DNA from: Verrucomicrobiaceae bacterium
Lineage (GTDB): Bacteria; Verrucomicrobiota; Verrucomicrobiia; Verrucomicrobiales; Verrucomicrobiaceae
Direction: 5' to 3'
Length of the DNA: 64,000 nucleotides
NCBI GenBank assembly: GCA_027487315.1
Contig: JAIYDW010000094.1
Location: forward strand, 1 to 64,000
Below, one piece after another: positions 1-64,000 of the stretch (position 1 is the first letter of the stretch; each line of letters starts with the position of its first letter). The notes below the pieces were generated by a model, which saw nothing but the letters and a program-made list of their open reading frames with translations, searched no databases and was not told the origin of the DNA. Both the position numbers and the translations under genes were made by a program.

Positions 1-414
1 CCCCGCAGGCAGACTCTGCCCCCCGCCAATCGAGGTGCTCTTCAACCGCAAAACGTCAGCCCAAAAATTGAAGTAATGTTGCTGATACCCAGGCGATGCC
101 AGCAACTGATCAATCAATTTGGCCCGCTTATCCGCCGCTGTATCCGCCAAAAACGCCTGCGTCTCCTTCAAAGAAGGAATCCTGCCCACCGTATCCAAAT
201 ACACCCGCCGCAAAAACACCTCGTCCGTCGCCCGCGCATTCGGCTGCAACTTCTGCTGCTCCAGCTTGGTCAGCACCAGCGCATCAATCTCCTTGGCACG
301 GCCCAAAGCATCCAAAGACTCAGCCTGGGCACATGCCCAAGCCAACAGTCCCAGGACTCCAACAGTCCAAACTTGGCGATTTCTAAGGAGGGGAGTGAAG
401 CAAGGATTCTTCAT
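1..414 (-). CDS. DUF1549 (PSCyt2-like) domain-containing secreted protein, N-terminal part; runs off the window start
   Basis: Reverse strand translates without stops from ATG at 414: MKNPCFTPLLRNRQVWTVGVLGLLAWACAQAESLDALGRAKEIDALVLTKLEQQKLQPNARATDEVFLRRVYLDTVGRIPSLKETQAFLADTAADKRAKLIDQLLASPGYQQHYFNFWADVLRLKS; signal peptide plus the D-E-V-F-L-R-R-x-Y-L-D-x-x-G-R-x-P motif typical of DUF1549. Absent from the ORF track because it has no stop in the window. Confidence 0.85.
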   Translation of the reverse strand, partial: MKNPCFTPLLRNRQVWTVGVLGLLAWACAQAESLDALGRAKEIDALVLTKLEQQKLQPNARATDEVFLRRVYLDTVGRIPSLKETQAFLADTAADKRAKLIDQLLASPGYQQHYFNFWADVLRLKSTSIGGGQSLPAG

Positions 415-595
415 ATTTTTCACGGTGCAATTCCCTTGGACGCTGACCCAAAGGCTTTGATTCACCCCTGAAACGTCAGATCGACCCCCCTCTTTCAGCT
501 TCTTTTACTGCCCATTTTTACCGGGATATGCTCCCGGACTAACGCACTCCCCAAGGGAGTCGGTGGCACCCACGGGCCGCCCTCCCTGCGCCCAA

Positions 596-613
596 TGTGA
601 CGTATTTGTCACA
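596..613. promoter_or_regulatory. 18-bp palindromic putative operator TGTGAC-GTATTT-GTCACA
   Basis: Perfect 6-bp arms, 6-bp spacer, 53 bp upstream of the ORF starting at 667; same motif at 18987, 25109, 25292 and degenerate at 14609. Confidence 0.55.
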
Positions 614-666
614 GTCGGCCATTTGCCCGTCGTTGAGGCTTTGCCAAGCTCACATGGGCTTTACTC

Positions 667-1458
667 ATGGCTTTTTACACCTCCAATTTCCTCTTGCTGT
701 GGCTATCGTTCACAGCCACGTCGGCATTCTCCCAGCTCCCAGCTGGAGAGACCCAGGGCAATGCTGCCTCAATTCAATCCAGTCGCGACACTCTCGCTCA
801 GTGGATCGAAACGCAGCGCATCATTTCCAGTGAAGAATCTTCCTGGCAAACCACCAAACTCGCTCTCGAAGGCAGAGTCGCCCTCGTCCAGCAGGAATTG
901 GATGACCTCAACAATAAGGTCTCTCAATCCAACAAGACCATCGCCGAGGAAGAAACACGCAAATCCAACCTCCAACGCGAACTCGACGCCGCCAAATCAT
1001 CCACTCAGTCTCTAATCGAAGCTGCCGGCCTAATGGAGGCTGAAATCATGAAGCTCAAAACCATCCTGCCAGACCCCATCCTCAAGAAGGTCCAAGCTCT
1101 CTACGAACGTATCCCGGAAGATCCCAACAGCACCAAAGTCTCACTCGCCGAGCGCTACCAAAACATCCTCGGCATTCTCAACGAGGCTGACAAAGCCAAC
1201 AACGAACTCATGGTCCTCTCCGAAGTTCGGGAAATTGCCGGTGCTTCTCCCACCGAGGTCGAGACCATCTATGTCGGCCTCGCTCAGGCTTATTTTGTCA
1301 ACGCTGACCGAAACTTCGCAGGCACAGGTCGCCCCGTAAACGGCAAATGGCAGTGGGAACGACTCGACGAAATCAGCACCGATGTCGCCGAAATGCTCAG
1401 CGTTATCAGCGCGAAAGGAAAACCTAAGTTCGTGCACCTGCCCATTCAGATTGACTAA
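667..1458 (+). CDS. DUF3450-like periplasmic coiled-coil protein of a TonB/ExbB operon
   Basis: 263-aa ORF with N-terminal signal, long coiled coil and C-terminal region resembling DUF3450; directly upstream of exbB-like gene. Confidence 0.75.
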   Translation: MAFYTSNFLLLWLSFTATSAFSQLPAGETQGNAASIQSSRDTLAQWIETQRIISSEESSWQTTKLALEGRVALVQQELDDLNNKVSQSNKTIAEEETRKSNLQRELDAAKSSTQSLIEAAGLMEAEIMKLKTILPDPILKKVQALYERIPEDPNSTKVSLAERYQNILGILNEADKANNELMVLSEVREIAGASPTEVETIYVGLAQAYFVNADRNFAGTGRPVNGKWQWERLDEISTDVAEMLSVISAKGKPKFVHLPIQID

Positions 1459-1462
1459 TTCG

Positions 1463-3115
1463 ATGAACCGAAATCCTCTCCTTCAACTCAGCCTGTTCGC
1501 AGCCTCACTCGTCGCAGTGACGCTGTCAACGCACTCCCATGCGCAGGCACCCGCAGCAGTCACCCCGCCACCCGCTGCCCAGACCTCCAAACTCCAATCA
1601 GCCGTCCAGGCGTCCCAGGACCGCCTCGAAAAAGCCAAACAAGAGTTGGCTGCCCTGCGCTCCAAAATCGAAGCCGATACCCTCCCCCTCGCCAACAAGC
1701 TCCAAGAAGTGGAGCAGAAACTCGGCACCACCCGCAACGATGTCCAAGGCGTCGACCGCGTGCTCTCCGGCAAACAACTCGAAAACACCAACCTCCAGTC
1801 CTCTGTCAAACTCAAAACCGAAGAAAACGCCTACCTCGCCAGCATCATGGACGAATTCGTCCGGGGCTTCGAAACGCGTTTGTTCAGCGGCGAACTGCCC
1901 CGCTACAAACCCATTCTCGAAGAAGCCAAATTGGTCATGACCAACCAGGAAATGAGTTCCAACGACAAATTCGCCCGTCAAATCGCCGCAGTCAAAGCCG
2001 CACTCGCCCGCCTTCAAGACATCGTCGGTGGCTCACGCTTCCCCGGCAAGGCTGTCGACTCCAAAGGCAACCTCATCGACGGCACCTTCGTCCTAGTCGG
2101 ACCCGCCAGCTACTTCGCCGCGAAGTTTGGCGACGTTTTCGGCTTGGCCATCCCCCAGCTTTCCTCGCCAAATCCCATCGTCCGAGCCTTCCCTGACCCA
2201 GGCTCCATCGGCGAACCCCATGAAAAAGTCATGCACTGGTTCGAGTCCAAATTCGGTTCCCACCAAGAGGAATCCCGCGCCGGCCTCAAAGAGGTCGTCG
2301 CTGCCACCCCAGGTTGGCTTCCAATCGACCCTTCAAAAGGCGCTGCTCTCAGGGACATGGTCGAAAAATTCAACATCATCGAGACCTTTATCCATGGTGG
2401 CTGGATCATGTGGCCCATCCTCGCTTCCTCCATCGCTGCCTTCACCGTCGTCCTCGAACGCGTCTTCTTCATCTTCAACGAGTCGCGCAAACGCAGCAGC
2501 AAGAAACTCGAGAAATTCTTCGCTCTCTGTGAAGCCAACGACATGGACGGTGCCGTGGCCGTCAGCAAAACGACCAAAGATTTCGTCGTGCGCGCCCTTG
2601 GCTACGCCCTCGAACACCGCGATACCTCCCTCCACAGCGCTCTGATCTATTCCTCCCAAACCGCGACCAAACGCTTCAATCGCGGTCTCGTCGTCCTGGA
2701 TACCGTCATCACCCTGGCCCCCATGCTCGGCCTCCTCGGAACCGTCACCGGGATGATGGGTTCATTCCAATCCATCAGTGGTGACAATGGCAACCCCACC
2801 GCCGTCATGGGCGGGATTTCCGAAGCTTTGATCGCCACCGCCGCCGGTCTCGGCATCGCGCTGATCTGTCTCCTCCCCTACAACTACCTCAACGCCAAAA
2901 TCGAAGAGGCCCAGAAAGACCTCGAAACAGCCACTGCTCGTCTCGAATTGCTCGTCCAAGTGTCCGAACAGGTCCGAAGACTGAAGGAAGCCCCACCCCC
3001 ATCAGGCGGTTCCACACCCCCTTCCCCCAGCCACTCCCATTCCCCTTCGGCCTCCACTGTGCCCAACGCCTCTCCAGACAAAGATCCCCCTCTCGGCCAG
3101 CCTTTGCCAGCCTGA
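1463..3115 (+). CDS. MotA/TolQ/ExbB proton-channel family protein with N-terminal periplasmic coiled coil
   Basis: MNRNPLLQLSLFAASLVAVTLSTHSHAQ signal, coiled coil, then GGWIMWPILASSIAAFTVVLERVFFI and LDTVITLAPMLGLLGTVTGMMGSF typical of ExbB/TolQ. Start moved from ORF-track 1382 to 1463. Confidence 0.9.
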   Translation: MNRNPLLQLSLFAASLVAVTLSTHSHAQAPAAVTPPPAAQTSKLQSAVQASQDRLEKAKQELAALRSKIEADTLPLANKLQEVEQKLGTTRNDVQGVDRVLSGKQLENTNLQSSVKLKTEENAYLASIMDEFVRGFETRLFSGELPRYKPILEEAKLVMTNQEMSSNDKFARQIAAVKAALARLQDIVGGSRFPGKAVDSKGNLIDGTFVLVGPASYFAAKFGDVFGLAIPQLSSPNPIVRAFPDPGSIGEPHEKVMHWFESKFGSHQEESRAGLKEVVAATPGWLPIDPSKGAALRDMVEKFNIIETFIHGGWIMWPILASSIAAFTVVLERVFFIFNESRKRSSKKLEKFFALCEANDMDGAVAVSKTTKDFVVRALGYALEHRDTSLHSALIYSSQTATKRFNRGLVVLDTVITLAPMLGLLGTVTGMMGSFQSISGDNGNPTAVMGGISEALIATAAGLGIALICLLPYNYLNAKIEEAQKDLETATARLELLVQVSEQVRRLKEAPPPSGGSTPPSPSHSHSPSASTVPNASPDKDPPLGQPLPA

Positions 3116-3168
3116 GCCTCACGTCTCTAAACCCTTTCTTACCCAAACTCTAACTCACACTATCCACT

Positions 3169-3585
3169 ATGGCAGGCGGCGGCGGCGGCAGAACAGCAGG
3201 CGGCAGGAAAAAGGCCAACATCCAGATCGTTCCTCTGATCGATGTGGTCTTCTTCCTGTTGGCCACCTTCATCATGTACACTTTGTCCATGTCCAAAAAC
3301 ATGGGCGTCAACGTCCAACTCCCAGGTTCCAGCACCTCTTCCAAACAAGCCAGTACCGAGGATGCCCTGACCATTTCCGTCCTGAAAAAAGGCGAGCTCT
3401 TTTTCAACAAGGACAAAATCACTATCCAACAGCTCCCCTTCCGCCTCCAGTCCTTCAAGGCCCAACACAAAGAACCCAAAGTCATCGTCAATTCGGATGA
3501 AGACGCCGAAATGCGCAATGTCATCAATGTCATCGATGAAGTCAAAGCGGCTGGCATCATGAAAGTCGGGTTCGCTACCAAATAG
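3169..3585 (+). CDS. ExbD/TolR family biopolymer transport protein
   Basis: 138 aa; NIQIVPLIDVVFFLLATFIMYTLS is the ExbD transmembrane/Asp signature. Confidence 0.92.
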   Translation: MAGGGGGRTAGGRKKANIQIVPLIDVVFFLLATFIMYTLSMSKNMGVNVQLPGSSTSSKQASTEDALTISVLKKGELFFNKDKITIQQLPFRLQSFKAQHKEPKVIVNSDEDAEMRNVINVIDEVKAAGIMKVGFATK

Positions 3586-3591
3586 ACCCCT

Positions 3592-4275
3592 ATGTTAAAG
3601 GCTCTTTTCTGGTTCTTCATCGCTCTGCTCGTACACGCAGCCTTCCTGCTCTTCGGCAAGGCTCTGCTTCCCCATAGCGAAAAACACGAGGAATTGAAAG
3701 TCACCGAGGTCGACCTCAGCGAAAACGTCAAAGAAGAAGACAAAGTCGAAGAAAAAGAGAAAGTGGACGAGCAAGTCGAGGCGCCTCCCGAACAAATGGT
3801 CGATGCCAAAATGTTCGAAGAACCCGCCAGCGCACCCGAAGCGCCTGCCGCCCTCTCCGCCATGAGCCTTTCCGACCTCGCTGGTGCCATGAGTGGTGCC
3901 ATGAGTGATTTCGGCGGCGCAGGCGGCATTACCTCCGGCGGTGTCATCGGCGGCACCGGCACCGGCACCCTCGGCAGCGCCATGGGCGCAGGCGCCATGG
4001 ATAGCATGGATGTCGACGAACGCCCCCGCGCCATGGGAGCTCCCAATATCAAGCTGCCCAGGGAATTGAAGGGCGCCTCCGGCAAAGTCATCGTCCGTTT
4101 GGTCGTCGACGAAAAAGGCAAGATCCAAAAACCCCAAGTCGAAACCTCCACCAACTCTGCCCTCAACCAAGCCGTCTTGGATGGCATCCTCTCCATGCGC
4201 TTCGAACCCGCCACTCGTGGCGGCAAGAAGGTCTCCTGCAAAGTGCGCCTTCCTATCGTCATCGGTGCCGCCTAG
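3592..4275 (+). CDS. TonB family protein
   Basis: N-terminal TM, acidic/Ala-Pro-rich linker, C-terminal GKVIVRLVVDEKGKIQKPQVETSTNSALNQAVLDGILSMRFEPATRGGKKVSCKVRLPI. Confidence 0.9.
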   Translation: MLKALFWFFIALLVHAAFLLFGKALLPHSEKHEELKVTEVDLSENVKEEDKVEEKEKVDEQVEAPPEQMVDAKMFEEPASAPEAPAALSAMSLSDLAGAMSGAMSDFGGAGGITSGGVIGGTGTGTLGSAMGAGAMDSMDVDERPRAMGAPNIKLPRELKGASGKVIVRLVVDEKGKIQKPQVETSTNSALNQAVLDGILSMRFEPATRGGKKVSCKVRLPIVIGAA

Positions 4276-4296
4276 CGAGATAACCTCCCCTCGATC

Positions 4297-5712
4297 ATGC
4301 TACGCTCTACTCCCTTTCTGATCGCTCTCGTTGGCGCCTCCCTGACCTCCATGTCAGCCGCTGATCAGCGCGCTTTCTACCCCGCCAATTACTTCAAATC
4401 CAAAGAGTTTCGGGACGCTTTCCTCGGCACTCTCGGTGTCAAAACCGATGTCGAACCCAAAATCAGCGATGAGGAGCAAAACTACCTCTCCCAAATCGAA
4501 CCCTTCCTTTCGGAAGATGCCGACGCCTGCATCCGCGCCTACCAAAAGCTAGTCACACCGGAAAGCACCGCTCGCTTCGAATACGAACTCGGTGTGATCT
4601 ATCTCCAAAAAGGCCAAATCGAAGAAGCCCGCGACTGGATGCTCAAGGCTGTCACCAAATTCGACAACTTCCTCCGCGCCCACACCAACCTGGGCATGCT
4701 CTACACCCGCCTCAACAAAACCCAGGAGGCCATCCCCCACATCACCAAGGCACTCGCCCTCGGCCAAACCAACGAGCAACTCTTCGGCATGCTCGCCTAC
4801 TGCCACCTCCAAAATGGCGATGCCCTCAGCGCTGAGTCCGCTTACCGCAACGCCATCATGCTCGGGCCTAAAACGCTCGACTGGAAAACAGGCCTCGCCC
4901 AGGCTCTTTTCGCCCAGCAAAAGGCCACCGAGGCCATCGCCCTCCTCGATGAATTGCTCAAACAGCAACCCGAGAAAGAGCTCTTCTGGTCCATGCAGGC
5001 CCTCGCCTACCTCGCCAATCAGCAACCCATGAAGGCTGCCCAAAATCTCGAGACTCTCGCGATGATGGACGCCGCCACCGCCAAGGACTACTCCACCTTG
5101 GCAGACATCTACCTCTCCGAATCCATTTACCCTCTCGCAGGCCAGGCCTACATCAGTTCCCTGACCGCCAAAAACGCCCCAGCCACCGCCGAAGCACCTC
5201 TCCGCTCGGCCGAAATGCTCGCCCAGCGAGCCGCCTACCCCCAGGCCCAGCAACTCCTCGACGCCATCGAAAAACATTTCACCGAGATGCCCCAAGGGGA
5301 TCACCTCAAGGCCCTCAAAATCCGCAGCCGCATCGCCACCGCCCTGGAGGCGACTGACCAGGCCGTCACCATCCTCAAAGAGGTCATCAAAACCGATCCG
5401 CTCGATGGCGAAGCCCTCCTCCTCCTCGCCAACCACTACCAATCCGAAGGTTCCCCTGAGGACCTCGTCCAATCGGTCTTCTACCTCGAGCGCGCCATCA
5501 AAGTCCCCTCCGTCGAAGCCGAGGCCGGCGTCCGCCTCGCCCAAGCCCTCGTCGTCAAATCCTCCACCGACCTCGACAAAGCCAAGAAAATCGAATCCCT
5601 CCAACGCGCCGTCGACCTCCTCAAACGCTCCCAAGACCTCAAAAAGCGCGAAAGCGTCGGCAAATACCTAGCCGACCTCGAAAAAGCCCTCCAAAAAACC
5701 AAGGGACTCTAA
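4297..5712 (+). CDS. Secreted tetratricopeptide repeat protein, last gene of the TonB-type operon
   Basis: 471 aa with signal peptide and multiple TPR motifs (FLRAHTNLGMLYTRLNKTQEAIPHITKALALG). Confidence 0.85.
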   Translation: MLRSTPFLIALVGASLTSMSAADQRAFYPANYFKSKEFRDAFLGTLGVKTDVEPKISDEEQNYLSQIEPFLSEDADACIRAYQKLVTPESTARFEYELGVIYLQKGQIEEARDWMLKAVTKFDNFLRAHTNLGMLYTRLNKTQEAIPHITKALALGQTNEQLFGMLAYCHLQNGDALSAESAYRNAIMLGPKTLDWKTGLAQALFAQQKATEAIALLDELLKQQPEKELFWSMQALAYLANQQPMKAAQNLETLAMMDAATAKDYSTLADIYLSESIYPLAGQAYISSLTAKNAPATAEAPLRSAEMLAQRAAYPQAQQLLDAIEKHFTEMPQGDHLKALKIRSRIATALEATDQAVTILKEVIKTDPLDGEALLLLANHYQSEGSPEDLVQSVFYLERAIKVPSVEAEAGVRLAQALVVKSSTDLDKAKKIESLQRAVDLLKRSQDLKKRESVGKYLADLEKALQKTKGL

Positions 5713-6063
5713 CCACCTCGCCGCAACGTCCAGCAGTTCGTTTGTAAAGTTTCACTAGTCCCCAGATCTTCCCTCACCTGAAGCGCCCAATTCCATCGCG
5801 CCTCTTCTCTCATTCAGGCTTCCCAAGTTCAAGGCCCCACAGCCCTTACCTAAAGCCGCTGCACAAAACCGCTGGGATCACAGCCGCTGTAACCAACCGG
5901 AAGTTGACCCAGATCTCCCGGCGGCTTGTCCGGCCACTCCTGGCAGCAAATCAGGCCCCTCTAACTTCGAAGTGCTGGTCTAAAAACTCGCCGCCCGACG
6001 CCATGACGACCCACATCGGCCAGGCGGGCTCCACGTTGAACCAACAGCATCCCCACCGTTCCT

Positions 6064-9000
6064 CTACCACTTCCCGGTAATGCTCACACTGTAAATCGTT
6101 CCCGCCTGCGTCACCGCAAAGGGCACCCCACTGGCAAACTCCCGCCTCCTCGGCTCATCCAGCAAGTTGCTCACCCGCACTCCAATCTCCCAGTTCTCAA
6201 AGACTTTCTTGGAAAGATAAGCGTCCACCGAGGTAAACGGCAGTTGGAAAATATCAGGAATCGTCTGCGCATTGACCCGCCCGCCCCCCGCATACAGAAG
6301 ACTCCCCGTCACGTTTAGCAAAATCCCAGCACTGGTGCCCAAGTCCTTATTGTCATAGGTGACACTAGCATTGAAAGTGTATTCAGGCTGTCCTTGCAGC
6401 GGCCGGTCTGTCGACAATCCAGCTTCCCGCCTCAACTGCTCGTTGAACGGGATCAGATCAACCTTGGAGGCAACATAGCCATAGTTCATGCCAAACGTCC
6501 AGTCACTCAAGACCGGAACAATCTCTCCGAGGTTTTTGAACGTCTCCACTTCAAAGCCAAACAAAGACGCCCCCACCTCATTCCGTGCCGTGTTGAACAA
6601 ACCCAAGTTCACCTGCTCGATGGGGTTCGCTATCGTCTTCGCAAAGAGATTCGCCGCCACCAAATCCCCACCTCCCAGATTCCATTCCCATCTTACATCG
6701 TAGTTGACCACATCTGACATGTTCAGAAGCACGTTCCCGATGAAAATGTCGCCGCTAGAGGGCTCGCGGGAAAACACTGGCGCAATCTCCTTGAAGTTCG
6801 GCCGGGCGACCGTTCGGGTGATGGCAGTTCGCAGGTACATGTCGTCTGCTAGAGTCCATTTGACTCCCAGCGCCGGCAGCAAGTCCGTCCTCACAATGGA
6901 AGGATTGGCAAGTTGTTCAGGAGGGTAAGGCTCTCCAGTGATCGGATCATTCAAAAGCAAAAGCCCAGCCCCTTGGCTCGGATCTAGCAAGTTGATTCCC
7001 GGAACGGCAAATCGAATATCCGTGTGCTCCACTCGCCCCCCAGCAACCACTTCCAAATCATCAGACAAATTAAACACCGCCGCCGCATGCGCTGCAGGAA
7101 TCGTTTGTGAAGCCGTATACTCTTCCCTGACAGGCAGTACCCGGCCCCGCGTCAAAAAGATGTTGTCAATTCTCAAGAATCGATCCGGTAACGCCGGAAA
7201 CGGCGGCGAGGGTGGCACTCCCGGCTGAAACACAGAGGTCTGATCAGAAAGATCCCCGCTCCCGATCTGATCCGCGATCGTGAGATTCTCCCTGTCATTT
7301 GGACTCACCCCCACCGGAGCTTGCAAAGACCCGGTCGAATTCAGCAAATACTCAAAGTTTTCGCTCAAATACTCACGATCTGTCCTGTCAAACGCCGCCC
7401 CAAACTTGATCTTCGTCCTATCTTCATCATCAGGCCCGCCTCCAATCGGCAGTTCCACATCTAACGCAAGGTAGTAGCTCTTATCATCGGAGCGTCGCCA
7501 GACCCTCTCATTGTCCGGAGGTGCCGGATCACCTGCGGCAATAACATTCCCCAAGTCGAAGTCATAAGCATTGAAGGTCTTCCTCAAATCCGGCTGGTCC
7601 TGGTAAGAAGTGCTAAAAGCCGCAACCCAGTTCGTCTTGATGTCGCCCAATTCGGGAAACCGATGCTCTCCCGCCAGTTGCCAGGTTTGCAAATACCGCT
7701 GCGTGTAGCCAAGTGCTTCCCGAAAGATGATCCGCTGCTCCTGTTGCACCGGGATTCCATTGTTCAGAGTGTTCAGGTTGTCATTTTCGCCCAACGCAAA
7801 TACCGCCTCATCCTCCGCGGCAAGATTGGTGAAATAGGTCAAACCGATAGTGTCGTCATCCCATTCAATCGAGGCACTGATCAAACCACCCGCCAAAAGC
7901 CCCTCCTGTCCCCGGCTGTAATCCTCAAAATAAGTCGACCCAATCGACAAGTCCACCGGACTCACCTGCGCCCGGCCTCTCGTTCCTTCCTCCAGGGTAT
8001 ACCGCTTCGCATACGTGATGCCGCCCACAATCCCTAACTCACCTCCAAGAAAATCGGGCACCCGGGTCCCTCCCAGCGCAGTCACCGAAAAATTCTCCGG
8101 TGCCTTCCTCGTCGTAACCCCTGTACCCCGGCCAAACAACAACTCGGCGGCCCTCAGACGATTCCCAGACGAAACCCGGTTCACGTCATCCTGTGGGTTC
8201 ACCGATGGGTCGGTGTAGGAGAAGGTGCTGGGATCAAATGGAAGATCGGCTGCGTCAAATTGCTTCAGCTCATTTGGCAAACTCCTCTCCCTGGATGTTC
8301 CCAGCATCCCTGTTCCAGCTCCACGATACGAAAGAAATTTTTCGCTCCCCGTGGTTCGCGTATTGAAAGCATTGGAGACTGAAAAATTGAAAAATGGCTC
8401 ATCAGGTAGCCTTTTGGTGACCACATTTAACGAGCCCCCCGTCGCCTCCCCAGGCATCCACGGCACAAATGTCTTCGAACTCACCAGCGTCTCCACCAGT
8501 CCAGTCGGGAAAATGTCGATGTTCACCGCCCGACGGTCGGGGTCAGAACTCGGAATCCGCGCCCCGTTCAGTAGCACCACATTATACCGGTCACTCAACC
8601 CCCGCACCACCACATACCGACTGTCCACCACCGCCGTGCTCGTCAATCGTTTCGCCGCCGATCCAATATCTCCCCCCGATCCTGATGCCTTTAACAAACT
8701 CGGCGCCACCGCCTGGGCAAACGACTGCACCGGCGCCCCAATCTCAACCGGCCCCACCGTCAACTCTTCCTCCTCGATCGTCGACACCACAAACTCATCC
8801 AACTCCACCACCTCCGCCGTCAATTGAATCTCCGTCTCTTGCACGGCACCAGCAGACACGACCACACCCGATACCGCTCCCCGAATGTACCCCTCCTTAG
8901 AGGCAACAATCCGGTAAACTCCAGCCTCCAACTCATTCGCAAAGAACCGCCCCTCCGAATCGGTCACCAGCGCCTTCCCCCCGGGCTCCAACGCTACCGA

Positions 9001-9171
9001 CGCTCCAGACACCGGAACAAAGAAATCCGCGTCCTTCACCATTCCGCGAATCCCCCCCTGCTGCGCACAAACATCCGTCGCCATCCAGGCAAAGGCCAGC
9101 ACTGCCCATCGCAGGCACCAAATGGCTCCCCGTTTCAAACTTGTCTTTTCGCTGTCTCTCATTCCACTCAT
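6064..9171 (-). CDS. TonB-dependent receptor with N-terminal carboxypeptidase-regulatory-like domain
   Basis: 1035 aa; GGIRGMVKDADFFVPVSGASVALEPGGKALVTDSEGRF, plug (SSKTFVPWMPGEATGGSLNVVTKRLPDEPFFNFSVSNAFN) and beta-barrel ending in an aromatic-containing strand. Confidence 0.92.
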   Translation of the reverse strand: MSGMRDSEKTSLKRGAIWCLRWAVLAFAWMATDVCAQQGGIRGMVKDADFFVPVSGASVALEPGGKALVTDSEGRFFANELEAGVYRIVASKEGYIRGAVSGVVVSAGAVQETEIQLTAEVVELDEFVVSTIEEEELTVGPVEIGAPVQSFAQAVAPSLLKASGSGGDIGSAAKRLTSTAVVDSRYVVVRGLSDRYNVVLLNGARIPSSDPDRRAVNIDIFPTGLVETLVSSKTFVPWMPGEATGGSLNVVTKRLPDEPFFNFSVSNAFNTRTTGSEKFLSYRGAGTGMLGTSRERSLPNELKQFDAADLPFDPSTFSYTDPSVNPQDDVNRVSSGNRLRAAELLFGRGTGVTTRKAPENFSVTALGGTRVPDFLGGELGIVGGITYAKRYTLEEGTRGRAQVSPVDLSIGSTYFEDYSRGQEGLLAGGLISASIEWDDDTIGLTYFTNLAAEDEAVFALGENDNLNTLNNGIPVQQEQRIIFREALGYTQRYLQTWQLAGEHRFPELGDIKTNWVAAFSTSYQDQPDLRKTFNAYDFDLGNVIAAGDPAPPDNERVWRRSDDKSYYLALDVELPIGGGPDDEDRTKIKFGAAFDRTDREYLSENFEYLLNSTGSLQAPVGVSPNDRENLTIADQIGSGDLSDQTSVFQPGVPPSPPFPALPDRFLRIDNIFLTRGRVLPVREEYTASQTIPAAHAAAVFNLSDDLEVVAGGRVEHTDIRFAVPGINLLDPSQGAGLLLLNDPITGEPYPPEQLANPSIVRTDLLPALGVKWTLADDMYLRTAITRTVARPNFKEIAPVFSREPSSGDIFIGNVLLNMSDVVNYDVRWEWNLGGGDLVAANLFAKTIANPIEQVNLGLFNTARNEVGASLFGFEVETFKNLGEIVPVLSDWTFGMNYGYVASKVDLIPFNEQLRREAGLSTDRPLQGQPEYTFNASVTYDNKDLGTSAGILLNVTGSLLYAGGGRVNAQTIPDIFQLPFTSVDAYLSKKVFENWEIGVRVSNLLDEPRRREFASGVPFAVTQAGTIYSVSITGKW

Positions 9172-10451
9172 TGCGCCACCCCGATAACCTCGCCCCGCAA
9201 TACCGCATTTAGCGCATCTTGCAATTCAGAACCCATCGGCCGCCCCAACCGCGCACGACACAGGCACACCTCCAAACACCCCCGATACTTCATCCGCGGA
9301 TTCGGATTCCCCGCCGCGATCCGCACCGCTTCCAAGAACAGTCTCTCCCCCTTGTCTTCCGCGCCCAGCATCATGAAGCAGGCACCCGTCCACGCCAACC
9401 CATCCGGCTGATCCATGGGCTGCTGTGACCTCGCAAGATCCTCCAGCTTTTCAAAATAACCCTCCAACGCCTTTTCTTTCCCTCGGATCTTCCAGATCTC
9501 AGCCATCTTGAAGTACCGCTCTCCCCCTCCTTCTAGATGAAAGCCCATCTGCCCAAACGCCTTTTCAAACGCTACCTTCGCTTCTGCCTCCCTCTTCTGC
9601 TCTGCGAAGTATTTGGCCAAGTCCAATAACACATCCGCATGGTACGCGTTCGACTTCTCCAACAAAACTCCTATTCCCTCGAAGATCGCCTTTTCCTCCT
9701 CTTCATTTCGTTTCCCCCCAACTCCACCTGTTACCACTTCGAGTAACTTTCCTGCAGCCTCCACCATTTCAGGCACTGGCACCTTCGGAGCTTCCGCAAA
9801 ACCATCAGACATGACCCGCTTCAATCCCTCCTTTGTAAACTCGGCACCCCGCCGAATGCGTTGCACATGCGCTAAAACCACCGCTGCCATACGATCTCCA
9901 ATCAATTCATAACCCGCCAACCAAGCCGCCATCTCACTGTCACTCATCCCAGCTAGCGCCCCCACACCCGCCAGCCGCACTCGTAATACGGTCCGCTGCC
10001 AATCCTTCCACTGTCCCAACTCTCTCCCAATTTTTTCCAATACCTCGCGCGCTTCCGGCGCATTCCCAAGGATCAGCTTCCTCTCCAGAACCATCAGCCT
10101 CCCAACCTCAGAACGATAATCCTTAATGGTGCCGGCCATTTCGTCGGCCGCACTGGTCTGCCCGTTCCCCAAAAGCACCTCCATATACCGCAACCTTAAC
10201 CGACTCTCCAAATCACGATCCCCACCAATCAATTCCAAAAAATATAACCCGCTTCCAACCGGGTCCTTGCCATCCACTACCCTTTCCTTCTCCCCTACCG
10301 CATTGCCTACTCGAATGCCATCCGCCACCTCTGCCGGCAATCCCTTCAAGTCCACTCCGCCCGCTATCTCCTGCCCCTCCACCTCCCAATCCACCGTTAG
10401 CATACAAAACAAGCCGACTGCGAGCCTCCTTGTGTTGAATCCAATACTCAT
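9168..10451 (-). CDS. TPR-like secreted protein translationally coupled to the TonB-dependent receptor
   Basis: 427 aa, signal-like N-terminus, helical repeats; 4-bp overlap with receptor start. Confidence 0.7.
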   Translation of the reverse strand: MSIGFNTRRLAVGLFCMLTVDWEVEGQEIAGGVDLKGLPAEVADGIRVGNAVGEKERVVDGKDPVGSGLYFLELIGGDRDLESRLRLRYMEVLLGNGQTSAADEMAGTIKDYRSEVGRLMVLERKLILGNAPEAREVLEKIGRELGQWKDWQRTVLRVRLAGVGALAGMSDSEMAAWLAGYELIGDRMAAVVLAHVQRIRRGAEFTKEGLKRVMSDGFAEAPKVPVPEMVEAAGKLLEVVTGGVGGKRNEEEEKAIFEGIGVLLEKSNAYHADVLLDLAKYFAEQKREAEAKVAFEKAFGQMGFHLEGGGERYFKMAEIWKIRGKEKALEGYFEKLEDLARSQQPMDQPDGLAWTGACFMMLGAEDKGERLFLEAVRIAAGNPNPRMKYRGCLEVCLCRARLGRPMGSELQDALNAVLRGEVIGVAQ

Positions 10452-10476
10452 GATGTTTGATCTTGTTTGATGAATG

Positions 10477-10511
10477 AAAAAAGGGGGGGCAATGCCGAAA
10501 CATTACCCCCC
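10477..10511 (-). terminator. Rho-independent terminator after the 10551-12509 gene
   Basis: On the minus strand: GGGGGGTAATG-TTTCGG-CATTGCCCCCCC followed by a T run. Confidence 0.7.
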
Positions 10512-10550
10512 GTGAAAAGCCACTGCTTTAGCAGCCTGTCAACTGACGAC

Positions 10551-12509
10551 TTACAGCGCAAACACGCGGTAAGTCACCGCTGCTCCAACCGTCGTCGTTG
10601 TGTCAGTCACCGACACTGCACCCGTCCCAGTCACAGGCGCTTTTTGCACCAGTGTCCAGACCTTGCCGTCTGTCGACTTCTCAACAACATAACGCAACCC
10701 GGTCACGGCGGTGAAGCCGATCGTTGGGTTCGTTCCTGACAAACCAATCGTCAAGAACGGACGGGCGACATTCGCTGTCTGCAAAACATTGAGTGACTCG
10801 AGTGTGCTCCAGCCCTTCATGTGGTTGTTGTCGCGCATCGCTCCGGCAAACGGCGCGTTGACCAACCCAGCAGGAGTCGCCACACCGTCATCAGTCCGGG
10901 CATTCGCAGCCGAGGCCAAGGTCGGATTGAACGCCTGGAAACGATACAACGGACAAACGTTCGCTGTCTCGAACCAAGGCGTGGCAATCTGCGAGGCCGT
11001 CTCTTCTGCAAGAGTCGTCAACTGACTCAGCACCGTTACGGTGTTTGAAGTCACTGTGCCTACCTCAGTCGCACCCGACACCGCTGGCGAGAAGGAATGC
11101 ACATTGCTCCAGGTCAACAAACTGGTGATGCTGCCCAGAGTTGCTGATTGGGTCGCCCGGCTAACACCGTTCGAACCAATGTTCTCCACCAATCCGTTGT
11201 AGAAGTCGCACTGCGCTTCAAGCCGAATCTGCAAGCCACGCTTTTGCGTGTCACCGGCAAGGAGCGTGCTGTTGTAGACTGCGAAGTCCGTTGCTGGCAA
11301 GCGATCAGCATCATTGCCCTCGCCACCATCCCACTCAAACAGGTTGTCATAGCGATAGTCCGTTCCAGTCTGAACCTGCCCAACACGAGTGTTGTTACCA
11401 GCCCAACCAGACCTCAAAGACGTGCTGGTTCCAACCGACGCGGTGTTCATCGTTCCTTGGATCGCCGTCCAGAACTGGTTCACACCACGATAACCTTCGT
11501 CACCGTCAAACGAATCATCCTGGTTCGCCGTCGAGAACAAATAGCGTGAGTTGTTCTTACCGCCAAACCACTCGAAGCCGTCATCCTGGTTTTGATAGGA
11601 CTCAATGTGCTCAAGCACCGTGCCCTGACCAACACCGCAAAGCGTCAACGAGTTGATTTCGTTGCCAACTGCGGGGTCACCGAGAACGAAACCGCCGTAG
11701 CGAATGACTACAAACCGCAGCACACCACTGCTGTCGTTGTCATTCAGACCACCGTAGCGCGAGCCGGACCCGTTATAGATCGGAACCGCGAGGTCGGTGG
11801 ACATCCCTTCTGGATAATCCGCACCAATGTTTGAATTCTGCGTAGGAGATGTGTCAGAGAAGTTCGTGTTGTGAAGATCCCAAATCCCGTCCGCAGGAGT
11901 GGTATCGACGCTTCCCGTCCCTTGGGCTACATAGCCCCGTCCGCAAACGACCACTCCACCCCAAAGTCCGGCCTTGGAGAAACCATTGTTTCCCTCAGGA
12001 CCGTCTGCAAAGTAGTTGGAATTCGCCAATTGAGGCACGCCAGCCGACAAAATAGTCGTTGCCGTTCCCCCGACGCTTGTAAACGTCGTTGGAACCGTAG
12101 CGTACCCGCCAGAAACGTTCGGATCGTCGATCGAGGTGAAGACGATCGGAGCATCTGCCGTTCCGTTCGCGATGATTTTACCGCCACGGGAAACCAACAA
12201 AGCGCCCGGCTCCGCCGTGATTCCACTCAGAGTGGTAGTCACACCACGAATGATGGTTCCAGGTTCGATCGTCAGCGTTGCACCATTGGAGACTTGGATC
12301 AAACGACGCAGCAAATACACATTGTCGCGAGTCCACCGTTGATCGGTAGTGATAAGGTTCCCATCGGTGATCGCCGCATTCGTGGAGTTCGCCGTCTGGT
12401 TGGTGCCGTTGGTCGTGCCAACGTTGACGAAGGCCGCCTGCGCGGTCCCCGCCCCAGCACCGGCCAGAGCCAGCAGCATGAGTAGTTTTTGAGATAAAGT
12501 TGTTTTCAT
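10551..12509 (-). CDS. Secreted protein, probable right-handed beta-helix type
   Basis: 652 aa with signal peptide; GATLTIEPGTIIRGVTTT..PGALLVSRGGKIIANGTADAPIVFTS repeat pattern typical of beta-helix secreted proteins found near TonB receptors. Confidence 0.7.
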   Translation of the reverse strand: MKTTLSQKLLMLLALAGAGAGTAQAAFVNVGTTNGTNQTANSTNAAITDGNLITTDQRWTRDNVYLLRRLIQVSNGATLTIEPGTIIRGVTTTLSGITAEPGALLVSRGGKIIANGTADAPIVFTSIDDPNVSGGYATVPTTFTSVGGTATTILSAGVPQLANSNYFADGPEGNNGFSKAGLWGGVVVCGRGYVAQGTGSVDTTPADGIWDLHNTNFSDTSPTQNSNIGADYPEGMSTDLAVPIYNGSGSRYGGLNDNDSSGVLRFVVIRYGGFVLGDPAVGNEINSLTLCGVGQGTVLEHIESYQNQDDGFEWFGGKNNSRYLFSTANQDDSFDGDEGYRGVNQFWTAIQGTMNTASVGTSTSLRSGWAGNNTRVGQVQTGTDYRYDNLFEWDGGEGNDADRLPATDFAVYNSTLLAGDTQKRGLQIRLEAQCDFYNGLVENIGSNGVSRATQSATLGSITSLLTWSNVHSFSPAVSGATEVGTVTSNTVTVLSQLTTLAEETASQIATPWFETANVCPLYRFQAFNPTLASAANARTDDGVATPAGLVNAPFAGAMRDNNHMKGWSTLESLNVLQTANVARPFLTIGLSGTNPTIGFTAVTGLRYVVEKSTDGKVWTLVQKAPVTGTGAVSVTDTTTTVGAAVTYRVFAL

Positions 12510-12555
12510 GAATGAAGAATTTGAAAGGTTGGTTTCAGTTTCGAATGAAGTTGAA

Positions 12556-13215
12556 TCACGCCTTAGCAGCGCGACGACGACGGAACATCACACCCGTCAG
12601 ACCAATCAGACCAAGCAATGCACGGCTAGGCTCAGGAATCGCCGCCAAACGGTGAGCGCTTGTGCTTGGATCAGCGGAAGCGGTGCCGATGTGCGCCACC
12701 ATGCCGGAACCCGAGTCCAGACCAAAGTTAAAGTCGGTGCTCGTGACCAAGTCTTCGTTGTCGTTCCACAACCAACCGAAGTCAAAGGCACTGAATACCC
12801 CGACTTCAGTCGAGAGATTGAACGATGCACCATTGTACACTAGAGCATAAATGGTTCCACCAGCGATGTCCCCAGCGACGTTGGCATTGTTGAATGCTCC
12901 GGTGCTAAGGTCGTACGGGAGGGTCGTCAAACCGTTCGTCGTGGTCCGATTGCCTGTTGTACCATAGGTCAGAGTGGTATCGAATGACGATGCCGAGATG
13001 TTCTGGCTGAGGATCTGGAAAAACGAACCGTACAGCGCGGGGCGCGACTGTGAGAAGTCCGTAGAAGGCGCAAAGTAACCTAGCTCGATGGTGCCGCTTG
13101 TCATAAGCGTCCCATTGCTCAGAGCAAGGTTGTCTGCCCAACCAAGATTCAGAGTTGCAGCGTTCGACGCGAAAGGCAAGGCAAGGAGGACTGAGAGAAG
13201 TAATGATTTTTTCAT
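12556..13215 (-). CDS. PEP-CTERM sorting domain-containing protein
   Basis: 219 aa; signal peptide and C-terminal AAIPEPSRALLGLIGLTGVMFRRRRAAKA. Confidence 0.88.
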   Translation of the reverse strand: MKKSLLLSVLLALPFASNAATLNLGWADNLALSNGTLMTSGTIELGYFAPSTDFSQSRPALYGSFFQILSQNISASSFDTTLTYGTTGNRTTTNGLTTLPYDLSTGAFNNANVAGDIAGGTIYALVYNGASFNLSTEVGVFSAFDFGWLWNDNEDLVTSTDFNFGLDSGSGMVAHIGTASADPSTSAHRLAAIPEPSRALLGLIGLTGVMFRRRRAAKA

Positions 13216-13318
13216 GGTATTTAGTATTGAGTTTGAGATGTCTTTTGATTTTTTAGATTTGAATATTTTCTAGATTTGAACTTTTGGCGGCACGAAGCAT
13301 GCAGCCGCTGACGATCCA

Positions 13319-14302
13319 TTATTCGGCGAAAGGTTGGGGGAAGGAGATACCATTTGGGTTCCGGTCGATAGCCAACAATGCCTTGCCCGGCCGGATGGTC
13401 ACGGCAGTTGTGATCGGCGTCCCTGTCCCACTTGTGTCCGTCACAGGGTACCAGTTACCGTTGTTCTTGCGCCAGTAACCCACGAGAAGCCCACTGTTTT
13501 CGAGATAGACTGAGTCCGAAAGGGACAAGCTGGCGTTCGAAGTAACCCCCAAACCAGCCTCAATCAAAGGCACTTCAACCAAGAACGGATTGTTCACAAC
13601 GTTGTTCGCTGGGCTCGCCGTTGTCCGGGAAAGGAATCTCCCTGTAAGCGCCTCACCCTGAACTGTCAGTGTCCGTGCCGCACCGCCGCGACGCACGATG
13701 AGAAGGCCCTTGCCAAATGGAACTTGGACATTCGGGGTAAGCGCGTTTCCAACAACAGCTTTCCAACCAACGTTCACATGGTGCCAGTAACCAGTAAAGG
13801 TCCCACCACTTTCAACATACACAGTGTCGGAAAGTGAAGAAGATGACGAAGTCAAAATCTGAACCGCCGATTGTGCACCTGTTCCAATCAACGTCTCCAA
13901 CGTGAACTGTTCAAAGATTTGAAACTCATCACCTGCCTCAGGTGTGACCGCCAATTCGACGTCCACCGAACTGGTGCCGTTGCCTGTGATCCGCAGCACG
14001 CGACCATAAGCACCCGTTGCATCACCAGGATCAACGTCGGTTGCAATATAGATCGAGTGATTGGTCAACGCGTTCGCCACGAGTGTCACACCGCTAAGGT
14101 TGATCGTAAGTCCAGAGACGGAAGCGACAGTACCCTCGAAAGGCACGCTCCTCGGAAAGGGGACCGCCACGAGATTCGTTGCACTTGCAGTCAAACTCGT
14201 CCGGATAATCCCACTGGTGGGACTAACAGGCAGTTGACCCCAACTGGCTCCGGCGGACAGAGCCGCGGCCAGTAAAGTGAGGATGGATGTTTTGATTTTC
14301 AT
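13319..14302 (-). CDS. Secreted beta-rich protein, resembles the uncharacterised TIGR02597 family
   Basis: MKIKTSILTLLAAALSAGASWGQ signal; repeated SDTVYVESGGTFTGYWHHVNVGWKAV / SDSVYLENSGLLVGYWRKNNGNWYPV modules. Start moved from 14443 to 14302. Confidence 0.6.
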   Translation of the reverse strand: MKIKTSILTLLAAALSAGASWGQLPVSPTSGIIRTSLTASATNLVAVPFPRSVPFEGTVASVSGLTINLSGVTLVANALTNHSIYIATDVDPGDATGAYGRVLRITGNGTSSVDVELAVTPEAGDEFQIFEQFTLETLIGTGAQSAVQILTSSSSSLSDTVYVESGGTFTGYWHHVNVGWKAVVGNALTPNVQVPFGKGLLIVRRGGAARTLTVQGEALTGRFLSRTTASPANNVVNNPFLVEVPLIEAGLGVTSNASLSLSDSVYLENSGLLVGYWRKNNGNWYPVTDTSGTGTPITTAVTIRPGKALLAIDRNPNGISFPQPFAE

Positions 14303-14608
14303 GTGTGTTGTTTGGATGGTATTGGTCTTGGTTGTTTGCTTTTCTGGCTGGGTTTGGTGCACATGTCGATAGGTCTTACCGACGCCCATTCCTGCCCCAC
14401 GAGGAGGAGGTTGCCAAACAGTCGAAGGGAACACTTTCGTCACTTCATCGAATCACCAGCCTAAGAACTGGCATTCCGCGTTTTTTCGCAGGGTCCAATT
14501 CAAATGGATGATTGATGGAAACATGAATGAAAATGGTCGCATGTCTGCTGCTTGACACGATTGAGCGCTCGCATTATCACATGGCCTCGTCCTGCACAGC
14601 GGGCTTTG

Positions 14609-14626
14609 GGTGACAATTTCGTCAAG
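14609..14626. promoter_or_regulatory. Degenerate copy of the 18-bp operator (GGTGAC-AATTTC-GTCAAG)
   Basis: Same 6-6-6 spacing and AT-rich spacer as at 596, 59 bp upstream of the ORF at 14686. Confidence 0.35.
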
Positions 14627-14685
14627 TACACGCCGTTGCTAAGCCCCAGGCTTCGTGAATCAATCGCCTCTCATTCTCTCTCCAC

Positions 14686-15207
14686 ATGCGCACCACATTG
14701 CTACCCACCCTGGCCCTATCCTTGACACTCCTCACCCAGTGCACAACACTCCCTCAATCAACGCTCTTTGAAGCTCATCCCAGCTTGGTTAAAGACAAAT
14801 CACAACCTTCAGACGCTCCCGTCACCTCGAAGACCTACAAGCTTCCATCAGACTGGAATGGAGACGGCTGGGTCATCAAACGCGGCGCGGAAATCCGCTT
14901 CAATGCCGATGGCACCGGCGAATTCTCCTGCGTCACCTACGCCCATTCCGAACTCGCCCTTCCCAACGCCGTCCAGTTCCAAGCCCTCCAATACGGCCCT
15001 GATGGCAACCTCCTCTTCGGGGTTCCTTCTAGTGATGTCGGTGAATCCCTTCACCTCCGCTCAGCCATGCGCGACTACCCCTACCGCATGCCCTTTGGCT
15101 TCAACAAAGCCTACTTCAAAGACCTGACCACCGTCCGCTTCATGGGCAGACTCCTCAAACCCATGGTCCCTCCCCTCCCCGCCCCCCCACCCATGTCGTC
15201 CAAATAG
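14686..15207 (+). CDS. Putative lipoprotein
   Basis: 173 aa; MRTTLLPTLALSLTLLTQC lipobox-like N-terminus. Confidence 0.65.
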   Translation: MRTTLLPTLALSLTLLTQCTTLPQSTLFEAHPSLVKDKSQPSDAPVTSKTYKLPSDWNGDGWVIKRGAEIRFNADGTGEFSCVTYAHSELALPNAVQFQALQYGPDGNLLFGVPSSDVGESLHLRSAMRDYPYRMPFGFNKAYFKDLTTVRFMGRLLKPMVPPLPAPPPMSSK

Positions 15208-15253
15208 TTTCAAGTGCCAGTTCCCTCACTTGACACTCCCAACCCCTTCAAAA

Positions 15254-15279
15254 GGCCGCCCATCCCAGGCGGCCTTTTT
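15254..15279 (+). terminator. Rho-independent terminator
   Basis: GGCCGCC-catccca-GGCGGCC-TTTTT, downstream of 14686-15207. Confidence 0.8.
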
Positions 15280-15293
15280 CATTTCCACAATCT

Positions 15294-15465
15294 GCAGCCG
15301 AGCGAAGTAAGACAACCGCAGCAAAGCGGAGATAGCCGAAGGCAAACAGCCACAAGCTGCCCGTAGGGCGAGGCCGGTGCGCCTCATCACTCCGCAGCCG
15401 AGCAGAGCGAGACCGACAGCCATAGGCTGCCCGCAGAGCGAGGCCGGCGGGCCTCGTCAATCCCA
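15294..15465. repeat. Imperfect duplicated hairpin-rich unit (copies start 100 bp apart)
   Basis: GCAGCCGAGC... at 15294 and 15394, each ending GCGAGGCCGG(T/C)G(C/G)GCCTC; CAGCCataGGCTG and GAGGCCGGCGGGCCTC inverted repeats in copy 2. Confidence 0.6.
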
Positions 15466-15727
15466 TGTCAACCCTCACCCCGCTTTTCAGCCATTCTAAC
15501 ACCCCTCATTCAATTCGTAAAATTCGCGCCATTCGTGGTTCAAACACCAACCAAATCTATTCACCTCCATCACTTCCCTGGCCCTTCTCTCCCGAGCCTT
15601 TCAGATTTCCTTCTTCAAAGTTCAACACGACTCCAACTCTATTCGCCTCATCGCCCTCTCCGCGCCTCTGCGTGCCCGCAATCCCTCCTCCTTCACCCTT
15701 CACCCTTCACCCATCAACGTTCGAAGT

Positions 15728-16834
15728 TCAACGTTCAACGTTCAAAGCTCCCCCCTCCTCCTCCTCCCAATTCTCAAAATCAAACACATCAAGCCCCATC
15801 TCTTCAGGAAGCGGCATCAACCCCTCAGGCAAGCCCAGACCCGGTAAACCATCGCCCTGCTTCGGGGCATCCTTCAATTCAGGATACTTCTCCATCAGGG
15901 CCATCACCCGCTCCCTCAATCCACTCCCTTCCGTGGCCAACTCCGGAAAACGCGACGCCAGTTCCCGGTAGTACACCGCCGCCGCCCGCTCATTCCCCCG
16001 CGCCTGATAGTATTCCGCCAGTTGCACCAAATCAGCCTTCTCACCATGGCGCACCTCATCCAAACATCGCCTCGCCTGAGCCGCCTTATCACTCTCTGGA
16101 TAGCGAGCCAAGAACCACTGCATCGCCATGGCCGCACGCTCACGATGCGTCGGCGCGCCACCCTTCATCTTCAGCCAATTCTTATACAAGATATACGCCA
16201 CCTGATACGCCGAGTCATCCGCCAACGCGTGCTTCGGAAACCGATCCAAAAAATCCTCATGCTGCATCGCCGCCTGAGGTGCCTTCCCTTCCTTCTCCAA
16301 TGCGACCGCCAGGTAATAATTCGCTTCCGCAGCAAACTCCACATACGGTCCATTCTCAACCACGATCCGCAACATCGATGAGACCTGCTCACGCTTCGGC
16401 ATGTCCTTGGGCGCCCTCCCATCGGGCATCCTGCCCAAAGCATCATAACGCGTCAGCACCTTAAGAGCGATCTCAAACTGCTTCCGCAGCGCCTTCTCAA
16501 AGTGCCCCGCAAAATGATCAATCAGGATCTGCAACGCATCAAAGGCAGCAATGTAGTCGCCAAACGCTTCATTCAGTCGCACGACCTCCCAGTGCGCCCT
16601 CGCCGCAACGCTCGTCCTCGGATACGCTTTCACCAACGCCGCATAGCGATCCAATGCCTCAGAAGGTCTCCCTGAAACAGCATCCTTCTGCGCCTTCTCA
16701 AACAGATTGGCCGCCCGGCGCTCCAGATCCTGCTCCTTGGTGATGATCGCCCCATCCGCACGCAAATGCCCTAAGACCAGCCACATCAAACACCACGGAA
16801 CGATCGTCCCTCTCCGAATGGCTGCGGGAGTCAT
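15728..16834 (-). CDS. TPR / BamD-like (YfiO-type) repeat protein
   Basis: 368 aa; RRAANLFEKAQKDAVSGRPSEALDRYAALVKAYPRTSVAARAHWEVVRLNEAFGDYIAAFDALQILIDHF repeats. Confidence 0.7.
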   Translation of the reverse strand: MTPAAIRRGTIVPWCLMWLVLGHLRADGAIITKEQDLERRAANLFEKAQKDAVSGRPSEALDRYAALVKAYPRTSVAARAHWEVVRLNEAFGDYIAAFDALQILIDHFAGHFEKALRKQFEIALKVLTRYDALGRMPDGRAPKDMPKREQVSSMLRIVVENGPYVEFAAEANYYLAVALEKEGKAPQAAMQHEDFLDRFPKHALADDSAYQVAYILYKNWLKMKGGAPTHRERAAMAMQWFLARYPESDKAAQARRCLDEVRHGEKADLVQLAEYYQARGNERAAAVYYRELASRFPELATEGSGLRERVMALMEKYPELKDAPKQGDGLPGLGLPEGLMPLPEEMGLDVFDFENWEEEEGGALNVER

Positions 16835-16843
16835 GGAACAAGG

Positions 16844-17347
16844 TCAGGTACCAGGCACTGCCGGATTAGGACTCGCCGGCATCGGTAGCAATCCTCCGTC
16901 CATCGGCATGCTCCCAAGCCCCTCCGTCCCACTGAATTGCCCCGGCGCATAAATCGTGCTCAACTCTTCCTTGGGCCGTTTGCCGTAGGTCACCTTTCCG
17001 AGCGTGACAAAAATGGTCATATTGTTGGCCGGATTCTCCACCTTCACTTCAGCCCCTGGATACAAGTTCTCAACCAAACCCGAATTCGGACCCTCAGCAT
17101 CAACGTGGGGAACCCCCTCCTCATCGGCAATCGTGTAATCGAAACTCAGTATCTCACGACCCACATTCCGGAACTTCGCCGAATACTCGATCGTCTCCTC
17201 GTCAACAACTTCGTTAACGACATACAAGGCAATCGGGTGATTCTTAAACACCACCTTCCGGGTCCGATAAGTCTGGCAGGAAACCAAACAACTCGCCCCA
17301 ACAACAAGGACTACCGACAACGACAACAAACGACTCGTAAGCTTCAT
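16844..17347 (-). CDS. Small putative lipoprotein
   Basis: MKLTSRLLSLSVVLVVGASCLVSCQTYRTRKVVF lipobox LVSC; start adjusted from 17386. Confidence 0.6.
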   Translation of the reverse strand: MKLTSRLLSLSVVLVVGASCLVSCQTYRTRKVVFKNHPIALYVVNEVVDEETIEYSAKFRNVGREILSFDYTIADEEGVPHVDAEGPNSGLVENLYPGAEVKVENPANNMTIFVTLGKVTYGKRPKEELSTIYAPGQFSGTEGLGSMPMDGGLLPMPASPNPAVPGT

Positions 17348-17382
17348 AGGATGAACTAGAAAAAGATAGAGGCTGACGGCAA

Positions 17383-18084
17383 TCAATACTGGAAACGCGC
17401 GCCGAGCACCAAGGCCGAAAACTCAGCACCACCAATGCCTCCATTGCCAAAATCATACAGGTCAAGGTAACGATACTCGCCGTAGACCGAGAAGTTCTCC
17501 GCTAATTCCACCTCAACACCGGCCAGCAACTGATAGGCAAAACTCGCCTCTCCCCCATCATCCAGGGACCTCTCACGCCGTCCTCGCTCCTGATAGGCTA
17601 CGTTATTCTGATATCCGTACCCAAATCCAACACCTGCTCCAATGTAGGGTTTGATCGCCCCAATCCAACCCGCATCCGGACCCAGCATCGACTCAAGATC
17701 AAACTGAATAATGCCATTCGTCATGGCTCCGAAAGCCCCCAAATCAGACCGATACTTGGTTCCACGACGCGAGCCTGAAACTTCCTGATTGAGGTAATAG
17801 AACTCAAGTTCAGCCGCCAAGTTGATCCCAACGGGGGTCACCCACTTGTATCCAAACTCAACCCCAGCAATCCAACCCAACTTGCTTCCATCTACAGGGA
17901 CATCTTTGATTCGACCTGTCGTCACAGTATCCCCAACATTCACTCCACCCACGAAAGTGCCAACATAGGATCCATGCAGTCGGCTGGCCTTGGCGGTGCT
18001 GACCGTGTCAAAATAGATCTCCGCTGCATCGGAGGAAGTGTATCCAACTAGCAGGAAGGCGGCGGCGAGTAACTTCAATTTCAT
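17383..18084 (-). CDS. Outer-membrane beta-barrel protein
   Basis: 233 aa; signal peptide; alternating strands; ends ...SALVLGARFQY; paralogous to 18119-18913. Confidence 0.75.
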   Translation of the reverse strand: MKLKLLAAAFLLVGYTSSDAAEIYFDTVSTAKASRLHGSYVGTFVGGVNVGDTVTTGRIKDVPVDGSKLGWIAGVEFGYKWVTPVGINLAAELEFYYLNQEVSGSRRGTKYRSDLGAFGAMTNGIIQFDLESMLGPDAGWIGAIKPYIGAGVGFGYGYQNNVAYQERGRRERSLDDGGEASFAYQLLAGVEVELAENFSVYGEYRYLDLYDFGNGGIGGAEFSALVLGARFQY

Positions 18085-18118
18085 AAAGGAGAGGGTCTAG
18101 TGTGAACGGACTGAAAGG

Positions 18119-18913
18119 TTAATAGCGGTAACGGAATCCAATGGCGTATCCCTTGGTCTGCATATCAACAACGTCTTCCAGCTCGCCAAAATTGAATTCT
18201 CGATACTCGGCAAAGACACCGTATTTGTCGTTCCAAGTGTATTCGATGCCGCCAAACCACTGCCAGGAGCTGATGAATTCATCCATCGCAAAAGGAGTTT
18301 CAAGCGACAGCGTTCCAGGATTTGCTCCCGTAAACTGATCTTTTGACTGATACAGCTGATTCCGAAACCATACCTGCCCCCCACCTACACCCGCACCAAG
18401 ATACGGCTTCAAACCCGCAACAAACTTTCCGAGCCTCGCCCGATACCGCCACAGGTCTAAGCTAATAGACCCATTCACCATGAAAAAGACCGCGTTCATA
18501 TCCGTCTCGTAAGTGGCAAGTCCATTCCCTGCCAATGCGGCCAAAGTCGCCTCATCAGCCTGCCCCTTGATATCAGTGGAAAGGAAACTCCCCTCGAACT
18601 CCAACGAGAACTGCAACGGCGCTTTCTTGGATCGCCAACTTTTCCCTACCTCAATCCCAAAAACGCCAGCACCGTCACGGCCCTGCATCGGATAACTGAG
18701 TCCACCAATCGACACATCACCTGTCTGAGTGCTATTAGCCCCCCCAAACGCGCCCACATAGGGCCCATACTTCCGCTTCGTAGCGGGGTCTTCCTGCACA
18801 GACTTGAGCGACTTCAACTCGATCTCCCCCGCGTTCCCTTTCGGACACACAAGGATTCCGGCCACAATGGAGGCAAGTAGAATTCGGGGAAACATAGGCG
18901 GGAGACAGTTCAT
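18119..18913 (-). CDS. Outer-membrane beta-barrel protein, paralogue of the downstream gene
   Basis: YGPYVGAFGGANSTQTGDVSI..GVFGIEVGKSW; ends GYAIGFRYRY. Likely start at 18913 (MNCLPPMFPRILLASIVAG) or 18895. Confidence 0.75.
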   Translation of the reverse strand: MNCLPPMFPRILLASIVAGILVCPKGNAGEIELKSLKSVQEDPATKRKYGPYVGAFGGANSTQTGDVSIGGLSYPMQGRDGAGVFGIEVGKSWRSKKAPLQFSLEFEGSFLSTDIKGQADEATLAALAGNGLATYETDMNAVFFMVNGSISLDLWRYRARLGKFVAGLKPYLGAGVGGGQVWFRNQLYQSKDQFTGANPGTLSLETPFAMDEFISSWQWFGGIEYTWNDKYGVFAEYREFNFGELEDVVDMQTKGYAIGFRYRY

Positions 18914-18986
18914 TTTAGCCGCTGAACGGCTTGATTGAATAGGCGGTTCTGTTAACTTCGCAAGTCCCGGTTCGAAAAGAGTTCGC

Positions 18987-19004
18987 TGTGAACATTTTGT
19001 CACA
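18987..19004. promoter_or_regulatory. 18-bp putative operator TGTGAA-CATTTT-GTCACA
   Basis: One mismatch from the palindrome at 596, same spacing; lies between divergent genes 18913(-) and 19084(+). Confidence 0.5.
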
Positions 19005-19083
19005 AATCATCACGTGTTTGCCTCCCTGGACTCGCTGACGTCTCGGTTGCCACCCTTCCTCCATCCAATAGAATCTCCAACCG

Positions 19084-20832
19084 GTGCCACGTCCCAGCTC
19101 CATTCTTACCCCCCCATTTGCCCCGTCCTTCTTGGGGATTCTCCAATTCCTCGTCGTTTCGGCGACCCTCTGCCCAACCAACTTACCACTGCCAGCTTTC
19201 GCACAAACACCCGCTCCACCAGTCCAGCTACCCCTCCCTGACGCTCCAGGCCTTCCTCCAGGCCTCGATAACTCGCCCAACCCCCTTCTCGACTTCAAAA
19301 GCCGCGATGCCGCCAAGCGGGCCCAAAAAAGCGACTCCGATGACGCCAACCTCCAACCCCTTTCCCCCTTCATGCCAGGCGAACAACCGCCACCGCTTCC
19401 CCAAGAACCTCCCACCGCTCCACTCACCCCCACTCAGAAGGAACTCATGGCGCTCGCTCAAAAAGTCGCCGGCTCCGTCATCAGCCTCCGCGTTTGGGAT
19501 GAATTCGGTGGCCTTCTTACCTCCGGCGTCGGTTGTTTCGTCTCCAATGACGGCCTCATCCTAACCGACGCCAATCTGCTTCACCCCGAAATTGCGGATC
19601 GTATCGACTACATCACCACCACTGCTGCAAACGGAACCAACCACCGCGTCACCGGATTCTACCTCGCCGACCTCACTTCTGGAGTCGCCCTCCTTCAAAG
19701 CGATGGTCCCCCAGCCGCCGCGCTCGAACTCAAAACAGAGGTCGACTTCAGCAAGCCTCTTCCATGCCGGGTAGTCGCCTTGTCAGACAAACGTGGCCTC
19801 CTCATCGCCGACGCCGAAGTCTCACTCGATGACACTCTCGCGGGCCAGGGCTGGCTCACCCTTCGTGGAGACGACTCCCCCGGCGGTGTTGGCTCTCCAG
19901 TCCTTTCATCAAATGGCTCTGTCATCGGCATCGTCGCCATGAAGACGCCCCTCGATAGTTGGATGAATTTTGCTCTACCCGCCAGCCAAGCCGCTTTCGA
20001 AACCCAACGCAAACGCCCCAAACTCAAACTCTTATCCGAACTTCCTCAATCCCCTAAGGTCAATGATGTCGTCAACGACCCTGACTTCACCACCGCCTTC
20101 ACTTTGCTGGCTGAAAACAACCCCACTCGCGCCGCGCGCATCCTCCTCAAACTCACCAAACGCTACCCCCGCAGTGCCGAGTGCTGGGCACTTCTCGGCC
20201 TCGCCTCATCCTCCCTCGGAGCCAATCCAGACGCTCTCTCCTGCCAACGCCGCTCCGTCGCCCTCGACCCCGCTTCGGGCCTCTATTGGCACCAAATGGC
20301 CCAGGGCCAAAACCGCGCCAAAAGCGCCGACAAGGGCGCCATCACCCTCGATCAGGAGGAATATCAAGCCCTCGTTCAAGCCACTTACCTCGACCCCACC
20401 GACCGCGTCAGTTGGCTCCTCCTCGGCACCCAACACCTCAAAGCCGGTCGACTCCAGGAAGCCGATGAAGCCCTCGAACGCCTGACGTTCCTTGCCCCCT
20501 CCTACTCTCAAGGCTTTTACCTGTCAGCCGTCGCCAAGTCCCGACTCGCTGATTACCCCGCAGCCCTCTCCGCCCTGGATCGTTGCCTGCAAATCAACAG
20601 CCGCCTCGACAATGCCTGGTTCTTCCTCGGTCTCATCCACGACAAAACCGGCGACTATTCCAAGGCTGCCCTCGCCTTTCAAAAGGCGGTTCGCGTCAAC
20701 CCAGACCACCCCAATGCCTGGCTTAACCTCGCCCATGCCCTCCGCAAAGCCAAACGCCCAACCGAAGCCAGCCAAGCCTTCCGCGAACATCAAAAACGCA
20801 CCGACCAACGCCGCCGCAAACAACAACCGTAA
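19084..20832 (+). CDS. Trypsin/HtrA-like fold protein fused to TPR repeats, catalytic residues apparently lost
   Basis: 582 aa; VSNDGLILTDANLL, DLTSGVALLQ, GGVGSPVLSSNGSVIGIV correspond to HtrA motifs; C-terminal TPRs (AWFFLGLIHDKTGDYSKAALAFQKAVRVNPDHPNAWLNLAHAL). Confidence 0.75.
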   Translation: MPRPSSILTPPFAPSFLGILQFLVVSATLCPTNLPLPAFAQTPAPPVQLPLPDAPGLPPGLDNSPNPLLDFKSRDAAKRAQKSDSDDANLQPLSPFMPGEQPPPLPQEPPTAPLTPTQKELMALAQKVAGSVISLRVWDEFGGLLTSGVGCFVSNDGLILTDANLLHPEIADRIDYITTTAANGTNHRVTGFYLADLTSGVALLQSDGPPAAALELKTEVDFSKPLPCRVVALSDKRGLLIADAEVSLDDTLAGQGWLTLRGDDSPGGVGSPVLSSNGSVIGIVAMKTPLDSWMNFALPASQAAFETQRKRPKLKLLSELPQSPKVNDVVNDPDFTTAFTLLAENNPTRAARILLKLTKRYPRSAECWALLGLASSSLGANPDALSCQRRSVALDPASGLYWHQMAQGQNRAKSADKGAITLDQEEYQALVQATYLDPTDRVSWLLLGTQHLKAGRLQEADEALERLTFLAPSYSQGFYLSAVAKSRLADYPAALSALDRCLQINSRLDNAWFFLGLIHDKTGDYSKAALAFQKAVRVNPDHPNAWLNLAHALRKAKRPTEASQAFREHQKRTDQRRRKQQP

Positions 20833-20839
20833 CCCACCC

Positions 20840-21014
20840 CAAAGTACCCTTCACCGCTCCGTCGTGAAGCCCCCCAAAGTACCCTTCATCGCTCCGTCGT
20901 GAAGCCCCCCAAAGTACCCTTCATCGCTCCGTCGTGAAGCCCTCCAAAGTACCCTTCATCGCTCCGTCGTGATGCCTCCCAAAGTACCCTTTATCGCTCC
21001 GTCGTGATGCCTCC
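20840..21014. repeat. 35-bp tandem repeat, 5 copies
   Basis: CAAAGTACCCTTCATCGCTCCGTCGTGAAGCCCCC at 20840, 20875, 20910, 20945, 20980, exact period 35. Confidence 0.9.
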
Positions 21015-21133
21015 CAAGCGAAGCCACTTCTCCCTTACCCACTCCTTCACGAGTCCATCAATAACCCGATTTCCAAAGTCCGAAGTGCCTCAGGCGTTGC
21101 TAGACTGGTCTAGCCTTCACCCTCGCGAGTCAT

Positions 21134-21331
21134 GTCGGTTGTCTCCCCGTAGGCGCATTCGCCAGAATGCGTTCTTCATCCCCAAACCAAACAGAATCCA
21201 TAGCGGGCAAGTGGCCAATGCAACCAATGAGACCGCTCCAACCGCTGGCAATGGGACAAGCATTTCGAGAACCGGTCGGTCTCCTCGTAGGCGCATTCGC
21301 CACAATGCGTTTTCCTAACCCCAGACCAAAC
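21134..21331. repeat. Two direct repeats carrying an inverted core CGCATTC-GCCA-GAATGCG
   Basis: CGGTTGTCTCCCCGTAGGCGCATTCGCCAGAATGCGTT (near 21150) and CGGTCTCCTCGTAGGCGCATTCGCCACAATGCGTT (near 21287), 137 bp apart. Confidence 0.65.
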
Positions 21332-21335
21332 AAGA

Positions 21336-21361
21336 AGCCCCCTCACCGAAGTGAGAGGGCT
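21336..21361 (-). terminator. Hairpin with cUUCGg loop, likely terminator of the 1215-aa gene
   Basis: Minus strand AGCCCTCTCAC-TTCG-GTGAGGGGGCT then TCTTGTTT. Confidence 0.6.
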
Positions 21362-21381
21362 CCACACTTTGCCCCACAACC

Positions 21382-24300
21382 TTAAGGCACCACTGGCACT
21401 GGCTGAACCACCACTTTCCCACCCTCCTGCGGGCTATTCGAAGTCGTCTGCCCCACCACAGTAGGCAGTTGGTTCAAGATGAAATATCCCTCGCCCTTGT
21501 TCTTCACGATCAAGCCTTGATAAGTCACCGCCCGTGTGACGGTCGCGGTCGGCACCAGGGGATTCGGTTCAACAAGGGTGAACTTCCCACTGAAGGCTCC
21601 CGTACTGCTGACAAACGATAGGGTCACCTTGCGGGTGTTCGGGATGCCGGGATTGAAGGTCACTTTGTTGCTGGTCGACACGTTCGCCTTCACCACCGGC
21701 ATCGCTGGCAGCGCCGTCACAACCCCAGCTTCCGTCAGCAGCACCTCGATTTCATTGGCCGCATCACTCAACCCCAAGACCCGGGGATTCGCTGTTGGAT
21801 TCGCCGTCGTGGGCTTGGCGGGAGCCACGTACCGCGCCCCGTTCACGCTCGCTGAAAGCACGGCTGGGAAACCACTCCGGTAGAGGCGATTGCTCGTCGC
21901 CGAGTTCGCCGGCCTCGACCATGTCAGACCCACTGCGGACACCGTGTTATCTGCTGGCGTGAGCCCAGTCGTGATATCCAACGTCCCCAAAATGGATCCC
22001 ATCACGGGTAGCTTCGTCCCATACAGGGTTCGGAACAAAAGCATTTGCCCGGTCGGTCCCGCAAAGCTCGACGTCGAAATCGACGACCCGTCTGATAGCC
22101 TACCCGCAATCGTCAACCGACCCGTGGTGGCACTCACATTGAACGAAAGGAATCCCGTGCCCTTCGGCGCTTCGGCACTCGTCAAGGCCGTGTTGTCAAG
22201 CGTCACGTGGTTGGTGTACAAGCCCGCAATCGCATCCGCGCGATTCGAGCTGGACCATGGATTTCTCCACGCATCGAAAGTCGCCGTTGCGACCCCATCC
22301 GAGACCGTTCCCGTTCCGTTCTCCACCGTCCCAGTCAGCCCTTCAATCGTGAAGGCCACTAGCAAGTCGGAGAATCCCTTCCTTTTGATCGGGTTCGCCA
22401 CCACCCGCAATTGGGTCAGTTCTGTCGGATCGACAACGCCAACCCCGGTGAAAGAATACACCTTGGTCCCTAAAGTCACCTTACCGCTGGTGACTCCCCC
22501 AGTCGAGGACACAGTGAAATCCACCCGTCCACCCAGCGCCCCGCTTCCAGGCGACGCATCAACCAGGATCCCGGGAGTACGCGCAATCGGTCCCGCAAAA
22601 ACTCCAGCCGTACCGGTCGGCAATCCTGTGATCAAAAGACGCGTCGTCAACACGGCCGACCCAAACGAATTCTTCGCGGTCACCTTCACCGCATACGGTG
22701 TCGACTTAAACACCGTCGGTGTCCCCTCAACAACCCCCGTGGTAGGGTTCACTCTAACTCCGGTTGGCAAGCCCGTTGCCGAAAAACTGGTCGCCGAACG
22801 GAAGATATTGTTCGCCGGCTCATCTGGCGCCAACGCCGGCTTGAACGAATACACCCTCCGCACCTGGCCCGCTGTCAAATCGCCGGTATGCGCCCAAACA
22901 GGCTTCTGATTCGGTGGCCCTGCTTGCACACTGGTCGTCACGGCCGTGGTCGAACTGTTGTTGCTGTCGGACAACTCCACAACGGTGTTGTCTGGATCCG
23001 CCACCGCCCCTCCGATCGGCAGGACATAACTCCCCGCCGTTGAAGTCTTCACCGTCACCGTGAGCGGAACCGAACTGCTGGCCGCAACACTCCCACCCGA
23101 AAAGGTCACCACCCCAGCCGCTTGACCAACAGTGAAGCCGCTTCCCGACGCTCCAACATAAGTCAGCCCACTGGGCAACGTCACTCGAACACCCACTCCG
23201 CTTGCCGGAAGCAGTCCCGTGTTCTGAACCGTCACGCTGTAATTGAACTCAGCCTCAAGAAACGCCGACGTTGGACCCGTCACGGACGTCACCAAATCCG
23301 GGTTCGATACTGTCACCACCGCCGTGGCACTGTCGGTAGGCCCCGCTAAGTTGGTCGCTCTCACCCAAAAGCTTGTGCTCGTTGCAAGGTTGGGCGTTGT
23401 GAACGTGGCATTCGTCTCGCCTGCCAACGGGGTGCTCGTATCGCCAGACGCACCCTGATACCATTGCAGCGTCGGAGTCGGCGTCCCAGTGACCGCCACA
23501 CTCAGTGAGGTGCTTGTCCCCACGGCAATCGTCGTCGAATCCGGCTGATCCGTGAAACTCGGAAGCACCGGTGGCACCACCGTAAAGTTAAACACGTAAT
23601 TGCTCGCCATGTTGGCGGGCACAATGTCAGTCACCCCGCTGGCGAGCACGGTCACCACATACTCAGCCCCATATTGCAAGGGAGCGGAAGGCGTTAGAAG
23701 AACGGTCGTCGAATTGGTGACCGGCAGACCCGTAAAAGCCACCGGATTCCCCCCCGTCGTGATCGTGATCGCATTGCTCGTAAGCGAGACTTCCTTGCTG
23801 AACGTGATGCCAATCAAAGCGTTGATCGCAACCCCAGTAGCATCGTCGGCCGGCGAAGACGCAGCCACAAAAGGAAGATTCGTCGCCGTCAAAGTGATCG
23901 TCTCAGTGTCATCGAACCCGCCCACATTCGATACCCGTGCCCAGTAACTCGCAGTCGTGTTCACGGCCCCCAAAACCAAATTCGTCCCAGTCTCTCCCGA
24001 CAAGGGATTCGCCGTGTCGCCCGTGTTACCCGTATACCATTGCACCGTAGGCGTCGGCGTCCCCGAAGCAGTCACCGTCAAAGTCACAGGGCTCCCCGTC
24101 GTCACGTTCTGCGAGGGCGATTCCGAGGTAATCACAGGTGGAATCGCCGCTTCTGTCGTGAACGAAAAGGTGAAATTCTCAGCCATGTTATTGCTGCTCC
24201 CATCCGTCACGCCCGTTGCCAATACAGTGACCGTATGCAGCGTCCCATAGGCCAACGGTGCGGTCGGCGTCAGCACAACCGAACTCACGTTCGTAGCCGG

Positions 24301-25029
24301 CAATCCCGAAACCGCCACAGGGTTCCCACCCGCACTCACCGTGATCGCACCACCGGTGAGATTCACTGGTCCACTGAAATTTACAGTAACATTTGATGAC
24401 ACCAAAACCGCAGACGCTGAATTGGACGGTGTGGTTGAGATCACTGTCGGTGTCGCAATAGTCGACGCCAAGCGGTGTGGCACTGTGACGGGGTCCGCTG
24501 ATGCTGTCCCAACCAACGCGTTCATTCCATTTGCGGAATCCAACCCAAACCCAAAAAAACTGTCTTGGATCAGGTCTTGATTATCGGCCCACGTGAATCC
24601 GAAGGTTGCGGCTTCAAAAACACCATGCTGAGTCGCCAGGCTTAAATTACTGTTGTCCAAAACCCATGCATAAATCGCCCCACCCGCGATATCGCCTGGG
24701 ACGTTTTCATTGTTCGTTGAAAGATCGTAAGGCAGCGTCGAAGTTCCGTTTCCTGCGGTCCTCGTCCCAGTAGTCGAATAGTTCAGTGTCGAAGCGAAGG
24801 AACTTCCGGAGAGTGTGAAAGTGCCGATCTCGAAAAACAGATCGTCAAGTTCATCCACGGACAGGGAAAAATTCGTCCCAGGTGGGAAGTAGCCGAAACG
24901 GACGATACCACTAGTCAGGGGAGAGCCATCTGACCTGGCCATGTTGTTATCGCTGTCAAAGTTGAGGACAGCCGCATTGGATACCGATGCTAGAGCAAAT
25001 ATGAAGACTGCGAAGAGGGATCTAAACAT
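21382..25029 (-). CDS. Large secreted protein with multiple bacterial Ig-like / CARDB-like domains
   Basis: 1215 aa; signal peptide; repeated SSVVLTPTAPLAYGTLHTVTVLATGVTDGSSNNMAENFTFSFT modules; N-terminal ~190 aa homologous to the PEP-CTERM protein at 12556-13215. Confidence 0.8.
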   Translation of the reverse strand: MFRSLFAVFIFALASVSNAAVLNFDSDNNMARSDGSPLTSGIVRFGYFPPGTNFSLSVDELDDLFFEIGTFTLSGSSFASTLNYSTTGTRTAGNGTSTLPYDLSTNNENVPGDIAGGAIYAWVLDNSNLSLATQHGVFEAATFGFTWADNQDLIQDSFFGFGLDSANGMNALVGTASADPVTVPHRLASTIATPTVISTTPSNSASAVLVSSNVTVNFSGPVNLTGGAITVSAGGNPVAVSGLPATNVSSVVLTPTAPLAYGTLHTVTVLATGVTDGSSNNMAENFTFSFTTEAAIPPVITSESPSQNVTTGSPVTLTVTASGTPTPTVQWYTGNTGDTANPLSGETGTNLVLGAVNTTASYWARVSNVGGFDDTETITLTATNLPFVAASSPADDATGVAINALIGITFSKEVSLTSNAITITTGGNPVAFTGLPVTNSTTVLLTPSAPLQYGAEYVVTVLASGVTDIVPANMASNYVFNFTVVPPVLPSFTDQPDSTTIAVGTSTSLSVAVTGTPTPTLQWYQGASGDTSTPLAGETNATFTTPNLATSTSFWVRATNLAGPTDSATAVVTVSNPDLVTSVTGPTSAFLEAEFNYSVTVQNTGLLPASGVGVRVTLPSGLTYVGASGSGFTVGQAAGVVTFSGGSVAASSSVPLTVTVKTSTAGSYVLPIGGAVADPDNTVVELSDSNNSSTTAVTTSVQAGPPNQKPVWAHTGDLTAGQVRRVYSFKPALAPDEPANNIFRSATSFSATGLPTGVRVNPTTGVVEGTPTVFKSTPYAVKVTAKNSFGSAVLTTRLLITGLPTGTAGVFAGPIARTPGILVDASPGSGALGGRVDFTVSSTGGVTSGKVTLGTKVYSFTGVGVVDPTELTQLRVVANPIKRKGFSDLLVAFTIEGLTGTVENGTGTVSDGVATATFDAWRNPWSSSNRADAIAGLYTNHVTLDNTALTSAEAPKGTGFLSFNVSATTGRLTIAGRLSDGSSISTSSFAGPTGQMLLFRTLYGTKLPVMGSILGTLDITTGLTPADNTVSAVGLTWSRPANSATSNRLYRSGFPAVLSASVNGARYVAPAKPTTANPTANPRVLGLSDAANEIEVLLTEAGVVTALPAMPVVKANVSTSNKVTFNPGIPNTRKVTLSFVSSTGAFSGKFTLVEPNPLVPTATVTRAVTYQGLIVKNKGEGYFILNQLPTVVGQTTSNSPQEGGKVVVQPVPVVP

Positions 25030-25108
25030 GATTTTCTAGGTTGTTGAGTTCTGACGTGTTCTGAGATTCGCGGACCTGGGGATTGTTCGAACTTTTTCTG
25101 GCTGGCAA

Positions 25109-25126
25109 TGTTAGGATTTCGTCACA
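25109..25126. promoter_or_regulatory. 18-bp putative operator TGTTAG-GATTTC-GTCACA
   Basis: One conserved half-site, same spacing, 80 bp upstream of the gene ending at 25029. Confidence 0.4.
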
Positions 25127-25291
25127 TTTACTTTTCCGGTGCCTCCTCCATCCATGCCGATCAGCATGAATTGGGAAGGTTTCAGGCTGACTACGACACC
25201 GGAACGAATGAAAATGACGGTCATTTTCGCCGTCTTGGCGACACAGGGGGTCGTTAATCGCACCCGATCGCAGCCCGCACAAAATCATCAA

Positions 25292-25309
25292 TGTGACCTT
25301 TTTGTCACA
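25292..25309. promoter_or_regulatory. 18-bp palindromic putative operator TGTGAC-CTTTTT-GTCACA
   Basis: Perfect arms, same spacing as at 596. Confidence 0.55.
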
Positions 25310-25440
25310 ATAGTCCTTCCCCCAATCCATACTCCACCTAAGTCTAATCTTGTATCCATGCAACGAGACTGCCACACTGCACCTCTTGAAAACTGCTATC
25401 GGCAAACGCAACAGATAAGGGTCGCTAAAACCTTTTGATC

Positions 25441-25839
25441 ATGTTCCTCGCTCTCTCAGAAACGCCCTATTCTAGTCTACTCAGCACCGTTGGAGTTTCA
25501 GCCATTCTTGCCACAGCGCTAGCCTGCTGGGCCTTCATCATGGCCCGCAATCCAACCCGCTGGCGCCGTTGGTGGATGACCCAGTTCGGCATGGCTGACC
25601 TCAACAGCAGCCGCGAAATGCGGCGAAAACAGGAACAATTCCTGGCCATCGGTTCTTCGATCATCTGTCTCCTAGCGTTTGCGCTCAGCCTGTCCTGCAC
25701 CGTCTGGACCAAGCTCACCATCGATGACATCCGGTCCAAAGCGACCGCCAGCACGCAGTCTTCCTCCAAATCCCGAAACGTGGCCATCGCAAGGCCCCAG
25801 CCAGCCATTAGGAAGCCCGGAGCCACTTTTATTCCGTAG
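25441..25839 (+). CDS. Small membrane protein of unknown function
   Basis: ~132 aa with two hydrophobic segments (LSTVGVSAILATALACWAFIMA; FLAIGSSIICLLAFALSLSCTVW). Confidence 0.55.
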   Translation: MFLALSETPYSSLLSTVGVSAILATALACWAFIMARNPTRWRRWWMTQFGMADLNSSREMRRKQEQFLAIGSSIICLLAFALSLSCTVWTKLTIDDIRSKATASTQSSSKSRNVAIARPQPAIRKPGATFIP

Positions 25840-26660
25840 CTTGATCCATTCATTATAAACCGATGCGAGGTCTATTCTGCGCAAGCTGGACCATGCCAAG
25901 TTCAGCAGTGGCTGATTTTTTCGGTCCATTTTTGGGCAACAAATCGCACTGAATCGATTGAACCGCTTCTAGCCCGCGCGCCCAAACGGTAAAGGTCGTA
26001 CGACGAGACATTGCCTGCTCGCGCGCCCCATTGCTGATACTCCATGTCTCAGTGCGACAGCAATTGGCTCTCTCACCAAGGCAGCACCTACGAAGACTCG
26101 TCCGTGACAAGCGCCGTTTACACATCGAAAGAAACACGCAATCAGGTTGTGGTTCATCTGGGCATCGCTCTGTGCCTCGATATAGATAGGCGCCAAGCTA
26201 TGAGAGAACCGCGGGACACGCCCTCGCATATCCAGGACTTTCTCAATGAGCCGCTAAGCCCATTCACCGTTTGTGCCAGTTGCCGCAGTTAAATGCGCTC
26301 AGACGGCGCCTCATGCGAGACCATCAGGATGGCCAGGCAATCGCCCCGCGATGCCGACCTTGCCTGCGCTTGTTTCTGCACGAGATCATAGCTGAGAACT
26401 GCGCGAACAACCTGTAGGCGTTGGTGCAAGTATCCTCGAAGTCGCGCGGTTCTCTGCGCGCTGGAGATCGCCAGGGAAGTGTATCCGGATATCAAACGGG
26501 AGGAACTTCTCGGCGTATCCTTAGCGCTACCAACGATGCACGGTTTGATAGCCACCAGGATTTGCTGTTCGCCCACTAACACCATACTTGCAGTCAGCAA
26601 CAGCTGTGCTGTGAAGCCGATGAAGCGTCGTTCGAGTTCCTGATCCCCGCCAAGAGCAAA

Positions 26661-27845
26661 TCAGAGAGGCGAAACCGGAGGGATCCCACCGCCACCGCCA
26701 CCGCCACCGCCACCGCCACCACCCCCAGCGCCACCCGCACTGGTAACAGGCAAGCCACCAGCCCCCGCTCCGCCCAACGAATTGGGAGCAAACGGACCGT
26801 TAAAACCTGCCCCTGGCATCTGTCCACCATCGATCTCCGAACTGGAGCCACCGCGGCCGCCACCGCCACCAAAGTTCCTTTGCTCAATTTCGATGGGTGG
26901 CCCCATCAAATCCGCTCCGCCTACCACAAAAGCAGGCGGATTGAAATCAGGCTCCCAGCGCAAAGCAACGTACTGGGCCGTCACCGCCTCACTGGGCCGA
27001 CATTTAACGTAGCCCTTGCCTTCCCTGTCTTCAATTGAAGCCACCGGCTTCAAATCGTTAAACGCAGCTGGGTCAAATGACCGCCGCCCCTTCCAGTCTT
27101 CTTTTTCCGGCAAATCGTTGAAAACAAAAACCTCAAGCCGAACTGGTCTCGGTGAATGCACGGACCCAAATTCATTCAAAACCTTGGGGCCCCCCAAATC
27201 ATAAATGACCGTCCGATACTTGTCATTCGACTCAGGGAATGAAAAACTCCCGAATTTAACGGCGTCGTCGGACTCATTGCCTGGTTTCGGATCAATGTAA
27301 ATAACCCGTGCCCCACTGACCGCAGTGGCTCGATTCGACACTTTGCCCGTCAAAGGATTCGTCTGCCCCGAAGCCAGACTACCATAAACCACAAAATGCT
27401 TCATCCCCGATTCCCGCACCATGTCATACTCCACCTTCACAAATTTCCCCTGTATGGACGCGAACGGAACCACAACTTGCACGTCAGCTGGGCTGAAAAC
27501 AATCTGACCAAGAGCCGTCCACTTTTCATTGTCCACGCTCGAAGAAACGGCCACCCGCCCCTCACCACCGGCATTGTAGAACGACACACGATCAATGATC
27601 GCCTGCCGACCCAAATTCACAACGGCAAAGCTCGCCCCCTTCGAGAGCGTTGCTTCTTCCGTCACCCGCTCAGAAAGGAGGGAGCTAACCCGTCCAATAC
27701 CCTCCGACGACTCAATCTTTGTCCCTTCAATCGACCCAATCGACAACTCCAATCCTCGTTGCGAACTCGGAGTGCGCTGCCACGCGCCAGAAGCCAGCGT
27801 GGAGAGCATCGCTACCAAAGCTGAAGAGAGAAGAATGCGTTTCAT
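26661..27845 (-). CDS. Secreted protein with a Gly-rich C-terminus
   Basis: MKRILLSSALVAMLSTLASGAWQ signal; discoidin-like central region (AIIDRVSFYNAGGEGRVAVSSSVDNEKWTALG); poly-Gly tail GGAGGGGGGGGGGGGGGIPPVSPL. Confidence 0.7.
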   Translation of the reverse strand: MKRILLSSALVAMLSTLASGAWQRTPSSQRGLELSIGSIEGTKIESSEGIGRVSSLLSERVTEEATLSKGASFAVVNLGRQAIIDRVSFYNAGGEGRVAVSSSVDNEKWTALGQIVFSPADVQVVVPFASIQGKFVKVEYDMVRESGMKHFVVYGSLASGQTNPLTGKVSNRATAVSGARVIYIDPKPGNESDDAVKFGSFSFPESNDKYRTVIYDLGGPKVLNEFGSVHSPRPVRLEVFVFNDLPEKEDWKGRRSFDPAAFNDLKPVASIEDREGKGYVKCRPSEAVTAQYVALRWEPDFNPPAFVVGGADLMGPPIEIEQRNFGGGGGRGGSSSEIDGGQMPGAGFNGPFAPNSLGGAGAGGLPVTSAGGAGGGGGGGGGGGGGGIPPVSPL

Positions 27846-28075
27846 AGTAATTGAGGATTGCTTTCGACCCAATCGGCGGGCCGAACTATGGACAGATACC
27901 TTTCCACCCGTTTCGAAGAAAGCATCTTTCGGACAGGGTGTAAATACCTTTTTCCTTGCAGAATCGTCACCATTCAGGGATTCCTGCCACACCTTCAACT
28001 CAACGAAAAGCCGAACTTGCCAACTCGTCCAGTCAACGCAACCTTCGCAGCCAACCCGGATCTCCCTGATCCTGC

Positions 28076-28150
28076 GTCCCCGTAGTTCAATGGATAGAAC
28101 GAGGGTTTCCTAAACTCTAAATACAGGTTCGATTCCTGTCGGGGATACCA
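28076..28150 (+). tRNA. tRNA-Arg (anticodon CCT), CCA encoded
   Basis: Acceptor GTCCCCG/CGGGGAT, D stem GTTC/GAAC, anticodon stem AGGGT/ACTCT with loop TTCCTAA, T arm ACAGG-TTCGATT-CCTGT, A discriminator and CCA. Confidence 0.95.
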
Positions 28151-28184
28151 AAAGGATGCCACACGTTCACGAATCCCTTTTTTC

Positions 28185-29339
28185 ATGATTCCAGCTATCG
28201 TGGTCTGTATTGCTTTGATAGTTTACTCTCTATTCGGCTACCCACTATTGATTTCGATCCTTTCCCGCTTCAAACCAGCCGCTTCCCCCCCGCACCCGCC
28301 CTCCCTTTCCTCGGAACCCCCGCTCAGTATCGTTCTTTGCGTCCACAACGCATCGTGTCTTATCGATGCACGCCTAAAAAACCTTCTCTCTTGCGATTGG
28401 AACGGCCCCTTGGAGGTCATTGTCTATTGCGATGGTTGCACGGACGAAACAACAGATCGGCTACAATCATGGGCGTCCAAAGGCGTGAAAATCATAAAAT
28501 CACTCCACCTGCGCGGCAAAGCATCCGGCCTGAATGCAGCGATCCCTACCTGCACCTCTCCAATCGTCGTACTCTGTGATGTCCGACAAACATTCGCCCC
28601 AGACGCCCTGGAGAACCTCGTCGCCCCATTCGCAGATCCCCAAGTCGGTGCCGTCAGTGGATGCCTAGCCATCACTCCATCCGACTCGGGTAGTGGACAA
28701 GGCGTCGACCTTTACTGGCGCCTGGAATCCAAACTGCGCGAGTGGGAAGGTCGATTCGATTCGGTCATCGGTTGCACCGGCTCCATATGCGCCATACGAC
28801 GCGACCTCTTCCAACACCTCCCCGAAGACACACTCTTAGACGACGTGGTGATCCCCATGCAGATCGCCTACGCGGGTCACCGCATTCTTTACGAATCATC
28901 CGCCATGGCCTTTGACCCCCAGACTCTGGACCCGAAAGTCGAAAAAAAACGCAAACTCCGAACCCTCGTCGGCAACTTCCAAATGATTGAGCGCTACCCA
29001 CAGTGGATGATGCCCTTCAAATGCCGTCTCTGGTGGCAACTCATCTCCCACAAATACCTCCGCCTCCTCGTGCCATGGCTCCTCATGGCCGTTGCATCCT
29101 TGAGTATCATGGCTCCAAAAACTCAATTCATTCGCCTGCTCCTTGTTTCCCAATCCATCGCATACTGCTGCGCTGCCATCGGACTCCTGCTACCTCGCCT
29201 CCGCATCCGCATCGTCACAGTTCCCGCAGGCTTTGTACTCCTCCAGTACAGTTGTCTCAGCGCATTCTTCGCTTACCTAAAGCACCGCAAAAACTACCTT
29301 TCCCTCTGGCAAAAGCCCGCCCTCTCCAGTTCCACATGA
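28185..29339 (+). CDS. Family 2 glycosyltransferase (membrane)
   Basis: 384 aa; PPLSIVLCVHNASCLIDARLKNLLSCDWNGPLEVIVYCDGCTDET..; C-terminal TM helices. Confidence 0.85.
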   Translation: MIPAIVVCIALIVYSLFGYPLLISILSRFKPAASPPHPPSLSSEPPLSIVLCVHNASCLIDARLKNLLSCDWNGPLEVIVYCDGCTDETTDRLQSWASKGVKIIKSLHLRGKASGLNAAIPTCTSPIVVLCDVRQTFAPDALENLVAPFADPQVGAVSGCLAITPSDSGSGQGVDLYWRLESKLREWEGRFDSVIGCTGSICAIRRDLFQHLPEDTLLDDVVIPMQIAYAGHRILYESSAMAFDPQTLDPKVEKKRKLRTLVGNFQMIERYPQWMMPFKCRLWWQLISHKYLRLLVPWLLMAVASLSIMAPKTQFIRLLLVSQSIAYCCAAIGLLLPRLRIRIVTVPAGFVLLQYSCLSAFFAYLKHRKNYLSLWQKPALSSST

Positions 29340-30451
29340 TCCGCGCCCTCGATCGTTGGCTTCCTTCCTACCTGCGACGTTCGCGCCATCGTCCTGAGGG
29401 CACTCTTGAACAGCCGGTGCACGTCTTCATCGCCGTATGCGACCACTTCGAACCCTTCCATCACACCAATAAAGCAGGCGCATTGAGGGCGCTGATCGAT
29501 TGGGAGCAAGGCTGGCCATCACTCGTTGCCGCACACCGCGACAGCTCAGGTCGCGGCCCACGGCACACCTTTTTTTACCCCATTGAACAATACGACGAGG
29601 ACGTCATAGCCCGTCTCGCAGCTCTTTGTCAACGAACCGGTAGCGAGGTTGAAATCCATCTCCACCATGCCGATGACACCGCAGAGAGCCTGACCACCCT
29701 CCTCCAAAAAGGCATCCAAAACCTCACCTCTCACGGCCTGCTCTCCCGCAACCGGGACGGTCAACCCCATTACGGATTCATCCATGGCAACTGGGCACTC
29801 GACAACTCGCACCCCCAGAGAAAACACTGCGGAGTCGATGACGAACTCGCTGTCCTCAAAGCCACCGGTTGCTACGCCGACTTCACCCTTCCCTCCGCAC
29901 CAGATCCCACTCAAATCCGCCTAATCAACTCCATCTACTATGCCCGCGAGGACGGTCTGCCCACTTCGCATGCAAGCGGCATCCCTGCCCGCACCGGCAC
30001 CACACAAACCCTCGCTGAAAGCCCGGAGCACCTCCTCCTGATCCAAGGACCGCTCGGCCTCAATTGGCATCGCCGAAAATTTGGCCTCATCCCCCGCATC
30101 GAAAACGCCGACCTCACCTGCGCTAACCCTCCCACCCTGGATCGCTTCCTCCTCTGGACCAAACTCTGCCCCTTCGTCCAAAACGGCCCACCCTGGATCT
30201 TTGTCAAATTGCATACCCACGGCGGCATCGCTCGCAATTACAATACCCTCCTCGGTGAACCCGCCCACCGCTTCCACCGAGACCTCGCCGCCCATGCCCT
30301 ATCAAACCCTTCCCTCCGCTACCACTACGTCACCGCCCGTGAAATGACCAACCTGGTTCACGCCGCCGAATCCTGCACTGCACCTGAACCCGCTCTATCC
30401 CTGAATTTCGTCTTGCCACCGCCCCCCCACGCTCAACCCTCTTCCCGGTAA
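29336..30451 (+). CDS. Polysaccharide-deacetylase-like / uncharacterised EPS-cluster protein
   Basis: Starts MIRALDRWLPSYLRR with ATGA overlap; VFIAVCDHFEPFHHT...EVEIHLHHADDTAES...IHGNWALDN. Confidence 0.55.
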   Translation: MIRALDRWLPSYLRRSRHRPEGTLEQPVHVFIAVCDHFEPFHHTNKAGALRALIDWEQGWPSLVAAHRDSSGRGPRHTFFYPIEQYDEDVIARLAALCQRTGSEVEIHLHHADDTAESLTTLLQKGIQNLTSHGLLSRNRDGQPHYGFIHGNWALDNSHPQRKHCGVDDELAVLKATGCYADFTLPSAPDPTQIRLINSIYYAREDGLPTSHASGIPARTGTTQTLAESPEHLLLIQGPLGLNWHRRKFGLIPRIENADLTCANPPTLDRFLLWTKLCPFVQNGPPWIFVKLHTHGGIARNYNTLLGEPAHRFHRDLAAHALSNPSLRYHYVTAREMTNLVHAAESCTAPEPALSLNFVLPPPPHAQPSSR

Positions 30452-31377
30452 AATGCCAATGTCCGCTTAATCCCTTCCTTCCACGTGACCCTTGGCTCAT
30501 AACCAAACGCCTCCCTGGCCGCCGTGATGTCCGCAAGAGAAGACCGCACATCCCCAACACGCCCATCGACAAAGACAGGCTCAATCGACTGCCCCGTCAA
30601 CTCGTTCAAATCTGCCAGCAACTGCAGCAACGTCACCGACTGCCCGCACGCTATGTTAAACGTGCGGCCCGCAACTCCCTCTTCATTAGCCTGAGCCGCC
30701 GCTAGATTGGCGGCCACGGAATTCTCGACAAAGGTAAAATCCCGGGATTGCAATCCATCGCCGTGAACCACAGGTCGCTCCCCTTGAATCAACGCCGTGC
30801 AAAACTTCGCTATCACCCCCGAGTAGGGAGAATCAAATGCCTGCCGCGGGCCAAACACATTGAAGTATCTCAACGCCACGAACGGAAACCCGTAAAGCTT
30901 GTGAAACAAAAGGCCATACTTCTCCCCCGCATACTTTTGCAACGCATAGGGCGATAAAGGATTCGGCGGCAGCGACTCGTGTTTGAAGGGAGCATCCACA
31001 TCCCCATAAATCGATGACGAAGAGGCGAACAAGAAGCGCTTCACTCCCGCATCTCTTGCAGCGATAAGCATCTTCAAAGTGCCGTCGATGTTAGGTACAT
31101 GACTCGCCCACGGATCCTGAACAGATCTTGGTACAGATGGCAACGCCCCCTGATGAAAAACCCAGTCGCATCCCTCCACAAGCTTCCGTACCAGCACCTC
31201 ATCTCCAATGTCCCCCTCGACAAAATCCAGCCGATCTCCCGGCGTTTTCCAACTCAGGTTCCTGGTCGACCCAAGCAAAAGATTATCCAAAACGATGACC
31301 TCAGCTCCTTGCGAGCACAGCGCCTGCGCAAGATGAGATCCAATGAATCCGGCGCCGCCGGTGACGAGTGCTTTCAT
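30433..31377 (-). CDS. NAD-dependent epimerase/dehydratase (UDP-sugar 4-epimerase type)
   Basis: MKALVTGGAGFIGSHLAQAL; SSSIYGD; YALQKYAGEKY; start adjusted from 31452. Confidence 0.9.
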   Translation of the reverse strand: MKALVTGGAGFIGSHLAQALCSQGAEVIVLDNLLLGSTRNLSWKTPGDRLDFVEGDIGDEVLVRKLVEGCDWVFHQGALPSVPRSVQDPWASHVPNIDGTLKMLIAARDAGVKRFLFASSSSIYGDVDAPFKHESLPPNPLSPYALQKYAGEKYGLLFHKLYGFPFVALRYFNVFGPRQAFDSPYSGVIAKFCTALIQGERPVVHGDGLQSRDFTFVENSVAANLAAAQANEEGVAGRTFNIACGQSVTLLQLLADLNELTGQSIEPVFVDGRVGDVRSSLADITAAREAFGYEPRVTWKEGIKRTLAFYREEG

Positions 31378-31384
31378 GATTGAG

Positions 31385-32683
31385 TCAGGCCTTAAAATAA
31401 TGCGGCATTCCTTGCATTTGATGTGCCAGCGCATTGCGAGTGTCCACCACACGCAATGCCTGTTGAGCGATCAACGTCCAATCCACCGCCGCGTGATGCG
31501 TGGCGACCAGCACCAAGTCATGGCCCGCCAACACTTCGGCTGTCAATTCCAGACTGGCTTGCCCTGCCAATTGCGAATGCTCACGGGAAGGTCGAATCAC
31601 GGGCACATGGGGATCGTGATACGTCACCACCACTCCGCGTTCCTCCAAGAGATGCCAAAGCGCGTAGCCCGGACTCTCCCTGTCATCATCCACATTCGAT
31701 TTGTAAGCGATGCCGATCAGCAAAACACGCGCACCGCTCAAACTCACTCCGTCCGCCTCAAGAATAGCAATCACCTTGTCCACCACCTTTGCAGGCATGG
31801 CGCGATTCACCTCTCCAGCCAACTCAATGAACCGTGTCTCCTGCCCATGCTGCTTGGCCTTCCATGACAGATAAAAAGGATCGATCGGAATGCAATGTCC
31901 CCCCAAACCCGGTCCGGGGTAGAACGGCATGAAACCAAACGGCTTTGTCTTCGCTGCCGCAATCACATCCCAAACATCGATGCCCATCGCTTCATAAACA
32001 CCCTTCAGTTCGTTCACCATCGCAATGTTCACCGCACGGAAGATGTTCTCCGTCAACTTCACTGCCTCCGCCACCCGGCAATCCGCAACCGGCACCAGCG
32101 TTCGAATCGCCCTTCCATACAACGCCATGGCCTTTTCGAGACAAGCCGGAGTCAACCCTCCCACCACCTTTGGAATATCATGAACCTTGCTGTCCGGATT
32201 TCCCGGATCCTCGCGCTCGGGAGAAAAGGCCAAATGAAAATCCTGCCCGGCCTTCATTCCCGATCCTTGCTCCAAAACCTCTCGCAGTTCCGTGTCTGTC
32301 GTTCCAGGATAAGTCGTTGATTCCAAAACGACCAGCGTCCCAGTCTTGAGATGCGGTGCCAAACTCCGCCCTGTCGCCAGAACATAGCTCAAGTCTGGAG
32401 TGCGCCCCTCACCCAACGGCGTCGGTACACAAATAATCACCGCCGAACACTCACTCACACGGCTAAAGTCCGTCGTCGCCTCAAAGCGTCCGCTGGACCT
32501 CTGTTCCTGAATCAAATGACCATCAATGTGAAGAATATAGCTGCCTCCCGCATTGAGCCGCGTCACCTTTTCCAGATCGACATCGAACCCCAGCACCGTC
32601 GCCCCCACCCTGCAAAACTGCATCGCCAGCGGCAACCCCACATATCCCATCCCAACGATGCCGATTGCTTCAGAGTGTTCCAT
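31385..32683 (-). CDS. Nucleotide-sugar (UDP-HexNAc/UDP-glucose type) dehydrogenase
   Basis: 432 aa; GIVGMGYVGLPLAMQFCRVGATVLGFDVD; ESTTYPGTT; GPGLGGHCIPIDPFYL. Confidence 0.93.
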   Translation of the reverse strand: MEHSEAIGIVGMGYVGLPLAMQFCRVGATVLGFDVDLEKVTRLNAGGSYILHIDGHLIQEQRSSGRFEATTDFSRVSECSAVIICVPTPLGEGRTPDLSYVLATGRSLAPHLKTGTLVVLESTTYPGTTDTELREVLEQGSGMKAGQDFHLAFSPEREDPGNPDSKVHDIPKVVGGLTPACLEKAMALYGRAIRTLVPVADCRVAEAVKLTENIFRAVNIAMVNELKGVYEAMGIDVWDVIAAAKTKPFGFMPFYPGPGLGGHCIPIDPFYLSWKAKQHGQETRFIELAGEVNRAMPAKVVDKVIAILEADGVSLSGARVLLIGIAYKSNVDDDRESPGYALWHLLEERGVVVTYHDPHVPVIRPSREHSQLAGQASLELTAEVLAGHDLVLVATHHAAVDWTLIAQQALRVVDTRNALAHQMQGMPHYFKA

Positions 32684-32765
32684 TATGCGATGATTGGCAC
32701 GCTAGGGAAACAATTCGGCGCGTCAATGAAAACCCCATCCATCGCCGCAGTCCACTAACCTGGAT

Positions 32766-34430
32766 TTGACAGTCTCTTCGACACTGGGTAATGGCTCGAC
32801 CGTGCAATCGACCAAGCCGCCATCTCCGCCTCCCTACTTGGTCGCCCTCCTCTTTCTTGTCTTCATCGCCGCATTCCTGGGTCTCCAATTCCGTCAAAAT
32901 GCCTTCAGCAGCGACCTCGGTGGCGACCCCGACGAAGCCGCCCACGCCGTCACCGCGCTCATGGTGCACGACTACCTTTGGCATGCCCCAGGCACCTCCC
33001 CCATGGCCTTCGCCAATCAATACTACGCTGCCTTCCCCAAAGTCGCCCTCGGTCACTACCCACCCGGCTATTACCTCACCGCAGCCACCACCCTTTCTCT
33101 TTGGTGCGACCCGCGCGCCTTGATCGTTCTTCAGTCCCTGCTCATCGCTTCCCTCGCCACCGCCAGTTGGCTCTTCGCTCGCCGCTGGATCACCGCTGGT
33201 GACGGTTGGCTGGCCCTCTTCCCCAGCCTCATCCTCCTATTCCAAAACGAAGTCATCCGTGTCGGCTGTCACGTCATGGCCGATTTCCAACTCGCCTTGC
33301 TCGTCTTCGCTGCCCTCTGGGCCTGGCAAACCTATCTCAACCGCCCCTCCTATCGATCGAGCCTTGCCTTTGGCCTTTTCGCAGCCGCCGCCATCCTCAC
33401 CAAAGGCACCGCCATGGGCCTGGCCGGCGTCCCCCTCCTGACCCTGACCATGAATCGCCGCTGGCAGGACCTCACTCGCCTCAGTTGGTGGGCCGCCGCC
33501 CTGCCTGTCCTCATCTTCGCCGGCCCGTGGATGCTCTTTTCCGTCCGCTTCACTCAAGAAGGCTTCATGACTCACGATCCTGCCGCCTTCTTCAAGGACG
33601 CCCTCGAATACTACCTTCATACCCTCCCCCGATTCTTCGGCTGGCCCCTGCTCGCTCTCCTATTTTGCTCAATCATCCGTCTCCTGAAAGACATGCTTCA
33701 CCGAACCACCGATCCCGTTCGCGTCACCCTCTGGTCGGGTTGGCTCTCCATCCAGTGCCTCATCATGATCGTCCCCAGTGGCCTCTCCCCGCGTTACCTC
33801 CTCGCCGGCCTTTTACCCGCCACCCTGCTCGCCACGATCGAACTCCAAACCCTCCTGCGCCTCTTCTCAAAAAGCCATCTCAACAGCACCCGCCAAACCC
33901 AAACCTCCCGTGTCGCCTTCGCCGCTTTCACGCTCGTCACCCTCTTCTTAACCTGGCGCGTGGAACCCAAAACCGTCTCCGGCTTCTCCGCCGCCATCAA
34001 CCGCCTCCTCCTCGAAAATCCCTCTCAAAAGAAAGTCTGGCTCGTCGCCTCCGACCCCCGTGGCGAAGGCGCTCTCATCGCAGCCTCAGCCTTCAACACC
34101 ACCGACCGCACCTCCAATCATCTCACAATCCTCAGAGGCTCAAAAGCCCTCGCCAACTCCGACTGGATGGGCCGCAACTACACTCCCATCTACCAGGACG
34201 CCCGCTCCCTCCTCAAACTTCTCGACTCACTCCAAATCGACACCGCCATCATCGATCTCTCCGTCCCCGAGCCCGCCATTCGCCCCCACGAAACCGACCT
34301 CCGCCTCGCCCTCGACAAACCCCATTCCGGCTGGCACCTCGCCTGGACCCAACCCGCCACCCGTTCGCCCGGAACAACCTCGGCCACTCTTCGCATCTAC
34401 CAACGCACACCCCAGCCGCCTCAGCCATGA
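32766..34430 (+). CDS. GT39/ArnT-like membrane glycosyltransferase
   Basis: 554 aa with many TM helices; GGDPDEAAH near N-terminus; TTG start predicted. Confidence 0.75.
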   Translation: MTVSSTLGNGSTVQSTKPPSPPPYLVALLFLVFIAAFLGLQFRQNAFSSDLGGDPDEAAHAVTALMVHDYLWHAPGTSPMAFANQYYAAFPKVALGHYPPGYYLTAATTLSLWCDPRALIVLQSLLIASLATASWLFARRWITAGDGWLALFPSLILLFQNEVIRVGCHVMADFQLALLVFAALWAWQTYLNRPSYRSSLAFGLFAAAAILTKGTAMGLAGVPLLTLTMNRRWQDLTRLSWWAAALPVLIFAGPWMLFSVRFTQEGFMTHDPAAFFKDALEYYLHTLPRFFGWPLLALLFCSIIRLLKDMLHRTTDPVRVTLWSGWLSIQCLIMIVPSGLSPRYLLAGLLPATLLATIELQTLLRLFSKSHLNSTRQTQTSRVAFAAFTLVTLFLTWRVEPKTVSGFSAAINRLLLENPSQKKVWLVASDPRGEGALIAASAFNTTDRTSNHLTILRGSKALANSDWMGRNYTPIYQDARSLLKLLDSLQIDTAIIDLSVPEPAIRPHETDLRLALDKPHSGWHLAWTQPATRSPGTTSATLRIYQRTPQPPQP

Positions 34431-35620
34431 AACCCCGGCTCCTGTTCGTCTCCAATCTCTTCCCGGACGCCGATTCCCCCTATCGGGGACTCGACAACGC
34501 CACCGTCCTCCATCATCTCGCCAGCACCTACGACATTCGCGTCCTCTCCCCTCGCCCCTGGCTCCCACTCATCTCCCCCAAGTTCCCCCGCGCCCCCCGT
34601 CCCATCGACACCCCCTTCAAACCCATCTACATCCGCACCCCCTACCTCCCCAAGATCGGCGGCCTCGCCAATCATCACCTCATGGCCAAAGCTCTGCGCG
34701 GCCCCATGGCCACCCTTCACCGCTCCTTCCCCTGGGACCACGCCCTCGGCAGCTGGCTCTTCCCCGACGCCTGCGCCCTTCATCAAACCCACACCACCAT
34801 CGCCCCCCGCACCCCTTTCACCCTCATCGCCCAGGGCAGCGACGTCCACGCCTACCTGCAATCCCCCCCTCGCCGCCGCGCCATCCTCCACACCCTGAAC
34901 GCCGCCCAGGCCACCATCACCCGCAGCCGCAGCCTCGCCGAAACCCTCGCCGCCGCCGGGGCCGATCCCCAAAAACTCCATCCCATCACTAACGGCATCG
35001 ACACCCGCCTCTTCCACTACGCCGGACGCGCCGCCGCCCGTGTCGAACTCAACATCAAAATCGACGACACCCTCCTCCTCTTCGTCGGCAACCTCCTTCC
35101 TGTCAAAGACCCCCTCCAACTCGTCAAAAACTTCACCCACCTCCTCCCCCGCCTCCCCCACCATCGCCTCCGCCTCATCATCATCGGCCAGGGCCCCCTG
35201 CAAAAAGCCCTCACGACCCTCATCCACGCCGCCTCCCTCCAGGATCGCATCCAGCTCACCGGCCCCCTCCCCGCCGAAGCCGTCGCCCGCTACATGCGCG
35301 CCGCCGACCTCCTCTGCCTCACCAGCCTCAACGAAGGCCTCCCCAACGTTGTCCTCGAAGCCCAAGCCTGTGGCCTCCCCATCCTCTCCACCCACGTCGG
35401 CGGCCTCCACGAAGTCATCGACCAACCCTGGAAAGGCACCCTCACCCCCCTCCACGACCCCGACGCCTGGGTCGACGCCGCCTGCCGCCTCATCGACTCC
35501 CCCCCCGAAGGCACCCCCATCGCCACCCTCGGCGCCACCCGCACCTGGGCCGCCACCGCCGCCGCCTACCACGCCGTCATGAGCCCGGCTCCACACCTGG
35601 CCACCCCGCCTCACCCATGA
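34427..35620 (+). CDS. Family 4 glycosyltransferase
   Basis: MKPRLLFVSNLFPDADSPYRGLDNATVLHHLA; LLFVGNLLPVKDPLQLVKNF; LNEGLPNVVLEAQACGLPILSTHVGGLHEVI; ATGA overlap with upstream gene. Confidence 0.9.
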   Translation: MKPRLLFVSNLFPDADSPYRGLDNATVLHHLASTYDIRVLSPRPWLPLISPKFPRAPRPIDTPFKPIYIRTPYLPKIGGLANHHLMAKALRGPMATLHRSFPWDHALGSWLFPDACALHQTHTTIAPRTPFTLIAQGSDVHAYLQSPPRRRAILHTLNAAQATITRSRSLAETLAAAGADPQKLHPITNGIDTRLFHYAGRAAARVELNIKIDDTLLLFVGNLLPVKDPLQLVKNFTHLLPRLPHHRLRLIIIGQGPLQKALTTLIHAASLQDRIQLTGPLPAEAVARYMRAADLLCLTSLNEGLPNVVLEAQACGLPILSTHVGGLHEVIDQPWKGTLTPLHDPDAWVDAACRLIDSPPEGTPIATLGATRTWAATAAAYHAVMSPAPHLATPPHP

Positions 35621-36819
35621 AAATCCTTTGGATCAAAACCGGCACCCTCTTCCCCCCGGACACCGGCGGCCGCAGGCGCACCCTCGCCATGCTCCGGGAA
35701 ATCCAGCGCGCCGGCCACTCCGTCCACTACCTCGGACTCAAATCCCCCTCACTCCCCATCACCCCGGAAGAACAAACCGACCCCTACGCCGACACCAAAG
35801 AATGGGTCCCCTCCCACGAACCCGCCCACAGTTCCCCCCGCTTCTTCCTCGCCCTCCTGAAGAACCTCCTCTTCTCCCGCCAACCCTACGTCCTCGACCG
35901 CTACCACTCCCCGGCCTGGCGCCAGCGCATCATCGACTCCGCCACCCACGCCGACCTCGTCATCTGCGACTTCCTCACCCCCGCCCCCCACTTCGAACAC
36001 CTCTCCCTCGGCAAACCCACCATCCTCTTCCAGCACAACATCGAAGCCCAAATCTGGAAACGCCTCGCCGACACCGCTAAAAACCCCCTCAAACGCGCCT
36101 ACCTCCGCAGCCAGCACCGCCGCATGGCCCGCGCTGAAAAGCACCTATCCACCCTGTTCGACGGCGTCATCACCGTCTCCCCGGACGACACCGCCTACTG
36201 CCGCGAACACTACCACCTCACCAACATCCTCGGCCACGTCCCCACCGGCGTCGACATCACCGCCTTCCACCCCGCCCCGCATCCCCCAGCCACCCCCACC
36301 ATCGGCTTCCTCGGCTCCATGGACTGGATGCCCAACATCGAAGGCATCCACTGGTTCCTCCGCGAAGTCCTCCCCCTCGTCCGCAAGTCTCTCCCCACCG
36401 TCCGCCTGAAAATCATCGGCAGGAATCCCCCCGCCTCCATCCGCGACCTCCCACTCACCGACCCCGCCATCGAAGTCACCGGCACCGTCCCCGACGTCCA
36501 ACCCCACGTCCACGCCTGCACCCTCATCGCCGTCCCCCTCCTCGCCGGCGGCGGCACCCGCATCAAAATCTTCGAAGCCATGGCCATGGGCGTCCCCGTC
36601 GTCTCCACCACCATCGGCGCCGAAGGCCTCCCCCTCACCCCCGGCACCGACCTCCAAATCGCCGACTCCCCCACCGCCTTCGCCACCCACCTCCTCACCC
36701 TCCTTAAAGACCCCACCCTCACCGCCACCCTAGCCGCCCACGCCCGCCACCGCATGGAAACCGACTTCACCTGGGCCGCCGCCACCCACCGCTTCCTCCA
36801 CCTCCTCCCCCGCCAGTAG
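35617..36819 (+). CDS. Family 4 glycosyltransferase
   Basis: 400 aa; MKILWIKTGTLFPPDTGGRRRTLAML; IGFLGSMDWMPNIEGIHWFLREVLP; GGGTRIKIFEAMAMGVPVVSTTIGAEGL. Confidence 0.92.
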   Translation: MKILWIKTGTLFPPDTGGRRRTLAMLREIQRAGHSVHYLGLKSPSLPITPEEQTDPYADTKEWVPSHEPAHSSPRFFLALLKNLLFSRQPYVLDRYHSPAWRQRIIDSATHADLVICDFLTPAPHFEHLSLGKPTILFQHNIEAQIWKRLADTAKNPLKRAYLRSQHRRMARAEKHLSTLFDGVITVSPDDTAYCREHYHLTNILGHVPTGVDITAFHPAPHPPATPTIGFLGSMDWMPNIEGIHWFLREVLPLVRKSLPTVRLKIIGRNPPASIRDLPLTDPAIEVTGTVPDVQPHVHACTLIAVPLLAGGGTRIKIFEAMAMGVPVVSTTIGAEGLPLTPGTDLQIADSPTAFATHLLTLLKDPTLTATLAAHARHRMETDFTWAAATHRFLHLLPRQ

Positions 36820-36870
36820 CGACACCCGCCTCACCGATTCAATCGCAGCGAGCCGACAACCGAAGGCCCA

Positions 36871-37143
36871 AGGTCAGGGGCACCGATTCGACGAGTGACC
36901 CCCTGAAGCGCAAGGGGTCACCCCCCGAAACCCCACGGGTCACCCCTCCCAACCCAATGGGTCACCCCTCCAAACCTAAGGGGTCACCCACCGAAACTCC
37001 ATGGGTCACCCCTCGAAACCCCAGGAGTCACCCATCGAACCGCACGGAGTCACCCCTCCATTCCCCACGGGTCACCCCCCGAATCGCCACGGGTCAGGGG
37101 CAGAACCTCCCCCCCTGACCCATCGAAGCCGCCGGGGTCACTC
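36871..37143. repeat. 22-bp tandem array, ~12-13 in-phase units, each with a GGGT-C-ACCC type palindrome
   Basis: Units at 36871, 36893, 36915, 36937, 36959, 36981, 37003, 37025, 37047, 37069, 37091, 37113 (inverted), 37135; core consensus GGGTCACCCCTCGAAACCCCAC; no indels. Confidence 0.92.
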
Positions 37144-38059
37144 AAACAATCGGCGTGATCGCGTCCATGTAGGTGAAGGACCGAACGCTCCCGTTGATCT
37201 TGTTCGCCACCCGGACACTCAGAGGCCCGCTCAGGGTGGCAGGCACCAGCACAGACAGAGAGCTCGGCGTGATCGTCCCATAAACCGTCGCCCGCACCTC
37301 AGGATTGCTCCCGCTGCGGAAGAAAACCCCCTGCGTCACATCGCTCTTATCCAGGTCCAGCCGGTCGCCGGAGAGCTCGATCATCGTCCCCGGACTGTAC
37401 TTGCCCGGCGCCCCGTTCTCCTGACTCAGAACGCTATCGATGATCGGGCTCACCTTGCCCACCTCACCCAGGCTTTCCAGTGACAGCGTACTCCGCCACG
37501 CATCCCGCGTGTCAGCAGAGATGCTCAGCGCCACATCGCAGTTCATCTCATCGGGATTGTGAAAGTCCCCAGGCCCCGTCTTGCTGCCACCGCTCGTCGG
37601 GCGGAAGCGCAGTTTGCCGAGCAGACCCACGGAGAAAGCGCAGCCACTGCTGCACTCCAGAATGGTGTCCAGCACAGCCGTCAGGCCCGTCTTGATTTGA
37701 TCCGCCGTCAAGCCGCCGCTTTTGCTCGCAGCGATTGTAAAGAACGCATCGTCAGTCACGGGCTCGCCGAGCACAGGACGCGTCGTGAAACCTCCCTTGG
37801 GATTGGGAGCAATGTGGTATTTGAATGTAGGCATGGTCGTGGTTGGGTTGGGTATTTCATGTGTTTTTGAGGCCGCCTTCCGGCGGAAAGGCTTCTTCTT
37901 CTTAGGTCCAGGCTTCGGCACGGGTGAAGGATAAGGCACAAAGCCAGGGTCCCCGGGCTCCAGGTAATAACTAGGACTCCCCCACCGCAGATTCGGGTCA
38001 TCCCAAGTAAAGGGCAAACCCGTGAAGGGGTTGATCGCGTCCCAATGAAGTGTCTTCAT
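37142..38059 (-). CDS. HU/IHF-like DNA-binding domain plus DUF4469-like C-terminal domain
   Basis: MPTFKYHIAPNPKGGFTTRPVLGEPVTDDAFFTIAASKSGGLTADQIKTGLTAVLDTILECSSGCAFSVGLLGKLRFRP resembles HU-like family; C-terminal TIG-like fold. Alternative start at 37834; longer start 38059 adds a Pro/Lys-rich segment. Confidence 0.65.
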   Translation of the reverse strand: MKTLHWDAINPFTGLPFTWDDPNLRWGSPSYYLEPGDPGFVPYPSPVPKPGPKKKKPFRRKAASKTHEIPNPTTTMPTFKYHIAPNPKGGFTTRPVLGEPVTDDAFFTIAASKSGGLTADQIKTGLTAVLDTILECSSGCAFSVGLLGKLRFRPTSGGSKTGPGDFHNPDEMNCDVALSISADTRDAWRSTLSLESLGEVGKVSPIIDSVLSQENGAPGKYSPGTMIELSGDRLDLDKSDVTQGVFFRSGSNPEVRATVYGTITPSSLSVLVPATLSGPLSVRVANKINGSVRSFTYMDAITPIV

Positions 38060-38604
38060 CTTCGGAGGCGGGTTGACGATCCAAATCCCACCAAAAACCA
38101 CCGCGAATGGCAAGACCAAAATGAGGTTTTTTGCCACACATTTGTCCCGGACCCCACGCCACAGCGATAGGTTTTTTCCCGTAGCCAGGTTGGCGCTGAT
38201 CACCCGTCAAACCACACCCTCCCTCCTCCAATTCGACCGTCCCACAATAGACTCAGGCCCAAACCCCCTGTCCACCGCACGACACCATGTAGCGAACCCT
38301 TCCTTGTCCTAATGAACCCTGTGCCTCACATAAGACATCGAAGACCCAGCTCAATTTTTATTTTTAAGATGCATGATAGAGCTTTTCCGTTATCATCCCG
38401 CGCGCCAAGGCAAGTCGAGTGCATTGTCTCTCCATTCTTGGCATCACTTGACGCACTCTCCGGTCCCCTGCATGAGGTCGATTCTCCATCTCCCACCTTA
38501 TGTGACTCAAACAGCCACCCCCTCCACGCCATAATCGATTACCAGAACTCGAATCATCCCGCCCGTCTCCATCCCACAATCCTCCCCTGCCGCATCCCAC
38601 TAAA

Positions 38605-41600
38605 ATGAAGACCCTCCTCCTCTCCGCCCTCTTACTTACCACGGCACCCCTTCTCTCCGCACCTTTCGTCGCCTCGATTAACCGCCAACCGCAGACCACG
38701 CTCGCCGTCTCCGGCACCAGCACCATCTTCCGCGTGACTTTCACGGAGAGCGTCACCGGCGTCGATGTCACGGACTTCACCTTGCTCAAAGTCGGCACCG
38801 TCAATGGCACCATCGCCTCCATCTCCGGCAGCGGAGCCACCTATGATATCACCGTCAATGGCATCTCCGGCTTTGGCACGCTGCGGCTGGATCTCAAGCA
38901 CACTGGCACAGGCATCATAGGCAGTGGGTCGGTTGCCATCGCCGACGGCTTCGACAATGGCCAGTCCATCCGCGTCGGCACCACTGTCCCCATCGGTTGG
39001 GGCAATCACGTCGTCGGGCAGATCGGCGATGGCACTGCGGTAGGCGGAAACAAAACCTTCCCCACGGCGGTGAGTACATCCGGTGTGCTCAGCGGCAAAA
39101 ACATCGTGCAAATGGCCTCAGGGGCCAACTGGACGACCGTCCTCACGGCGGACAATCTTCTCTTTGCCTGGGGTGGCAACACGGTGGGACAGATCGGCAA
39201 CGGCACGAGCACTAGCCCTCAACAGATTCCGGTGGCTGTGGATATGAGTGGAGTGCTCAGCGGCAAGACCATTATCAGCCTCGCTTGTGGAGATAACTTC
39301 ACCTTGGCGCTGGATTCCGATGGCAAAGTTTACGGTTGGGGTTCCAACAGCCAGGGCCAGTTGGGCATTGGCAGCGTCGTCACCCCTCAAACCTCGCCAG
39401 TAGCCGTCATCTCCAGTGGAGCCTTGAATGGCAAAGTCGTCACGGGCATCTCAGCTGGCACAAATTTTGCCGTCGCCTGCACTTCGGACGGCGGGATCTA
39501 CACTTGGGGCAGAGCAACCACCGGGAGACTCGGCAATGGCGATACCGTCACCAATGTGATCTCTCCAGCCCAGTTGGGCGGCGTCTTCACCGGCAAACGT
39601 GTGGTGGCCGTGTCTGGTGGCGGTGCCTTTGGTGCGGCACTCACCTCAGACGGTCGTGTTTACACTTGGGGTAACAACAACATCGGCCAGCTCGGCGATG
39701 GTGGCACCATCAGCACGCCGACCGAGAATGCCACGCCTGCTGGCATCCTTGGCACCGGACTGCTCCCTGGCAGCCGGACCGTCGCCAACATCACCTGCAC
39801 TTTTTCCGGTATGTATGCCATCGCCCGAGATGGCTCATTCTACGCCTGGGGTGGTGGCGGGTCTGGTGGCCTGGGCAACGGCGGCACCACCTCCAGCACC
39901 TCACCTGTCCTAGTGGATACCACGGGCGTGCTTTCCGGCAAAACCATCGCCGCCATCACCGGTGGCAATAACTTTGCCAGCGTCCTGACCACAGAGGGCA
40001 AACTTTACAGCTGGGGCACCAACGCCAGTGGCCAGCTCGGTGACGGCACCACCGACCAACGAAACAACCCCATCGCAGTGGATGTGAGTGCCAGCAGCGC
40101 CCTCAACGGCAAGACCGTCAGCTTCCTCTCTTCCGCCGCCCAGCCAACGTTCATGATGGCCGGGGCCGGTGTTGCGGCGGCTCCACCACCAGCCCCCGTC
40201 GTCACCAACGTCACCTCCTCCACAGCCAACGGAGCCTACAACGCCTCCGACGCAATCTCCATCCAAGTCACCTTCGACGCCAGCGTCACCGTCACCGGAA
40301 CCCCACAGCTCACCCTCGAGACCGGCACCACCGACCGCGTCCTGAACTACAGCAGCGGCAGCCCCGGCACCACGCTCACCTTCAACTACACCGTCCAAGC
40401 CGGAGACACCACCGCCGACCTCGACTACATCAGCACCAGCGCCCTCTCCCTGAACGGAGGCACCATCAACGCCACTACAGGGGCCACGGCAGCCACGCTC
40501 ACCCTACCCAGCCCTGGAGCCTCAGGCTCCCTTGGAGCCAACAAAGCCCTCGTCATCGACACCACCGCCCCCACCATCAACATAGGCTCACCCTCCGTCA
40601 GCACCATCGCCGCAGGCGCAGGCTCCGTCACCTACACCGTGACCTACGCCGACACCAACTTCGACGCCAGCACCCTCGCCAACGGCAACATCACCCTCAA
40701 CTCCACCGGCAGCGCCAACGCCACCGTCGGCGTCTCCGGCAGCGGCACCACCCGCACCGTCACCCTCAGCAGCATCACCGGCTCAGGCAGCCTCGGCATC
40801 ACCATCGCCTCCGGCACCGCCAGCGATACGGCAGGAAACACCGCAGGCGCAGCCGGACCGAGCACGACCTTTGCGGTGACGGCACCTGCTTCCGGTCCAT
40901 CTCCGACGGGCACGCCGGCCCATCAATTCACGAACAGCAGCACCATGGCTTCGTTCACCGTGCCAGCTGGTCCCAGACGGCTGCTGGTAGTTTCCGCCGG
41001 TGATCCCGGCACTCCGACGAACCCCACCTCCGTCACCTTCAATGGCACGCCCATGTTGCTCGGTAATTCCACCTCAGACGGCACTTTCTCCTGTGACTCC
41101 ATCTGGTACCTGGCTCTCGGCAATGGCCCGGCAATTACGGGCAGCATCAACGTGGCTTTCGGCGGGTTGGAATTCCGTTATATCGGTGCAGCCTCCTTTT
41201 CTAACGTCGATCAGACCACACCAGTGGATACGAATGGACCAAAGATTTCAGGCTCAGTGCAGGGCACAAACCCTTCATCGTCTCTCGACGTGACGAGCCA
41301 GGCGGGAGATCTGGTCTTCGACCTTTTTGATGCCTATGGCACTACTGCCGTGCCGACCACGACTGCGGGCGCCAACCAAACCGTGGTGAATACGGTTGGC
41401 GCGCTTTGGTTCGACCCAGGTTATTACTCTCGTTACAGCACCAGCACGGAGCCCGGAGCTGCCACCGTCCCGATGAGCTGGACCACTGCGAATACCGGCG
41501 CCATCCTGCACCTCACGATGAACATCAACGGATCTGGCGCGGCCCCAACGCCGGCCCCTGTTGTCACCGGTGTCACCTCCTCCACAGCCAACGGAGCCTA

Positions 41601-44600
41601 CAACGCCTCCGACGCAATCTCCATCCAGGTCACCTTCGACGCCAGCGTCACCGTCACCGGCACCCCACAGCTCACCCTCGAGACCGGCACCACCGACCGC
41701 GTCCTAAACTACAGCAGCGGCAGCCCCGGCACCACGCTTACCTTCAACTACACCGTCCAAGCGGGAGACACCACCGCCGACCTCGACTACCTCAGCACCA
41801 GCGCCCTCTCACTGAACGGAGGCACCATCAACGCCACCACAGGGGCCACGGCAGCCACCCTCACCCTACCTAGCCCAGGAGCCTCAGGCTCCCTCGGAGC
41901 CAACAAAGCCCTCGTCATCGACACCACCGCCCCCACCATCAACATCGGCTCACCCTCCGTCAGCACCATCACCGCAGGCGCAGGCTCCGTCACCTACACC
42001 GTGACCTACGCCGACACCAACTTCAACGCCAGCACCCTCGCCAACGGCAACATCACCCTCAACTCCACCGGCTCCGCCAACGCCACCGTGAACGTCACCG
42101 GCAGCGGCACCACCCGCACTGTCACCCTCAGCAGCATCACCGGCTCAGGCAGCCTCGGCATCACCATCGCCTCCGGCACCGCCTCAGATACGGCGGGAAA
42201 TTTGACTCCAGCGGCCGGACCAAGCACCACCTTCACTGTCACAGCCCCTCCCACCGTCACTCTGACCACCAACTCGGTGAATGCGAATGCCTCGTCGATC
42301 ACCATCACCGGCACCAACTTCGATACCACGCCGGGGAACAACACTGTGGCCTTCACGCCTGCGGGCACAGGCACTGTCACCGCAGCCACCGCAACAAGCC
42401 TGACCGTCAGTGTCAGCAGCCTGCGTGCAGGCGCTCTGAATGCGGTCGTCACCAACGGCAATGGCAACAGCGGCGCACCCGTGCAGGTCGCCACCGTGGT
42501 CCCCGTCATCACGGCCAACACATCCAACCTGGCTAACACAGCCACAACCCTCACCATCAATGGCTTCGGCTTTGATCCCACACCCGCCAACAACACCGTC
42601 GCCTTCTCGCCTACAGGCACCGGCACCGTCACGGCCTCGACGGCGACGACTTTGACTGTGACCGGCATCGCGGGTCTGACCAATGGTGCCCTCAATGCCA
42701 TCGTCACCAGCAATAGCCAGGCCAGTGCCAGTGCGCAGGTGGCGACCGTTACCACAGGAGTAGCACCCGCCCCGGGCTTTCTCTACGTTCTGAGCGATGT
42801 GAATGGCGCTTCGAACCAAATCTACGGCTACTCGGTTGACGAGGCGACCGGGGCGCTCACTGCACTCGCCGGTTTCCCCGTTGCGACAGGGAGCAATGGC
42901 ATTGGTCAGACCAATACCGAGCAACTCGCGCTGGATGCAGCCAATAGGCGACTTTATGCCATTAATCGCGGAGGCGGCACCGTCAGTGCCTACGCGATCG
43001 GCACGACGGGCGCGCTCACAGCGCTGCCGTTTTCGCCTATCAATCTAGGTGCCGGTGCATGGTCTAATCTTGCGGTGCATCCTTCCGGCTCGCCGTTGGT
43101 GGTGGGGCGCGGGACCGGTTCGCAAATTTTCAGTTTCAATATTACCGCCACCACCGCGACGGCAGCGGCGGGCAGTCCCTACAGCACCGGTACTGCCGCA
43201 GGGTTCAGCAATGCCTTTAGCAGGGATGGTAATTACGTTTACACTGGCGGGAACACGGGCACCACCTTCGCTGGTTTCAGCGTTAATGCCACAACCGGGG
43301 TGTTGACGGCGCTTGCCGGATCGCCCTTCTCTAGTGTCTCGAACGCCGTAGGATACTGTACCGACAGTGACGGTCGGCTGTTTATGGGGCAAGTTGGTGG
43401 CGGCGCGTTACGCGTTTTCACCACTGCTGCAGGCATTCCGACTCCGGTGACCGGCAACCCCTTCGCTACAGGACTCACTAATCACATCCACGCAGTGCTG
43501 CACCCGAATGGCTTTTATGCGGCGGCGGACCGCGTGGGCAACCGTGTGGGTGTTTACAAGATCAACGGCAGCGGCGCGGCCACCACGCTCGCGGCAGTCT
43601 CGGGTTCGCCCTTCGCCGCCGGAGGCACGACAACCAATACACTGGCGCTCAACCAAAGCGGCGCCTTCCTGTTTGCGGCCAATGGCGGCACCCGAAACCT
43701 AACGACGTTCAGCGTCGATTTGTCCACTGGGGTGCTCACCTCGCCCGTAACGCAACCCGCCAATACACTTGGCACGACTGGCCTTGTCAACGGGTTGGGT
43801 TATATTGCCGCAGCAGCAGCGCCCACCGTCATTGCCTCAACCACCTCGGTGAACGCAGACGCAACATCCATCACCATCACTGGCACGGGCTTTGATGCCA
43901 GCACTCCTGGCAACAACACCGTCGCCTTCACCCCTACGGGCACAGGCACCGTCACTGCTGCTACCGCTACGAGCCTGACCGTCAGCGTAAGCGGTCTGCG
44001 TGCTGGTGCTTTGAATGCCGTCGTCACCAATGGTGCAGGCAACAGCGGCACTGCCGCCCAAGTCGCCACCGTGGTGCCCGTCATCACCAGCAGCACAGCC
44101 AATCTTCTCAGCACTGCCTCTACGCTCACCATCATTGGCTTCGGCTTTGATCCAACCCCAGGCAATAATACCATCACCTTCTCGCCATCGGGCACGGGGA
44201 CAGTCACAGCCTCCACGGCGACGAGTCTAACCGTGACAAGCATCACCGGCCTGACCGCAGGTGCATTAAATGCCATCGTCACCAGCAATGGCCAAACCAG
44301 CGCCAGTGCACAGGTGGCCACTATTGTGCCGCCAGCGCCAACAGTCACTCTAACAACCACCTCAATAAACGCCAATGCCCCCACCCTCACCATCACCGGT
44401 AATAACTTCGACACCACTCCAGGCAATAACACCGTCGCCCTCACCCCCTTCGGCACCGGAACCGTCACCGCCTCCACCGCCACCTCATTGACCGTCTCAG
44501 TCAGCGGCCTCCGCGCCGGTCCCCTCAGCGCCGTCGTCACCACCAACTCCGTTTCCAGCGGAGCCCCCGTCCAGGTCGCCACCGTCCGCCCCGTCATCAC

Positions 44601-46356
44601 CCCCAGCACCCTCCTCATCGCCCCAACCGCCCAAACCCTCACCATTGACGGCTTCGGCTTCGACCCCACCGCCTCCAACAACACCGTCGCCTTCTCCCCC
44701 GCTGGCACTGGCACCGTCTCCGCCGCTACCGCCACCACCCTCACCATCACCGACATCAGCGGTCTCAACCTCGGCACCCTCAACGCCGTCGTCACCTCTA
44801 ATAGCCAAGCCTCCACCAGCACCCAGGTCGCCAACGTCCTCCTCCTGCCTGCCGCATCCGTCTCCCTCAGCGGCTCGGCCGCCCCAGGCATTCCCAATGC
44901 CACCTTCAACTTCCTTGGCGACATTTCCCTCAACGAATCCGGCCACACCGTCCTCTACGGTCGCGTCTCCGGTCCCAGCATCACCACCGCCAATGACGCC
45001 GGCGTCTGGATCAACGACGGCTCTGGCTTCAGCCTCATGCTCCGCGAGGGCGGCTCCACCGGCACCTCCGGCCAAACCATCGCCGAACCCATCCGCTTTG
45101 GCCGCATCACCGACACCGGCATCACCCATGTCATGTCCGGCGTCGCAGGCGCCCCTTCCACCGCCAACGCCGCCGGCTGGGTTGCCAACGGCACCTCCTT
45201 CACCTCCTTCTACCGCAAAGGCACCACCTTCTTGAATGCCTTCAATGGCGTCTCCCAGCAAATCGCCGCAGATGACGGCTATTTCGCCGCCCAACTCAAA
45301 CTCGTCACCGGCTCCGTCACCGCCGCAAACGACACCGGCATCTGGAAAATCGCCTCCAACGGCACCACCACCGTCGCCGCCCGCGAAGGCCAGCTCATCG
45401 CAGGCTCCACCACCCGCAAAATCGGCAACCTCATGAGCCGCGTGGCTGTCTCCTCTTCAGGCTTCGGCACCTACCCCGCCTACCTCACCGCCGTCGCACC
45501 ATCCGTCCTGCCCTCCACCCAAAACCGCGCCATCCTGAAACAAAACTTCGCCTCGGTCGGTGAACCCGTGATCGTCGCTCAAAGCTACGTCACAACCGTC
45601 CCCGGGATCTCAGGAGCGCAGTTTAACACTTTCCAATCCGAAAGCATCAACGCCACCGGCAACATCGCCTTCGGTGCCCTCCTCGTAGCCAATGTCGCCG
45701 GTGTCACCACCGCCAACGACTTCGGCCTCTGGCACCAAGGCACCTCCGGCCTCGAACTCGCCCTCCGTGAGGGCCAAGCCGTCCCCAACCGCCCAGGTGT
45801 CACCTTCAAAACCGTCATGACTCACTGGCTCCTCGATGACGGCTCCCTCGTCTTCCATGGCACCACCAGCGCCAATGACCAGGGCCTCTGGCATGTCAAC
45901 ACCGCCGGTAGCCTCACCCAACTCCTCGGCCTCGGACAGCCCATCCCCCAAGCCAATAACGCCACCTTCTCGGCCTTCTACCTTCGCCCCGACGTCAGCC
46001 CCTCCGGCAAATTCGCAGCCGCAGGCACCCTCACCCTCGGCTCCGCAGGCACCACCACCGCCAATAACCGCCTCCTCCTCCTTGGCGATGTCGCCACCCC
46101 CGGCGTCTTCAGCCACGCCATCCGCAGTGGCAACACCTACTCCGTCAACAGCATCACCCGCACCATCCGCAACCTTTACCTCGGCTTCACCACCGGCAAC
46201 GAAGCCACCACCACCGGCGGCACCGGCGGCATGAGCCGCGTCATCAACAACGCCGGTCGCGCCGCCATCTGGCTCCAATTCGCCGATGGCACCTTCGGCC
46301 ACTTCGTCACCGACGACACCTCCGGCCCACAAGTTCTACCTCCCGGTAACAATTGA
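38605..46356 (+). CDS. Giant secreted protein: RCC1-type repeats, Ig/TIG-like repeats, lactonase-like propeller, C-terminal repeats
   Basis: 2583 aa; signal peptide; [27 protein letters not shown] (RCC1); [22 protein letters not shown] repeats; [31 protein letters not shown] (propeller). Confidence 0.85.
40211..40840 (+). repeat. 630-bp internal direct repeat, copy 1
   Basis: Near identical to 41573-42202; only scattered substitutions seen on reading. Confidence 0.9.
41573..42202 (+). repeat. 630-bp internal direct repeat, copy 2
   Basis: In-frame offset of 1362 bp from copy 1. Confidence 0.9.
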
Positions 46357-46469
46357 TGAGACAATAACTTTTTCGATTAGACCGGTTCGCGAAAAGATTG
46401 TCATTTTGATCCGTCGAGCGCAGCGGCTTTAGTGGCAAGGAAGTCGCGCAGCCCGCTATCAAATCAATA

Positions 46470-46545
46470 ACGGGCACGAGGCTGACACAGCCAATGAGGC
46501 CGCTCCGCCGCTGGGCAAGGTGACAAGCATTTCGAGAATCAGTCC
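46470..46545. repeat. Dispersed repeat related to 21204-21272
   Basis: ACGGGCACGAGGCTGACACAGCCAATGAGGCCGCTCCGCCGCTGGGCAAGGTGACAAGCATTTCGAGAAT versus GCGGGCAAGTGGCCAATGCAACCAATGAGACCGCTCCAACCGCTGGCAATGGGACAAGCATTTCGAGAAC. Confidence 0.7.
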
Positions 46546-46864
46546 AAATCCCTCGCCAAACTCAAGCAGAGACGCTCCGCCGTCCTCTTTCAACCAGCCA
46601 CCTCACGCCGGCACACCGCCGGATAAATACGCCGAACGGAATCCCCCGAATCCCTTCATTCGTTTGCCCTTGAGTCACTCTCTCTCTGTGCCTCTCCGTG
46701 CCCTCTGAGTCAAACAGCCAACTTTAAGTCTAATCTCTTCGCTTAAGATTATATGGAAATTTGACAATTTCCCCATGACAAATATTCGATCAAGTGTAAC
46801 AAATCCCAAGTCTGGTCGAAAAACCAGACATTCGCGACTCTCAATCACAGCAACCCATAACGCC

Positions 46865-49270
46865 ATGATCCAAAATAGAATCCCCTCCCCAACTCGAAGC
46901 CGCCTCTTCCAACTCGGCCTCGCCCTCCTCACCTTCATCTCTCTCCTGTCAACTCCAACAGTCAACGCAAGCATTCAGCTTAACGTCACCGTCAGTCCAA
47001 CCAGTGGCCCTCAGGCGGGCGGCAACTCAGTCGACATCACCATCGATTCTTTCATCGGACCCGTCAGCATTGACAGCGTCCTGTTCGGGCAAAACACAGC
47101 CATGTACCAGAGAAATGGCAATACGATCACCGTTTCAAGCGTCCCTGCGAGCAGTATTGCCGGTCCCGTGCTGGTGTCTGTCAACTACTCAGTCGTTCAG
47201 ACATCACCCGAAGAGGACACTGCGGCCGCGCCTTCCATGTTTCAGGCCACCACCACCTACACCTACGTGGCCTCCCCCACCATCACCAACGTCTCCCCAC
47301 CTTCCATCCCTGCCATCGTCCCCACCGGCGGCACCGAGATCACCCTCACCGGCACCAACCTCGCCGGCATTACCCAAATCACCGGCTTTACTCCGGGAGC
47401 AATCATCCCCTCCTCCGCAACCGCGACGGAAGTCAGGTTCACCATCCCCGCCGGCACCTACCCAGTAGGCTCGGCTGGAGAATACAGCGCCGCTCCCTCC
47501 TCTGGTCCCGGCACCCCTTTCTCTTTCACCTTCACCCGCGTCGGCAACCCCGTCTTGACCATTAATCGCCTCGTCCCTTCAGCGACCACACCCAATAACG
47601 TCGGCCTCATCACCCTCCGCGCCCCCGCAGGCACCTTCACCGCCCTGTCCCCCACCACCGCCGCCACACAAACCTCCAGAATTCGCCCCGGCACACGCGT
47701 CACCCTCACCGCAGCCGCCAAAACCGGTTTCGTCTTCGACTCCTGGGGCGCCGACGACACCGAAATCGGCACCATCGCCGGTCGTTCCTTCTCCTTCATC
47801 ATGCCTGACGACGATGTCACCCTCGACGCCGAGTTCATCACCAACCCCTTCACTTCCCTGGCCGGCACCCCCATCTTCCGTGGCGTCCTCGCTCCGGAGT
47901 ATGACACTCTGCCCTCCAACGCGACCTTCGGTTCCGTCGTCGTCACTCTCTCGAAAACCACCGGCGACTTCTCCGGCAACCTCCTCATTGACGGCCGCAA
48001 CCTCCCCATCCGCGGCTACGTTCTCGGTGACAACTCCATCTGGTTCATCCAAGGGCCCACTACCGCCCCCGTCACCTCCGAAGATTTCACCTTCGACACC
48101 ACCAAAACCCTCAACATGTGCCTCTGCTCAGGCCTCGACTCCCCCTACCTCGAATGCATCATTGACCATGAGACCACCGCCATCAGCACCGACGTCGCTG
48201 CCAATTTGAGCACCACCACCTCTTATGGGAATGCCACTCTCCAGTTGACCACCATCCCCGAGCCCATCTTCAACCGCGCCTCGGTCGCCGGTGGTCCCAT
48301 CGATCAAGGCTATTTCACGGCCATCCTCAGTCCAGATGATATCGACGGTGAATGCCCCGCCTTCATCACCATCTCCAGCACAGGTCGTGTCTCCATCATC
48401 GGCAGCCTCGCCGACGGCACCTCCCTCACCATGGCCACCAACCTCTGCGAGCTTACCGATGACTACTATAAACCCCAGCCAAATGATTCACCCGTTGCCG
48501 CTGCACCGTTCGGACCGCTCTCCAACGTGCTAGCCCTCCTCCCTCTTCACTCCCAGCTCCGCACCCCGGGCGGCACCGCCACCCAACTCGGTGGCAGCTT
48601 CCTCGGCTACATGTATCTGGGCGCCCCCATGCTCTATCCAAACGACCCCCAAGACGCTCCTGTCGCGGCTGACCCCATTCCCCTCCCCTTCCCCATCTCC
48701 ATCACTGGCGACATGGTCTGGATTCGCCCTTCCGTCACCCAGGTCACCGGCACCACCGCCGCCGCCCGCGCCACCCAAATCTACACCGAAGGTTGGCCCG
48801 AAGGCGTTGGCATAGAGGTCATTGGTAGCCAATACAACGCAAGCATCACCGTCCAAGATGCCCTGCTAGGCACGCTCCCTCCTATCGGTCCAGCCGCACC
48901 CGTCGCACCTCCTGCTCCCGGCAATGCGGTCCTTTACTTCGAATCCGGCAAACTGCCTAGCATATTGAGCTTCAACAGCTTCAACATTCTCGGTAGCAGC
49001 GTCTCCAAAATTGCCCCCCTCGACCGCCGATATAGCCTCGTGCTCAATCAGCGTCTTGGCCAAATCAGCGGCAGCTTCACCCCCACCTGGACACCCCGCT
49101 CCTCGACTCCAACCTCCTTCACCGGTGCACTCATCCAAAGCTTCCCCTACCTCATTGGTGTTGGTCAGTCAGGTGGCATTGGCGCTGGCTTCTTCATTAG
49201 CAACCAACCTGGTGACCTCGACCCCGTCAGCGGCCAGATGATTCTGTCCTCCGCTCGTCTTCCTGATTAA
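46865..49270 (+). CDS. Secreted IPT/TIG-domain protein with InlB B-repeat-like segment
   Basis: SPTSGPQAGGNSVDITIDSFIGPVSIDSVLFG; PTITNVSPPSIPAIVPTGGTEITLTGTNLAG; VTLTAAAKTGFVFDSWG...FIMPDDDVTLDAEF. Confidence 0.8.
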   Translation: MIQNRIPSPTRSRLFQLGLALLTFISLLSTPTVNASIQLNVTVSPTSGPQAGGNSVDITIDSFIGPVSIDSVLFGQNTAMYQRNGNTITVSSVPASSIAGPVLVSVNYSVVQTSPEEDTAAAPSMFQATTTYTYVASPTITNVSPPSIPAIVPTGGTEITLTGTNLAGITQITGFTPGAIIPSSATATEVRFTIPAGTYPVGSAGEYSAAPSSGPGTPFSFTFTRVGNPVLTINRLVPSATTPNNVGLITLRAPAGTFTALSPTTAATQTSRIRPGTRVTLTAAAKTGFVFDSWGADDTEIGTIAGRSFSFIMPDDDVTLDAEFITNPFTSLAGTPIFRGVLAPEYDTLPSNATFGSVVVTLSKTTGDFSGNLLIDGRNLPIRGYVLGDNSIWFIQGPTTAPVTSEDFTFDTTKTLNMCLCSGLDSPYLECIIDHETTAISTDVAANLSTTTSYGNATLQLTTIPEPIFNRASVAGGPIDQGYFTAILSPDDIDGECPAFITISSTGRVSIIGSLADGTSLTMATNLCELTDDYYKPQPNDSPVAAAPFGPLSNVLALLPLHSQLRTPGGTATQLGGSFLGYMYLGAPMLYPNDPQDAPVAADPIPLPFPISITGDMVWIRPSVTQVTGTTAAARATQIYTEGWPEGVGIEVIGSQYNASITVQDALLGTLPPIGPAAPVAPPAPGNAVLYFESGKLPSILSFNSFNILGSSVSKIAPLDRRYSLVLNQRLGQISGSFTPTWTPRSSTPTSFTGALIQSFPYLIGVGQSGGIGAGFFISNQPGDLDPVSGQMILSSARLPD

Positions 49271-49298
49271 ACCAGTCCAGGTCATCCTAGACTTCTCA

Positions 49299-49331
49299 GC
49301 CGCCACCCCCAAAAAGGGTGGCGGCTTTTTT
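49299..49331 (+). terminator. Strong Rho-independent terminator
   Basis: GCCGCCACCC-ccaaaaa-GGGTGGCGGC-TTTTTT, 10-bp perfect stem. Confidence 0.92.
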
Positions 49332-49417
49332 CTAGACTCTCCACACCTCTCAAAACCGCTTTCTTTCTACACCTCCGTTCGCTACCTAATAGCCTCAGCC
49401 AGAATCCCGTCCGCCTT

Positions 49418-50590
49418 TTGAACCTCGTCCAAATCTGCTCCGAGATGCCCCCTCTCAATGGCGGCATCGGCACCGCCGTCGCGGATCTCGCACCCGCTCT
49501 CGTCGCAAACGGCATCCACCTCACCATCGTCGGCGTTTACCCCCCTTCCCTCCTCCGCGAAAACCCCCTCTCCCTCCCAGATCGCCACTCGAACTTCACC
49601 GTCCTACGACTTCCCTCCCCATGGACCCGCCTCCCCTTCCGCTGGCGCCTCCCCCTCGAACGCCGCACCCTCCGCCGCTTCCTCATCCGCCACTTACGCC
49701 ACTCCAAAACCGACGCCATCCTCGCCGATGACTACGACGGCTGGCTCCCCATCCCTCCCACCTCCACTCTCCCTCTCATCACCCGTCTCAACGGCAGCAA
49801 CCTCGTCTACGACCACCTCATCCAACGCACCGGACACCCCGCCCTTCATCAATCCGAGCAGCGCATGCTACAATCCTCTCGCGCCTGGATCGGCGTCTCC
49901 CGCTTCTTCCTCGACGCCACCACCTCCCTCGTCCCACCTCCCCCCAGCCTCATCACCACCGTCATTCCTAATGCCATCGACGCCCAAGCCTTCGCCCCCC
50001 TCCCCCCCACCGAAACCATCCCCGGCCGAATCGTCTTCCACAATTCCCTGACCCCCCGCAAAGGCCTCCAAAACCTCCTGCAAGCCTTCGCCCAAATCAT
50101 CCCCATCCGCCCCGACACCACCCTCTTCCTCTGTGGCTCAGCCCCCAATCCCGACTGGCTTGAAAAGCAACTCTCCGCCCTCCCTCCCCTCGCCCGCCAA
50201 GCCATCACCCTCACCGGTCGCATCGACCGCCAATCCACCCTGCAAAACATCCTCGGTCGCGCCGCCGTCGCCTGCTACCCCTCTCACCTCGAAACCTTCG
50301 GCCTCTCCCCCGTCGAAGCCATGGCCATGCAGCGCGTCACCCTCTACGCCGACTGCGGCCCCGCCCGCGAAGTCATCCGCGACGGCATCGACGGCTTCAT
50401 CACCCCGGTTGCCAACCCCTCCGCCCTCGCCGAAAAACTCCTCCAAGCCCTCGCCCTAAACCCCGATCAAAGACAAGCCATCGGCCAAGCCGCACGTTCC
50501 ACTGTCCTCCACCGTTTCGACCGCCCCATCGTCGCCCGACAAATGACCGACTTCCTTCGCTCCGTCATCGCCCCCACATCCTCCCGCTGA
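49418..50590 (+). CDS. Family 4 glycosyltransferase
   Basis: MNLVQICSEMPPLNGGIGTAVADLAPALVANG; VFHNSLTPRKGLQNLLQAFAQI; CYPSHLETFGLSPVEAMAMQ; TTG start. Confidence 0.88.
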   Translation: MNLVQICSEMPPLNGGIGTAVADLAPALVANGIHLTIVGVYPPSLLRENPLSLPDRHSNFTVLRLPSPWTRLPFRWRLPLERRTLRRFLIRHLRHSKTDAILADDYDGWLPIPPTSTLPLITRLNGSNLVYDHLIQRTGHPALHQSEQRMLQSSRAWIGVSRFFLDATTSLVPPPPSLITTVIPNAIDAQAFAPLPPTETIPGRIVFHNSLTPRKGLQNLLQAFAQIIPIRPDTTLFLCGSAPNPDWLEKQLSALPPLARQAITLTGRIDRQSTLQNILGRAAVACYPSHLETFGLSPVEAMAMQRVTLYADCGPAREVIRDGIDGFITPVANPSALAEKLLQALALNPDQRQAIGQAARSTVLHRFDRPIVARQMTDFLRSVIAPTSSR

Positions 50591-50603
50591 TCCCTTCCCT
50601 CCC

Positions 50604-51254
50604 ATGTCCCTTCTCAAAGCTCTCACCAAAGCCTACCAAACCCTCCTCCAACTCCGGGAAGAAGCCGTCATCCGCCGCCTCACTTCTCCGTCCCCCATCC
50701 TCCGCACGCGCGACGAATTCCCCCTCTGGCTCAATATCCTCAACCTTCGCTCCCAAGGCGTCGAAATCGGCGTCCAACGCGGCACCTTCTCCACCATCCT
50801 CCTTTCCTCCTGGGCCGGCCAAAAACTCACCTGCATCGACCCCTGGCGCTCCTTCGACCCCGCCAGCTACCACGACACCGCCAACGTCGAACAATCCCGC
50901 CAGGAAGCCAATTTCCAAACCACCCGCTCCCGCCTCGCCCCCTTCGGCACCCGCGCCGCCCAGCTCCGCAAAACCTCCGCCGAAGCCGCCCCGGATTTCC
51001 CTGACCACTCCCTCGACTTCGCCTACATCGACGCCCAGCACCACTACGCCGCCGTCGTCGAAGACATCACCCTCTGGTGGCCCAAAGTCCGCCCCGGCGG
51101 CATCCTCGCCGGCCATGATTACCTCGACGGCATCGTCTCCGACACCGACTTCGGCGTCAAACGCGCCGTCGACGAATTCGCTCGCTCCCAAAACCTCCCC
51201 GTCATCGCCTCCCTCGAACTCGATTACCCCTCATGGTTTATCGTCAAACCCTGA
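50604..51254 (+). CDS. Class I SAM-dependent methyltransferase
   Basis: VEIGVQRGTFSTILLSSW, LDFAYIDAQHHYAAVVEDITLWWPKVRPGGILAGHDY. Confidence 0.8.
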   Translation: MSLLKALTKAYQTLLQLREEAVIRRLTSPSPILRTRDEFPLWLNILNLRSQGVEIGVQRGTFSTILLSSWAGQKLTCIDPWRSFDPASYHDTANVEQSRQEANFQTTRSRLAPFGTRAAQLRKTSAEAAPDFPDHSLDFAYIDAQHHYAAVVEDITLWWPKVRPGGILAGHDYLDGIVSDTDFGVKRAVDEFARSQNLPVIASLELDYPSWFIVKP

Positions 51255-51287
51255 CCTCCTTTCCCCAGTGCTCGCTCCCCTCCCGGC

Positions 51288-52808
51288 ATGAGCCTCAAAC
51301 AACGCCTCCTCAACACCTCGGCCCTCAACCTGGTCGACTTCGCCATCAAGATCCTCGTGGTCTTCCTGGTCTCACCCTTCCTCATCCATCGACTGGGAAA
51401 ACCCGACTATGGCCTCTGGATGCTCCTCCTCTCGGTCCTCGGCTACCTTGACCTCCTCGACCTCGGCTTCAGTCAAACCAGCGTCCGTTGCCTCAGTCAG
51501 GCCATCGCCACCCAGGACCCCCTCCGCATCGCCGCCGTCTTCCAGCACTTCCGCCGGATCTATCGCCGCGCCGCCGTCGCCTCTCTGCTCCTCACCACCC
51601 TCACCGTCCTCCTGCTCCCCTATTGGGTCACCGACCCCGAAACCCTCAACCAATCCCGCCTCGTCCTCGGCATCGGCGGACTCCTCACCAGCATCAGCTA
51701 CTTCCTGCGCGTCCAAACCTCCCTCATCAAAAGCCACATCCTCTATCACAAACTCATCCTCGCAGGCATGGTCCGACTTCTCTTTAATACCACCCTCACC
51801 ATCGCCTTCCTCCTCTCCGGTTACGGCCTGGAATCCCTCGCCATCGCCTGGGCCATCGGCCTCATCCTCGAACAAAGCCTCATCTGGCTGCAAGCACGCT
51901 CCCTCGTTCCCCAAACGCTCCCGCAACCCTCCCTCCCTCTCCCCGAACAAAAAGAAATCCGAGGGTTCGCCGCCAAAATGACCCTCTGGTCCATGGCCTC
52001 TTTCATGCGTGAACGCGTGGACACCCAAGTCCTCGGCTCCCATCTCGGCAGCATCGCCGTCGCTCACTACGCTGTCGGCTCCCGCCTCGTCACCCTCTTC
52101 TCCGATCTCATCAACGCGGTCTTCGGCGCCCACTTCCTCGCCGCCTTCTCCCAACTCAACGAACAACACGGCCCCTCCGGCGCCGCCTCCCGCCTTCTCT
52201 CCAGCCTCCGGCTCTCAGCCCCCTTCGCCCTCAGTGGCGGCATCTGCCTCTTCCTCCTAGGTCCTGCCTTCATCGACCGCTGGCTCGGACCTGGCTTCGA
52301 ACAATCTCATCTCGTCATCCAAATCCTCGCCTTCCCCCTCTCCATCACTCTCATGCAATACCCCACCGGCACCTTCCTCGGCGCCCTCAATCGCCACGGC
52401 TCGATGGCCCTCGTCTCCGTCATCGGAGGCGCCCTGAATCTCGTTGGCAGCCTCCTCCTCGTTCGCTGGATCGGCTTCCAAGGCGTGGTCGTCGCCACCG
52501 CCATCGAACTCCTCCTCACCGGCCTTGTCGCCTGGCCCATCATCGTCTCCCACCACCAAGACGTCAGCCTGCGTCCCTACCTCCTCGTCCTCGCCAAACC
52601 CCTCGCCGTCCTCACCCCCGTCGCCCTCGCCGGCCTCTGGCTCCAATCCTCCTATGGCCCCCCGACCTCCTACCCATCCCTCGTCGCATCAGGCTTCGCT
52701 CTGACCTCTCTCCTGGCCCTTCTCACTTGGATAGCCCTCCTCACCCCAGCCGAACGCTCCTGGATCAAATCCAAACGACGCCATGCTCCCAATTCCGTTG
52801 CATCCTAA
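51288..52808 (+). CDS. Wzx-type oligosaccharide flippase / polysaccharide biosynthesis protein
   Basis: 506 aa with multiple TM helices; LVDFAIKILVVFLVSPFLIHRLGKPDYGLWMLLLSVLGYLDLLDLGF. Confidence 0.88.
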   Translation: MSLKQRLLNTSALNLVDFAIKILVVFLVSPFLIHRLGKPDYGLWMLLLSVLGYLDLLDLGFSQTSVRCLSQAIATQDPLRIAAVFQHFRRIYRRAAVASLLLTTLTVLLLPYWVTDPETLNQSRLVLGIGGLLTSISYFLRVQTSLIKSHILYHKLILAGMVRLLFNTTLTIAFLLSGYGLESLAIAWAIGLILEQSLIWLQARSLVPQTLPQPSLPLPEQKEIRGFAAKMTLWSMASFMRERVDTQVLGSHLGSIAVAHYAVGSRLVTLFSDLINAVFGAHFLAAFSQLNEQHGPSGAASRLLSSLRLSAPFALSGGICLFLLGPAFIDRWLGPGFEQSHLVIQILAFPLSITLMQYPTGTFLGALNRHGSMALVSVIGGALNLVGSLLLVRWIGFQGVVVATAIELLLTGLVAWPIIVSHHQDVSLRPYLLVLAKPLAVLTPVALAGLWLQSSYGPPTSYPSLVASGFALTSLLALLTWIALLTPAERSWIKSKRRHAPNSVAS

Positions 52809-52841
52809 ACCCCTCTGACCCTCTCTACTCCCCTCCACCCC

Positions 52842-53639
52842 ATGCTCAATCCCGCCCGCTTAGCCCTCTCCGCCTGCAAGCGGCTCATCGCCAAACTCCA
52901 CCGCTCCCCCGCCCCGATCCCTCCTCCCATCACCGCCGCCCTCGACACCCTCGCCCAAGCTCCCTCCTTCGTCGTCGTTCAACTTGGCGCCTACATCGGC
53001 AACTCCGACAACGACCCCCTCTTCAACTTCCTCACCCATCTCCCCTCCCGTCAACCTCCCTCCCACCGAGCCATCCTCGTCGAACCCGTCGCCTCCAGCT
53101 TCGCCCAACTCCAAAACAACTACCGCCACATCCCCGGCGTCCATCTCGAAAACGTCGCCATCTCAGACACCCCCGGCACCGCTCCCTTCTATCGCCTCGG
53201 TGTCGATCCCGTCGCCCATGGCTTCCCCGATTGGCTCTCCCAACTCAGCTCCCTCAAAGACGAGCGCATGCACTCCCTCTGGGAACAATACGAAGCCGAC
53301 CCCGCCATTCAGGCCTTCTACCTCAAACACCGAATCGTCGAACCCGTCCCCTGCATCACCTTCGACCAACTCGCCCTCAAACATGGCCTCAAAAACATCG
53401 ACCTCCTCCAAATGGATGTCGAAGGCTACGAATTCGAAATCTTCAAAACCATCGACTTCAATCGCTGGAACATCCGCTTCATCAACTACGAATCCGTCCT
53501 TCTCCAAAACAACAAACCCGCCTGTGAATCCCTCCTGCGCGACCACGGCTACCTGCTCGCCTCCTATCAAAAAGACACCTTCGCCTGCCGCCCTGAAGAC
53601 GCCCATCTCCTTCGCTCAATCGGCCATCCTCCCACCTAA
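52842..53639 (+). CDS. FkbM family methyltransferase
   Basis: VVQLGAYIGNSDNDPLFNFL, ILVEPVASSFAQLQNNY, NVAISDTPGTAPFY, IDLLQMDVEGYEFEIFKTIDF. Confidence 0.85.
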   Translation: MLNPARLALSACKRLIAKLHRSPAPIPPPITAALDTLAQAPSFVVVQLGAYIGNSDNDPLFNFLTHLPSRQPPSHRAILVEPVASSFAQLQNNYRHIPGVHLENVAISDTPGTAPFYRLGVDPVAHGFPDWLSQLSSLKDERMHSLWEQYEADPAIQAFYLKHRIVEPVPCITFDQLALKHGLKNIDLLQMDVEGYEFEIFKTIDFNRWNIRFINYESVLLQNNKPACESLLRDHGYLLASYQKDTFACRPEDAHLLRSIGHPPT

Positions 53640-53656
53640 CTCGCGCCCCCATCGCC

Positions 53657-54436
53657 ATGTCGCTCACCCCTCCTCGCCCCGCACACGCCAGCCTCCTCCG
53701 TCTCGCCGCCAGACGAATCAGTCACCTGCTCGACGCCTACCCGTCCGCTCACGGTCTCCTCAAGTCCGCCTTCCTCTCCCTCCCCCCGGCTCTGCGCGGC
53801 AGGCAAATGATCTGGGACACCCTCGCCGCCCTCGGCAAGTCACGCGGCCAAAACGTCTTCGTCCTCCAAGTCGGCGCCAATGACGGCGTCCACGACGACC
53901 CCGTCTCTCACTTCATCCGCAAACACCACTGGTCCGCCCTCCTCGTCGAACCCGTCCCCCGCATCTTCGCCACCCTCACCCAAAACTACGCCAACCAGCC
54001 AGGCATCCAGTTCGCCAACGTCGCCATCTCCGACCGCGATGAAACCAAACCCTTCTTCTTCATCGACGACCCCCACCACGAACTGCCCGCCTGGGCCAGT
54101 GAAGTCGGCTCCTTCATCCACGATCTCGTCACCACCGAAATCGCCGGCCGTGATGTCCGCTCCTTCATCCGCGAAATCCAAGTCCCCTGCCTCACCCCGG
54201 CCTCCCTCCTCCAACAACACCAAATCCAAAAAGTCGATGTGGTGGTCATCGACGCCCAAGGCTACGATGATCGCATCCTGCTCCAATTGCCCCTCTCAAG
54301 CATCCACCCCGTCATGATCATCTTCGAGCACTGCCTCCTCTCAGACACCCAACGTCAAACCTGCCAAACCTTCCTCAACCAGCACGGTTACCAACTCGAA
54401 AGCGACCGCTGGGACACCCTCGCCACCCTCCGCTAA
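53657..54436 (+). CDS. FkbM family methyltransferase
   Basis: VLQVGANDGVHDDPVSHFIRKHHWSALLVEPVPRIFATLTQNYANQPGIQFANVAISDRD; VVVIDAQGYDDRIL. Confidence 0.85.
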   Translation: MSLTPPRPAHASLLRLAARRISHLLDAYPSAHGLLKSAFLSLPPALRGRQMIWDTLAALGKSRGQNVFVLQVGANDGVHDDPVSHFIRKHHWSALLVEPVPRIFATLTQNYANQPGIQFANVAISDRDETKPFFFIDDPHHELPAWASEVGSFIHDLVTTEIAGRDVRSFIREIQVPCLTPASLLQQHQIQKVDVVVIDAQGYDDRILLQLPLSSIHPVMIIFEHCLLSDTQRQTCQTFLNQHGYQLESDRWDTLATLR

Positions 54437-54449
54437 AATCCACCCCGGC

Positions 54450-55265
54450 ATGGCCTCCCTCCGACATCTCCTGGATCAAATCCTCATCCGCCTCCTTCAA
54501 CATCCCTTCGCGGATCGCGTCGCAGGCTACATCGCCTGGCAGCGACGCCGCAAAACCCGACGCCAAATCGAAGCTCAACTCATCGCTGACAACCGCTACC
54601 CCGACTCCGTCCTCACCGGCCCCTTCGCCGGCATGACCCTGCCCGACAAATCCCTCTTCCTCGACGCCCGCTTCGAGAAAACCTTCGGCGCCTACGAACA
54701 CGAACTCTTCCCCCTCATCCAGTCCCTCGCCCAAAACCCTAACGCCTTCGACCAACTCATCAACATCGGAGCCGCCGATGGCTTCTACACCGTCGGCTTG
54801 GCCCAACTCTTCCCTCAGGCCAAAGTGCTCGCCTACGAACCCAATCAAGTCAAAACTCCGGTCCTCCAGGAAACCGCCAGACTCAACCACGTCGCCGATC
54901 GCATCGAACTCTCCGGACTCTGCACTCCCGATGTCTTGAATCATCTCTCCCCCACCCCAAAAACCTTGCTCATTGTCGATGTCGACGGCTACGAAAAGCC
55001 CTTGCTCGACCCCGCCCAAGTCCCCTGGCTCACATCCGTCAGCCTCCTCATTGAAACCCACGACTGCTTCGTGCCAGGCATCACCGAACTGCTCAAACAA
55101 CGCTTCCAACCCACTCATCAAATCGAGGAAATCCCCATGGCCGGCCCACCTTACGCCTCGATTCCGCCTCTCAAATCCCTCACCATGCACCAGGTCGATT
55201 CCATGGTCGGCTCCGAACGCCCAAACCTCCAATCTTGGCTCTGGATGACACCCCTTCCCTCCTAA
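54450..55265 (+). CDS. FkbM-like SAM-dependent methyltransferase
   Basis: LINIGAADGFYTVGLAQLFPQAKVLAYEPNQVKTPVLQETARLN; LLIVDVDGYEKPLLDP. Confidence 0.75.
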   Translation: MASLRHLLDQILIRLLQHPFADRVAGYIAWQRRRKTRRQIEAQLIADNRYPDSVLTGPFAGMTLPDKSLFLDARFEKTFGAYEHELFPLIQSLAQNPNAFDQLINIGAADGFYTVGLAQLFPQAKVLAYEPNQVKTPVLQETARLNHVADRIELSGLCTPDVLNHLSPTPKTLLIVDVDGYEKPLLDPAQVPWLTSVSLLIETHDCFVPGITELLKQRFQPTHQIEEIPMAGPPYASIPPLKSLTMHQVDSMVGSERPNLQSWLWMTPLPS

Positions 55266-55268
55266 CCC

Positions 55269-56096
55269 ATGCAGTCCTGCGGAGTCCTCTACATCGCCAC
55301 CGGCGCCTCCTACCTCGAAGAGGCTCGCCGCTCCGCGCAATCCGTCAAAAAACACAGCCCCACCCTGTCCATCGCCGTCGTCACCGACCAACCCGTCAAA
55401 CCCGACGCCGACTTCGACATCATCCTCGATGTCTCCGCCAACACCATTCTCGAAGAACACCAGGAACGCTACCTCACTCAGGACAAAGTCCCCTACTATC
55501 GAAAAATCCTCCCCCTCTTCCAGTCTCCCTTTCAAAAAACCATCTTCCTCGACTCGGACACCTTCGTCGCCGCCCCGCTCGACGAACTCTTCACCCTGCT
55601 CGACCACTTCGACCTCCTCGTCACCCCCGCGCACATCGTCCATGACTATCGCTTCGAGCGCGAAGAATCCCCCTTCTCTCAAATCCCCGCCGCCTTCGGC
55701 TACTTCAACACCGGCCTGATCGCCTTCCGCAAATCCCCTACCACTGACGCCTTCCTCCATCGTTGGCTCCACAACTTCATCCAGCACACCGCCCGCTTCA
55801 CCGTCAATGACCAGCCTGCCTTCCGGCTCACCCTCTTCGAAAACTTCGCCTCCTTCCACGTCCTCCCCGCCCGCTACAACATCATCAGTTGGACCCCATT
55901 CATCGTCCCCGCAGGCGGCGGCATCGTCATGCTGCACGGCCGCAACCCCTGGCTCCAAAAATGGATCGCCGCCTTCCACGGCGGACCCCACCCGACCATC
56001 GTCGGTCCCCTCCCCTGGCGCGCCTCCTTCATTTTTCAAACCGCTCGCATCCTGAACTTCCTCCGCCGCCACCTGACCAAACGCTCCAACCGATGA
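55269..56096 (+). CDS. GT8-like nucleotide-diphospho-sugar transferase
   Basis: VLYIATGASYLEEARRSAQSVKKHSPTLSIAVVTDQP; KTIFLDSDTFVAAPLDELF. Confidence 0.75.
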   Translation: MQSCGVLYIATGASYLEEARRSAQSVKKHSPTLSIAVVTDQPVKPDADFDIILDVSANTILEEHQERYLTQDKVPYYRKILPLFQSPFQKTIFLDSDTFVAAPLDELFTLLDHFDLLVTPAHIVHDYRFEREESPFSQIPAAFGYFNTGLIAFRKSPTTDAFLHRWLHNFIQHTARFTVNDQPAFRLTLFENFASFHVLPARYNIISWTPFIVPAGGGIVMLHGRNPWLQKWIAAFHGGPHPTIVGPLPWRASFIFQTARILNFLRRHLTKRSNR

Positions 56097-57055
56097 CTCG
56101 CCCGTCCATCGCGCCAACCTCCCGCGTCTCCATCGTTGTGCCCGCTTACAACTACGAACGCTACATCGCGCGTGCGATCGAATCCGCCCTCGCTCAGGAC
56201 TACCAACCCATCGAGATCCTCGTCGTCAACGACGGCTCCACCGATCAAACCGCCACCATCGCCGCCTCGTTCGAATCCCGAGGCGTCCGCCTCATCAATC
56301 AACCCAATCAAGGCCTCGCCGCCGCCCGCAACACCGGCATCGCCAACACCACCAGCGACCTGCTCCTGTTTTTGGACGCCGACGATTTCCTCGCTCCCAA
56401 CGCCATCTCAACTCTGCTGGCAGAAATGGATCGCCTGGACCCCTCCTGGGGCCTCGTCGCTTGCCAGGCCAAAGTCCTGCTTCAGGACGGCTCCCTCTTC
56501 TCCTCGGACTCAGGCCCCCAACAATCCGTCGAGGTCACCTGGACTGACCTCATGTTCGGCAGCCGCTTCCCCTGCTGCGTCCTCATCCGTCGCGCCGTCT
56601 TCGAACAATGCGGACCCTTCGACGCCGCCTATCACCACCTCGGCTGCGAAGACCGCGACATGTGGCTTCGCGCCGCCGAATCTTTCCGCCTCTGGTCCAT
56701 CCCCGACAAACTCGTCGTCGTCGCTTTTCATGGCGCCAACATGAGTAGCAATCCCAACCGCCAACTCGCAGGCATCCACCGCTGCCTCACCAAAGCCCTC
56801 GCCTCCCAACACAAACCTCGCCAAAACCTGCCCTTCCGCCTCAAAGTCTGGGCCGTCTTTCACACCAACGCCACCCTTCTCCACAGCCAGGCCCGCCACC
56901 ACGCCCGCGCCGCTTGGCACGCACTTCTCAGCCTCCTCCTCTGGCCCCTCCCTGGCTTGTCCCGACTTGCCGGTCGCCCCTCCGGCTTCAGAGCCCGCCG
57001 CCTCGCCATCGCCCTTCGCGACGGCTTCCATCCCCAGCCCCAATCCTCCTCCTAA
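56093..57055 (+). CDS. Family 2 glycosyltransferase
   Basis: VSIVVPAYNYERYIARAIESALAQDYQPIEILVVNDGSTDQT; LLLFLDADDFL; ATGA overlap with upstream gene. Confidence 0.92.
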   Translation: MTRPSIAPTSRVSIVVPAYNYERYIARAIESALAQDYQPIEILVVNDGSTDQTATIAASFESRGVRLINQPNQGLAAARNTGIANTTSDLLLFLDADDFLAPNAISTLLAEMDRLDPSWGLVACQAKVLLQDGSLFSSDSGPQQSVEVTWTDLMFGSRFPCCVLIRRAVFEQCGPFDAAYHHLGCEDRDMWLRAAESFRLWSIPDKLVVVAFHGANMSSNPNRQLAGIHRCLTKALASQHKPRQNLPFRLKVWAVFHTNATLLHSQARHHARAAWHALLSLLLWPLPGLSRLAGRPSGFRARRLAIALRDGFHPQPQSSS

Positions 57056-58179
57056 TGGGCTCCTTTCGTCTGCTCTTGGCCTTGGCCGTCGTCATCTCTC
57101 ACTCCGCCCCCATCGCGGGCTTCCCCCTCATCAGCGGAGGCCTCGCCGTCAAGGTCTTCTTCATGGTCTCCGGCTTCTACATGGCCCTCATTCTCTCTGA
57201 AAAATACCAACCCCTTCCGCGCGGCCTCTGGCTGTTCTTCTCCAACCGCTTCCTCCGCATCTTCCCCCTCTTTTGGCTCGTCCTCTTCCTCGAAATCCTC
57301 CTCGGCTTGGTCGCCCCTCAATTCGCCACCAATCCCTCCGCCACTTCCCTCCACCAATCTCTCCTCCACACCTCTGGACCCGCTGTCCTCGCCACCTTGG
57401 GCCTTTCCGAACTCACCCTCCTCGGCTCCGAATGGTTCTCCCTCCTGGCTTGGATCCCCGAGCAAGGCCTGCAATGGCACACCTCCACCACCCCCGCAGA
57501 CGCCCTGCGCGGCTGGCAACTCACCGTCATGCCCCACACCTGGACTCTCGGTTGCGAGATCGCTTTCTATCTCGCCGCTCCCTGGCTGAACCGCTGCCGC
57601 TCCCTCTGGCTGATCCTCATCCTGGCAGTCAACATCGCCCTCATCCTCTGCCTGCCTTGCCTCATCGATCCCCGACTCGCAGAGGCCGCTATCGACTACT
57701 CGGCACCTCTGCAATTCGAATTCTTCATCGCCGGCATGCTCGCTTGGCGCTCCTGCCAATCCTGGCCCAACGCCTTCAAAAAAAACGCCGGCCTGCTCCT
57801 GATCGGACTCCTGTTCACCTTCTTGTTTGGATTTGATAGCCTCTCTCAATTCACCTCTTCAGGTGCCTTGCTCGGCCTTTTCACCACCGCCGCCGTCAGC
57901 ATCCCCGCCCTCTTCCTCGCCTCTCGCGACCTCCATTGGGACCGCTTTATCGGCGATCTCTCCTACCCCGTCTACCTCTGCCACCCGCTCGCCATTCGCT
58001 TCCTCCACGAATTCGGCCCCTCCTTTTTTCCTGACAGCGATTGGACCCAATCCTCTGCATTCGCTCTTTCAGCGATCCTCCTCTCCTGCGCACTCGCATG
58101 GCTCTTGTCCCAAGCCGTCGACCGCCCTCTCAATCAAATCCGCCAGCGCCGTGTCGGCCCCACCGACCACTCTCCATGA
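57055..58179 (+). CDS. Acyltransferase 3 family membrane protein
   Basis: MGSFRLLLALAVVISHSAPIAGFPLISGGLAVKVFFMVSGFYMALIL; multiple TM helices. Confidence 0.88.
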   Translation: MGSFRLLLALAVVISHSAPIAGFPLISGGLAVKVFFMVSGFYMALILSEKYQPLPRGLWLFFSNRFLRIFPLFWLVLFLEILLGLVAPQFATNPSATSLHQSLLHTSGPAVLATLGLSELTLLGSEWFSLLAWIPEQGLQWHTSTTPADALRGWQLTVMPHTWTLGCEIAFYLAAPWLNRCRSLWLILILAVNIALILCLPCLIDPRLAEAAIDYSAPLQFEFFIAGMLAWRSCQSWPNAFKKNAGLLLIGLLFTFLFGFDSLSQFTSSGALLGLFTTAAVSIPALFLASRDLHWDRFIGDLSYPVYLCHPLAIRFLHEFGPSFFPDSDWTQSSAFALSAILLSCALAWLLSQAVDRPLNQIRQRRVGPTDHSP

Positions 58180-59285
58180 ACCCCGTCACCTGCCATCTCC
58201 TCGCTTGGTCTGACGATGCCCGCCTTCAACAGATCTACACCGGCCTGACTTCCCTCTCCAGACAGGGACTCATCCACCTCCGCCAATCCATCGTCTCAAA
58301 CCCAATCTCCATCGGCCTCCCTCAACTCCAGTCCGGATCCGCCCATACCCTCATCATCCTCAACGACTCCATCAAAGTCCTCTTCGATCTCACCGACCAT
58401 GGTTCGATCAACCCGGAATCGATCGCCAACATCGACCACTGCTTCAAACGAAGCTACGACCCCTCCGCACTCGTCAGCCTCGGACCCCTCAGTTCACGCA
58501 TCCACCCCCTTGGCCTCAACTACCCCGTCTTCCCCAATCGACCCGACATCCATGCCATCCGTCGCGCCTGCGCCTTCGGCTCTCTCCGACAGCGCCTTCA
58601 ACAACTCCTCCGCCTCTCAGATCCCGCCAACCTCTGGTCCTCCCTCCCCCGTGAGCGCCACCTCTCAGCCCCCCCCAACCTCAATCAAAAACCCAACGTC
58701 CTCTTCCTGGCTCGCGCTTGGGATCCCCAGGATTCCACCCACATCACTCCGCAACAAACCCGCCACTACAACACCATCAACGAAACCCGCGCCGCCTGCA
58801 TCCGCGCCCTCCGCACCGCCTTCGGTGACGCCTTCACCGGCGGCTTCAGTCACACCCCTTTCGCCCAGCGCCACTTCCCCGACGCCCTCGCCTCTCACCC
58901 CAATCAAACCTCCAAACGCGCCTACCTCCAACGGCTCAAAGAACACCCCATCTGCGTCACCAGCGAAGGACTGCACCACTCCATCGGTTGGAAAATGGGC
59001 GAATACGTCGCCCTCTCCAAAGCCATCGTCTCCGAAAAGCTTGCCTTCACGGTCCCCGGCCCTTTCGCCGATGGCACCCACTACCTCTCCTATCAAGATC
59101 CCGACGGCTGTGTCGCCGCTGTCAAAAAACTCATCCAGGATGTCCCACTCCGCCACTCCATGATGACTCAAAACCACGCCTACTTCCTGCAACACCTGCA
59201 ACCAGATCGCCTCGTCGCCCACTCCCTCAACACAGCCCTGGGTCAATCCGCCATCCAGTTCTCTCCCACTCCCTCACCCGCGTGA
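58176..59285 (+). CDS. Probable glycosyltransferase-like EPS-cluster protein
   Basis: Starts MNPVTCHLLAWSDDARLQQ (ATGA overlap); NVLFLARAWDP...RAYLQRLKEHPICVTSEGLHHSIGWKMGEYVALSKAIVSE. Confidence 0.55.
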   Translation: MNPVTCHLLAWSDDARLQQIYTGLTSLSRQGLIHLRQSIVSNPISIGLPQLQSGSAHTLIILNDSIKVLFDLTDHGSINPESIANIDHCFKRSYDPSALVSLGPLSSRIHPLGLNYPVFPNRPDIHAIRRACAFGSLRQRLQQLLRLSDPANLWSSLPRERHLSAPPNLNQKPNVLFLARAWDPQDSTHITPQQTRHYNTINETRAACIRALRTAFGDAFTGGFSHTPFAQRHFPDALASHPNQTSKRAYLQRLKEHPICVTSEGLHHSIGWKMGEYVALSKAIVSEKLAFTVPGPFADGTHYLSYQDPDGCVAAVKKLIQDVPLRHSMMTQNHAYFLQHLQPDRLVAHSLNTALGQSAIQFSPTPSPA

Positions 59286-60589
59286 ACCTCATTCGTTGGA
59301 CCGATTCACTCCGCCACTCTCCCCTTATTCGGGAACTCGCAGGCTGGCTCGCCCTGCTGCGTGCTCGGTTCCAAAAAACACCCTCCTCCTCCGCAGCCTG
59401 GCATTGCCGCACGCTCGACCTCGCCAATTCAACGCTCCTCCAGGACCAAGCCCTCACCTCCCTCAACCCTCACCTCAACGACACCGATCTCTGGCACAAG
59501 GTCGTCTCTGGACTCCCCCGTTACCGCACCCTCATTCCCACTCAACCTGCCCTCACCAGAAGCATCATCCTCAAAAGCCCCGGTCCCAATGGAGAAAAAG
59601 GCGCCTTGCTCCTTTACTTCGAATACAACTGGGCCCGTTTCCTCCTCGGCCTCCCTCCCGAAGACCGCGCCTGGTTCCACGAACACTACGACCTCATCCT
59701 CACCACCAGTTGGTCCCCCACCGACTACGCCGCTCTCGCCCTCGCCTGCTCCATCTTCCCGGGCGTGATTTGGGTCCAACCCGCCAATCGTCTTGAGGCC
59801 CCAAAAATCGCCCTCTTCCATCCCCGCCTCCGCGTCCTCGACTCCCTCGCCTGCGATTGGGTCAACCCAGACTTCTACCAACCCAAACCCTTCGCCGAAC
59901 GAACCATCGACCTCATCATGATCGCCAATTGGGGCCACTTCAAACGCCACTGGGAGTTCTTCCACGCCCTCACCCACCTGCCCGCTGACCTCCGCGTCGT
60001 TCTCATCGGCCAGCAAGAAGGCGGCAGAACCCTCGACACCATCCGCGCCGAAGCCCGCTCCTTCCGCGTCCCTCAATCCATCGAATACCACGAATCCCTC
60101 TCCATCGAACAAGTCACCGCCATGCAGTGTGACGCCAAAGTCTCCATCCTCATGAGCCGCCGCGAAGGCGGCTGCGTCGCCGCCGTCGAATCCCTCTTCG
60201 CCGGCTGCGCCCTCGCCATGCGCTCCGACGCCCACGTCGGCTCCCGCGTCCACATCAACCCCCAAACCGGCGCCCTCCTCCGCCCCGGTCACATCGCCGA
60301 AGATCTCCTCCACCTGCTCCAAATCGCTCCCAACCTCACCCCCCGCGAATGGGCCATCCAAAACATCTCCTGCCAGCAAACCACCGCCAAACTCAATCAC
60401 CAATTGAAGTCCCACGCGCTCGCCGAAAACCGCCCCTGGACCCGCGACCTCGCCCTCGCAAACTGGCGCCCCCATCCCACCTTCGCAAACCCCTCCGAGC
60501 AGCAAGCCATGCTCCCCGCCTACACCGAACTCCACCACCGCTTCCCCACCCTGTTCAACGCGGACCTGTGTCACCAAAGCTGGCGTTGA
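59282..60589 (+). CDS. Glycosyltransferase (GT4-like C-terminal domain)
   Basis: GTG start overlapping upstream stop; LIMIANWGHFKRHWEFFHALTHLPADLRVVLIGQQEGGRTLDTIRAEA; ILMSRREGGCVAAVESLFAGCALAM. Confidence 0.75.
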   Translation: MNLIRWTDSLRHSPLIRELAGWLALLRARFQKTPSSSAAWHCRTLDLANSTLLQDQALTSLNPHLNDTDLWHKVVSGLPRYRTLIPTQPALTRSIILKSPGPNGEKGALLLYFEYNWARFLLGLPPEDRAWFHEHYDLILTTSWSPTDYAALALACSIFPGVIWVQPANRLEAPKIALFHPRLRVLDSLACDWVNPDFYQPKPFAERTIDLIMIANWGHFKRHWEFFHALTHLPADLRVVLIGQQEGGRTLDTIRAEARSFRVPQSIEYHESLSIEQVTAMQCDAKVSILMSRREGGCVAAVESLFAGCALAMRSDAHVGSRVHINPQTGALLRPGHIAEDLLHLLQIAPNLTPREWAIQNISCQQTTAKLNHQLKSHALAENRPWTRDLALANWRPHPTFANPSEQQAMLPAYTELHHRFPTLFNADLCHQSWR

Positions 60590-61487
60590 GTCTTTCGATC
60601 AACAACGTCGTGAACCTCCGAGCACCTTCGGCATCCAAGTGATACCCATCCGGAAATCGCTCCACCTCCATCGCATGCTCCGAGCCTCCGTCAATCACTA
60701 ACACCCCGTTCGCTTTCAGCACCTCCACCACTTCCCGCGGCAGCTCATACTTCTCCGGCACAGGCATCGCCACCACCACCAGCTTCGCTCCGACCTTCGC
60801 CACATCGTCAATCAACCTTTGCAAATGGCGAGTCGTCACTGCACCCTGTTCTTTTCCTCCTGAACGCCCAACCATCGCCAAGCCACGCTCGTGATTGATC
60901 AAACGGCTCGTCTCCTCATACCCCGGCACCAACCGATAAAACACCAAAGGCTCAATCCGTTCGCGATTCGCAAACAAACGCGACCAACTCGCCAGCCAAA
61001 ACGGAATCGCCTCCTCCAATCCCCACTTCTGATCTTTCACAAAAGCCCACCGTTCATCCTTCGGAACCAACCAAGCCGCCAACCGCTCCGACTGCACTTC
61101 TGACGAATCAATCAAATGCACCCTCCCCGTGCCGACCACCACCACCTCAGGCCGGCTCCCCGTCTCCATCACATAGCGCCGAAACCCCTGCCCCCATTCC
61201 AAAATCCCGCTCGCATCCGGATACATGGTTTCCACCTGCGCCGCCTCACCTGAAGGCAATCGCCATCCCTCCCTCAGCAAACCTTGATCGATGCCGCATC
61301 GCGTTAGTGAATTCCCCAGCAGCAGCACGTTCGACCTCCCTCTCGGCTCCAGTCGCGTCGCCATCGTCTCCAGTCCGGCAAGATGCTCCACATCCTTTGA
61401 CAACGCAGGCTCCAGCCATCGCGTACCCCACTCCCCCGCCAGCAGGCAGACGATCAAAAACAACAGAACTTTGATCTCTGATCGCAT
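60555..61487 (-). CDS. SGNH/GDSL-like (AlgJ/DltD-like) protein
   Basis: SNVLLLGNSLTRCGIDQGLLREG; FPDGYHLDAEGARRFTTLLIERL; 1 bp after the MBOAT gene. Confidence 0.7.
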   Translation of the reverse strand: MRSEIKVLLFLIVCLLAGEWGTRWLEPALSKDVEHLAGLETMATRLEPRGRSNVLLLGNSLTRCGIDQGLLREGWRLPSGEAAQVETMYPDASGILEWGQGFRRYVMETGSRPEVVVVGTGRVHLIDSSEVQSERLAAWLVPKDERWAFVKDQKWGLEEAIPFWLASWSRLFANRERIEPLVFYRLVPGYEETSRLINHERGLAMVGRSGGKEQGAVTTRHLQRLIDDVAKVGAKLVVVAMPVPEKYELPREVVEVLKANGVLVIDGGSEHAMEVERFPDGYHLDAEGARRFTTLLIERLNASFGDTGPR

Positions 61488-61488
61488 A

Positions 61489-62910
61489 TCAGAACTGAAA
61501 GTAAATGAACTCAGACGGCATCGGCGGCGGAAACCACAACAGCATCAACAGCAGCCACCCATAAAAGCACGCCCTCACCAACCAGGGCTTTTCCAATAAC
61601 ACCAAATCCGAACCCGCCCGCTCCACCCACGCCTCATAGGCAACCCAGGGCAGCACAAAGAACATCAGCAAACTCGCGCACGTCATCGCATACGGCGTCC
61701 AAACCCAACCTCCCGCTCCTAGCAACCCCAACAACTGGCCCGCCTGCCCCATGCTTTCCGCCCTGAAAAACAACCACCCCAAACAAACCAAATGAAACGT
61801 GCCCACCATCCCCAGCATCCCTTTCCACTCACCCCCAAGTGCACCTCGTTCCTTCACCACGAAGCGATTCACCACCAGCCACAACCCATGAAAACCACCC
61901 CAGACCACATACGTCCACGACGCTCCGTGCCAAAGCCCCCCTAGCAACATCGTGACCATCAGATTCCTCCCCGTCTTCCACTTCCCCATCCGATTCCCCC
62001 CCAGCGGGATGTACAAGTAATCACGCAGCCACGTCGACAAACTGATATGCCATCGACTCCAAAAATCAGTCGGTGAAGTCGCAAAATACGGCCTCCTGAA
62101 ATTCTCCATCAAGTCGAAGCCCAACCACATCGCCACGCCCACCGCAATCGAACTGTAACCCGAAAAATCCCCGTAAATTTGAAACGCAAACGCATACACC
62201 CCCAGCAGCACTTCCAGCCCGTTCAACTCTCCCAAACCACCACTGACCTGAAACACATGGTTGCCCAGCCAGGCCATGTTATCCGCAATCACCACCTTCT
62301 TGAAAAAACCCGTCAGCACATGATACAAGCCGATCCGAAACCGCCTCGCATTCAATGCCGGCCTCGGATTCTCCACCTGCGGCAGCAAATGATTGGATCG
62401 CTCAATCGGCCCAGCCACCAACTGCGGAAAAAACGCGATGAACAAGGCAAAATCAGTGAAGCTCCCAGTCGCCTTCGTCTGCCCTCGATACACATCCACC
62501 GTGTAGCTCAAGGCCTGAAACGTGAAGAACGACAAACCCGCCGGCAACAAGATGTCCAACGTCCACGACGGCTCTCCCACCCATCCAAACACCCTCAGCA
62601 TTTGATGCAACTCCGTCACAAAAAATCCCAAATACTTGAACACCCCTAAAATCGACATCTCCACCACCACCGATGCCATCATCCATCGCCGCCGAACCTT
62701 CGCACTCTCACTCGCCCCAATCGCCCTTCCAGACACAAACTCAAACGTCGTCGTAAACACGATCAACCCCAAAAACCGCCAGTCCCAGCAGCCGTAGAAA
62801 AAGTAGCTGCACCCCAGCAGCCAAAGATTGCGCAAGCGATGCCCCAAAAACCAGTGCACCACGCAGACCACGGCAAAAAAGGCAATAAAGCTGAAACTGT
62901 TGAACCACAT
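61489..62910 (-). CDS. MBOAT family O-acyltransferase (AlgI-like)
   Basis: 473 aa; MWFNSFSFIAFFAVVCVVHWFL; FPQLVAGPIERSNHLLPQ; GGLWHGASWTYVVWGGFHGL. Confidence 0.95.
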   Translation of the reverse strand: MWFNSFSFIAFFAVVCVVHWFLGHRLRNLWLLGCSYFFYGCWDWRFLGLIVFTTTFEFVSGRAIGASESAKVRRRWMMASVVVEMSILGVFKYLGFFVTELHQMLRVFGWVGEPSWTLDILLPAGLSFFTFQALSYTVDVYRGQTKATGSFTDFALFIAFFPQLVAGPIERSNHLLPQVENPRPALNARRFRIGLYHVLTGFFKKVVIADNMAWLGNHVFQVSGGLGELNGLEVLLGVYAFAFQIYGDFSGYSSIAVGVAMWLGFDLMENFRRPYFATSPTDFWSRWHISLSTWLRDYLYIPLGGNRMGKWKTGRNLMVTMLLGGLWHGASWTYVVWGGFHGLWLVVNRFVVKERGALGGEWKGMLGMVGTFHLVCLGWLFFRAESMGQAGQLLGLLGAGGWVWTPYAMTCASLLMFFVLPWVAYEAWVERAGSDLVLLEKPWLVRACFYGWLLLMLLWFPPPMPSEFIYFQF

Positions 62911-62929
62911 GAAATCAATCGGGCCGCTA

Positions 62930-63107
62930 GCCTGGATAATTCATGAACATCGTAGCGAAAACGCTCAAAAGCCTGAAGCTGCTAGGCGGGCGCGGTTTTG
63001 AAAGGCGGAGTGCATTTGTAAATGCTCGATGCCTTTCAAAACAAGCCCAACGCAGCAGATTCGGACTTTTGGGCGGTTGCAGTAGATGGCTCATGAATGA
63101 TTCAGGC
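62930..63107. repeat. 178-bp gap-free imperfect palindrome (MITE-like or long hairpin)
   Basis: Co-centred pairs at 63018.5: GCATTT/AAATGC (63012/63020), GTTTTGAAAGGC/GCCTTTCAAAAC (62995/63031), ATTCATGA/TCATGAAT (62939/63091), CCTG/CAGG (62931/63103). Conceptual peptides of both strands are alike. Confidence 0.85.
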
Positions 63108-63238
63108 AAGTGTTTACTCGGGATCACTCCCAAGACAATCAGCACCTTCCCTCCGCCTCCACTTTCACCGCCTTTCATATCCGCTTGCGGCACGTCCATT
63201 CTAGGTTTGACTGACTCGCTGTCTCAGAGCCCTAAATA

Positions 63239-64000
63239 ATGGCCTCCTCTCCCTCTCTTCTGTCCCCCATTCCTGTCCCCTCCCCGGACGATTTGCAGGG
63301 CTGGAAGACCGCCGATGCCTCCCTCGATCGCTCATCTCATCGAGGCCTCTCCTACTACCTCGCTCTCCTCTTCCTGGCCGTCTATTACATCCGCCCCCAG
63401 GACTGGGTCCCGGGCATGGCGGGCGTCAATATCGTCCGCCCCATCATGGTGGTCTGGTTCGTCACCGTGTTTGTCCAGGGCTCTCGCTCACCCATTCAAG
63501 GATGGTTCCGCACCCCCCATGACTGGGTCATGCTGTCCTTCTTTATCTACGTCGCCTGGACCTCGCCTCCCATCGCCGGCGCCACCTCCGGCATGTTCTC
63601 TCTCGTCGTCTTTTTTTACCTCACCACGCAGGCCCTCTCCTCCTGGGACCACATCCTCGGTTATCTCAAGGCATGGAACCTCTTCCTCATCTGCATCGCT
63701 ATTCTGGGCTCCCTTCAAACCCTCGGCCTCGACATCACCGGCGGTCAGTCCAAAACCGATTTCTTTGTCGGCCGCCTCAGCCTCGGAACCTGGCTCACCA
63801 ACAATCCCAACGCCCTCGCTCACACCATCGTTCCAGCCATCCCCCTGAGCTACCTCCTCTATTTCTGGCGTGGCTCGGCCATCGGACGCTTCATCATCTT
63901 TCCTGCCTGCCTCGGACTCGTCGGCTATTGCACCTGGCTCACCGAATCCCGAGGCGCCTTCCTCGTCGGCGCAGGCGTCACCGCGATGCTCTTTATTGTC
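63239..64000 (+). CDS. O-antigen ligase/polymerase-type membrane protein, N-terminal part; runs off the window end
   Basis: Reads MASSPSLLSPIPVPSPDDLQGWKTADASLDRSSHRGLSYYLALLFLAVYYIRPQDWVPGMAGVNIVRPIMVVWFVTVFVQG... without stop to 64000; YIRPQDW motif, multiple TMs. Confidence 0.8.
   Translation, partial: MASSPSLLSPIPVPSPDDLQGWKTADASLDRSSHRGLSYYLALLFLAVYYIRPQDWVPGMAGVNIVRPIMVVWFVTVFVQGSRSPIQGWFRTPHDWVMLSFFIYVAWTSPPIAGATSGMFSLVVFFYLTTQALSSWDHILGYLKAWNLFLICIAILGSLQTLGLDITGGQSKTDFFVGRLSLGTWLTNNPNALAHTIVPAIPLSYLLYFWRGSAIGRFIIFPACLGLVGYCTWLTESRGAFLVGAGVTAMLFIV

Follow-up and report, generated by a model that had tools for sequence, protein, structure and literature searches.

A probable Pho-type palindromic operator conserved upstream of envelope and phosphate-starvation genes in a Verrucomicrobiaceae bacterium

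The 18-bp palindrome TGTGAC-N6-GTCACA, which recurs in the 64,000-nucleotide stretch of Verrucomicrobiaceae DNA analysed here (the window), is very probably a conserved Pho-regulon operator of this lineage and, judging from sequence comparisons, would most likely be read by PhoB. The assignment follows from the genes that carry it: since the motif lies before phoB, pst, agt-plcP-phoU and btaA-like genes, the regulon is taken to be the Pho regulon and PhoB its likely reader. As phosphate-starvation genes of related genomes carry the same site, the outer-membrane genes of the window are likely to be on at phosphate shortage. In the literature searched, no Pho operator of Verrucomicrobiota had been described before, so that the phosphate-starvation regulon of this phylum, which is widespread and hard to grow, apparently has an operator not known until now. 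With the operator known, sequence suffices to find phosphate-regulated genes.

Operator sites in the window

All five palindromes named in the preliminary description were recovered at their positions on the + strand, with no mismatch at 596..613 (TGTGACGTATTTGTCACA) and 25292..25309 (TGTGACCTTTTTGTCACA), one at 18987..19004 (TGTGAACATTTTGTCACA), two at 25109..25126 (TGTTAGGATTTCGTCACA), and three at 14609..14626 (GGTGACAATTTCGTCAAG); their placement upstream of genes was likewise correct. The + strand carries the T-rich spacer in all five sites, and each therefore points at a + strand gene, i.e., the DUF3450 operon (596), a lipoprotein gene (14609), an HtrA-TPR gene (18987), and a membrane protein gene at 25.44 kb that is addressed by both 25109 and 25292. 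A loose search with up to three mismatches was at chance level in the window (24 found, 20.8 expected from shuffled sequence). The strict search exceeded chance: the arms TGTGA...TCACA occurred three times, in every case at a spacing of 8 and at none of the other spacings between 0 and 19. Within the 5.87-Mb genome, nine places matched with at most one mismatch, three of them inside the window, which makes up about 1% of the genome.

We scored the window independently using a matrix trained on promoters of relatives only, from which the TonB site of this genus was left out. Its five best-scoring places were 596, 25292, 18987, 25109, and 14609, and nine strand-wise scores of ≥ 14 compared with a mean of 0.5 in simulated sequence. 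Single simulated windows attained scores of 15.2 and 20.4, so that the score by itself makes a weak case for 14609 and 25109. Two more weak operator-like sites on the same contig (window 14427-14444 and G000:C51:68937-68954; scores 14.0 and 14.6) were excluded from the members. The genome-wide scan consisted of pattern searches; pattern TGTGACRNNTTYGTCACM with two mismatches gave 27 strand-wise matches compared to nine for the control, mostly within genes and with few new targets. The site in C106, which falls within a kinase gene, was judged to be background, as were those in C205 and C11 (ahead of a gene with a glutamine amidotransferase domain).

The site at 596 lies upstream of an operon on the + strand, which comprises genes for a DUF3450 protein (667..1458; PF11932, E 1.2e-26), an ExbB/TolQ-type proton channel protein (1454..3115; PF01618, E 7.8e-29), an ORF at the ExbD position (3169..3585; placed by its location between exbB and tonB), a TonB-type protein (3592..4275; PF03544, E 3.5e-10), and, as the last gene, a TPR protein (4297..5712; PF13432 and others). 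A probable −35 element, TTGCCC (623..628, +), starts at site position 28, 10 bp past the operator core. A TonB-dependent receptor with a CarboxypepD_reg domain is encoded on the − strand (6064..9171; PF00593, PF13620); no operator of its own was found in the window, and the receptor gene adjoins the operon in the related genome G012 (L093) too. Beside it are two secreted proteins without Pfam families (window 9168-10451 and 10551-12509), and the 427-aa one of the two has an apparent counterpart next to the receptor in G012 (L093:100-1218), as judged by eye.

The weaker site at 14609 precedes the gene of a small lipoprotein-like protein without a Pfam family (14686..15207, +), with TTGCTA at 14636, again site position 28. 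The site at 18987 is located between a beta-barrel gene pair (−) and the gene of a secreted trypsin-like (HtrA-like) protease with TPR repeats (19084..20832, +; PF13365 and TPR). Further downstream, the weaker site at 25109 lies between the gene of an Ig-like protein (−, 21382-25029) and that of a small membrane protein without a Pfam family (25441..25839, +), and 25292 is also upstream of the latter. The term "envelope genes" used in the preliminary description is fair for these targets, but an envelope regulon found no support; the common theme is phosphate.

Conservation and link to phosphate-starvation genes

The preliminary description had proposed a regulon operator and had named missing conservation at orthologous promoters as grounds for rejecting it. 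The sites are conserved there, and the proposal is borne out by this conservation together with the enrichment described below. Upstream of orthologues of the DUF3450-ExbB-TonB operon, the operator is kept at protein identities of 23-98%. Relatives of the DUF3450 gene occur in 20 of the 56 related genomes; two congeners (97-98% protein identity) have kept the exact 596 site, and nine more genomes (23-55% identity) have a site of this type in the same place with one or two mismatches (relatives carrying the TonB-operon site: L011-L015, L017-L020, L023, and L029). The HtrA-TPR operator was found upstream of all ten orthologues (35-96% protein identity), nine of them outside the genus, and reads TGTGAAGAATTCGTCACA or nearly so amid diverged flanks in most of the distant ones. 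The lipoprotein operator has the counterpart TGTGACACTTCCTTCACA upstream of a 39%-identical gene in G012 (L136). Among three congeners, the 25292 site sits within a fully invariant island, and the 25109 site has one arm base altered in one of them. In alignments, orthologous operators are conserved where the flanking DNA has diverged. A second conserved block, AAANNAGTTC, lies a few bases upstream of the palindrome in HtrA-TPR promoters (window 18970-18986); the remaining Pho promoters lack this block, which may represent an additional site.

The HtrA-TPR gene was found only in genomes with the TonB operon (11/11, P about 1e-6, uncorrected for kinship). In G012, a stretch of about 21 kb holds the TonB operon, the HtrA gene, and phoBR, and the same is true of G028, where the HtrA-TPR orthologue is directly upstream of phoB (L033). 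The gene divergent from phoB in G012 encodes a choice-of-anchor I protein; an operator-like site separates the two genes (L093:10822-10839), which makes the protein a candidate for a secreted enzyme under Pho control.

The genome under study encodes a PhoR-PhoB pair, PhoU, and Pst. PhoU scores above the curated cut-off of TIGR02135, and TIGR02154 is the best NCBIfam model for PhoB, although PhoB and PhoR score under the equivalog cut-offs of their own models. Two further strong sites occupy the gap between phoB-phoR and a divergent operon encoding a GT4 glycosyltransferase, a PlcP-like phosphoesterase, and PhoU, and another stands 47 bp ahead of a gene of the DUF3419 (BtaA) family, with a methyltransferase gene next in line. 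Other bacteria remodel their lipids under phosphorus starvation by means of Agt, PlcP, and BtaA (PMC4796936). No strong site was found upstream of the genome's own pstS, which is preceded by a Porin_O_P-type gene; a two-mismatch copy lies between pstS and pstC (L090:5091-5108, G000:C20) and is kept in both congeners.

We identified PhoB in 52 of the 56 relatives. Most phoB promoters within the same family carry the motif in one or two copies; it is present, often in duplicate, at phoB promoters of genomes with 50-99% PhoB identity. Perfect copies precede PstS-type genes in many relatives, while some have no site upstream of theirs. For a comparative count, we took 330 bp upstream of TonB-operon, phoB, and PstS-type genes (77 upstream regions, 25.4 kb in total). 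This DNA held 51 matches with at most one mismatch compared to four in 257 kb elsewhere, an enrichment of about 130-fold, and the reversed control gave none. Across 144 genomes of the order, the exact palindrome occurred at about 137 places and the control at 19 (summed over the genomes), ten of the latter in one genome. The reversed control ACACTG-N6-CAGTGT has ten copies in G044 and almost none elsewhere, which suggests a repeat family there. A scan of named genomes by PhoB alignment covered mostly other phyla and only one Verrucomicrobiales record; upstream scores exceeded 12 in only four of 80 phoB-like loci, including that record.

Operator geometry and its reader

Aligned in gene orientation, 54 nonredundant sites yielded the consensus T-G-T-G-A-C-R-N-W-T-T-Y-G-T-C-A-C-M, in which the GTNAC half-sites are centred at positions 4 and 15, i.e., 11 bp apart. 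The cores occur essentially at a spacing of 6 alone (GTGAC-N6-GTCAC, 50 versus 1). The motif has a direction: its gene-side arm (GTCAC) and T-rich spacer are better conserved than its outer arm. A TTG starts exactly at position 28, 10 bp past the core, in 27 of the 54 sites (0.7 expected), and an A-rich block follows near positions 52-55, as expected of a −35/−10 pair. The operator therefore lies upstream of the −35 element, where it is the only strong conserved element in these promoters. Within the window, this spacing is seen at 596 and 14609. At 18987 the TTG comes four bases later, and 25109 and 25292 lack one.

The PhoB of this genome, encoded at L091:8426-9115, is 41% identical to that of E. 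coli. Residues R193, T194, D196, H198, R201, R203, T217, R219, and Y223, which contact DNA in the PhoB-DNA structure, are unchanged, and the recognition helix differs by V197 to T and R200 to K. The resulting helix, RTLDTHxKRxR, is constant in every relative with a parsed PhoB. We infer that PhoB binds the operator, and it may do so in an inverted geometry.

The geometry allows a different reading. Pho boxes have been described as direct repeats bound head-to-tail (PMC4415409, PMC10294691), with a repeat length of 11 bp (PMC4415409). GTNAC is self-complementary, so a tandem Pho box would differ from a palindrome only at the middle base. The motif could thus be an ordinary direct-repeat box, TGTGAC-N5-TGTCAC, bound head-to-tail by PhoB and only seemingly palindromic owing to a degraded left half-site. 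This reading, which concerns geometry alone and is compatible with PhoB as the reader, is a serious possibility, if somewhat short of an even chance: the 11-bp distance of the half-site centres, the better conserved gene side, and the retained E. coli contact residues are all consistent with it. However, the two geometries differ at one base, and in counts that did not select on it, 50 of 58 left arms have G and 50 of 50 right arms have C, which favours a true inverted repeat. Complementarity extends to positions 7 (A or G) and 12 (C or T), the tandem arrangement GTCAC-N6-GTCAC occurs three times in the 77 upstream regions compared to 50 for the inverted one, and the canonical TGTCA-N6-TGTCA does not occur in them. 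Since canonical direct repeats were looked for and did not prevail, we do not file the operator as a canonical Pho box; it appears to be an inverted variant that would work like one. In the canonical box, the −35 element is replaced by the box itself, whereas half of the sites here retain a TTG downstream. With the E. coli Pho box (CTGTCAT repeats) the operator shares its position before phoB and pst genes, the half-site spacing, the gene-side GTCAC, and a likely PhoB reader with the same contact residues. Unlike that box, it has inverted arms, a T-rich spacer on the coding strand, and a −35 TTG downstream, and its presumed reader carries the two substitutions in the recognition helix.

Another dimeric factor, of the CRP/FNR family or similar, could read the palindrome and co-control Pho genes, with PhoB acting at other places in the same promoters. 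CRP-like dimers typically bind sites with two-fold symmetry, the five-base arms are identical to those of the CRP site TGTGA-N6-TCACA, and two weak HTH_Crp_2 matches in the genome narrowly pass the cut-off (29.7 and 29.6 bits). However, the half-sites are 2 bp farther apart here (spacing 8, not 6), and CRP-spaced sites are lacking both in the 77 upstream regions and in the window, in agreement with the earlier view that this is no plain CRP box. Neither HTH_Crp_2 match is on a contig with a strong site, no second PhoB site is apparent upstream of the −35 element, and the targets are exactly the core Pho genes, a phosphate and not a carbon regulon. We consider such a factor improbable, and the CRP/FNR-like regulator suggested in the preliminary description found no support; that phoB, pst, agt-plcP-phoU, and btaA-like genes have this motif as their operator points to PhoB and phosphate starvation. 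Even less credible, and in our estimate highly improbable, are chance palindromes, RNA hairpins, or terminators. The chance-level count at three mismatches and the position of most weak genome-wide matches within genes would suit them; the enrichment of strict sites, the TTG fixed at 10 bp in half of the cases, the conservation across diverged flanks, and the excess of exact copies in the order argue against them. On enrichment, conservation, and promoter spacing, we rejected this explanation for the strong sites, with 14609 and 25109 resting on weaker scores.

Proposed model and related systems

With PhoB as the reader, scarce phosphate would lead a PhoR-like kinase to phosphorylate the PhoB-like response regulator, and a PhoB dimer would bind TGTGAC-R-N-W-T-T-Y-GTCACM and activate sigma-70-type transcription, the −35 TTG starting 10 bp downstream of the GTCAC core. 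In the window, phosphate starvation is predicted to switch on the TonB energising operon, the HtrA-like protease, the lipoprotein, and the small membrane protein. Together, these probably act in importing a phosphorus compound across the outer membrane. On sequence grounds, we read the leftmost 26 kb of the window as a likely phosphate-starvation outer-membrane island, which assigns a condition, phosphate shortage, to an otherwise functionless TonB/DUF3450/HtrA island. Tentatively, and at just under an even chance, we propose that PhoB of Verrucomicrobiales switched from tandem sites to an inverted repeat while keeping the 11-bp spacing, with V197T and R200K fixed in its recognition helix, that it activates upstream of an intact −35 element, and that the operator also controls this island with its dedicated TonB system and HtrA-like protease. 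The inverted geometry, if true, would provide a clean natural test of DNA-geometry switching in the tandem-binding PhoB family.

Other known systems share parts of this arrangement. The PhoP box of Streptomyces coelicolor (GTTCACC direct repeats) is likewise a Pho-regulon operator with a CAC-containing half-site, and GTTCACC is the gene-side arm in some relatives here; its repeats are direct, whereas ours are inverted. A literature search on TonB/ExbB under phosphate limitation yielded nothing direct. In the TonB2-type system of Vibrio vulnificus, reportedly one of iron transport, additional DUF3450-type proteins likewise accompany ExbB-like and TonB proteins, whereas the operator here indicates phosphate control. 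Marine PlcP/Agt lipid-remodelling clusters with Pho boxes (PMC4796936) resemble the agt-like and plcP-like genes under a Pho-type operator, and the btaA-like gene here has its own site. Unlike in those clusters, the pair is divergent from phoBR, phoU lies downstream, and the motif is inverted.

Regarding the window as a whole, its + strand is strongly C-rich (24204 C versus 13283 G), a large skew for a 64-kb chromosomal stretch, and positions 38605-46356 form one ORF of 2583 codons.
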